From: Candidatus Kuenenia stuttgartensis
GTDB taxonomy: Bacteria > Planctomycetota > Planctomycetia > Pirellulales > UBA1268
Reading direction: 5' to 3'
Assembly: GCA_945865325.1 (NCBI GenBank)
Contig: CAMBFA010000015.1
Location: 1-37,141, forward strand
Length of the DNA: 37,141 nt
The translations under genes and the position numbers were made by a program. The notes below the pieces were generated by a model that was given only the letters and a program-made list of their open reading frames with translations, made no database searches and was not told the DNA's origin. Below are positions 1-37,141 of this stretch, piece after piece; within the stretch, counting starts at the first letter, position 1; every line of letters begins with the position of its first letter.

Positions 1-146
1 CCCCACGCTCCGCCTGCGGACTGCCAAGCGCGCAGCCGACCGCGGAACTCCAGACCGGGATCTTCGCCGACTCCTTCCTCCACAGCCCCGCGCGCGCGGG
101 ACGTGCCCGTGGTGCCGCCCTCGCAGCCCTCACGCGCTCCTGGGAC

Positions 147-348
147 GATTGGTAGGTCTTCTGACTCCCGGGCCGACGTTGTCGCCTTCTCACGTCCGCC
201 CCGCCCATGTCACATGGGGGGAGAGAAACGCAATGGCATCGATGACAACGGTCGTCCTGCCCGGTCACAGCGGCGGGGCCGTCCCGGAATCGCACCGGAG
301 TTCCCTGTTGAGCCCCCCGTCGCCAGCTGCGGCGGAGGGACACCAACG
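147..348 (-). promoter_or_regulatory. Cobalamin (B12) riboswitch, reading off the left edge
   Basis: Read on the minus strand, this stretch carries the conserved core of the cobalamin riboswitch in the right order. It has CCGGTGCGATTCCGG at 298-284, GCCCCGCCGCTGTGACC at 279-263, GCCATTG at 237-231 (usual GCCACTG), AGAAGGCG at 190-183 and GGGAGTCAGAAGACCTACC at 169-151. The outer helix P1 closes as TTGGT (346-342) with ACCAA (153-149). The class binds adenosyl- or hydroxocobalamin and usually represses B12 synthesis, uptake or B12-independent isozyme genes. The regulated gene lies to the left, outside the window. A GTG-initiated frame opens near 83 on the minus strand and stays open to the edge, but it is too short to identify. 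A GC palindrome near 87-100 may belong to the expression platform. Confidence 0.93.
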
Positions 349-359
349 TCTGGAGCGTG

Positions 360-387
360 AGTTTAGGGACAGGGCAGACCCTGTCAA
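360..387 (-). promoter_or_regulatory. Promoter of the cobalamin riboswitch transcript
   Basis: On the minus strand a perfect -35 box TTGACA (387-382) is followed after 16 bases by TAAACT (365-360) as the -10 box. Transcription would start near 353, just before the first riboswitch helix at about 348. The fit between promoter position and aptamer start supports both calls. Confidence 0.75.
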
Positions 388-688
388 CCAACCCCGTCGC
401 CGGCCTCACAACCGGCACGGCTTAACGGCCGGGGAGCGCGCGCGTGAAGCTGTGCCGGTGGGGCTGATGTTGCGCGTCACACTGTGACGGTTGGAGGGCC
501 AGAGGCCGCAAGGTTTACCCCTTCAAAACACCACGCAAAGTTTGCCCAACAGTCACCACAAGTCCTTGAAACAAAGAAACTTGCAGCACACTCAAGCCGC
601 TTTCCCAAGCCGTCCGATACCCCAAGTGTCCCCCGGGGCATCACGGTGCCCGTCGGGCAACCAGGGGGCGACAGCAACCTGCCATAAA
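388..688. other. Intergenic region without a recognisable gene
   Basis: No coding sequence is supported here. Short frames exist on both strands, but they lack homology, lack a ribosome binding site, or run antisense through the riboswitch. The region separates the leftward riboswitch transcript from the rightward cysteine-rich gene and should contain the promoter of the latter. I cannot place convincing -35 and -10 boxes for it. Confidence 0.5.
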
Positions 689-719
689 TCGAGCCACGGA
701 ATGGCTCGACAGGCCTGTC
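689..719 (+). promoter_or_regulatory. Hairpin plus palindrome in the leader of the Cys-rich gene
   Basis: TCGAGCCA (689-696) and TGGCTCGA (702-709) form a perfect 8-bp stem with a 5-base loop. It is followed at once by the 12-bp palindrome GACAGGCCTGTC (708-719). The pair sits about 100 bases upstream of the start codon at 817. It could be an mRNA leader structure or a protein-binding site; the sequence alone does not decide. Confidence 0.45.
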
Positions 720-816
720 GCGGGAAAGGTTCGTGGATCACTCCTCGGGGTGACCTAGCCTCGCGATTGGGACCTCAGACCTCTCGCGTGATCCATAACA
801 AAGGAGATGCGGCTCG

Positions 817-1587
817 ATGAAGCGTATTTTGTTCCTCGGTGCGCTGGTCCTCGGCGTGACGGTCTGTAGCCAGTCCTTCGGTTTCGAGATCCTTGACCGG
901 ATGCTCGGCTGCAAGAAGGGTGGCACGTCGTGCACGGAGCCCAGCTGTGGCGCTGGCAACGGCTGTGCCGATGCTTGTGAGCCCGGTTGTGCTGCCGGCA
1001 ACGGCTGCCTCGGTGGCTGTGGTGCGGAGCCCGGTTGTGCGGCCGGCAATGGCTGTGCGGAGCCGGCTTGCGACGCTGGCAATGGGTGCACGGACGGTGG
1101 TTGCACCGCTGCCCCGAAGTGCCGCAAGAAGCACTCGCTGTTCGGTGGGCTGAAGGGGCTGTTTGACGGCTGCAAGCGGAAGAGCACGAGCTGCACCAGC
1201 GCGAGCTGCTGCGGTGCGGAGCCCGCCTGCGACGCCGGCAACGGCTGCCTCGGTGGGAATGGTTCCGAGCCCGGATGTGCGGCTGGCAATGGTTGCGGTG
1301 CGGAGCCCGGATGTGCGGCTGGCAACGGCTGTGCGGAACCGGCTTGCGGTGCTGGCAATGGCTGTGCCGACTCGGGGTGCACTGCTGCCCCCCGCAAGAA
1401 GCACGTGAAGGGTTCGATCCTCGGTGGGCTGTTCAAGGCTCTCCATAGCAAGAAGAGCTGCAACAAGAGCTGCACGAGCAGCTGCTGCGGCGACGCCGTC
1501 GAGCCGGGCTGCGGTGCCGAGCCTGGGTGTGGTGCTGGCAACGGCTGCGGCAACGGCTGCAGCGATCCGGCCTGCAGTGCTGGCTGA
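817..1587 (+). CDS. Secreted cysteine-rich repeat protein
   Basis: This 256-residue protein of unknown function has a signal peptide (about residues 1-22, MKRILFLGALVLGVTVCSQS then FG). The rest is dominated by nine copies of a C-x-A-G-N-G-C motif, often preceded by E-P-G/A. The Cys/Gly blocks are broken by two similar basic linkers, KKHSLFGGLKGLF and KKHVKGSILGGLF, each followed by a Ser/Thr-Cys cluster ending in CC. The molecule therefore looks like a module repeated about three times. The start at 817 is supported by AAGGAG ten bases upstream. A strong terminator follows at 1730. Exported Cys-rich proteins of this style are seen in planctomycetes. Disulfide cross-linking in the envelope or metal binding are both possible, and neither is shown by the sequence. 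The long open frames antisense to it are by-products of the repeat. Confidence 0.85.
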   Translation: MKRILFLGALVLGVTVCSQSFGFEILDRMLGCKKGGTSCTEPSCGAGNGCADACEPGCAAGNGCLGGCGAEPGCAAGNGCAEPACDAGNGCTDGGCTAAPKCRKKHSLFGGLKGLFDGCKRKSTSCTSASCCGAEPACDAGNGCLGGNGSEPGCAAGNGCGAEPGCAAGNGCAEPACGAGNGCADSGCTAAPRKKHVKGSILGGLFKALHSKKSCNKSCTSSCCGDAVEPGCGAEPGCGAGNGCGNGCSDPACSAG

Positions 1588-1729
1588 ACGAGTCCCTAAC
1601 GAACCCTCGACCCATCGGTTGATCGCAAGACCAGCAAGATGAGTCAGGACAGAAGGACTCTTGTCAGTCGGATGAAGACAGTGCGATAGGTCGAAACGGA
1701 CTACCCGTTGCCCGACTTCGGCCAGTGAG

Positions 1730-1767
1730 CTCCGCCCGGGACCAAAAGTCCCGGGCGGAGTTTTTTT
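1730..1767 (+). terminator. Intrinsic terminator after the Cys-rich gene
   Basis: A perfect 13-bp stem, CTCCGCCCGGGAC (1730-1742) with GTCCCGGGCGGAG (1748-1760), closes a CAAAA loop and is followed by seven T residues (1761-1767). It ends the transcript of the gene at 817. It also rules out the far-upstream start candidates of the next gene, because they would lie on or before this terminator. Confidence 0.95.
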
Positions 1768-1802
1768 GTTTCCCTCGCGAGCGCCCCGCCGCTCCGTGTT
1801 CC

Positions 1803-1831
1803 TTGCTGCCGTGGGAATCGACCGCTACACT
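1803..1831 (+). promoter_or_regulatory. Sigma70-type promoter of the SHD1 gene
   Basis: TTGCTG (1803-1808), a 17-base spacer, then TACACT (1826-1831) preceded by GC. The same layout, TTGCCG-N17-GCTACACT, occurs at 10030-10058 before the MBL-fold gene. This suggests a shared housekeeping promoter style. Confidence 0.65.
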
Positions 1832-1901
1832 CCCAATAGGGGGTGTTGCCGGGCAAGCTGTCGTGGCGCGGTGCCATGCCGGAGTGGGTCGATGGTCGGG
1901 C

Positions 1902-1918
1902 GACTCCCCTCGGGAGTC
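1902..1918 (+). promoter_or_regulatory. Hairpin directly before the start codon
   Basis: GACTCCC (1902-1908) pairs with GGGAGTC (1912-1918) around a CTC loop, ending four bases before the ATG at 1923. It would cover the normal ribosome-binding region, so it may limit translation. This is an inference from position only. Confidence 0.4.
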
Positions 1919-1922
1919 CCCC

Positions 1923-3917
1923 ATGCGTCCCCACAGCGCCGCTCCGCTCCGCCTCGTGGCAATCCTCTGGACTGTCGCTTGGGCCGTCATTCTGGCGGTT
2001 CTCGCCGCTCCCGGGGTCGCCGACGACACCCCCGACCACGAACTGCGTTTGTGGAAGGACGCCAGCGGATCGTTTCAGGTCCGGGCCAAACTCATTGAGC
2101 GGACCGACGAAGCGGTGCGGCTGAGGAAGACTGACGGCAAGGAGATCTCCGTTCCGCTTGCCAAGCTCAGCCAGGCGGACCAGGAGTACGTCGACAAGGC
2201 GACCGCGCCGAAACCGGTGATCGAGGTGCCCGAGCGCGAACGTCGCGGACTCCGTCGTGGCGATCCCTCGAAATCGGCTGGCGCCAACAAGCCCCTCCCC
2301 GACACCGGCCGCTCCATCAATCCTGGCATTGATCCGGTGACCGGTGATTTCGAGCCCGATCCCCACAATTTCGTCGCCGTCGCCGAGCTTGGCTCGGTCC
2401 CCGTCTGCGACACCGATGCCTACGACGCTGTCTCCGCCCCGAAGCCGGCTGACGCCGCCTGCAGCAAGGTCCTCGTCTCGGTCGGGCGGCACGTGATCAC
2501 CCAGCCGAACGACGCCAAGGGACGGATCTACCTCGTCGACTGGAAGCAGCGCCGCGCCGATCCGGTGTGGGAAGTTGGCAAGAAGCTCGAACTCCTCGAC
2601 CACGATCCCGACAGTGGGCGATCGGTGTTCACCGAGGGGATGGACGGCCTCGGGCGCGGAGGAGAGATCGTCGTCGCCGAAGGGTTGGCCACGGGTGAGG
2701 GGAAGATCCTCTTCCGCCGGACGCTGCCCGGCGCGGGGAATCCTGGCTTCCAGCCCCACGTCGACTGGGCATGCATGGTCTCCGCGTCGCACCTGCTGGC
2801 AATCGTCGACTTAAACCTATTTCTCTGGGATCTTCCCGCGGCCAGACTCCTCTATCGAGTCGAGGGGATGAAGTCGGGAAACACCCCTGCCGTCAGTCCC
2901 AACGGTGCCTCATTCGCCCTGTCGTGTGAAGGAGGCATCGCCGTGATCGAGACGGCCACCGGGAAGGTTCAGCGGAGGTTGTCGCAGCCCGGCTGGGCCC
3001 CCACCGCCGCCTTCGATCCCACCGGCCGACACCTGGCGATCTGCACGAGCAACCGATTCTGCATCTGGGACTGCCAGACCGATACCATCACCGCGGATGC
3101 CGTGACGACCGAACACCTCGGCAGCGGACCGCCTCACTGGATCGGCCCACGGACGATCCTCTCCTCCAACGGCAATGCCATCGACACCGAACTTGGCATG
3201 GCGGTCTGGAAGTACGCGCTGCCTCAGGAAAAAAACTCGCTGGTCGCCGCCAGCCGGCTGTGGTTCAGCGGCAACCACTCGACCTGTTCGGTGACCGCCG
3301 TCGAGGTTCCCCATCGCCCGGTCGGCTACGTCGTCGGGGCGATCCTCGCCGGTGGTGAAGCAGCGCTCGTGATGGCACCGGGGATGGCGGTGTCGATCGC
3401 GGTCGACAACCGCCTCGGACCGGCGGTCCCGATCGACGAAGCGGCGATCCGCCAAGGGATCGCCCAGGCCTGCCAGCAGGCAGGCTGGGGCGTCCAGGCC
3501 CAGGCTCCAGTCCAGCTCCTGGCCCGGCTCGAGCGACTGCCGGCGCAGGAACTCAAATTCCGTGATGCCCGCAACGGCAACGGCGTTACGACGGCGACGA
3601 TGCAGCCGTTCAAGGCCGATCTCGAGATCCGCCGCGGCAATGAGCTGCTCTGGAGTCGGGGGACGCAGAATTACCCGCCGACGCTTCTCTTCCTCGGCGA
3701 GGGAGAGACCGTTCAACAGGCCGTGACGAAGTGGGAGCGCCCCCATCAAGACTTCTTCACGAGCCTCCATCTCCCTCCGCGTATCCCCCGCCACGACGGC
3801 CCAACGAAACCGGGCTACAGTCTCTTCAGAAGTGGCACCTGGGAGGATGTCTCGTTGCCGGCCTCCAAGCCCGCACCTGCCGCCGGACAGCCGCCGATCG
3901 CACCGCCCCGACGGTAA
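1923..3917 (+). CDS. Secreted SHD1-domain protein with WD40-like repeats
   Basis: A 664-residue protein with an N-terminal signal or anchor segment (about residues 9-30). Residues about 41-95 match the SLA1 homology domain 1 (SHD1) found in many planctomycete exported proteins: a tryptophan near the start, then LKIERT-like and DGKEISVPLAKLSQADQEYV-like strands. Residues about 160-480 contain WD40-like beta-propeller strands, for example FDPTGRHLAIC and FCIWDC. The C-terminal part (about 540-664) is unassigned. The start at 1923 was chosen because it gives the signal peptide. The open frame extends back through the terminator at 1730, so the upstream codons are not translated. No good Shine-Dalgarno is present. 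A 7-bp hairpin (1902-1918) sits directly before the start codon. The function is unknown, probably a protein-interaction scaffold outside the cytoplasm. Confidence 0.8.
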   Translation: MRPHSAAPLRLVAILWTVAWAVILAVLAAPGVADDTPDHELRLWKDASGSFQVRAKLIERTDEAVRLRKTDGKEISVPLAKLSQADQEYVDKATAPKPVIEVPERERRGLRRGDPSKSAGANKPLPDTGRSINPGIDPVTGDFEPDPHNFVAVAELGSVPVCDTDAYDAVSAPKPADAACSKVLVSVGRHVITQPNDAKGRIYLVDWKQRRADPVWEVGKKLELLDHDPDSGRSVFTEGMDGLGRGGEIVVAEGLATGEGKILFRRTLPGAGNPGFQPHVDWACMVSASHLLAIVDLNLFLWDLPAARLLYRVEGMKSGNTPAVSPNGASFALSCEGGIAVIETATGKVQRRLSQPGWAPTAAFDPTGRHLAICTSNRFCIWDCQTDTITADAVTTEHLGSGPPHWIGPRTILSSNGNAIDTELGMAVWKYALPQEKNSLVAASRLWFSGNHSTCSVTAVEVPHRPVGYVVGAILAGGEAALVMAPGMAVSIAVDNRLGPAVPIDEAAIRQGIAQACQQAGWGVQAQAPVQLLARLERLPAQELKFRDARNGNGVTTATMQPFKADLEIRRGNELLWSRGTQNYPPTLLFLGEGETVQQAVTKWERPHQDFFTSLHLPPRIPRHDGPTKPGYSLFRSGTWEDVSLPASKPAPAAGQPPIAPPRR

Positions 3918-3939
3918 CGCCCCGCGTTGTGTTCGTCGA

Positions 3940-4665
3940 TCAGCCCCCCACCCCGGCGAGGATCTCTGCCGGAGGGCCGGCCCGGTGAACCCGCCCCGCG
4001 ACGAGCTCCACCACCTGCGTCGCTGCCCGCCGGGCGAAGCCGTGGTCGTGCGTCACCACGACCATCGTCTGGCCGCCGCGCGCCAGCTCCACGATGACGT
4101 CGAGCACCTCGGCCGACATCTGAGGATCGAGGGCGCTGGTCGGCTCGTCGAAGAGCATCACCCGTGGCTCCATCGCCAGGCTCCGGGCAATCGCCACGCG
4201 CTGCTGCTGGCCACCGGAGAGCGTTGCCGGACGGGCGTCGGCGAACCGGGAAAGACCGACGCGATCGAGGAGCTCAAGCCCCCGGCTACGGGCCTCGGAC
4301 GGCGGCATACCGCGCACGATCCGCGGGGCGAGGGTGACGTTGTCGATCGCGGAGAGATGGGGGAAGAGGTTGAATCCCTGGAACACCATCCCCACGTCGC
4401 GGCGGACGCGCTCGAGGGCCCGCGGGGGATGGTCTCCGGCGATGAGCGTGTGGCCGGCAATCATCACCTGCCCAGCGGCGAAGGTTTCGAGGCCGTTGAG
4501 GCAGCGGAGGAGCGTGCTCTTGCCGCCGCCGGAGGGCCCCACGAGCGTCGTCACCGTTCCCTCGGCCACCGCCAGCGTGACCGCATCGAGGATCCGGTTG
4601 CCGGCCCGGACCGCGGCGAGGGAGTCGACTTCGATCATGACCGCTCGCTCCGCGGGGGCCTTCAT
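3940..4665 (-). CDS. Polar amino-acid ABC transporter, ATP-binding protein
   Basis: A 241-residue ABC ATPase of the GlnQ/HisP type that powers import by the fused binding protein/permease encoded just upstream. It shows Walker A GPSGGGKST (residues 43-51), Q-loop FQGFNLFPH, signature LSGGQQQR, Walker B VMLFDEPTSALDP and H-loop VVTHD. All catalytic residues are intact. The start ATG at 4665 overlaps the TGA of the permease gene in an ATGA junction, so translation is probably coupled. ATG 4638 (MIEVDSL) is an alternative start. The open frame continues far upstream, but that part is out-of-frame read-through of the permease gene. It is the last gene of the four-gene minus-strand operon and converges with the SHD1 gene, 22 bases away. 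Confidence 0.95.
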   Translation of the reverse strand: MKAPAERAVMIEVDSLAAVRAGNRILDAVTLAVAEGTVTTLVGPSGGGKSTLLRCLNGLETFAAGQVMIAGHTLIAGDHPPRALERVRRDVGMVFQGFNLFPHLSAIDNVTLAPRIVRGMPPSEARSRGLELLDRVGLSRFADARPATLSGGQQQRVAIARSLAMEPRVMLFDEPTSALDPQMSAEVLDVIVELARGGQTMVVVTHDHGFARRAATQVVELVAGRVHRAGPPAEILAGVGG

Positions 4666-6194
4666 GCCTGGGACCGCTCTGAACGGCGCTCGAGCCGGCG
4701 CTCGAACCAGCGCGAAAGCAGCGACAAGGGCCAACTCATCGCGAGATACAAAAGCGCCGTCACGATCGCCAACTCGGCGATCCTGCCGGTCGACAGGGCA
4801 AGGACACTGTAGCGCTTCGTCAGCTCGATGACGGTGATCGCCGAGCAGACGCTCGTGTCTTTGAACAGCGCGATGAAGTCGCTGGTTATCGGCGGCATCA
4901 CGATTCGCACCGCCTGCGGCACGAGCACATGCCGCAGGCTCTGCCACTTCGTCATCCCCAGGGCGAGGGCCGCCTCGAACTGCCCCGCCGGCACCGCCTT
5001 GAGCCCCGCCCGGTAGATCTCCGATTCGTAGGCCGAGTAGTTCATCGCCAGCCCGAGGATCGCGGCCACGAGCGCCGGCAGCGCGAGCCCCACCTTGGGG
5101 AGGAGAAAGAAGAGGGCGTAAAGCTGGAGCATCAGCGGCGTGCCCCGGAGGATCTCGACGTACCCGGCCAGGAACGGCCGCAGCCAGGCCGGGCCGTGGA
5201 GCCGGCCGACCGCCACCGCCAGACCGATGAGGATCGCCAGCGGGAACGACGCCACCGAGAGGAGGATCGTCATTCCAGCCGAGCGGAGGAGGAGAGGCAG
5301 CGCCCCGCGGATCAGATCGGCGAGGCTGCCGCGCCGCGCCGGCGGCACTTCGGCCGCGTCGCGGAGGAGGAGCATCTGCTGCCTCCCGGCGAGATCCCAG
5401 CGGTCGTAGAGTGCCTTGAGCCGGCCGTCGGTGATCAGCCTCCCGAGGGCCTCGTCGATCGCCGCCGAGAGCCGCGGCGTGTCGGGGGCGGTGAGGATGG
5501 TGTAGGTGCCGCCGGCGAACGGCCGGCCGATGCCGCGCAGCTCGCCGAAGCGATCGGCATTGAACGAGGCGATGCAGTCGTCCATGAGAGCGGCGTCGAG
5601 CACGCGGCCGCGGAGCTGCTCGAGGCAGTCGACGGTGCCGTCGTAGCCGACGACCTCCACGGCAAAATCGGTGCGTCGCCTCATCTCGATCTCCGCCGCT
5701 GATCCGGTCAGCACCCCGACCCGCCAAGGCCCCCGCGGCCCCTCCTTCGCCAGGGCTTCGGGCGAATCGAGCGGGGAATCCCGACGGGCGACGAGCTGGA
5801 GCGCGTAGGCGAAATAGGGGCGCGAGCAACGCCAGTCGCGAGCTCGCTCGGGGGTCGATTCGATGCCATTGATGACGCAGTCGGCGGCTCGGCCGAGGAG
5901 GAGCGGGAGACGGTCCCACTGCCCCTGCTGGAAGCGCGCCGTCACGCCGAGCTCCGCCGCGAGCATGTCGGCGAGATCGACCTCGAAGCCGACCAGCCGG
6001 GTCGGATTCTCGGGATCGATGTAGACGTGCGGGCCGCCCCCTTCCTGGTCTGCCCCCCACACGAGCTCCCCGCGGGCGCGGATGTCGTCGAGCTCGGCGG
6101 CCGCGGCGGCCGCGGCGATGAGGCCGAGCCAGCAGGCTGCGACCGCCCACCACCACCGCCAACCGCAGCGCCCTCCCTGGCGACCGCCGGTCAT
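4662..6194 (-). CDS. Fused amino-acid-binding protein and ABC permease
   Basis: A 510-residue fusion. Residues 1-34 are a signal or anchor segment. Residues about 36-270 are a family 3 periplasmic solute-binding domain (LVGFEVDLADMLAAELG; WRVGVLTGSAAE; LGRLITDGRLKALYDRW). Residues about 285-500 are a HisM/GlnP-type permease with several membrane helices and the EAA loop (YRAGLKAVPAGQFEAALALG). The complete importer is therefore made from two genes, this one and the ATPase at 3940. The likely substrates are polar amino acids, but the exact one cannot be read from sequence. The start at 6194 overlaps the stop of the preceding GTPase gene (ATGA) and gives the signal sequence directly. The longer open frame upstream belongs to the antisense or other-frame shadow of that GTPase gene. 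Confidence 0.93.
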   Translation of the reverse strand: MTGGRQGGRCGWRWWWAVAACWLGLIAAAAAAAELDDIRARGELVWGADQEGGGPHVYIDPENPTRLVGFEVDLADMLAAELGVTARFQQGQWDRLPLLLGRAADCVINGIESTPERARDWRCSRPYFAYALQLVARRDSPLDSPEALAKEGPRGPWRVGVLTGSAAEIEMRRRTDFAVEVVGYDGTVDCLEQLRGRVLDAALMDDCIASFNADRFGELRGIGRPFAGGTYTILTAPDTPRLSAAIDEALGRLITDGRLKALYDRWDLAGRQQMLLLRDAAEVPPARRGSLADLIRGALPLLLRSAGMTILLSVASFPLAILIGLAVAVGRLHGPAWLRPFLAGYVEILRGTPLMLQLYALFFLLPKVGLALPALVAAILGLAMNYSAYESEIYRAGLKAVPAGQFEAALALGMTKWQSLRHVLVPQAVRIVMPPITSDFIALFKDTSVCSAITVIELTKRYSVLALSTGRIAELAIVTALLYLAMSWPLSLLSRWFERRLERRSERSQA

Positions 6195-8083
6195 GGTCCG
6201 TGCCCTTTCAGTCGCCCGAGGGTCGAGCGGCCCTCCTCGATCCGGGCTTCGAGCGCCGCGTGGCGGCGGGCCAGGTCGTCCCCCGTCTCGAGAAAGGTCG
6301 CAGCTGCTACCGCCGCGGTGGAGAAGTCGTGGAGGAACGGCTCCACCAGCCGCGCCCCGGGGAGCCGGGTGACGAGCCCGGCGATGTCGCGGTCGAGCCC
6401 GGCGCGAAGGCGGGCGAAGACGATCCACCGCAGGCACAGCCCCCAGAGGATGATCCAGACGAGCGCCTCCTCGAGGAACCCGAGGCCGCCGAGCGGATTC
6501 CCCAGCCACAGGTGGCCGTAGAAGAAGCTCCAGGCCGCCCGGCCGAGCACCGCCACGACCAGTGCGCCGAAGAGCAGTTCGCAGACGGCGCGCGACCACG
6601 CCGAATCGACCCGGTCGCGACGCTCCGCCACGAGCCGATCGACGCCCCCGACGAGCCAGTGGCCGGTCCGTTCCATGAGCGTGCCGACCGACGTCTGCAC
6701 GGCGCGCTCGTCGAGCCGGACCCGGCCGACCATCGGCTCCCCGATCGCCGCGCGCGCGGCGAGGCCGACGAGGATGCTCCGCGATTGTTCGACATCGGCC
6801 TCCGTCAGCCCCACCTCACCGATCGACTGCCACGCGCCGTCGCCGCTCGCCACCGGCGGCACCCCCTGGCCGGAGAGCACGCGGCCGACGAACCCGCTTC
6901 CCCGCACGCGCGGCCACAGCCTGCCGAGCCCGGCCAGCGCGTGGAGGAACATCGCGAACGGGCCGCCATGCCAGCGCTCGACGAGCTCCTCCTCCATGAC
7001 TCGCTGCCAGGCCGGACGGCTGGCCCGCAGCGTGCCGGCCACGGCCTTCTCCATCAGCCCTTCCAGACGCTGGGCCTGGGCGGTGGCGCCGGCGGAGAGG
7101 TCGGCGACCGGCTGCCGCAGCGGCGCCAGTTGCCCGAGCGCCTGATGGAGGAACCATCCGGCCAGATCGAGGGCGCCAGTCCGCCGTACCCGCCGCGCCG
7201 CCCGGCCGACGAGCTCCTCATCGATCGCCTTGACGAGGCCGGCGAATCCCGGCTCCGGCTCGAGCCCCGCCGCCGCGCGGCGGGCAGCTTCGAGCCCATC
7301 GACACGATGAATGGCCGGCGCCTCGATCCCCTGGCGCTCGAGCTCCTGCCGCCAGTCGTCGCGGATGTCGGCGTCACGGGAGGCATGGGTTTGCACGAAC
7401 AGGAGCGGCCGCCCCGGCGCGAACGCCGCCACCTCGCTGGCCACGCTCCATGAGCGGTATTTCTGCGCGGTGGCCACCAGGAGAAGCACATCGCAGGCCG
7501 GCAGGATCCGCTCGAGGAGGTCGCGATTGTGGTTGTGGGTGCTAGGGCGTTGCGCCCCACCGGTCGGCGGTTGCGCCCCACCGGCTGGCAACGGCGCCCC
7601 CGGCCCCTGGGTGTCGGGATCGGGGCAGTCGACCAGCACGATGTTGGCCACAGCGGCGGCGTCGCTGGTGACGACCCGGGCGCCGACCTCGTCGAGCGCC
7701 AGCCACGAGCAGTCGACATCCCGGGCCACAACTACCACCGGCGCCACCGTCGTCGGCCGGGCGACGTCGCCGGCCGGGCTCACGTCCCGTCCGGCCAGGG
7801 CATTGACAAGCGTGCTTTTGCCAGTGCCGGTGCCTCCGATGACGCCGACGACGAGGACGCGCGAGAGCTCGCGGCGGGCCCGGTCGAGCCGCGGGGCAAC
7901 CTCCTCCCACTCCGCCCGCACGCGCCTGGCCGGGGGCCAGTCGGGGAGCGCCGCGCTCCACCGCGACAGCCCGGTGACGAGGTCGTCGAATCCGGCGTCG
8001 TCAAACCCCGGCGCCGGTTGCAACGCTGCCCCGGCGGGGCTGTCGGCAGCGGACTTCAGCGCAGCGGATGGAATGTCGGTCAT
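6191..8083 (-). CDS. Dynamin-like GTPase with C-terminal membrane segments (second of pair)
   Basis: A 630-residue P-loop GTPase. G1 is GGTGTGKST (residues 83-91), G2 RPTT (about 109-112) and G3 DCPDPDT (about 152-158). It is followed by ACDVLLLVATAQKY, a stretch shared with the neighbouring GTPase. A canonical NKxD G4 is not evident. Residues about 503-562 hold two hydrophobic segments, and the tail is helical. Large size, an R-x-T-T type G2 and a membrane-inserting C-terminal part resemble bacterial dynamin-like proteins, but the match is by pattern only. The 7-residue unit PTGGAQP/R is tandemly repeated after G3, from a 21-bp repeat near 7549-7590. Both ends overlap neighbours by ATGA, at 8080-8083 and at 6191-6194. 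The role is unknown, perhaps membrane remodelling or control of the transporter it is co-translated with. Confidence 0.8.
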   Translation of the reverse strand: MTDIPSAALKSAADSPAGAALQPAPGFDDAGFDDLVTGLSRWSAALPDWPPARRVRAEWEEVAPRLDRARRELSRVLVVGVIGGTGTGKSTLVNALAGRDVSPAGDVARPTTVAPVVVVARDVDCSWLALDEVGARVVTSDAAAVANIVLVDCPDPDTQGPGAPLPAGGAQPPTGGAQRPSTHNHNRDLLERILPACDVLLLVATAQKYRSWSVASEVAAFAPGRPLLFVQTHASRDADIRDDWRQELERQGIEAPAIHRVDGLEAARRAAAGLEPEPGFAGLVKAIDEELVGRAARRVRRTGALDLAGWFLHQALGQLAPLRQPVADLSAGATAQAQRLEGLMEKAVAGTLRASRPAWQRVMEEELVERWHGGPFAMFLHALAGLGRLWPRVRGSGFVGRVLSGQGVPPVASGDGAWQSIGEVGLTEADVEQSRSILVGLAARAAIGEPMVGRVRLDERAVQTSVGTLMERTGHWLVGGVDRLVAERRDRVDSAWSRAVCELLFGALVVAVLGRAAWSFFYGHLWLGNPLGGLGFLEEALVWIILWGLCLRWIVFARLRAGLDRDIAGLVTRLPGARLVEPFLHDFSTAAVAAATFLETGDDLARRHAALEARIEEGRSTLGRLKGHGP

Positions 8084-9969
8084 CGGGTGAACTCCCGTCC
8101 ACAGTCATAGAGCAACCGCCGCGCCCGCGCCACCTCTGGCCGCCCGCCAGCCGTGGCGAGCCGCTCGATCACCTCGAGGCGATCACCGAGGACGACGTCG
8201 TGGAGGGTCTCGGTGAGGACCCGGCTCCGTTCGGCCGACCAGCCGGCGAAGAGCCGTTCGAGGAGCGGCTTGAGACCGGCCATCGTCAGCCCGAGCACCC
8301 CTTCGCCCGCCAGCGGCGCGACGGCCCAGACGACATAGTCGCCGGCGGTGTGGACGAGCGTCGTCAGGCCGTGCCCCGCGGCGGCGGCGGCCGGCACCGC
8401 GGCGGCCCCGGCCATCATCAGCCCCACCGTGATGCAGGGGCGGGCGACCGATCCGACGCTCAAGCCGGTGAGGAGCAGCTGGAGAAACTTTGGGTTTTCG
8501 CGGGAGAAGCGGTCGAGCTCGCCGCGTACGAAGGCCCGGTAGTCGTCTGAGACCATCGGCAGGGCGGCGTGCCGCCGCTCGAGGTCGGCATACCATGCCG
8601 CCCGGTCGCCGCCGACGAGCGTGTCGCCGAGGAGGGCCCGGAGCCGCGGACTGCGGCGGCAGGCCCCTTCGAGGCGATCGATGAAGGTGGCCAGCGCCTG
8701 CTTCAGGGCCGCCAGTTCGACGGCGGCGAAGTCGTCGCGCCGCTCCTCCTCGGTCCGTCCGACGCCGATCCGCCGCCCCACCCAGGCGACGCCGCTGCCG
8801 GCGGCCCGGTAGAGGCGGGAGAGGTTGATGTCGACCCGCGACCGGCGCGGTTCGAGCCATCGCCAGATCTCGTTCCAGACCAGCTCCCGCGGCGCGGAGG
8901 GGAGCTCGACGCGCACCTGCGCCTCTTCCGCGAGCACGCCCCGCGCGTCATGCCACTCCCGCGAGGAGGACTCGATCGCCTCGAGCCAAGTCGCCATCCC
9001 GGCCGCAGGATCGAGGACGACGCGGAACGCCCCCTCCATCGCCTGGAGCTTGATGCGGTCGAAGTCGACGCCGGCCAGCGCCGCGGCGAGGTCGACCGGG
9101 GGCGCCGCCGGATCGGCCGAGCCGCCGGTCAGCTCCGGGAGGTGGAAAAACTCGATCGTGCCACTCTCGGCCCGGGCGAAGTCGTGCGGCACCGCATACA
9201 CCGCCAGCGGCACCGCGCCGGTCTCAGCGACGAACGTCGCATACCAGCCGGCGATCCGCTCTCGCTGCGCCGGCCAGTTGACCATGTTGAAGACGACGAC
9301 CAGCGACTTCCCTGCGGCGGCGGCGGCGGCGAAGAAGTCGCGGACAGCGGCGTCGTTGTATTTCTGTTGCGTGAGGACGGCGACGATCACGTCGCAGGCG
9401 TTGCGCACCGCCTCGGCCCGGTGCCAGTTCTCGCGGAGCGTGCCGTCAACGTCGGGAGTGTCGATAAGGATCAGCCGGGCCGGCTGGCGGCCGGCGGGAT
9501 CCTCGCGCCACACGAGGAGATCGTCCCCGGCGGCACTGCCGCCGAGGGCGTCGGTGTCGCTCGACCAGGCGCGGGGGGTGAAGCCGGGGAACAGCGCCGC
9601 CAGGTCGACCGCGGCGGCGAGCCCCCGCGGCAGGCTGGCCACCGGGCAGCGCGTCCGCGCCGCCTCCGGGAGCGACCGGCTGATCTCGGCGCCGACGAGG
9701 ACATTCGAGACGAGGCTCTTGCCGGTGTTCGTGCCGCCGCAGACCGCCGCCACCATCACCGGCTCGCGCGTCACCTGCGGCCGAAGCTTGCCGAACAGTT
9801 GCCCGTACCATTCCGCCCCCTCCGGCGACGGCGTCCCCAGCTCGGCGGCGAGCCCCTTCAGACGATCGACGACATCGCACAGCTCACCGACGCTCCCCGC
9901 CCATGCCACGTAGCGCGACACGGCCGATGGCCGGGGGGCGGCGGGGGTTTTGTGGGGGACGGCGGCCAA
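8080..9969 (-). CDS. Dynamin-like GTPase with C-terminal membrane segments (first of pair)
   Basis: A 629-residue P-loop GTPase and paralogue of the next gene. G1 is GGTNTGKS (residues 78-85) and G3 DTPDVDG (170-176). It is followed by ACDVIVAVLTQQKY and a degenerate G4, FNMVNW (227-232). Residues about 494-562 are hydrophobic and Gly/Ala-rich, probably membrane-inserting, followed by a roughly 65-residue charged tail. The start appears to be TTG at 9969, with AGAGG seven bases upstream; no in-frame ATG precedes the P-loop. It is the first gene of the four-gene ATGA-coupled operon. The 177-base region to its right is shared with the divergent MBL-fold gene. The protein could be a dynamin-like membrane GTPase acting as a heterodimer with its partner, which is an inference. 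Confidence 0.8.
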   Translation of the reverse strand: MAAVPHKTPAAPRPSAVSRYVAWAGSVGELCDVVDRLKGLAAELGTPSPEGAEWYGQLFGKLRPQVTREPVMVAAVCGGTNTGKSLVSNVLVGAEISRSLPEAARTRCPVASLPRGLAAAVDLAALFPGFTPRAWSSDTDALGGSAAGDDLLVWREDPAGRQPARLILIDTPDVDGTLRENWHRAEAVRNACDVIVAVLTQQKYNDAAVRDFFAAAAAAGKSLVVVFNMVNWPAQRERIAGWYATFVAETGAVPLAVYAVPHDFARAESGTIEFFHLPELTGGSADPAAPPVDLAAALAGVDFDRIKLQAMEGAFRVVLDPAAGMATWLEAIESSSREWHDARGVLAEEAQVRVELPSAPRELVWNEIWRWLEPRRSRVDINLSRLYRAAGSGVAWVGRRIGVGRTEEERRDDFAAVELAALKQALATFIDRLEGACRRSPRLRALLGDTLVGGDRAAWYADLERRHAALPMVSDDYRAFVRGELDRFSRENPKFLQLLLTGLSVGSVARPCITVGLMMAGAAAVPAAAAAGHGLTTLVHTAGDYVVWAVAPLAGEGVLGLTMAGLKPLLERLFAGWSAERSRVLTETLHDVVLGDRLEVIERLATAGGRPEVARARRLLYDCGREFTR

Positions 9970-10029
9970 GGGAGGGCCTCTTCGGGGGCGTAGAGCGACG
10001 CTCTGCGGAGCGGGGAGAGACGGGGCTCG

Positions 10030-10058
10030 TTGCCGGGCGTCGCGGCACGCGCTACACT
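10030..10058 (+). promoter_or_regulatory. Promoter of the MBL-fold hydrolase gene
   Basis: TTGCCG (10030-10035), a 17-base spacer and TACACT (10053-10058) preceded by GC. The architecture is the same as at 1803-1831. Transcription would start near 10065, about 80 bases before the start codon. Confidence 0.65.
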
Positions 10059-10146
10059 CCAGAGTTCAGTTCTCGCGGCCCCGGCCCCCCAGTGTGTGCT
10101 GTGACCGATCGGGCCGCAAACGACTTCCCGCACGCCCGGACTTCCG

Positions 10147-10947
10147 ATGCTCCAGCGCCGCCCGATTTTCCCCGGTGTCATCGAGATGAATCACCAGGCG
10201 GGCTGGCGGATCGGTTGCAACGTCTACCTGGTTTATGACGACCGCGACTGGGTGCTCATCGACATCGGCTACTCCGAGACCGTCGACGAGATCGTGGAGA
10301 TGATCCGTCAGCTCGACTTTCCCCTCTCGACCTGCCGGGCCCTCGTCGCCACGCATGCTGACGTCGATCACATCCAGGGGCTGGCGAAGGCCAAGACGAT
10401 CCTCAAGGCGCCGGTTCTCGCCCATCCGCTTGCCGTTGAGGCCCTCGAGAGCGGCGATCGGATCAAGACGTTCGCCGAGATCTCGGCGCAGAACGTCCAT
10501 CTCGAAATGCCGGCGGTGAAGGTCGATCGGACGATCGGCGACGGCGACACCATCGAGGTCGGCTCGCGTCGGCTCGAGGTCTGGCACACTCCCGGCCACA
10601 CCGACAGCCAGCTCGCCTTCAGGCTCGACGACCTCCTCCTCTCCGGCGACAACATCTACCGCGACGGCTCGGTCGGCGCGATCGATGCCCATCACGGCAG
10701 CGACATCCCGGCTTTCATCCGCTCGCTCGAGCGGATCGCCGCCAGCGACGTTGCCTGGCTCCTCCCCAGCCACGGCCCGATCTTCCCCAAGGACAACGCT
10801 CTCCTCGCCCGAACCCTCGAACGCGTGCGCGGCTATCTCGCCCTTGCCGACTTCGGCACCTGTGCTCCAGCCTGGCCGCTCATGGAGCAGTGGGATCGGG
10901 AGCTGGCCGAGGGGCGTCTTCCGGGCGGGCCTCCGGGTAGCGGCTGA
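10147..10947 (+). CDS. MBL-fold metallo-hydrolase
   Basis: A 266-residue metallo-beta-lactamase-fold enzyme with the standard order of metal-binding motifs. These are THADVDH (H70-A-D72-V-D74-H75), HTPGHTDSQ (second metal-site His), LLSGDNIY (bridging Asp) and LLPSHGP (last His). The usual first motif is H-x-H-x-D-H. Here the second His is Asp, reminiscent of the H-x-E-x-D-H of flavodiiron proteins, so the metal may differ from zinc. The substrate is unknown; glyoxalase II-like thioester or lactone hydrolysis are family options. It has its own promoter, is divergent from the GTPase operon, and lacks a clear Shine-Dalgarno. A later in-frame ATG, at residue 14 (MNHQAG), is a possible alternative start. 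Confidence 0.88.
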   Translation: MLQRRPIFPGVIEMNHQAGWRIGCNVYLVYDDRDWVLIDIGYSETVDEIVEMIRQLDFPLSTCRALVATHADVDHIQGLAKAKTILKAPVLAHPLAVEALESGDRIKTFAEISAQNVHLEMPAVKVDRTIGDGDTIEVGSRRLEVWHTPGHTDSQLAFRLDDLLLSGDNIYRDGSVGAIDAHHGSDIPAFIRSLERIAASDVAWLLPSHGPIFPKDNALLARTLERVRGYLALADFGTCAPAWPLMEQWDRELAEGRLPGGPPGSG

Positions 10948-10989
10948 CGGGTGCGGCGGCCCCTGGCGCTCTCTGGTGGCCCCGCAGCG

Positions 10990-11012
10990 ACCGGCCGACC
11001 CTGCCGGTTTTT
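10990..11012 (+). terminator. Probable intrinsic terminator after the MBL gene
   Basis: ACCGGC (10990-10995) pairs with GCCGGT (11003-11008) around a 7-base loop, followed by a run of five T (11008-11012). It lies 43 bases after the stop codon. The stem is short, so efficiency may be modest. Confidence 0.5.
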
Positions 11013-11193
11013 CCGTGAAGAACGGTCGCGCCGCCGGTCGATATTCCCTTTGCCGCACCGCCTGCATGTTCGGAACGCGCGCCACCCGACCGGCCTCCTT
11101 TGGAGGGCGAGGGGGTGGAGAGCGCGGCCGCAGCCGGGTGGCAGGGGGGTTCAGGGGGAACCTCCCGACCGATCGCAGGGGGGACTCCTTCGT

Positions 11194-11550
11194 ATGAAAC
11201 GCCATCTGCTCGCCGCGGCCGTGCTGGCCTCGACGTTCTTTCTCGCCGCCGGCGAAGCTTCCGCCCAGCAAGGCTGGGGGGGTCAGCCATCCGCTGGGCC
11301 GAAAGCCTTCGGCGGAACGTGGGGCCAATCGGCCGCCGCGCCCGACTGGAACCGCTTCTACCACTATCCCTATGTGTGGTATCCGCAGAACTTCTACGCC
11401 GACGGCTACTACCGCAGCGCCAACGATCTCTACTACCGCTATCCGCAAGAGATGCGGGTGCCGGTCTACAACCGTTCGTGGCACAACGAGTATCCGAAGT
11501 CGCGGCGCTACAACCCCTTCGGCCACCACCACAACCTCGACGTGTTTTGA
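11194..11550 (+). CDS. Small secreted Tyr-rich protein
   Basis: A 118-residue protein with a clear signal peptide (MKRHLLAAAVLASTFFLAAG then EASA, cleavage near residue 24). The mature part is rich in Tyr, Trp, Asn and His (HYPYVWYPQNFY, YYRSANDLYYRYP) and ends in HHHNLDVF. No enzyme motif is visible. The start at 11194 is set by the signal peptide and a G-rich ribosome-binding stretch (GGGGGGA) about ten bases upstream; the frame is open further upstream but has no signal there. Small exported proteins of this look are frequent in planctomycetes. The function is unknown, possibly envelope-associated. A GC-rich hairpin follows at 11601. Confidence 0.72.
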   Translation: MKRHLLAAAVLASTFFLAAGEASAQQGWGGQPSAGPKAFGGTWGQSAAAPDWNRFYHYPYVWYPQNFYADGYYRSANDLYYRYPQEMRVPVYNRSWHNEYPKSRRYNPFGHHHNLDVF

Positions 11551-11600
11551 GTTGTCGCGTGGAGCCAGCCTCCACAGCCACTCCCGACGCCCGCCATCGC

Positions 11601-11633
11601 GCCTCCGCCTCGCCATCTGGGTGAGGCGGAGGC
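11601..11633 (+). terminator. Strong hairpin downstream of the Tyr-rich gene, no T-tract
   Basis: GCCTCCGCCTC (11601-11611) pairs perfectly with GAGGCGGAGGC (11623-11633). Three further inner pairs (one G-T) leave a 5-base loop. It lies 50 bases after the stop codon. No T run follows, so it may stabilise the mRNA end or act in factor-dependent termination rather than as a classical intrinsic terminator. Confidence 0.45.
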
Positions 11634-11754
11634 CGCGTCGCGCGCGGGCGGCCGCTCCGCGCCGGGCTGCCCGCTTCTCGGGGGGCAGGCGATGGCACTG
11701 TACGGTGCTGGCGAAACCAAGCGATGACCACGCCGTGGCCGCCAGGAAACGATA

Positions 11755-11801
11755 TTTCGAGCGTTTCGAGCGATGCGCCTGCTTCGACCGCATGGTAGAC
11801 T
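11755..11801 (+). promoter_or_regulatory. Tandem 9-bp repeat and promoter before the HTH gene
   Basis: TTTCGAGCG is repeated exactly, head to tail (11755-11763 and 11764-11772). A likely -10 box, TAGACT, lies at 11796-11801; the matching -35 region (about 11773-11778) is poor. Tandem sites next to a toxin-antitoxin-like promoter are typical operators for the antitoxin. That role is inferred. Confidence 0.45.
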
Positions 11802-11828
11802 GCTCTTCAGCCTTGAAGGAGGTGTCCC

Positions 11829-12287
11829 ATGGCGACGCTGATCCCCGAGAACTTTGAAACCGTCGCGCCGAGCGAGGCTGATGCCGTGTTGGCACGCGAG
11901 TCGAGTCGCCTGCTGGCGACCCACAAGCTCGGGCGAACGAGCGTTCGCATCAGGCTGATGGACGAGGGCGACGCGGTGAGCGTCCCCGCGTCCGCGGTCC
12001 GACTGTTCCTTCAGCTGTTGGCCGAGATGTCGCAGGGCCATTCCGTCACGCTGATCCCGACCCAGGCGGAGTTGACCACCCAGCAGGCCGCCGATCTGCT
12101 CAACGTCTCCCGCCCCTACGTGGCCAAACTGCTTGACGATGGCAAAATCCCCTCCCGTCGTGTTGGCAAGTACCGCCGGGTTCGCTTCGACGACCTGATG
12201 GCGTTCAAGCGGAAGGACGACGAAGCCCGCGAGAAGGTCCTGGACCAGCTCACGGCCGAGGCACAGGACTTGGGGATGGGGTACTGA
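11829..12287 (+). CDS. Excisionase-type HTH protein, probable antitoxin
   Basis: A 152-residue protein. Residues about 82-130 form an excisionase/MerR-like helix-turn-helix (LTTQQAADLLNVSRPYVAKLLDDGKIPSRRV-type, followed by a wing with GKYRRVRFDDL). The N-terminal 80 residues are a less conserved dimerisation-like part. The start is firm: AAGGAGG lies nine bases before the ATG. The gene is 17 bases upstream of a PIN-domain gene, the usual order for a class of two-gene toxin-antitoxin modules with an HTH antitoxin. It probably represses its own promoter, where a tandem 9-bp repeat is found. The gene looks intact, whereas its partner is a chimera (next entry). Confidence 0.85.
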   Translation: MATLIPENFETVAPSEADAVLARESSRLLATHKLGRTSVRIRLMDEGDAVSVPASAVRLFLQLLAEMSQGHSVTLIPTQAELTTQQAADLLNVSRPYVAKLLDDGKIPSRRVGKYRRVRFDDLMAFKRKDDEAREKVLDQLTAEAQDLGMGY

Positions 12288-12304
12288 CCGGGGACGGAGT
12301 CGAG

Positions 12305-12907
12305 ATGGAGCACCCGGCCACCGCCATCTACGACGCGAACGTTCTCTACCCCGCTCCGCTCCGAGATCTGTTTGTCCGTCTCGCCCAGGCGGGCCTGGTG
12401 CGAGCACGGTGGACCGATGCGATCCACGACGAGTGGGTGCGCAACGTCCAGGCGGACAACCCGAGCCTGTCCCCAGAGCGCCTGTCCCGAAAAGAACCTT
12501 TCGGCCAAGCGATCACGTACCTGCGGAACAACATCGAGGCTCTGCGCGTGCATCTCGATGACGGCCTGGTGCCGATCGACAACAACGACACCGAGCAGCT
12601 GATGGAGCAGGTGGCCTTGGGCCGGAAGAACTGGATGTTTATTGGCAGCATCGATGCCGGGAACCGGGCGGCCGATCTGATGACACTCGTCAGCAGCGCC
12701 GTGCGAAACGATCTCGACGTCTTCCTCTACCTGAAGGACGTCCTCGACGAGCTCCTCGGCGGGAGCCGCGACTTCGAAGCGATGCGCCCCGACGCCTGGC
12801 AGCTCGCGCATCCCGAGGCGGTGCGGATCTACCGCCAGGATGAACGGCGGCACCGTGCCGAGGTCAAGTCGGCGAAGCGGGCCAAGCGCCGCGCTGGATG
12901 CCTGTAG
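12305..12907 (+). pseudogene. PIN-domain toxin fused to an IS66 transposase C-terminus
   Basis: An uninterrupted 200-codon frame made of two unrelated parts. Residues 1 to about 61 are the start of a VapC-like PIN nuclease (YDANVLYPAPLRDL, catalytic D10; IHDEWVRN, acidic E43). From about residue 62 to the end it is the C-terminal domain of an IS66-family transposase, with the IDNN-x2-EQ motif holding the last catalytic acid, VALGRKNW, and HPEAVRIYRQDERR. The PIN part lacks its third and fourth acidic positions and the last half of the fold, so RNase activity is unlikely. The transposase part lacks the first two catalytic Asp residues and the N-terminal domains. The frame being kept open may be chance or may mean the chimera is made. 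It is best read as a toxin gene broken by an IS66 insertion followed by deletion. Confidence 0.85.
12488..12907 (+). mobile_element. IS66-family transposase remnant (3' end of tnpC)
   Basis: About 140 codons of the IS66 transposase C-terminus, joined in frame to the PIN gene near 12488-12494. The left end of the element, the tnpA/tnpB helper genes and any clear terminal inverted repeat are absent. It is followed by a small hairpin (GCCGCC 12908-12913 with GGCGGC 12917-12922). The 220 bases after that contain no gene I can support. Confidence 0.82.
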
Positions 12908-13142
12908 GCCGCCTCCGGCGGCTCTTCTCGTGCGCCCTCTCTGGCCCACCGCTGGCCGCAAGGGGATGGCGGTGGTGGACGCTCACGATCCGAAAACCGT
13001 CTTCTCAATCTGGATTGGTGACGGCGATGTCGTCGTCGAGAAGGACGGCGACGATGTCGCAAAAGATAGAAGGCGTGCGCACGTGCTCGCCCCACGGCCT
13101 GCTAGCGCGGCCAACCCGAGGAAGACACGTCCGTCATTTGGG

Positions 13143-13778
13143 TCACGGAGGCCATTCCGAAATTTCAGTACTCATCGGGTTATCTTTGAGAAATTCCCCG
13201 ATCTCACTGCAGTAGTCTGCGGGATCTGACTTACTCAGGACCGTCATATAGGTGCGCAGAGCCTTGAACGCACGAACACCGTGGCCCAACAAAGTGATCC
13301 CTTGCGCGGGAGAAACAACCGATCCTTGGGAGGCCGACCAGAAGGGGTACTCCGTGTTCTCTTGGATAATCTCCAACGACTGGAGGCTCCCTCGCTGGTC
13401 GGCAGAGATCAAAGGAGGCGTGGGTGCCAGTGACTCCAGCCACTTCAGTTCGCGCACGATCGACCTGTTCGCGAGGTTGAGTGTTTGCATCAGCCTCGCT
13501 AGCGTTCGCCGTTGGTTCTGAGGCTGATCATCAATCAATTCTGTGAAGGGGGCGTGGCCCTTCGTGGGGTCAAAGGATTGAGACTGCCACAGCAAGAAGC
13601 CCTTGGTCAGCTTCTCGACGGACTGCTGAGACTTCGATACGACGAGATGAGCGAATGTCACCGGTTGCCCGAATATCGTAAGTTCTACGGGTCGCAACGC
13701 AAACCGGGCAGCCAGACAGTCCGCGAGGCCCTGATTGCGCAGTGCAATCGCCAGTTCTTTGTGCTTCTCCCAGAGCAC
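13143..13778 (-). CDS. Unknown protein with HEPN-like helical pattern
   Basis: A 211-residue protein of unknown function. The stretch KSQQSVEKLTKGFLLW followed by GHAPFTELI, and later NTEYPFWSASQG with a C-terminal helix, has the layout of HEPN domains (helix with QQ-x-x-EK-x-x-K, then G-H-x-x-x-x-L, then a YP-containing loop). The R-x4-6-H motif of RNase-active HEPN proteins is not visible. If it is HEPN, it may be a non-catalytic or nucleotidyltransferase-partner type. The start is GTG at 13778, only two bases after the stop of the preceding gene, with GAGGGG about eight bases upstream. Base composition is clearly less GC-rich than the surroundings, suggesting transfer. Confidence 0.65.
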   Translation of the reverse strand: MLWEKHKELAIALRNQGLADCLAARFALRPVELTIFGQPVTFAHLVVSKSQQSVEKLTKGFLLWQSQSFDPTKGHAPFTELIDDQPQNQRRTLARLMQTLNLANRSIVRELKWLESLAPTPPLISADQRGSLQSLEIIQENTEYPFWSASQGSVVSPAQGITLLGHGVRAFKALRTYMTVLSKSDPADYCSEIGEFLKDNPMSTEISEWPP

Positions 13779-13780
13779 TG

Positions 13781-14710
13781 TTAGCCCCTCAGTAGGTCGG
13801 GAAACTCCTCGCGGAAGCTCTCGATACCTGTATTGGGAAGGAGAAAATCAAAATTCCCGTTGCGAAGGTCGTTGAAAAGTGGGTGATCCCCGTTCTCTCG
13901 GCAGGCTAGCCGAAGGTCTGACGGGTGCATGAGGTAGATCTTGAGCGAATGCGCTTGGGGTACGACGCCCCTCGCTGCGAAACCAACCCCGTCAATTCTC
14001 CCGTCCTCAAGTTCAGCCGCCTGTTTGGAGACTTCAAGGAGGTGGATGGTCTCGCGGTCCTGGAGCTGAAAACACATCGCAAAATCCGGTTCGGGCTGCC
14101 CGTCGCGGCCGTGCTTTTGCACCAGACGCAACAACGCACTTCGCACTCCTTCGCGTTCGATCAACAACTGATCCTCGCGAAGTTGGAAGCCGCATTCGAC
14201 GGCGACTTTACGGACATCGGCCGCAAACGGCTTGTTTACCTCGATGGCGAAGTCGGTTAATAGGAAGCTTTCCGGTCGCTGAGGCACGAGACGGACCTGG
14301 TTGTTCATTCGGAGCCGCGCCTGCGCGATGTTCGGGATTTCTCCCAAGCGCAGGCGAAGGTTCTCCAATTGATCGGTCGGTGCAAAGGCATCTCGCAACT
14401 CGATCCGCACACGCGGCTCGTCTGGCCGCCGGGGCATTATCAGCTCGCCGATCAGTTGGGTGACCCGCGTTCTGAACAGCCCTTCGGCCCCCAAGTCGGC
14501 CGGGGCAAAGTCGCCAACTGCAGATCCCCAAGGGTCGGTAAGAAGGAGGGTCAGGACGTCTCGAGCATTCTGGTCTTTTGAAAGATCCCACAATGCCCGA
14601 ACGGCCTGAGAGCGTTCCAACAGCATCGGCATCAGGATGCGGTCCTCTGTCCGGACCAAGTGCGCGAGATCCTCCCGCTTTTCCAGTCCTGGGCTCAATT
14701 GACTAGGCAT
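13781..14710 (-). CDS. Unknown protein, first gene of a two-gene accessory unit
   Basis: A 309-residue soluble protein that I do not recognise. It has no signal peptide and no membrane segment. The N-terminal third is helical (MLLERSQAVRALWDLSKDQNARDVLTLLL region). The C-terminal half is mixed, with PDFAMCFQLQDRETIHLLEVSKQ-like strands around residues 205-230, and it ends in FREEFPDLLRG. The start at 14710 has AGGAG six bases upstream and a TATAAT -10 box 50 bases upstream. It is followed after two bases by the HEPN-like gene, so the two products probably act together. The lower GC content and the location next to a toxin-antitoxin remnant suggest an acquired module, perhaps defence-related, but no known system is recognisable. 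Confidence 0.65.
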   Translation of the reverse strand: MPSQLSPGLEKREDLAHLVRTEDRILMPMLLERSQAVRALWDLSKDQNARDVLTLLLTDPWGSAVGDFAPADLGAEGLFRTRVTQLIGELIMPRRPDEPRVRIELRDAFAPTDQLENLRLRLGEIPNIAQARLRMNNQVRLVPQRPESFLLTDFAIEVNKPFAADVRKVAVECGFQLREDQLLIEREGVRSALLRLVQKHGRDGQPEPDFAMCFQLQDRETIHLLEVSKQAAELEDGRIDGVGFAARGVVPQAHSLKIYLMHPSDLRLACRENGDHPLFNDLRNGNFDFLLPNTGIESFREEFPDLLRG

Positions 14711-14761
14711 GCGATACTCCTACGGCAGTCGACCGGAAAATAGCGTTTTGGAATGGACTCG

Positions 14762-14767
14762 ATTATA
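14762..14767 (-). promoter_or_regulatory. -10 box for the two-gene unit
   Basis: On the minus strand the sequence reads TATAAT, a perfect -10 box, 52 bases before the start codon at 14710. The -35 position (CATGAA at 17-base spacing) is a poor match, so an activator or extended contacts may be needed. Confidence 0.5.
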
Positions 14768-14992
14768 CGCGGTCGTCCCAGCCCTTCATGTTCGCTCTAG
14801 GATTTGAATGCGGAACGCCGTACCCTCCCGGCAGCGTGCTGCCCTCGCATAGCACCGGAAGATCGTCCGTTCCCACAGGCCCGAGCGAACAAGCACCGAG
14901 GCCTGCCCTGGAAACCTGATCCGGGCGACGTGCACACTCAATGCCACCGAGCCTGCTTGGCGGTCGGCTCCGCGCAGGGGTTTCCTCCCCCC

Positions 14993-16204
14993 TCACGCCA
15001 TCGCCGCGACCAGCGCCGCGGCGGCGATCTCGACTTCGGCAACGTCGATCCACTCATCACACGTGTGGGCCTGGTCGATCGAGCCGGGGCCGAACACGAC
15101 CGTCGGCACGCCGGCGGCCGCATAGACGCTCGCGTTGGTGCCGTAGCGGGCGGCGCGGACGACGCTCCTACGGCCCTGCCCGCGGACCGCTTCCCCGAGC
15201 CTGTCGGCCAGGCGCCGGCCGGCGAGCATCGTCTCGGCGCCGCCTGACGGAAGGCCGTGGTGCTCGACAAACGGCTCCTCGTGTTCGATCGCCGCGCCGG
15301 GGCAGGCCTCGGCCACGCGGCGGATGACCTCGTCGCGGGCCGCGCGCGGAAGCTCCCCTGGCACGAGCCGCCGGTCGAGCTCGAGGATCACGTTGTCGGG
15401 GACAAGATTGACCCCAAAGCCTCCGCGGATCGTTCCCAGGCTGAGCGTCGGCGGGCCACAGGGATGGTCGGGGGAGCGGGTAAGCAGCTCTCGGGCGAGG
15501 GCTTCGATCGCCAAGCTCGCCCGGGCGGCCGTGTAGATGGCGTTGTCGCCGCGCTCGGGGAAGGAGCTGTGACAGGACCGCCCTCCGACACGGATCCGCC
15601 ACCGCACCGCCCCCTTGTGCATGCCGACGACATCGAGGCCGGTCGGCTCGGCAATGATGCCCGCCACCGGCCGGGCCCCGGCGAGCGCGCGGGCGGGGCC
15701 GTCGCCGGGGCTCACCCCGCCAGCGCCACTCCACAGCGAGGCGATCGCCCGAGCCCCGGAGAAGCCGAACTCCTCGTTGACCGTCGCCGTGAACAGGATC
15801 GTGACGGGGCGGGGCTGCGCGGAGCCGATGAGCCGCTCGAGCCCGACGAGCATCGCCGCCATTCCCCCCTTCACGTCACACGCCCCCCGCCCCTGAAGAC
15901 GGCCGTCGCGGACCAGCGGGAGGAAGGGGTCGATCGTCATTCCCTCCACCGGCACGGTGTCTTGGTGAGCATCCCAGAGAACCGTCGGGGCCCCGGGAAC
16001 GGTGGCCTCGAGGAGGGCGAGAATATTGTCGCGGCCGGGGGCGACCGGCTGCCGTGCCCAGGGGAGGCCGGCGGCGCTGAAGCGCTGCACGAGGTAGTCG
16101 GTGATCCGACCCTCGAGGTACTCCGGTCCCGAGACGTCGCGCCCCATCGGGTTGACGCTGGGGCGGCGGACGAGGTCGGCAAGCGTCGCCAGGGAATCTA
16201 CCAT
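14993..16204 (-). CDS. M20-family metallopeptidase/deacylase (ArgE/DapE-like)
   Basis: A 403-residue enzyme of the ArgE/DapE/ACY1 family, which hydrolyses amide bonds of N-acyl amino acids or small peptides with one or two zinc ions. The metal ligands are all visible. They are the His in AHQDTVP, the bridging Asp in GRGACDVKGG, the catalytic and ligand pair NEE, the Glu of IAEPTGLD, and the His near the end in GSIDQAHTCDEW. The lid or dimerisation domain lies between (GAVRWRIRVGGRSCHSSFP). The length is normal. The exact substrate cannot be assigned; no arg or dap genes are nearby. The start ATG at 16204 is 172 bases from the divergent secreted-protein gene. Confidence 0.9.
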   Translation of the reverse strand: MVDSLATLADLVRRPSVNPMGRDVSGPEYLEGRITDYLVQRFSAAGLPWARQPVAPGRDNILALLEATVPGAPTVLWDAHQDTVPVEGMTIDPFLPLVRDGRLQGRGACDVKGGMAAMLVGLERLIGSAQPRPVTILFTATVNEEFGFSGARAIASLWSGAGGVSPGDGPARALAGARPVAGIIAEPTGLDVVGMHKGAVRWRIRVGGRSCHSSFPERGDNAIYTAARASLAIEALARELLTRSPDHPCGPPTLSLGTIRGGFGVNLVPDNVILELDRRLVPGELPRAARDEVIRRVAEACPGAAIEHEEPFVEHHGLPSGGAETMLAGRRLADRLGEAVRGQGRRSVVRAARYGTNASVYAAAGVPTVVFGPGSIDQAHTCDEWIDVAEVEIAAAALVAAMA

Positions 16205-16376
16205 GGTCGCAGCCTACCAAACCCCGAATCGCCCCTGCCATCCGTCACCACCGGCACAACCCGACCGTCGAGCGGATCGGCAGGCCATGCTAAGATTACG
16301 GCCTAGGGATGAAACCCCCGGGAACCAGCCCCGCCGGTCCCATCCCCTCCCCTGCCCCGCCCGCGAGTTCAGTGCC

Positions 16377-17357
16377 ATGAGCATCCTCCGAATCTCGTCC
16401 TGCTCCTTTTGCCTGCTGGTCACCCTCGTGGTTGTCACGCTCGCCGTCGGCATCCCCCCGGCCACCGCGCAGACGCCTGCCGCGCGGGCCCCTGCCGCGA
16501 CGTCGGCCGGCATCGAGGCCGTCCGGGCTGCGTCGCGGACCTACCAGGAAGCACTCGCCCGTGGCGATGGCAAGGCCGTCGCGGGGCTGTGGACCGAGAA
16601 TGGCGACATCATCGACGACATGGGGGCGGTCTTCCGCGGCCGGGAGAGCGTTGCCGGCCTGGAGCCCGCCGCGGAGGGGCAGGCCCGCCCGTCGTTCAAC
16701 ATCGAAGAGGTCTCGATCCGCCTTCTCACCGATTCGGTGGCCCTCGAGGATGGCACGGTTGTCGTCACCCCCCCCGGCACCTCCACCCCCCAGCACGGTC
16801 GCTTCTCTGCGACGTGGGTGAAGCAGGCCGACGGCTGGAAGGTGGCGAGCCTGCGGGAGTGGCGGACCGATCCGCCGGAAACGTCGGCCAGGCTCGCCGA
16901 CCTTGATTGGCTCGTGGGCGACTGGGCCGTGACCGTCGACGGGCGACCCGAGAACGACGAAAACGCCCCCCGCCCCCGGATGGAGATGAGCGTCCGCTGG
17001 AATCCGACCAACACCTATCTGCTCCGGGAGACGACGATCACCTCGCCGGATGGGAGCGAGGGATTGCAGGTCTCGCAGCGGATCGGCTGGGATCCGCTCT
17101 CCCGGCGCCTCCATTCCTGGTCGTTCAGCACCGATGGAAGCCATTCCGAGGCCGATTGGACGCTCGAGGAGGGGGTCTGGGTGTCGCGGGCGACGACCGT
17201 CCACCCCGACGGTAGTCAGACCGCGACGATCAACCACTATCTCTACGACGGCCAGGACGAGTGCACGTTCCAGTCGTTGCCGACCCACGCCGGGGCCACG
17301 CATCAGGCCGCGGTGACCATGACCATGACCCGCAAGCCCGGGGAACCCTCCGAATGA
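16377..17357 (+). CDS. Secreted two-domain NTF2-like protein
   Basis: A 326-residue exported protein. The signal peptide covers residues 1-31 (hydrophobic SFCLLVTLVVVTLAVG, then ATAQ). Residues about 43-165 form an NTF2/SnoaL-like domain (ASRTYQEALARGDGKAVAGLW; FSATWVKQADGWKVASLREW), the type often annotated SgcJ/EcaC. Residues about 175-320 are a beta-rich lipocalin-like segment (LDWLVGDWAV; YLLRETTITSPDG; GWDPLSRRLHSWSF). The ligand is unknown. The start at 16377 follows from the signal peptide, as the frame is open upstream without one. A possible -10 box, TAAGAT, lies at 16291-16296. Its TGA overlaps the ATG of the next gene (ATGA), so the two are probably made together. Confidence 0.8.
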   Translation: MSILRISSCSFCLLVTLVVVTLAVGIPPATAQTPAARAPAATSAGIEAVRAASRTYQEALARGDGKAVAGLWTENGDIIDDMGAVFRGRESVAGLEPAAEGQARPSFNIEEVSIRLLTDSVALEDGTVVVTPPGTSTPQHGRFSATWVKQADGWKVASLREWRTDPPETSARLADLDWLVGDWAVTVDGRPENDENAPRPRMEMSVRWNPTNTYLLRETTITSPDGSEGLQVSQRIGWDPLSRRLHSWSFSTDGSHSEADWTLEEGVWVSRATTVHPDGSQTATINHYLYDGQDECTFQSLPTHAGATHQAAVTMTMTRKPGEPSE

Positions 17358-18163
17358 CCCGCTCCGCCCGCCCCATGTCAATCACCCTCGTCAAGCCGTT
17401 GGTTCCCTGCGTTCTGGCCCTCGCCGTCGCGGCGGGAGTCATCGGTTCCATCGCCCGACCGCTCGTCGGCCAGGCGGCCGATCCGCCGGCGGCAGCGACC
17501 GCCGACCTGGACAACGCCCAAGACGACGCCCAGGAGGCGCTGGCCGCGAAGGCGGAAATCCTCCAGAGCTCCCGCTGGCGCCGGGCGATCTTCGAGCTGG
17601 GGGAATGGCTCTCGGTTCAGAAGATCTACCCGCCCCGCGAAGTCCAGCGGATCAAGGCGGAGTTCAACACGAAGGTGATGAAGATGTCGCCCCAGGAGAT
17701 CGAATACCTCCTCGACGACCTCGAGGCGAAGTTCAAGGTGATCGAGACGCCCGAGGCCCAGGAAGCCCGGGCCTGGATGGGGCAATACCTCTCGGCGATG
17801 TCGGACCGGAAGCGGGCCGACGTTCTCAAGGATGTCCCGAACGTCGTCGACATGACCGCCGCCCAACTCTCGGAGGAGATCTCCAAGATCGAACAGACCC
17901 GCCAGACCCTCAAGGATCGGCAGGTCGCCTTCGACGCCGGGAAACAGGTCCTCGCTGACGTCGCCGCGGCCAACCGCAAGGCCACCGCTGATGCCTCCCT
18001 CGCCGCGACCTCCAGGATGAACTCCGGCCCCTCCTTCTCCCCGTACCGATCCGGGGGGAGCGGCGGCAGTCCCCCCTTCGCCAACGCCCGCGTCGGCAGC
18101 GGGATGTCGATCGGGATCGGCCCCTGGGGCGCCTATGTCGGCATGAGCCTCGGCAACTTCTGA
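17354..18163 (+). CDS. Secreted coiled-coil protein of unknown function
   Basis: A 269-residue protein with an N-terminal signal segment (VKPLVPCVLALAVAAGVIG, residues about 13-31). The body is mostly charged and helical (residues about 45-215, including NAQDDAQEALAAKAEILQ and SEEISKIEQTRQTLKDRQ). The Ser/Gly-rich tail ends in IGPWGAYVGMSLGNF. No enzyme motif is seen. ATG 17354 overlaps the preceding stop; ATG 17375 (MSITLV) is an alternative that also keeps the signal segment. With the NTF2-like protein it forms a two-gene unit ahead of the terminator at 18289. Confidence 0.75.
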   Translation: MTRSARPMSITLVKPLVPCVLALAVAAGVIGSIARPLVGQAADPPAAATADLDNAQDDAQEALAAKAEILQSSRWRRAIFELGEWLSVQKIYPPREVQRIKAEFNTKVMKMSPQEIEYLLDDLEAKFKVIETPEAQEARAWMGQYLSAMSDRKRADVLKDVPNVVDMTAAQLSEEISKIEQTRQTLKDRQVAFDAGKQVLADVAAANRKATADASLAATSRMNSGPSFSPYRSGGSGGSPPFANARVGSGMSIGIGPWGAYVGMSLGNF

Positions 18164-18288
18164 CGAAACGCCCCCCCTCCGGCTTCCAGCCGCAGCCCAA
18201 GAACCCCACCTCGTCGCCGGCCGATCGGGACGGTATAACCTTCTCTATCGGTTCGACCCGTCCAAACTAGGAAAAATGGCCGGAAATG

Positions 18289-18313
18289 GCCGGAGCAGAG
18301 CTCCGGCTTTTTT
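18289..18313 (+). terminator. Intrinsic terminator between the secreted pair and nuo
   Basis: GCCGGAGC (18289-18296) pairs perfectly with GCTCCGGC (18300-18307) around an AGA loop, followed by six T (18308-18313). It separates the upstream transcript from the nuo operon, so the nuo promoter should lie between 18313 and 18432, where the Rex-like site is. The bases just before it contain a tandem copy of AAATGGCCGG. Confidence 0.88.
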
Positions 18314-18324
18314 CACCGCCGACT

Positions 18325-18342
18325 TTGTGAAGGATTTCACGA
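18325..18342. promoter_or_regulatory. Rex (redox-sensing repressor) operator before nuoA
   Basis: TTGTGAAGGATTTCACGA matches the Rex consensus TTGTGAAnnnnTTCACAA at 13 of 14 fixed positions. The symmetry extends outward (GACTT before, AAGTC after). It lies 12 bases after the terminator and about 90 bases before nuoA, where the operon promoter must be. Rex releases DNA when NADH is high, and in Streptomyces it controls nuo, which fits the context. I could not place -35/-10 boxes with confidence. Confidence 0.75.
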
Positions 18343-18431
18343 AGTCGTCTGGCCGGCTCCCTGGCCTGGTCTGCCCCGTTCCCCGCCAGATCGGGCACCG
18401 CCCCCGCCTTCCCTCACGGTTCAGGCCCCCC

Positions 18432-18830
18432 ATGGAAGCGATCCTTCCCGTTCTCCTGTTCGTCGCCATCGCCGCGGCGGTGTCGGTCGGGCTGGTCGTG
18501 GGTTCGAGCCTCATCGGCCCCAATAAGCGGACCAACCGGGTCAAGGAGATGCCCTACGAGAGTGGCATGGATCCGGTGCACGACACGCGCCGCCGGTTCG
18601 ACGTTCGCTTTCATCTCGTGGCGATCACGTTTCTCGTGTTCGACGTCGAGCTCCTCTTTCTCTACCCCTGGGCGGTTGCCAGCCGGTCGGCGGCGGGGAT
18701 CGACGCGGCGGTTTCCGATGGGCTCGTGTCGGGCCGCGGTCTGGTGTTCGCGGGAGCGATGGCGTTCATCGCCCTGGTTGTTGTCGGCTTCGCCTACGAC
18801 TGGCGCAAGGGGGTGTTTCGGTGGCGTTAG
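18432..18830 (+). CDS. nuoA: NADH-quinone oxidoreductase subunit A
   Basis: A 132-residue membrane subunit of complex I that helps form the quinone-site region with NuoH and NuoJ. Three membrane helices are visible (residues about 3-26, 60-82 and 100-122). The family motif YESGMDP lies in the loop after helix 1, and FHLVAITFLVFDVELLFLYPWA forms helix 2. The length is normal. The start was chosen because the protein then begins directly with helix 1; it has a C-rich leader and no Shine-Dalgarno. It is the first gene of the operon, and its end overlaps nuoB by ten bases. Confidence 0.96.
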   Translation: MEAILPVLLFVAIAAAVSVGLVVGSSLIGPNKRTNRVKEMPYESGMDPVHDTRRRFDVRFHLVAITFLVFDVELLFLYPWAVASRSAAGIDAAVSDGLVSGRGLVFAGAMAFIALVVVGFAYDWRKGVFRWR

Positions 18831-19414
18831 AACTCCCGGAAAACGTTGTTGTCAGCCGGCTCGACGAGCTTGCGAGCTGGTGCCGCAAGAACAGCCTCTG
18901 GCCGATGCCGTTTGCGACGGCATGCTGCGGCATCGAACTGATGGCGACCGGTGCCGCCAAGCACGATCTCGCCCGTTTCGGCGCCGAGGTGTTCCGCTTC
19001 AGCCCGCGGCAATGCGATCTGATGATCGTGGCCGGGCGGGTCGCCATGAAGATGCTTCCGGTCCTCCAACGGATCTGGCTGCAGATGCACGAGCCGAAGT
19101 GGTGCATCTCGATGGGGGCCTGTGCGAGCACCGGCGGCGTGTTCGACACCTACGCGGTGGTCCAAGGGATCGACCGCTTCATTCCGGTCGACATGTACGT
19201 CCCCGGCTGCCCGCCGCGTCCCGAACAGCTCATCCAGGCGATCATCGACCTCCAGGACAAGATCCAACGGGAGGGAACAATCGCCGGCCGGGAGTTCGAG
19301 ACGCGCGAGCGACAGTTCCGCAAGCGCGCCCTCGTCGAGGCGGTCGCGCCACTCTCGATCGATGCCGCCCGCAATCCGGTGATCCAGCGGGAGCTGCGAT
19401 TCCCCCGTTCCTGA
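18821..19414 (+). CDS. nuoB: NADH-quinone oxidoreductase subunit B
   Basis: A 197-residue peripheral subunit that carries cluster N2, the last [4Fe-4S] before quinone. The ligands are visible: the adjacent cysteines in ATACCGIELMA, the Cys in SMGACASTGG and the Cys in VPGCPPRPE. It starts with GTG at 18821, inside the end of nuoA, preceded by a G-rich stretch (AAGGGGG) that can serve as ribosome-binding site. A C-terminal extension of about 35 residues follows the usual end. Confidence 0.96.
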   Translation: MALELPENVVVSRLDELASWCRKNSLWPMPFATACCGIELMATGAAKHDLARFGAEVFRFSPRQCDLMIVAGRVAMKMLPVLQRIWLQMHEPKWCISMGACASTGGVFDTYAVVQGIDRFIPVDMYVPGCPPRPEQLIQAIIDLQDKIQREGTIAGREFETRERQFRKRALVEAVAPLSIDAARNPVIQRELRFPRS

Positions 19415-19476
19415 TGCTCTGGCCCCACAAAACCGTGGCCCAAGAAGCCTGACCGAGCCACCCTGTCCACGAAACC

Positions 19477-19983
19477 ATGACGCCCCCCTCCCCCACCGCC
19501 GATATCGTCCCAGCGCTCATGGCCCGGTTTCCTGGGCTGGAGACCTCGGCTTACCGTGGCCAGACGCGGGTCGTGGTCGGAGAACCGGTGTCGCTGGAGG
19601 TCCTCTCCTTCCTCGCCGCGGCCGGCTTCGATCTCCTCGTCGATGTCACCTGCGTCGACTACCTCGAATACCGTGGCGCCACGCGGCGCTACGGCCTGGT
19701 GTACCTCCTGGCCTCGACGGCCACGGCGGACCGGCTCATCGTGCGGGTGTTCGTCGACGACCCACACCCCGCCGTCCGCAGTGTTGTCGGCGTGTGGCGC
19801 TCGGCCGACTGGCTGGAACGCGAGGTGTGGGACATGTTCGGAATCGATTTCGTCGGGCACCCCGACCTCCGCCGCCTGATGATGCCCGAGCAGTTCACCG
19901 CCCACCCGCTGCGCAAGGATTACCCGCTCCAGGGGCGCGGTGAGCGTCACAACTTCCCCGTTCTCACCCGCGAGGACGGCTGA
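19477..19983 (+). CDS. nuoC: NADH-quinone oxidoreductase subunit C
   Basis: A 168-residue peripheral subunit (30-kDa family) at the junction between the electron-transfer arm and NuoB/D. The family signature is intact: ERE(V)WDMFGIDFVGHPDLRRLMMPE, then HPLRKDYPLQG. It is a separate protein, not fused to NuoD as in E. coli. It lies 62 bases after nuoB and has no Shine-Dalgarno. Confidence 0.95.
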   Translation: MTPPSPTADIVPALMARFPGLETSAYRGQTRVVVGEPVSLEVLSFLAAAGFDLLVDVTCVDYLEYRGATRRYGLVYLLASTATADRLIVRVFVDDPHPAVRSVVGVWRSADWLEREVWDMFGIDFVGHPDLRRLMMPEQFTAHPLRKDYPLQGRGERHNFPVLTREDG

Positions 19984-20052
19984 CCCTGCCGTTCGTTTCC
20001 CCGGCCTTTTCCAACCCCCCACCCGTTCCTCCAGCCATTCTAGGCCGCCACC

Positions 20053-21282
20053 ATGTCGATCGCCCCCGATCACGACACCCGCGTCCGTCCGGCGGCCACC
20101 CGCGAGGAGGACTACCTCTGGACGCTGAACTTCGGTCCCCAGCACCCCGCCACGCACACCACCCTGCGGCTCGTTCTGAAGCTCGAGGGGGAGCGGGTCG
20201 TCGATGCGATGCCGGAGATGGGCTATCTCCATTCGGGGTTCGAGAAGATCGGCGAACATCTCACGTTCAACCAGTACGTGACCGTCACCGACCGGATGAA
20301 TTACATCTCGCCGATGGCCAACAACGTCGCCTGGCACCATGCGGTGGAGACGCTCCTGGGGATCGACTTGACGCCGCGCTGCAAGGTAATTCGCACGATC
20401 GTCGCCGAGCTCGCCCGGATCAGTGACCACCTCCTTTGCAACGGTGCGGTAGGGCTCGACACCGGCGCGTTCACCTTCTTTCTTTACGGCTTCTACCAGC
20501 GCGAGGTGATCTACGACATCTTCGAGACGCTCTGCGGGGCCCGATTCACCAACAGCTACACAAGGGTCGGCGGGGTCTCCCACGATTTCACGCCGCTGGT
20601 GATCGAGAAGATCCGCACCTTTCTCCGCACCTTTCCCAAGACGCTCAACGACATGGAACGGCTGCTGACCCGCAACCGGATCTTCGTCGACCGTACGAAG
20701 GGCGTCGGCGTGCTGACGAAGGAGGAAGCGATCAACGGCGGCGCTACCGGCCCGGTGGCCCGGGCCAGCGGTGTCACCCGCGACCTGCGGAAGGACGAGC
20801 CCTACCTCGCCTATGCCGACTATGACTTCCAGGTGTGCTGCGCTGCCGCCGGCGATTGCTATGCCCGCTACCTCGTCCGCATGCAGGAGATGCGCGAGAG
20901 CCTGAAGATCCTCAATCAGGCGATCGAGAACATCCCCGCCGGCGAGGTGAACGTGGGCGTCGACCAGCGGGTCGGGCGGCCGTCGAAAGAGCAGGTCTAT
21001 TCGACGATCGAGGGAACGATCTCCCACTTCGAGCTCTCGATGAGCAACCGCACGTTCGAGGTGCCGTACGAAGAGTCGTACGCCGCCATCGAGGCCCCCA
21101 ACGGTGAGCTCGGCTTCTATGTTGTCGGCGACGGCGACGATACCGCCTACCGGGCCCGCTGCCGGCCCCCGTCCGTGCTCCACTTTTCGCTCTTCCCCCA
21201 ATTGATCCGGGGCCACACGCTCTCCGACGTGGTCGCCGTCCTCGGCAGCCTCAACATCATCGCCGCCGAGCTCGACCGCTGA
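20053..21282 (+). CDS. nuoD: NADH-quinone oxidoreductase subunit D
   Basis: A 409-residue 49-kDa-type subunit that forms the quinone-binding pocket with NuoB. It shows FGPQHPATHTTLRL near the N-terminus (residues about 31-44), with the His that lines the quinone site. It also has LGYL/MGYLHSGFEKIGE, RISDHLLCNG, and the C-terminal IIAAELDR typical of the family, which descends from Ni-Fe hydrogenase large subunits. The [NiFe] cysteines are absent, as expected. It is preceded by a 69-base C-rich spacer without a Shine-Dalgarno. Confidence 0.97.
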   Translation: MSIAPDHDTRVRPAATREEDYLWTLNFGPQHPATHTTLRLVLKLEGERVVDAMPEMGYLHSGFEKIGEHLTFNQYVTVTDRMNYISPMANNVAWHHAVETLLGIDLTPRCKVIRTIVAELARISDHLLCNGAVGLDTGAFTFFLYGFYQREVIYDIFETLCGARFTNSYTRVGGVSHDFTPLVIEKIRTFLRTFPKTLNDMERLLTRNRIFVDRTKGVGVLTKEEAINGGATGPVARASGVTRDLRKDEPYLAYADYDFQVCCAAAGDCYARYLVRMQEMRESLKILNQAIENIPAGEVNVGVDQRVGRPSKEQVYSTIEGTISHFELSMSNRTFEVPYEESYAAIEAPNGELGFYVVGDGDDTAYRARCRPPSVLHFSLFPQLIRGHTLSDVVAVLGSLNIIAAELDR

Positions 21283-21343
21283 ACCGTTCGCCGTCCACGC
21301 GCCAAGCCAACCGTCCGACCAAGCCCTCTGCCTACCCCGCCCC

Positions 21344-21850
21344 ATGATCACCACCCAGCGGATCCTGACGCCCGAGATGGTTGCGCAGATCGAGGCCCTT
21401 GCGCCCCGTTACCCCAACCGCCGCGCGCTGACGCTGCCGGCCCTGCACATCGTCAACGATTGCCTGCGGTACGTGCCTTTCGAGGCCGTCGTCGAGGTGG
21501 CCCAACTCCTTGGCCTCGCCCCGGCTGAGGTCCAGGACACGCTCTCCTTCTATGCGTTTTTTCCGCAGGACAAGCCGTCGGGTCGGACCCGGGCGTGGGT
21601 CTGCCGATCGGTGTCGTGCGCGCTGCGGGGGGGCGAGGAAATCCTCGACCACATCTGCCATGCCGCCGGCATCGATCCCTACGGCACAACCACCGATGGT
21701 GCCCTCACGGTCGAGCCCGCCGAGTGCCTCGGGGCCTGTGACTTCGCCCCCTGCATGCTCGCCGGCAAGACCCTCCACAAGAACCTCACCAAGGAATCGG
21801 CCGAGGCGTTCGTCCGCGACGCCCGGTCTCCGGTCGGCACACCTTCCTGA
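21344..21850 (+). CDS. nuoE: NADH-quinone oxidoreductase subunit E
   Basis: A 168-residue 24-kDa-type subunit with an N-terminal helical part and a thioredoxin-like [2Fe-2S] domain. The four ligands are in CRSVSC (C-x4-C) and CLGAC (C-x3-C). It forms the NADH-oxidising module with NuoF and NuoG, so the encoded complex accepts NADH rather than only ferredoxin. The length is normal. The start is preceded by a C-rich sequence without a Shine-Dalgarno. Confidence 0.96.
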   Translation: MITTQRILTPEMVAQIEALAPRYPNRRALTLPALHIVNDCLRYVPFEAVVEVAQLLGLAPAEVQDTLSFYAFFPQDKPSGRTRAWVCRSVSCALRGGEEILDHICHAAGIDPYGTTTDGALTVEPAECLGACDFAPCMLAGKTLHKNLTKESAEAFVRDARSPVGTPS

Positions 21851-21898
21851 ATCGCTCCTCTGTCGTTCCTCGTTCCCGCAATCCTCCCCAACGATCCC

Positions 21899-23254
21899 AT
21901 GACTACCTTCCAACCGGTTCTCCTCGAAGCCGTCGGCGTTGCCGGGAGCCACACGCTCGAGAGCTACCGCAGCCGTGGCGGCTACGCGCCGCTGGAACGG
22001 ATGCTCAAAGAGAACCAGCCGGCGGACGTGATCGAGCTGGTGAAGTCGTCGGGGCTGCGCGGCCGGGGGGGCGCCGGATTCCCCACCGGGCTGAAGTGGA
22101 CGTTCCTCCCCAAGGATCATCCCGGGCCGATCTATCTGTGCATCAACGCCGACGAGAGCGAACCGGGAACGTTCAACAACCGGATCTTGATGGAGGATGA
22201 CCCGCACCAAGTGATTGAGGGGATCATCCTCTCGGCTTACGCGACGCGGGCCACCACCGCCTACCTCTACCTGCGCTACGAATACCCGCTGTGCTGGGAC
22301 CGTCTCCAGGGCGCCATCGACGAGGCCTATGCCGCCGGGCTCCTCGGGAAGAATATCCAGGGGAGCGGCTTTTCGCTCGATCTCTACCTCCACCGCGGTG
22401 CGGCCGCCTACATCTGCGGTGAGGAGACGGGGCTCATCGAAAGCCTCGAGGGGAAGCGGGCCTGGCCGCGGATCAAGCCGCCGTTCCCGGCAATCGAAGG
22501 GCTCTTCCGCAAGCCGACGGTCGTCAACAACATCGAGACGATGGCTTGCGTCGCCCAGATCGCCCGCCGCGGGGTCGAGTGGTTCCGCTCGATCGGTGTT
22601 CCCTCCGATCCGAACAACCCGCGTGATCCGGGGAGCTACGGGCCGAAGCTCTACTGCCTCTCCGGCCATGTCGAGCGCCCCGGTTGCTACGAGGCCCCCC
22701 TCGGCATCACCGCCCGCCAGCTCATCGACGGCCAGGGAGGCGGGGTGTGGAAGGGGCGGAAGGCGAAGGCGGTGATCCCCGGCGGGATCTCGATGGGCCT
22801 GATGACGGAGGCCGAGCTCGACACCCCGCTCGATTTCGCCGGCCCCGGCAAGGTCGGCTGCCTCGGCCTCGGTACCGCCGCGGTCGTCGTCATCGACGAA
22901 ACGGTGAGCATTGTCGACTTCCTCCACAACTCCTGCCGGTTCTTCGCCCACGAGTCCTGCGGGCAGTGCACCCCCTGCCGCGAGGGGACGGCCTGGTCGC
23001 TGCGGATGCTCGAGCGGATCCGGGCCGGCAAGGGCCGGCTCAAGGATCTCGACCTCCTCGCCGAAATCGGCAACACGATGGGCATGATGCCCGGGTCAAC
23101 GATCTGCGGCCTCGCCGACGGTGCGGCTTGGCCGATCAAGAACGCCATCAAGAAGTTCCGCGGCGAGTTCGAGGACTACATCAAGCGGACGAATCCCTCC
23201 GGCTGGATGGTCACCGACCCTGTTCCTGCCCTCCAGATCGTCGGAGCCCACTGA
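21899..23254 (+). CDS. nuoF: NADH-quinone oxidoreductase subunit F
   Basis: A 451-residue 51-kDa-type subunit, the entry point for NADH. The FMN/NADH-binding loops are GLRGRGGAGFPTGLKW and NADESEPGTFNNR, followed by CGEETGLIESLEG. Cluster N3 ligands are the C-x2-C-x2-C in SCGQCTPCREG plus the Cys of STICGLADG. It is complete and of normal length. It is followed by a 111-base spacer holding a long inverted repeat (23257-23338) before nuoG. Confidence 0.97.
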   Translation: MTTFQPVLLEAVGVAGSHTLESYRSRGGYAPLERMLKENQPADVIELVKSSGLRGRGGAGFPTGLKWTFLPKDHPGPIYLCINADESEPGTFNNRILMEDDPHQVIEGIILSAYATRATTAYLYLRYEYPLCWDRLQGAIDEAYAAGLLGKNIQGSGFSLDLYLHRGAAAYICGEETGLIESLEGKRAWPRIKPPFPAIEGLFRKPTVVNNIETMACVAQIARRGVEWFRSIGVPSDPNNPRDPGSYGPKLYCLSGHVERPGCYEAPLGITARQLIDGQGGGVWKGRKAKAVIPGGISMGLMTEAELDTPLDFAGPGKVGCLGLGTAAVVVIDETVSIVDFLHNSCRFFAHESCGQCTPCREGTAWSLRMLERIRAGKGRLKDLDLLAEIGNTMGMMPGSTICGLADGAAWPIKNAIKKFRGEFEDYIKRTNPSGWMVTDPVPALQIVGAH

Positions 23255-23256
23255 CC

Positions 23257-23338
23257 GGAAAAGGTGCCAGCCACCATTTTCACAAGCCACCTCCGCGTGC
23301 CGAATCGCCCCAGGAACATGGTGGCTGGCACTCTTTCC
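23257..23338. repeat. REP-like long inverted repeat between nuoF and nuoG
   Basis: GTGCCAGCCACCAT (23264-23277) and ATGGTGGCTGGCAC (23318-23331) are perfect inverted copies. The flanks GGAAAAG (23257-23263) and TCTTTCC (23332-23338) extend the stem to 21 pairs with one G-T and one mismatch; the loop is 40 bases. The element starts two bases after the nuoF stop. It looks like a mobile REP/MITE-type hairpin; no second copy was noticed in the window. Confidence 0.8.
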
Positions 23339-23365
23339 TGATCGCCCCTCCTGCCAACACGCCAC

Positions 23366-24985
23366 ATGCCCACAGTCATCGTCGACGGTAAAGATATCGA
23401 GATCGGCGCCCACGAGCGGCTCAACTGCATCGAGGTCGCGCGCCGCGCCGGCGTGGAGATCCCCCATTACTGCTGGCACCCGGGGCTATCGGTGGTGGCC
23501 AGCTGCCGGATGTGCCTCATCGAGACCGGCACCCGCGACGCCGCCACCGGCAAGATCACGATGATGCCGAAGCTCGTCCCCGGCTGTCAGACGCCGGCGA
23601 AGGACGGCACTGTGATCGTCACCGACACGGCGTTGGTCAAGGACAGCCGGGCCCGCGTCGAGGAAGCGCTGCTCATCGATCATCCGATCGATTGCTCGAT
23701 CTGCGACAAGGCCGGTGAGTGCCTCCTTCAGGACTACCACTTCGAGCACGGTCAGGCGGAGCGGCGCACCGATCTGAATCCCTTTCACAGCCGCCGCCGC
23801 GACGTCGGCCCGACGGTCACGCTGTTCGTCGACCGCTGCATCATGTGCACCCGCTGCGTGCGGTTCACCCGTGAGGTGTCGGGGACGAGTGAGTTGATGG
23901 TGATCAACCGCGGCTCCAAGGAGGAGATCGCGGTCTTCCCCGGCTTTCCCCTCGATAACAAACTCTCCGGCAACGTCGTCGACCTCTGTCCGGTCGGAGC
24001 CCTTGGCGACAAGGACTTCCTCTACCAGCAGCGCGTCTGGTTCCTGAAGCGCGAGTCGAACGTCTGCGGTGGCTGCTCGGCAGGATGCTCGATCGTCACC
24101 GAACACAACCAAGACACCGTCTACCGCCTCAAGCCGCGTGAGAATCCCCACGTCAACAAGTGGTGGATGTGCGACGACGGCCGGTACGGCTGGCACCACC
24201 TCCACGATCCCGCCCGGCTCCTCTCGGCTGGCAGGCTCGTGTCGAGCAACGATGACCACGAGACGGTGGAGTGGTCCGACGTAACGACGCGACTGCGGCA
24301 GGATCTCTCCGGCGCCGGTCGGCTCGCCGTCGCCGTCTCGCCGATGCTCACACTCGAAGAGGCGTGGATGCTTTGCGCCGTCGCCCGTTCGATCGACCAG
24401 CAGGCGGCCCTGTTCGTGGGGCATGTCCCCGTCTCCGGCAGCGACGAATCATTCCCCGGGGGCTTCACGATCCGGGCCGAGAAGTGTCCCAACCGGATCG
24501 GTGTCGAGGCGGTCGTGGCCCTCTTCGAGCCGGAGATTCGCGGCTGGAACGAGCTCGTTCGGGCCGTCGGCGCCGGCGAGTATGACGCGGCGTGGATCAC
24601 CGCCGGTTATCCCCACGCCTGGATCGACGACACGACCGCGGCGCCGTTCGGAAAGCTGCGATTGCTCGTCGTCCAGGACTTGTTCGAGTCGCCGCTGTCG
24701 AAGCTCGCCACCTGGCGGCTCCCCGCCGCCGGTTTCGCCGAACGGGCCGGCACCTGGGTCAACGTTGCCCACCGCGCTCAAGTCTTCGCCGCTGCCGTCC
24801 GCGCCCCGGCCGGGGTTTGGCCGGAAGGCCGCCTCTACTGGAACATGCTCGGCCGTCGCGGACTCTACGACCCCGCGGCCGTTCGCCGGCAGATCGCCGA
24901 ATCGTCCGCCGCTCTGGCCGCGCTCGGCGGGGACCTACCCGCCGTCGGCGTCGATCTCCGCGTCGACCAACTCGCCTCGTCCTGA
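23366..24985 (+). CDS. nuoG: NADH-quinone oxidoreductase subunit G (short form)
   Basis: A 539-residue 75-kDa-type subunit that carries the Fe-S chain of the NADH arm. The [2Fe-2S] domain has YCWHPGLSVVASCRMC and PGCQTP. It is followed by the His-Cys cluster (DHPIDCSICDKAGECLLQDY) and C-x2-C-x2-C (CIMCTRC) with DLCPVGAL. An extra C-x2-C-x3-C (CGGCSAGC), with a Cys in WWMCDDG, would bind N7, a cluster absent from many complexes. The molybdopterin-like C-terminal domain is much shorter than in E. coli NuoG (about 900 residues). Its stop codon lies in a 19-bp tandem repeat, so the end may have been shaped by that duplication. There is no Shine-Dalgarno. Confidence 0.94.
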   Translation: MPTVIVDGKDIEIGAHERLNCIEVARRAGVEIPHYCWHPGLSVVASCRMCLIETGTRDAATGKITMMPKLVPGCQTPAKDGTVIVTDTALVKDSRARVEEALLIDHPIDCSICDKAGECLLQDYHFEHGQAERRTDLNPFHSRRRDVGPTVTLFVDRCIMCTRCVRFTREVSGTSELMVINRGSKEEIAVFPGFPLDNKLSGNVVDLCPVGALGDKDFLYQQRVWFLKRESNVCGGCSAGCSIVTEHNQDTVYRLKPRENPHVNKWWMCDDGRYGWHHLHDPARLLSAGRLVSSNDDHETVEWSDVTTRLRQDLSGAGRLAVAVSPMLTLEEAWMLCAVARSIDQQAALFVGHVPVSGSDESFPGGFTIRAEKCPNRIGVEAVVALFEPEIRGWNELVRAVGAGEYDAAWITAGYPHAWIDDTTAAPFGKLRLLVVQDLFESPLSKLATWRLPAAGFAERAGTWVNVAHRAQVFAAAVRAPAGVWPEGRLYWNMLGRRGLYDPAAVRRQIAESSAALAALGGDLPAVGVDLRVDQLASS

Positions 24986-25002
24986 CCAACTCGCCTCGTC
25001 CT
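24965..25002 (+). repeat. 19-bp tandem duplication at the nuoG stop codon
   Basis: GACCAACTCGCCTCGTCCT occurs twice without a gap (24965-24983 and 24984-25002). The first copy encodes the last residues of NuoG and the second is noncoding, just after the stop. It is probably a recent slippage or duplication event. Confidence 0.9.
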
Positions 25003-25079
25003 GACTGGTTCGGCCCCTCGATCGCTTCTGGCTTCCCTCCGACATCCACGCCCGTCCCGACCGCCACGAATTCCAGCCC

Positions 25080-26387
25080 ATGAATCTTCTCCCCTCTGCG
25101 GCAACCCTGGCGGCGCTTGTGAAGATCGGCCTGCTCGTCGGCGGGCTGATGACCGCGGCGGCCTATCTCGTGCTCCTGGAGCGGTGGATCGCCGCCTGGG
25201 TGCAGGATCGCCGCGGGCCGAACCGGGTCGGGATCCCACTCACGAAGATCCGCCTCTTCGGTCTCGGTCAACCGCTGGCCGACGGCCTGAAGATCATCCT
25301 CAAGGAAGATTTCACCCCCAGCCATGTCGACCGCGTCCTCTACAACGCGGCGCCGCTGGTCATTCTCGCCGCGTCCCTGGCGATCTTCGCGGCGATCCCG
25401 TTCGGGAGCGTCCTTCCGCCGCTGGGGATCCCCGGCCTCCCCGATCCGGTCCCCTTCCTCGTGGCGCCGGGCCTCGATGTCGGCGTGCTGTGGGTTTTCG
25501 CGCTGTCGAGCATCGCGGTCTACGGCGTCCTTCTCGGGGGCTGGGCGAGCAACAACAAATACGGCTTCCTCGGCGGACTGCGGTCAAGCGCCCAGCTCGT
25601 TGCCTACGAGATTCCCCTCGGCCTCGGGCTGCTCGGCGTCGTCCTGGCCGCCGGCAGCCTCCGGCTCGACACGATCATGAACGCCCAGGCGGAGTCGGGC
25701 GTGTGGTATGCGTTTGCCCAGCCGCTGGGCTTCATCGTCTTCATGGTGGCGAGCTTCGCCGAGGCGGCGCGGCTCCCGTTCGACCTCCCCGAGGCGGAGC
25801 AGGAGCTCGTCGGTGGCTACCACACCGAATACTCCGGCATCAAGCTCCTTCTGTTCCTCGTGGCCGAGTTCCTCCACATGATCACGGCGGCGTTCCTGAT
25901 CGTGATCCTGTTCCTCGGCGGCTGGCATCTGTGGGGTGTGACCGGATCGTCGCAGGAGATCGGCTGGATCCAGGCCCTGCTGCGATTCGGCATCCTCTCG
26001 GGGAAGATCCTCGGGGTGATCGTGTTCTTCATGCTCGTCCGTTGGAGCTGGCCGCGGTTTCGCTTCGATCAGCTCATGAATCTCGCCTGGAAGGTGATGC
26101 TGCCGCTGGGCCTGGTGAACCTCGTGACGGTGGCGACGGTGGAGGAGTTTCGCCCGCAGCTCGTCGCCGCCCTCGGCCCCGGATTCGCGCACGCCGTGGC
26201 GATCGCGCTCCCCTGGATCGCCTGCCTCGCCGGCTGGCTCGTGGCCGGGGTCTTCACCCCCTCGGGCACCGACAACACCCCGATCCTGACGCACGATCCC
26301 CTCGACATCGAGCGGGAGCTCGCCGAACACGAGCGCCTCGAACGCTCACCCCACGACGTTTCCCCGACACTGGCAGGCAGCCGATGA
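25080..26387 (+). CDS. nuoH: NADH-quinone oxidoreductase subunit H
   Basis: A 435-residue membrane subunit that forms the quinone channel at the interface with NuoB/D. It has about eight or nine hydrophobic helices and the conserved loops ERWIAAWVQDRRGPNRVG (residues about 31-48), LADGLKIILKED and FAEAARLPFDLPEAEQELVGGYHTEYSG. It is longer than E. coli NuoH (about 325), with additional length around residues 95-135 and in a polar C-terminal tail. The stop overlaps the start of nuoI (ATGA). Confidence 0.96.
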   Translation: MNLLPSAATLAALVKIGLLVGGLMTAAAYLVLLERWIAAWVQDRRGPNRVGIPLTKIRLFGLGQPLADGLKIILKEDFTPSHVDRVLYNAAPLVILAASLAIFAAIPFGSVLPPLGIPGLPDPVPFLVAPGLDVGVLWVFALSSIAVYGVLLGGWASNNKYGFLGGLRSSAQLVAYEIPLGLGLLGVVLAAGSLRLDTIMNAQAESGVWYAFAQPLGFIVFMVASFAEAARLPFDLPEAEQELVGGYHTEYSGIKLLLFLVAEFLHMITAAFLIVILFLGGWHLWGVTGSSQEIGWIQALLRFGILSGKILGVIVFFMLVRWSWPRFRFDQLMNLAWKVMLPLGLVNLVTVATVEEFRPQLVAALGPGFAHAVAIALPWIACLAGWLVAGVFTPSGTDNTPILTHDPLDIERELAEHERLERSPHDVSPTLAGSR

Positions 26388-26974
26388 AACCGACCGATCC
26401 AGCCATCACTTGGCTCGAAGAGAAACCGCTCGGGCTCACCGAACGGCTCTACCTCCCCCTCTTTTTCCAGGGGCTCTCGACCACGGCGCGGCACATGGTG
26501 AGCCGCAAAGTGACCGTGAATTACCCCGAGGTCCGCCCGACCATCGGCAACCCCCTCATCTACCGTGGCGTCCACCGCCTCAATCGCGACGATGCCGGCC
26601 GGGTGAAGTGTGTGGCCTGTTTCCTCTGTGCCACCGCCTGCCCGGCGCACTGCATCGACATCGTCGCCACCGAGAGCCCGTGGCCCGACCGGGAGAAGTA
26701 TCCGGAGAGCTTTACGATCGACGAGCTCCGCTGCATCTTCTGCGGGATGTGCGAGGAGGCCTGCCCCGTCGACGCGATCGAGCTCACGAGCCTCCTCGAT
26801 CTGACGGGAAAAAGCCGCGAGGAGATGATCTTCGACAAGGAGAAGTTGTTGAGCGTCTACGACATGACGAAAGATGCCGAGCCGATGAAGTCGAAGACGC
26901 TCGCCGCCGGCGGCATGGCGACGTTCGGCCCGGCCCCGGGCTCCCCCGCGGCTGGGGCGGGAGGCCACCACTGA
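26384..26974 (+). CDS. nuoI: NADH-quinone oxidoreductase subunit I
   Basis: A 196-residue 23-kDa-type subunit carrying clusters N6a and N6b. Two 8Fe ferredoxin motifs are complete: CVACFLCATACPAHCI and CIFCGMCEEACPVDAI. An amphipathic N-terminal helix (LYLPLFFQGLSTTARHM) attaches it to the membrane arm. A Gly/Ala-rich tail of about 30 residues ends in GGHH. The start overlaps nuoH (ATGA); the far longer open frame upstream is antisense or other-frame read-through. Confidence 0.96.
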   Translation: MKPTDPAITWLEEKPLGLTERLYLPLFFQGLSTTARHMVSRKVTVNYPEVRPTIGNPLIYRGVHRLNRDDAGRVKCVACFLCATACPAHCIDIVATESPWPDREKYPESFTIDELRCIFCGMCEEACPVDAIELTSLLDLTGKSREEMIFDKEKLLSVYDMTKDAEPMKSKTLAAGGMATFGPAPGSPAAGAGGHH

Positions 26975-27804
26975 TGGATCCCGTCGCCGCGACCACCCTC
27001 CCCATCCCCGGGCTCCTCCTCGCCGGGAGCGTCGCCGCCCTCGCCGCGAGCTTGTGGCTCCTCCTCCCCAAGACGTCCGACACCGTCAACTCACGGCGGC
27101 TGGGATTCCTCCTCGGTGCCGCAGCGCTGATCGGCTTCGCCGCCACGGGCCGCTCGCTCGGGGGTGTCGGCGAGGACGCCGTCTTCCTGACCGTCGCCGG
27201 AATCGCCGTCATCTCCGGCCTGGCAACGATCGTGACCCGCTCGCCGGTTTACTCGGCGATCTGGTTCGCGATGGCATTGGCGGGCGTTTCGGGGGTGCTC
27301 CTCGTGCTCGGTGCGCAGTTCCTCGGCGTGGCGACGATCGTCGTCTATGCCGGCGCGATCCTCGTGATGTTCCTGTTTGTGCTCATGCTCGCCCAGCCGT
27401 CGGGGATGGCGCCGTATGACCGGGTGTCGAACGAGCCGATGCTCGCGGCCGCCGCCGGCGCCGTTCTCCTTGGCCTGCTCACGCTGTCGATCGGCCGCCT
27501 CTCCGCCGCCGAACCCCCGGCCTGTTGCCGGCTGCCCTCGCGGGCGCAGGCCATGGCCGCCGCGCCTACGGAGGGCGCCGGATCGGAGGATGATCGGAGC
27601 GCGACGCTGCTCGCCCCGGCGACGGCCGGCGTGGAGAGTGTCGATGCCGACGAGGTCGCCCACCTCGGCGCCGAGTTGTTCGGCCGGCATCTGTTCGCTG
27701 TCGAGGTTGCGGGCGTGCTCCTGCTGGTGGCGCTCGTTGGCTCCATCGCCGTCGTGTCGCGGGGCGAGGCGACCGAAACCGACCACCGGAGGGAGAGCCG
27801 ATGA
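26974..27804 (+). CDS. nuoJ: NADH-quinone oxidoreductase subunit J
   Basis: A 276-residue membrane subunit with five predicted helices. The region GVATIVVYAGAILVMFLFVLMLAQP is the conserved third helix with the characteristic pi-bulge neighbourhood. It is longer than usual because of a soluble loop (residues about 180-230, with CC and many Asp/Glu) before the last helix. The start ATG shares one base with the nuoI stop (TGATG), with GGGAGG eleven bases upstream. Confidence 0.93.
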   Translation: MDPVAATTLPIPGLLLAGSVAALAASLWLLLPKTSDTVNSRRLGFLLGAAALIGFAATGRSLGGVGEDAVFLTVAGIAVISGLATIVTRSPVYSAIWFAMALAGVSGVLLVLGAQFLGVATIVVYAGAILVMFLFVLMLAQPSGMAPYDRVSNEPMLAAAAGAVLLGLLTLSIGRLSAAEPPACCRLPSRAQAMAAAPTEGAGSEDDRSATLLAPATAGVESVDADEVAHLGAELFGRHLFAVEVAGVLLLVALVGSIAVVSRGEATETDHRRESR

Positions 27805-28244
27805 TCCCCGCCACGCTGCTCACCAATGCCCTCCTCGTGGGGGCCGTTCTCTTCTGTCTCGGCCTGGTGGGGATCCTCACCCGCCGCAATCTGATCGTCA
27901 TGTTTCTCTCCGCGGAGTTGATGCTCCAGGGGGTGTCGGTGACGCTCGTCGCCTGGAGCCGCTACCACGGCGACTGGGGGGGGCAGGTCCTCGTGGTCTT
28001 CGTCCTCACCGTCGCCGCCTGCGAGGCCGCGGTGGCGCTGGTCTTCGTGCTCCAGGCGTTCGCCCGCACCGGTCGTCTCGATGCTTCCGCCTGGCAGGCG
28101 CTCCGGGAGGAGAACCTCCCCCGGGTGATCGACCATGGGCTCCCCGCCGACGACCGCGTGGTGCCGACGTGGCCCCACCTCTCTCCCGCCGGTGTCCTTC
28201 CCGAAGGGGACGATTCCAGATCCCTCGAGCGCGACCACGTCTGA
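27801..28244 (+). CDS. nuoK: NADH-quinone oxidoreductase subunit K
   Basis: A 147-residue MrpC-like membrane subunit. Three helices cover residues about 1-95, with the conserved intramembrane glutamates in FLSAELMLQG and VAACEAAVALVF, both needed for proton movement in the family. A soluble C-terminal extension of about 50 residues (DHGLPADDRVVPTWPH region) is absent from E. coli NuoK (100 residues). The start overlaps nuoJ (ATGA), with GGAGGGAG upstream. Confidence 0.94.
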   Translation: MIPATLLTNALLVGAVLFCLGLVGILTRRNLIVMFLSAELMLQGVSVTLVAWSRYHGDWGGQVLVVFVLTVAACEAAVALVFVLQAFARTGRLDASAWQALREENLPRVIDHGLPADDRVVPTWPHLSPAGVLPEGDDSRSLERDHV

Positions 28245-28326
28245 CCATCGTGCCGGCAAACTCCCCTGCCGGCCACCCGCCCCCGACATCGACGCCCGAC
28301 CCCCACAGGCCCCCGAACCGACTCCC

Positions 28327-30627
28327 ATGCAGTTTTCCGTCGCCAATCTCCTGGTGCTCGTTCCCCTGCTGCCGCTGCTGGGGGCTGTCTGCACCGTTCT
28401 CCTCGGCCGCCGGCTCGGGCCCCGGGCGCACCTCCCGGCCGTGGCGGGGATCGGCGCCGCCGCAGTCGTCGCGCTGCTTCTGCTTCTCGTCACCGCCAAT
28501 CAAGTCGGCGGCCGACATGCCGATCCGACGCATCCGGTCGAATCGGTCGAGATGATCTCGACGCTGTGGCAATGGGCCACCGTCGTTGACGCCCGGTCTG
28601 GCGATCTTCCCGCGGCGGAGGCCGGTGTGCCGATGGCTCCGGGCACGGCCGTCAGCGGCGGCACCTTCTCGGTCCCAATCGCGCTGCGTCTGGATCCGCT
28701 CACCGCCACGCTCCTGATGGTGATCACGGGTGTGGGGCTGCTGGTCGCCATCTACTCGATCGGCTACATGCACGACGATCCGGGCTCTCCCCGGTTCTTC
28801 GCGCTGGTGGCGATGTTCGTGTTTTCGATGTCGATGCTCGTGGCCGCGAGCAACTTCCTCCTCGTCTACGTCTTCTGGGAGGCGGTGGGGGCCTGCAGTT
28901 ATCTGCTCATCGGCTTTTGGTACACCAAGCCCGAGGCCGCGCGGGCAGCGAAGAAGGCGTTTCTCGTCAACCGGGTCGGTGACTTCGGTCTGGCGATCGC
29001 CGTGTTTCTCCTCTGGATGACCTACGGCACACTCAACTTCCACGACACGCACCTCGCCGACGGCACGTTCGTCGAGGGAATCCTCGGCCAAACCCGAATC
29101 GCCGACGAAGCCGGCTATGTCGCTGGCGCCGTCGGCACAGCCATCTGCCTGCTGATGCTCCTGGCGGCCTGCGGCAAGAGCGCCCAGATGCCGCTCCATG
29201 TCTGGTTGCCCGACGCGATGGAGGGGCCGACCCCGGCCAGCGCCCTGATCCATGCCGCCACGATGGTCACGGCGGGGATCTATTTGATCACCCGTTCGGC
29301 GCCGCTGTTTATGGGCTGCCCGGGAGCGCTCACGATGGTGTCGATCGTCGGGGCGACGACGGCGCTCGTCGCTGCGCTCATCGCCACGGTGCAAAACGAT
29401 CTCAAACGGGTGCTCGCGTATTCCACCATCAGCCAACTCGGCTACATGTTCGTCGCCCTCGGCACCGGCACGATGCTCGGGTTCACCGCGGCGATTTTCC
29501 ACCTCGTCACGCATGCCTTCTTCAAGGCCCTGCTTTTTCTCGGCGCCGGTTCGGTGATGCACGCCATGGGGGGCGTGATCGACATGCGGCGCTTCGGTGG
29601 ACTCAGGCACGTGATGCCGATCACGGCGGGGACGTTCCTGGTCGGGGCCTTTGCCCTCGCCGGCGTCCCCCCGTTCGCCGGATTCTTCAGCAAGGACGAG
29701 ATCCTCGCCTCGCTCCACGCCAAGGCGCACCCGGAAGCCCATGGCTCGGATCACGCCGCAGCGGGCTCGGCCGGGGAGCGACCGAGAGATCTCGCCGGCG
29801 GGGCGGGGCTCGTGGCAAACGTCCCCGTCCGCCCGTTTCGTCCGGGGTCGATGATCACCCGCGTCTCGCTTTCAGACGCGCATGACGTCTCGCCCGAGGC
29901 TCATGGCGTCTCGCCCGAGAAGGTGGGGCTCGACGCCCTCGACCATCCGTCGACTTGGCGGCTACTGTTTTGGATGTCGCTGCTCACCGCCGGACTGACG
30001 GCGTTTTATACGTTCCGCGCGGTGTTCATGACCTTCACAGGCCCGGTCCGCATCCCGAAAGAGGCCGGGCACCACGCCCATGAGTCCCCTCCGGCGATGA
30101 CCAACCCACTCCTTATCCTGGCCGCTCTTTCGGCGTTCTCGGGGCTCGTGCTCTTCGTCACCAACGCCCTGTCGAACTTCCTCGCCGCCACCCCGTCGCT
30201 GACCGCGCCGGCCGTGGCCCGTACGGCCGTCCCGCACGTCTTCCATTGGGATATCGCCATCCAGGGAACCCTCGCTGCCGCCATCGGCATCGCCGTGGCG
30301 GCGATCGGCCACCTCGGCCGGCGCAGCGATTCGCCGCAGATGGAGCGCTATCTTGGCCCCCTGGGAGCGCTGTTTGCCAACAAATTCTACCTCGATCAGA
30401 TCTACGCCGCGCTCATCGTTAAGCCCCTCGAGGCGCTGGCGATGGTCACGGCCTTCTTCGACCGCGCGATCGTCGACGGCACGGTCGATGCGATCGGCCA
30501 GGTGCCGCTCGCCTGGGGCTCGGCGATCCGCCGGATGCAGTCAGGCCTCGTGCAGCGCTATGCCTTGGCGGGGGTCGTCGGGGTGCTGGCGATCGTCCTC
30601 GCCCTTGCCTGGCAGCTTCGCCCCTGA
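28327..30627 (+). CDS. nuoL: NADH-quinone oxidoreductase subunit L
   Basis: A 766-residue antiporter-like proton-pumping subunit at the end of the membrane arm. It shows the core helices and motifs: VFWEAVGACSYLLIGFWY with the key Glu, KSAQMPLHVWLPDAMEGPTPASALIHAATMV with the key Lys, and LKRVLAYSTISQLGYMF. It is about 150 residues longer than E. coli NuoL (613). A major part of the excess is a hydrophilic insert around residues 465-540 (HPEAHGSDHAAAGSAGE; DAHDVSPEAHGVSPEK, itself a small duplication). The C-terminal lateral helix region is present. The start is preceded by a C-rich spacer without a Shine-Dalgarno. Confidence 0.95.
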   Translation: MQFSVANLLVLVPLLPLLGAVCTVLLGRRLGPRAHLPAVAGIGAAAVVALLLLLVTANQVGGRHADPTHPVESVEMISTLWQWATVVDARSGDLPAAEAGVPMAPGTAVSGGTFSVPIALRLDPLTATLLMVITGVGLLVAIYSIGYMHDDPGSPRFFALVAMFVFSMSMLVAASNFLLVYVFWEAVGACSYLLIGFWYTKPEAARAAKKAFLVNRVGDFGLAIAVFLLWMTYGTLNFHDTHLADGTFVEGILGQTRIADEAGYVAGAVGTAICLLMLLAACGKSAQMPLHVWLPDAMEGPTPASALIHAATMVTAGIYLITRSAPLFMGCPGALTMVSIVGATTALVAALIATVQNDLKRVLAYSTISQLGYMFVALGTGTMLGFTAAIFHLVTHAFFKALLFLGAGSVMHAMGGVIDMRRFGGLRHVMPITAGTFLVGAFALAGVPPFAGFFSKDEILASLHAKAHPEAHGSDHAAAGSAGERPRDLAGGAGLVANVPVRPFRPGSMITRVSLSDAHDVSPEAHGVSPEKVGLDALDHPSTWRLLFWMSLLTAGLTAFYTFRAVFMTFTGPVRIPKEAGHHAHESPPAMTNPLLILAALSAFSGLVLFVTNALSNFLAATPSLTAPAVARTAVPHVFHWDIAIQGTLAAAIGIAVAAIGHLGRRSDSPQMERYLGPLGALFANKFYLDQIYAALIVKPLEALAMVTAFFDRAIVDGTVDAIGQVPLAWGSAIRRMQSGLVQRYALAGVVGVLAIVLALAWQLRP

Positions 30628-30684
30628 TCCGCCGGTCGACCCATCCTCCACCGAACCACCGGCTCCACCGCGACATCCCCAGCC

Positions 30685-32502
30685 ATGAACCCCTTCTCCC
30701 CAGCCAACCACCTCATCCTGGTCATCCTCACGCCGCTGGTCGGTGCTCTGGCGGCTTGGCTGCTCGGGTCGCGCGGCGTCTCGGCGGTGCGTCAGAGCGC
30801 CGCGGTGACGACGCTGATCACGCTCACCGGCGCCGTCCTCCTCATCCTCCGTGCCCTTCCAGCGGTGTCGGCCGGGCACGCCTTCGCCGTCAGCGAGGGG
30901 CCGTGGCTCGTCGACGGGCCGTTCGACATCCGCTTCTCGCTCGGCCTCGACGGGCTGTCGATCTGGTTGTTCGGCCTCTCGGCACTCCTCTCGGTGACGG
31001 CCGTCATGGTCAGCTGGGAAGCGATCAAGGAGAAGCCGGTCGGTTTCTACGCGCTCCTGCTCATCCTCGAATCGGCGATGCTCGGCGTGTTCGCCGCTCG
31101 GGACGTGATGCTGTTTTATGTGTTTTTCGAGTTCACCCTCGTGCCGCTGTTCTTTCTCATCGGCATCTGGGGGCACGATGACCGCCGGCGGGCGGCGGTG
31201 AAGTTTTTCATCTACACCCTTGCCGGGAGCGTGCTGGCGTTCTTGGGCCTGCTCACGATCGTCCTTTGGAATGCGTCCCACACCGGCACGCTCTCCTTCG
31301 ACATCGCCAAGCTCACCGCCGGCCTGGCGGCCCATCCGCTCCCGATGGATGCCCGCGGGGGCTGGCTGCAGTGGTGGGTATTCCTCGCCCTGTTTGCCGG
31401 TTTCGCCGTCAAGGTGCCGATCGTCCCCTTCCACACCTGGCTGCCGCTGGCCCACGTCGAGGCACCGACGGGGGCGAGCGTCGATCTCGCCGGCGTGCTG
31501 CTGAAGATCGGCATCTACGGATTCCTCCGCTTCTCCCTCCCGATGCTCCCCGAGGCGACCGCCGCGGCCGCCCCCTGGATCCTCGGCCTGGGGGTGATCG
31601 GGATCCTTTACGGGGCGCTGGTAGCGCTGGCCCAGAGCGATCTCAAGCGGCTCATCGCCTATTCGTCGGTGAGTCACATGGGCTACTGCGTGATGGGGAT
31701 CGCGGCACTGGAACCGGTGGCTGTCGAGGGAGCAACGCTCCAGTTGATCAACCACGGCCTGTCAGCGGCGGGGCTGTTCGCGCTGGTCGGGATGATTTAC
31801 GAGCGCTACCACACGCGCTCGATCGCGAATCTCGGCGGGATCGCGGCGCGGGCCCCTTGGCTGGCGTTCATGTTCCTCCTCTTCACCTTCTCGAGCATCG
31901 GGCTGCCGGGGCTGAATGGCTTCGTGGGTGAGTTCATGGTGCTATTGGGTTCGTTCCAGCGGGCCTGGAGCGGCGTCGCATTCGAATGGCGCTCCTCGTA
32001 TCTCACCATGGCGGTCGCTTCGGTCGTGGGTGTCGTGCTCGGGGCCTGGTACATGCTCTGGGCCGTGGAGCGAGTGTTCTTCGGGGCGTCGCGGCAGCCT
32101 CCCGCCGACCACGGCCACGCCCCCCCTTCCAGCGCCGACCATGGCGCCAGCGGCGATGATTCGCACGGTCATGGCGGTCATGGTGATGGTGGTCATGACC
32201 ATGGTCCGGCGGCCGCCGAGCCGACCGACGATCTGCGCTGGTACGAATGGGCGGCGCTGGCGCCCCTCGCCCTCTTCGTTCTGTGGATCGGCCTCTTTCC
32301 GGCCACGTTCCTCGCTCCCAGTGCTGCCGCCGTGCGCACCGCCATGGCTCCCGGGGCCGCTGCCTTTGCCGCCCGGATGGGGGCCGTCCACGGCTCCCCC
32401 CTCCCCCAGACGGCCCAGGCCGACGCCGCCACGACGCTCCCCGGCGCGGCCATTGTTCCTTCCGATCCTCCTCTCACCGCCGGCTTCGAACGAATCCCAT
32501 GA
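30685..32502 (+). CDS. nuoM: NADH-quinone oxidoreductase subunit M
   Basis: A 605-residue antiporter-like proton-pumping subunit. Conserved elements include FYVFFEFTLVPLFFLIGIWG with the key Glu, PFHTWLPLAHVEAPTGASVDLAGVLLKIG with the quinone-arm-facing Lys region, and LKRLIAYSSVSHMGYC. An unusual loop at residues about 471-512 is rich in His, Asp and Gly (SADHGASGDDSHGHGGHGDG), a potential metal-binding segment between the last helices. The stop overlaps nuoN (ATGA). Confidence 0.96.
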   Translation: MNPFSPANHLILVILTPLVGALAAWLLGSRGVSAVRQSAAVTTLITLTGAVLLILRALPAVSAGHAFAVSEGPWLVDGPFDIRFSLGLDGLSIWLFGLSALLSVTAVMVSWEAIKEKPVGFYALLLILESAMLGVFAARDVMLFYVFFEFTLVPLFFLIGIWGHDDRRRAAVKFFIYTLAGSVLAFLGLLTIVLWNASHTGTLSFDIAKLTAGLAAHPLPMDARGGWLQWWVFLALFAGFAVKVPIVPFHTWLPLAHVEAPTGASVDLAGVLLKIGIYGFLRFSLPMLPEATAAAAPWILGLGVIGILYGALVALAQSDLKRLIAYSSVSHMGYCVMGIAALEPVAVEGATLQLINHGLSAAGLFALVGMIYERYHTRSIANLGGIAARAPWLAFMFLLFTFSSIGLPGLNGFVGEFMVLLGSFQRAWSGVAFEWRSSYLTMAVASVVGVVLGAWYMLWAVERVFFGASRQPPADHGHAPPSSADHGASGDDSHGHGGHGDGGHDHGPAAAEPTDDLRWYEWAALAPLALFVLWIGLFPATFLAPSAAAVRTAMAPGAAAFAARMGAVHGSPLPQTAQADAATTLPGAAIVPSDPPLTAGFERIP

Positions 32503-34244
32503 CCCAGACGTCGCTATCGACTTTCCTCCTCGCCGGTCCAGAGCTCGTCCTCGTGGTGGCCGCCCTCGTGGCCTACCTCGGCGGCGCCTTCTGTGGGCTG
32601 CGCCAGGGATGGCTCGTGGCCCTCATCGGCATCGCGGTCGCGGCTTGCTGGCCGGGGATGGAGCTCGAAGCCGGGTCGGTCGTGTCATCGGGGCCGTTCA
32701 CCTTCGATGACTTCGCCCTCTTCGTCCGCCGCTTCGTTCTCCTGGCCGGGGCGGGGCTGGCGTTGGTGCAGGCGGGGGATCAGTTCCGCAGCGCGGTCAC
32801 CCCCCGGCAGACGCCGCGCGCCAACAGCACCTGCGAAGAGGCGGGGACGTTTCTCCTCCTCCTCGCCGGAGTGTCGCTGGTGGCCTCCGCCAATGATCTC
32901 GTCCTCCTCTTCGCCGGCCTGGAGTTGGTGTCGATCCCGACCTACATCCTCCTGGCGCTGAAGCGGACCGATGCCCAGGGGCAGGAAGCGAGCCTGAAGT
33001 ATTTCTTCCTCTCGTTGGTCGCTTCGGCCCTCTTCCTCTATGGCTTGGCCTGCCTCTACGGAATCGGTGGATCGACGAGCCTCGCCGAGATCGGTAGCCG
33101 GCTCCGCTCCGGTGATGGCCGGATCGTGGCAACCGCCCAGACGCTCCTCCCAGTGGCCGTCGGGATGTTGATCGGCGGAATCGCGTTCCGGCTCGCCGCG
33201 GTGCCGATGCATTTCTACGCTCCGGATGTGTACGAAGGGGCCGGCCCCGGCAATGCGGCGCTCCTCTCCACGCTTCCGAAGGTGGCCGGCATCGTCGTCC
33301 TCCTCCGTCTGCTCGCCCTCGGGACCGGAGGGAAGCTGGGGATGATCGCTCTCAACCAGGGGGTCGTCGGACCGGCCGGCGTTGCCTGGCTGACGTTTTT
33401 CTGGCAGCTCACGGCGGTGCTCGCGGCCCTGACGATGACCGTCGGCAACTGCATGGCGCTGCTGCAGACGAATCTCCGCCGGCTGCTCGCCTGCTCCTCG
33501 ATCGCCCACGCCGGCTATCTTCTTGTCGGCGTGGCCGCCGCGGCCGCGGCCGATGCCACGGTCGGCGGCCGCCCCTTCGCGGGCCCCGACACCTCATGGA
33601 CCGCCGCCCTGGGGGGCGCCTCGGCGACGCTCTTCTACCTCGCTGCCTACGTCGCCGCCACGATTGGCGTGTTTGGGGCGCTGGCGTATCTGGGGCACCG
33701 CTGGCCGGAGTGGTCGGCGGGCTCGGCGCCGCGGCCGCCGCGCGAGGAGATCAGCACGATCGAAGACCTCGACGGTCTGTCGGCGACCAACCCGGTGGTC
33801 GCCTTCTCGCTGGCCACCTTTCTGCTGAGCCTCGCCGGCATCCCGCCGCTCCCCGGCTTCTGGGGCAAGCTGTCGCTGGCGATGGCCGCCCTCGAGGTCG
33901 ACTGGACGGCCCAGGCGACTCCGGGGAGCCGCCGCGTGTTCTTCCTGGCGCTCGCCGTGATCCTCGTGATCAACGCGGCGATCGCCGCCGCCTACTATCT
34001 CCGGATCGTGGCGGCCATGTACTTCCGCTCCGCGAAGCGCGGCGTGCAGGCTGACGGTGGCCTCGGCGCCGGCATCGCGATGCTCGCGGCGCTGGTGGTG
34101 ATGGCGATGGTCACCCTCCAGCCACGCCCGCTGTTCTCCGCCGCCGCGCGGGCCGGGGCATCGATCGCGCCGGGAGCCGCCAGCGGCCTTACGATCACTC
34201 CTCCACACGCCATCACCGCCCCCCAGGCCTCGACCCAACCATGA
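32499..34244 (+). CDS. nuoN: NADH-quinone oxidoreductase subunit N
   Basis: A 581-residue third antiporter-like subunit. It shows DLVLLFAGLELVSIPTYILLAL with the key Glu, FRLAAVPMHFYAPDVYEGAGPGNAALLSTLPK with a conserved Lys, and LRRLLACSSIAHAGYLL. It is somewhat longer than E. coli NuoN (485), with Ala/Gly-rich additions around residues 345-365 and at the C-terminus. The start ATG overlaps the nuoM stop, and the stop overlaps the Mrp-family gene, both as ATGA. Confidence 0.95.
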   Translation: MTQTSLSTFLLAGPELVLVVAALVAYLGGAFCGLRQGWLVALIGIAVAACWPGMELEAGSVVSSGPFTFDDFALFVRRFVLLAGAGLALVQAGDQFRSAVTPRQTPRANSTCEEAGTFLLLLAGVSLVASANDLVLLFAGLELVSIPTYILLALKRTDAQGQEASLKYFFLSLVASALFLYGLACLYGIGGSTSLAEIGSRLRSGDGRIVATAQTLLPVAVGMLIGGIAFRLAAVPMHFYAPDVYEGAGPGNAALLSTLPKVAGIVVLLRLLALGTGGKLGMIALNQGVVGPAGVAWLTFFWQLTAVLAALTMTVGNCMALLQTNLRRLLACSSIAHAGYLLVGVAAAAAADATVGGRPFAGPDTSWTAALGGASATLFYLAAYVAATIGVFGALAYLGHRWPEWSAGSAPRPPREEISTIEDLDGLSATNPVVAFSLATFLLSLAGIPPLPGFWGKLSLAMAALEVDWTAQATPGSRRVFFLALAVILVINAAIAAAYYLRIVAAMYFRSAKRGVQADGGLGAGIAMLAALVVMAMVTLQPRPLFSAAARAGASIAPGAASGLTITPPHAITAPQASTQP

Positions 34245-35332
34245 CCTCCCCCGATCGCATTGCTGTCGCCTCGGTCCTCGCCGCCATCGCCGATCCAGAG
34301 ACGGGACGGCCGCTGACCGATACCGGGCAGGTGGTGTCGACGGAGGTCGGGGCCGAGAGAATCGCCGTCGTCGTCGGGCTGACGAGCCATTCCGCGATCC
34401 TCCACGCCGCCACACGGGCCCGGATCGAGGAGATGCTGCGGGCCCGCTTCCCGACGGTGGCCGACGTCGCAGTGACGATCACGCCCCATCAACGGGCGCC
34501 GATGAAGCTCGGTCAGATCGGCCTCGAGGCGAAGAGCGTGATCGCCGTCGGCTCCGGCAAGGGGGGGGTGGGGAAGAGCACGATCGCGGCGAGCATCGCC
34601 ATCGGCCTGGCCCGCGCCGGGAGCAAGGTCGGACTCCTCGATGCCGACGTCTACGGCCCGAGCGTGCCCCATCTCCTCGGCCTCTCCGGCCGGCCGCAGA
34701 TCGAGGAGGGGAAGATCATTCCCCCGCGCCTGGAGCTCCCCGGCGCACCGGTCGCCATGCCGACGATGTCGATAGGCTATCTCGTCCCCCCTGGCGAGGC
34801 GGTCGTGTGGCGTGGGCCGATGCTCCATGGAGCGATCACGCAGATGCTCCGCGACACGGCCTGGGGCCCGCTCGATTACCTCATCATCGACATGCCGCCG
34901 GGAACGGGCGACATCGCGCTGACGCTCTCGCAGGTGCTCCCGCTCACCGGAGCGGTCGTCGTCTGCACGCCCCAGGACGTCGCCCTCCTCGATGCCACCA
35001 AGGCGATCGCCATGTTCCGCAAGGTAAACATCCCTGTGCTGGGGATGGTGGAGAACATGAGCTTCTTCGTCTGCCCCGACACGCTGAAGCGGTACGATAT
35101 CTTCGGCAATGGGGGCGCCCGCCGCACGGCCCAGGAGCTCGACATTCCCTTCCTCGGCGAGGTGCCGATTCAGATTCCGATCCGCGAACATGGCGACGCC
35201 GGCACGACCGCGTCGAATTTCGACGATCCGGCGGCTCGGCCCTACCTCGAATCGATCTGCCAGCGCCTCGTCGGCAACCTCGCTGCCGCCCACGCCGCTC
35301 GCCCGCCGCTCCCGTCGCTGCCGGTCCTGTGA
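34241..35332 (+). CDS. Mrp/ApbC-family Fe-S cluster carrier ATPase
   Basis: A 363-residue P-loop ATPase of the Mrp/NBP35 family that binds and delivers [4Fe-4S] clusters. Residues about 1-85 are the small MIP18/DUF59-like domain. The deviant Walker A GKGGVGKS lies at about 104-111, followed by LLDADVYGPSVPHLLG and DYLIIDMPPGTGDIALTL. The cluster-binding CxxC motif is expected in MSFFVCPDTLKRYDIFG, but only C278 is present, with Thr at the second position. Its ATG overlaps the nuoN stop. This fits the role of Ind1/NUBPL, the mitochondrial family member needed for complex I Fe-S assembly. A dedicated complex I factor is thus a reasonable inference. Confidence 0.92.
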   Translation: MTSPDRIAVASVLAAIADPETGRPLTDTGQVVSTEVGAERIAVVVGLTSHSAILHAATRARIEEMLRARFPTVADVAVTITPHQRAPMKLGQIGLEAKSVIAVGSGKGGVGKSTIAASIAIGLARAGSKVGLLDADVYGPSVPHLLGLSGRPQIEEGKIIPPRLELPGAPVAMPTMSIGYLVPPGEAVVWRGPMLHGAITQMLRDTAWGPLDYLIIDMPPGTGDIALTLSQVLPLTGAVVVCTPQDVALLDATKAIAMFRKVNIPVLGMVENMSFFVCPDTLKRYDIFGNGGARRTAQELDIPFLGEVPIQIPIREHGDAGTTASNFDDPAARPYLESICQRLVGNLAAAHAARPPLPSLPVL

Positions 35333-35368
35333 CGCGAGGAAGCGTGTGGCGGCGACACGATCCGTCGA

Positions 35369-35887
35369 TCAGCCGTCGGTGCGCTCGAGGGACGTGATGA
35401 TTCGGGAGGCGATCTCTTCCGGAGTGGCGTCGATCCCCACCACGATCGGCCGTTCGTCGGGGGTGGGGCGCTCGAGGGCAGCCAATTGGCTGTCGAGCAG
35501 CGTCGCCGGCATGAAGTGGTCGCGACGGGCCTCGATCCGAGCGCGGATGAGTTCCGGGGGGCCGTCGAGTGACACGAGCCTCACGCCCAGCCTTCCCACG
35601 CCCATCCGGTCGCGGTAGCGTCGGGCGAGAGCCGAGCAGGCGAGGACGAGCCCTCCGTCGCCGGCGAGGGTGGCCGTGATCAGATCGGCCAGGGAGTCGA
35701 GCCAGGGCCATCGTTCCGTGTCGGTCAGCGCGATCCCGCGCGACATCCGCTCGACGTTGGCCGCCGGGTGGAAGTAATCGGCATCCTGGAACGCCCACCC
35801 GAGCCGGTCGGCGAGCGCCCGTCCGACGACGGTCTTGCCGATCCCACTGACCCCCATCACGACCACCACCCGTGTCGCCACGTTCAT
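35369..35887 (-). CDS. gntK: Gluconokinase
   Basis: A 172-residue enzyme that phosphorylates D-gluconate to 6-phosphogluconate. It has the P-loop GVSGIGKT (residues about 12-19) and the substrate-binding region DADYFHPAANVERMSRGIALTDTERWPWL. It also has ACSALARRYRD and VSLDGPPELIRARIEARRDHFMPATLLDSQLAALE, all characteristic of the GntK shikimate-kinase-like family. The length is normal. No gluconate permease or regulator is adjacent. It converges with the Mrp-family gene, 36 bases away. Confidence 0.93.
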   Translation of the reverse strand: MNVATRVVVVMGVSGIGKTVVGRALADRLGWAFQDADYFHPAANVERMSRGIALTDTERWPWLDSLADLITATLAGDGGLVLACSALARRYRDRMGVGRLGVRLVSLDGPPELIRARIEARRDHFMPATLLDSQLAALERPTPDERPIVVGIDATPEEIASRIITSLERTDG

Positions 35888-35930
35888 CGTCTCGCTCCCG
35901 CAGCCGCTGAAGGTCTTCGCCCGCCCATGA

Positions 35931-35960
35931 TCAGGAGAGATCAGGAGAGATCAGTAGAGC
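35931..35960. repeat. 10-bp unit repeated three times at a gene end
   Basis: TCAGGAGAGA is repeated exactly twice (35931-35950), and a third degenerate copy, TCAGTAGAGC, follows (35951-35960). The third copy contains the stop codon of the SGNH-type gene on the minus strand. It is a small slippage-type repeat. Confidence 0.7.
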
Positions 35961-36754
35961 GCCACCCAGCCGCCGTCAGCGTAACGGCGGATTGGCTGCG
36001 GGGTGTAGCGCATCTGCCGGCCGAGTTGGCGCACCTCAGCCGCTCGCCTCCCCAGCCCGGCCCACTCCCGCAAACCGGCCCGCATCGGGCGCTGGGCCGG
36101 CGGCAGGCCCCAGGCATCGCAGGCGTAGCGCCAAAGGGTGTCGAGGTGCCGGCGACGGGGATGGAGGGTATCGAAGCCGTACCACGCCCCCGGCTGATCG
36201 ATCGTGGCGAGACCGGCGGAGGCCGCCAGCTCGGCGATCCGGCCGTCGAGCTCGGCTGCGGCCGAATGGATCCCTTCGATCGACAGCGGACAGCCGGGCA
36301 CGAAGAGCGTCTTGAGGGCCCGGTAGCGCACCGGCCCGACGCGGCGCACCGCCTCGAGCGGGAGCCGCGCGATCGCCACAGTCGCTCCCCGGTCGACGAG
36401 CCGGCCGACCGCTTCACGGACCCAGGCTGCCACCTGGGCGGGCGGAAAGCCGTAGAGGAGATCGTTGCCGATGTCGGTGACCAGCGCCACGCATCGCCTG
36501 CCATCATTCGCTTCACGATTCAGAGCCCGCCACAGGCCGCACCCCAGGATCGACGGCAGGCGTCGCATCCACACCCGGCTGTTAGCGCCGTAGGAACGGC
36601 CATGCCCCGCGGCCACGAACAGGTCGACCGGCCCATTGGCTCTCCCCCGGATCGCCGCATTGAGCCGGGCCAGCCCGCGAGAGACGTTGCTGGCACCGAG
36701 CACAACCGCCGTGAGACGGTGGTCGCCGGCCGGTTCGGCAGACCTTCCCGGCAT
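35951..36754 (-). CDS. SGNH/GDSL-type hydrolase-like protein
   Basis: A 267-residue protein with the block pattern of SGNH hydrolases: VLGASNVSRG near the N-terminus (Ser of block I), AAGHGRSYG, TDIGNDLLYG (block III Asn), and DTLHPRRRH (Asp-x-x-His of block V). This suggests an esterase or acyl-hydrolase fold; the substrate is unknown. ATG 36754 shares one base with the stop of the upstream protease-like gene (TGATG), with GGAGG 11 bases upstream. ATG 36763 and GTG 36772 are possible earlier starts. It is probably co-transcribed with the gene to its right. Confidence 0.7.
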   Translation of the reverse strand: MPGRSAEPAGDHRLTAVVLGASNVSRGLARLNAAIRGRANGPVDLFVAAGHGRSYGANSRVWMRRLPSILGCGLWRALNREANDGRRCVALVTDIGNDLLYGFPPAQVAAWVREAVGRLVDRGATVAIARLPLEAVRRVGPVRYRALKTLFVPGCPLSIEGIHSAAAELDGRIAELAASAGLATIDQPGAWYGFDTLHPRRRHLDTLWRYACDAWGLPPAQRPMRAGLREWAGLGRRAAEVRQLGRQMRYTPQPIRRYADGGWVALY

Positions 36755-37141
36755 CAGTTCCATCGCCTCCACGGAGGCGACTGCTGCAGGCTCTGGTAGC
36801 AGGCCACGGCGAGCATCGCGAACATGATCCCGAGATACTGCTCGTCGCGGTTGAAGGCGAGGTAGGCGAGCCCGCCGCCGACGACGAGCCCGATGATCGC
36901 GGCGATCCTGGCGGCATCGGCCACGCCACAGGTCTCCATCCCCTCACGGACCATCTGCCCGCCATCGAGTGGCGGCACCGGCATGAGATTCAAGAGCGGC
37001 CAACAGACGTTGACGTAGAGGAGGAACTCGACAAGCGCCCAGGCGTAGCGAGACGAGAACGGCCTTCCCTCATAGAGCCCCAACGCTTCGCCGATCGACG
37101 AAATTGGAAACGGGGCGAGATACCCACCGACCCGGAGGACG
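36754..37141 (-). CDS. Site-2 protease-like (M50) membrane protein, 5' end cut by window
   Basis: The C-terminal 128 or so residues of a membrane protein. The motif NLMPVPPLDGGQ matches the conserved N-x-x-P-x-x-P-L-D-G-G of M50 site-2 proteases, whose Asp is the third zinc ligand. Hydrophobic segments lie before and after it (WALVEFLLYVNVCWPLLNL; AAIIGLVVGGGLAYLAF). The frame stays open to the window edge (…RVGGYLAPFPISSIGEAL…), so the HExxH part should lie to the right. A TTG at 37083 is only an internal codon. Confidence 0.8.
   Translation of the reverse strand, partial: VLRVGGYLAPFPISSIGEALGLYEGRPFSSRYAWALVEFLLYVNVCWPLLNLMPVPPLDGGQMVREGMETCGVADAARIAAIIGLVVGGGLAYLAFNRDEQYLGIMFAMLAVACYQSLQQSPPWRRWN

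Follow-up and report, generated by a model that had tools for sequence, protein, structure and literature searches.

The closest described system is Rex of Streptomyces, which has proven sites at nuoA1-N1, atpI, cydA1 and rex and regulates the nuo and atp operons (PMC5355995); an earlier note on the DNA analysed here had pointed to this control of nuo. The planctomycete locus that we describe shares with Streptomyces the type of palindrome (the Streptomyces nuoA1 site is TTGTGACCTGCTTCACAT), the kinds of target operon and the repressor family (PMC5355995). The two also differ. In Streptomyces the operators of nuoA1 and atpI fall on the -35 region (PMC5355995), whereas that of planctomycete nuoA comes after a hairpin and T-run in the leader. 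Streptomyces rex carries its own site (PMC5355995), whereas the rex gene here shows none, and the flanking GACT..AGTC symmetry is longer here than in Streptomyces Rex sites. Rex operators on nuo and atp are already known; what is distinctive in the planctomycete case is a hairpin and T-run at a fixed distance from the operator.

This layout recalls two known cases in which a DNA-bound protein hinders elongation. At the terminators of RNA polymerase I, a roadblock protein (Reb1 or Nsi1) halts the enzyme 15 bp short of its own site, in a T-rich tract, after which an RNA hairpin is needed for release; LexA and Lac repressor are poor substitutes where backtracking is needed (PMC12366685). The likeness, a hairpin, a T-rich tract and a DNA-bound protein about 15 bp further on, is one of resemblance only. 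RNA polymerase I terminators are eukaryotic, constitutive and placed at the 3' end of rRNA genes, with the hairpin 20 nt from the stop (PMC12366685), whereas the planctomycete arrangement involves a bacterial leader, a metabolite-responsive repressor and a hairpin that adjoins the T-run. Among bacteria, CcpA at B. subtilis rocG offers a likeness, as a repressor bound downstream of the start that hinders elongation (PMC4348106). The literature that we searched yielded no bacterial precedent for a hairpin and T-run paired with an operator at a fixed distance, and no paper naming both "Rex regulon" and "Planctomycetes". To our knowledge, no dedicated hairpin and T-run at a fixed distance before a bacterial roadblock operator has been described.

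The window, by which we mean the whole stretch of 37,141 nucleotides that was analysed, carries a complex I operon on the plus strand. Its first gene is nuoA (18432-18830; PF00507, 102 bits), followed by nuoB, C, D, E, F, G, H, (I), J, K and L and two further antiporter-type subunits (M, N) at 18821-34244, with start codons as given, unrefined, by a mechanical listing of open reading frames. Directly 3' of the nuo genes, at 34241-35332, lies an iron-sulphur carrier of the NUBPL/ParA type (PF10609) that may have a role in complex I assembly.

Upstream of nuoA, the sequence TTGTGAAGGATTTCACGA at 18325-18342 matches the Rex consensus core (TTGTGAAN4TTCACAA) at 13 of 14 positions, the sole mismatch to TTGTGAANNNNTTCACAA being G for A at position 17. 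The core is the centre of a near-perfect 26-bp palindrome, GACTTTGTGAAGGATTTCACGAAGTC (18321-18346), which confirms both the match and the extended symmetry that the earlier note had described. Measured across CGACTTTGTGAA-GGAT-TTCACGAAGTCG (18320-18347), 11 of 12 arm positions are complementary. Only one other site in the 4.42-Mb draft genome comes within one mismatch of the consensus, at C6:40939 upstream of a Rieske gene, so that a search of the genome for further Rex-type sites does find one. At up to three mismatches the whole draft genome holds 35 sites against 19 for a reversed control pattern, which indicates that weak matches to the Rex pattern are mostly noise and that the nuoA site is not.

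The genome encodes a Rex protein. It contains one canonical rex gene, the homologue that the earlier note had said should be looked for. Both Rex domains are present in the product, which passes the cut-offs of several NCBIfam Rex models (with up to 257 bits) and aligns along its length to solved Thermus-type Rex structures. Across the family, 56 of 72 genomes have rex; of the 34 that are of high quality, 31 do. All of them are drafts. We looked for an operator near rex itself and found none, and there is thus no sign of autoregulation. Three high-quality family drafts (G034, G354 and G363) have the nuoA site and no rex match, possibly through gaps in the draft assemblies or recent loss of rex.

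The site is conserved with nuoA. It is present upstream of the gene at 61 of 64 family loci; at one of the remaining three the contig ends too near nuoA, and the other two have no match. The first 30 nuoA loci recovered all carry it (strand respected); among these, GTGA and TCAC never vary, and GACT and AGTC on either side hardly do. Seven left-arm and inner consensus positions are unequally kept in comparison, and C is frequent right after the left GTGA.

Beyond the family, the site follows rex. In a comparison at order and class level that allowed at most two mismatches, the nuoA-upstream site occurs in 19 of 22 genomes with rex and in 0 of 8 without it, although the eight belong to two families and are not eight independent events. 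Exact core matches across the phylum are found in 56 of 141 rex-positive and 18 of 156 rex-negative genomes (Fisher p = 2e-8), while reversed-pattern controls are low in both groups; these counts, like all our genome counts, are inflated by shared ancestry. Given the canonical rex gene, the conservation before nuoA within the family and the tracking of rex beyond it, the identity proposed in the earlier note is well supported: the site is very probably a Rex operator that would repress the complex I operon while NADH is in short supply.

Other predicted targets likewise belong to respiration or NADH metabolism. Searches with the extended motif returned 2–6 sites in most genomes, whereas the control mostly gave 0–1. 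Sites recur at the Rieske gene, which diverges from purD, and at nuoH of a second nuo operon, where the site falls between nuoD and nuoH. Outside the family, a site also recurs at a small gene that is a weak match to ATP synthase gene 1 (below the curated cut-off) and divergent from a DUF4912 gene; this is apparently an ATP synthase operon site. Single cases are nqrA and a cytochrome c. The predicted planctomycete Rex regulon would thus take in two nuo operons, Rieske and probably ATP synthase. At the family Rieske loci, TTGACA-N16-TANANT ends 6–8 bp before the operator, which places the start of the operator near the predicted transcription start. The second nuo operon of the window's genome (contig 4, 50000-62500) shows no recognisable site, unlike those of relatives.

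Promoter positions at two of these targets deserve separate mention. At the second nuo operon of nine loci (L137, L139-L144, L155 and L156), a promoter-like pair, TTGTGG-N17-CARACT, extends over the left flank of an operator that is half degenerate. In order-level genomes with the putative atp gene (L145-L149, L151, L162 and L164), a TTGACA-type -35 box follows the operator, after either 12–15 bp or 3–4 bp. With the two distances about one helical turn apart, this looks like the position of an activator rather than a repressor; it is unusual for a repressor, and simple repression does not explain it.

The nuoA leader itself has an architecture of its own. A promoter-like element, CTCGTC-N18-TATAAC, lies at 18210-18239 on the plus strand and is conserved in most family leaders. 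The exact pattern is almost confined to nuoA: a search of 10 genomes found it there in 9, and at a single other place. It lacks a standard -35 box, and a standard sigma-70 scan gave no match to it. Taken as the nuo promoter, it predicts a start at about 18246, some 75 bp upstream of the operator. Next come a GC-rich, terminator-like hairpin in the predicted leader (18288-18308, plus strand), the only such hairpin in 18100-18500, and a T-run (18308-18313, plus strand) that starts 13 bp before the operator. The order in the window is therefore promoter-like element, hairpin, T-run, operator and nuoA. The earlier note had placed the site between a terminator and nuoA, where promoter control would be needed. 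The placement holds, since the site does lie between hairpin and nuoA; the promoter control does not follow as simply, because the only conserved promoter-like element is upstream, at 18210-18239. A start far from the site had been named as a point against Rex control, and in this genome a predicted start some 75 bp away partly bears it out for simple promoter occlusion. By analogy with the nuoH class we searched for a promoter overlapping the nuoA operator and found none.

The distance between T-run and operator is nearly fixed. Among the 53 family loci with a T-tract, 40 have its start 13 bp from the operator and 9 have it at 14 bp. Its standard deviation within the family is 0.6 bp, against 21 bp for the distance from operator to ATG and 19 bp for that from TATAA to operator. 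We took the spacing from the start of the T-tract, not from the end of the hairpin, because stems can extend into the T-run and blur the latter measure. At 44 of 74 loci a stem of -9 kcal/mol or below stands ahead of the T-tract, versus 9% of shuffles; these stems use 33 different 5'-arm hexamers, and hairpins of differing sequence stand at the same place in relatives. Eight family loci have no T-tract, and in six of these (genera g7 and g9, and G346 of g4) TATAA lies 12–22 bp from the operator. Where relatives lack the hairpin, TATAA precedes the operator by 12–13 bp (by 22 bp in one). This is the classical arrangement, and it would put the operator at the predicted start site.

Other families show a less exact version of the layout, with the T-tract starting mostly 11–15 bp before the operator, a frequent CTCGAC/GTCGAG stem and, in several, TTGACN boxes upstream. 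A hairpin with a T-rich tail is found in 13 of the 19 rex-positive leaders that have a site, against a single weak one among the eight rex-negative leaders.

Whether the palindrome is read by Rex can be questioned in two ways. Its TGTGA-N6-TCACA core, common to Rex and CRP sites, has the half-sites and spacing of CRP, the Rex consensus is not strict at its inner A/T, and the activator-like positions at atp (3–4 or 12–15 bp before a -35 box, a helical turn from each other) would suit a regulator of the CRP/FNR family. We think such a regulator improbable. Staphylococcus Rex sites share the same TGTGAN6TCACA core (PMC8376106), the Rieske and hairpin-less nuoA sites occupy a repressor position at the predicted start, and core sites across the phylum are likewise associated with rex. 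It is chiefly the tracking of rex by the nuoA site (19/22 against 0/8, in genomes sorted by the presence of rex) that points to Rex rather than a CRP-type protein with the same half-sites. Still harder to credit is that the palindrome acts as a hairpin in the leader RNA and not as a DNA operator. It would fold as RNA and sits in the predicted leader, but no Rfam family matched, and GTGA and TCAC are invariant rather than co-varying and recur in the same letters before unrelated operons, as expected of protein recognition.

The question that bears on mechanism is a different one, namely whether the hairpin and T-run belong to nuo at all. A co-directional gene upstream ends at 18163, and no standard -35 box accompanies TATAAC; hairpin and T-run could then be the end of that gene, with Rex acting by ordinary occlusion on an unrecognised nuo promoter at or after the operator. 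We regard this as unlikely, though well short of negligible. No -10-like sequence is kept at or after the operator, the near-fixed spacing ties the T-run to the operator, and in order-level relatives the hairpin is preceded by TTGACN-type boxes. Moreover, the conserved TATAAC lies upstream of the hairpin and adjoins the operator where the hairpin has been lost. A conserved promoter-like element on the far side of the terminator makes the latter probably part of the nuo leader and not the end of the upstream gene.

With Rex as the regulator and the hairpin in the nuo leader, a model of control can be outlined. By analogy with the known Rex family, in which NAD+ favours repression and NADH relieves it (PMC5355995, PMC8376106), Rex with NAD+ would occupy 18321-18346, and a rise in NADH/NAD+ would free it and allow nuo to be transcribed; from the operator and its partner gene we infer this binding, the NADH response and the direction of control. 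The operator appears to lie within the transcribed leader in this genome and most relatives, so that the step blocked would be elongation, and Rex is most likely a roadblock to elongating polymerase at loci of this leader type. Judged from the geometry of the polymerase, a Rex dimer on the operator would halt the enzyme at about the T-run, and the leader hairpin might then free the transcript from polymerase stalled there.

We tentatively propose, as a possibility that we hold short of probable, that hairpin, T-run and operator form one device in several families of the class, through which the NADH state would decide whether transcription of the complex I operon ends early. That the three parts stand in the order known from RNA polymerase I terminators, and at a near-fixed spacing, suggests a common logic; as the hairpin is far nearer here to where polymerase would stop, backtracking may be unnecessary. 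Even apart from any termination, the operator would add planctomycetes to the bacteria whose respiratory chain is under Rex control, a step backed by a direct test of co-occurrence with rex. If the coupling of hairpin and operator is real, a metabolite-sensing repressor would act here in an unusual way, by provoking premature termination, and a roadblock-plus-hairpin device of the RNA polymerase I type would exist in bacteria, as a switch.

Two further sequence motifs recur around these operators. A degenerate GGTTRTGACGG-like stretch that resembles a Rex half-site is found in many family leaders downstream of TATAAC and ahead of the hairpin (in the window, at about 18246-18287). Some 6–10 bp behind the operators, a short motif like CGGCCGAAAA or CGGCCGATTTTC recurs at nuoA, at Rieske and, more weakly, at nuoH.
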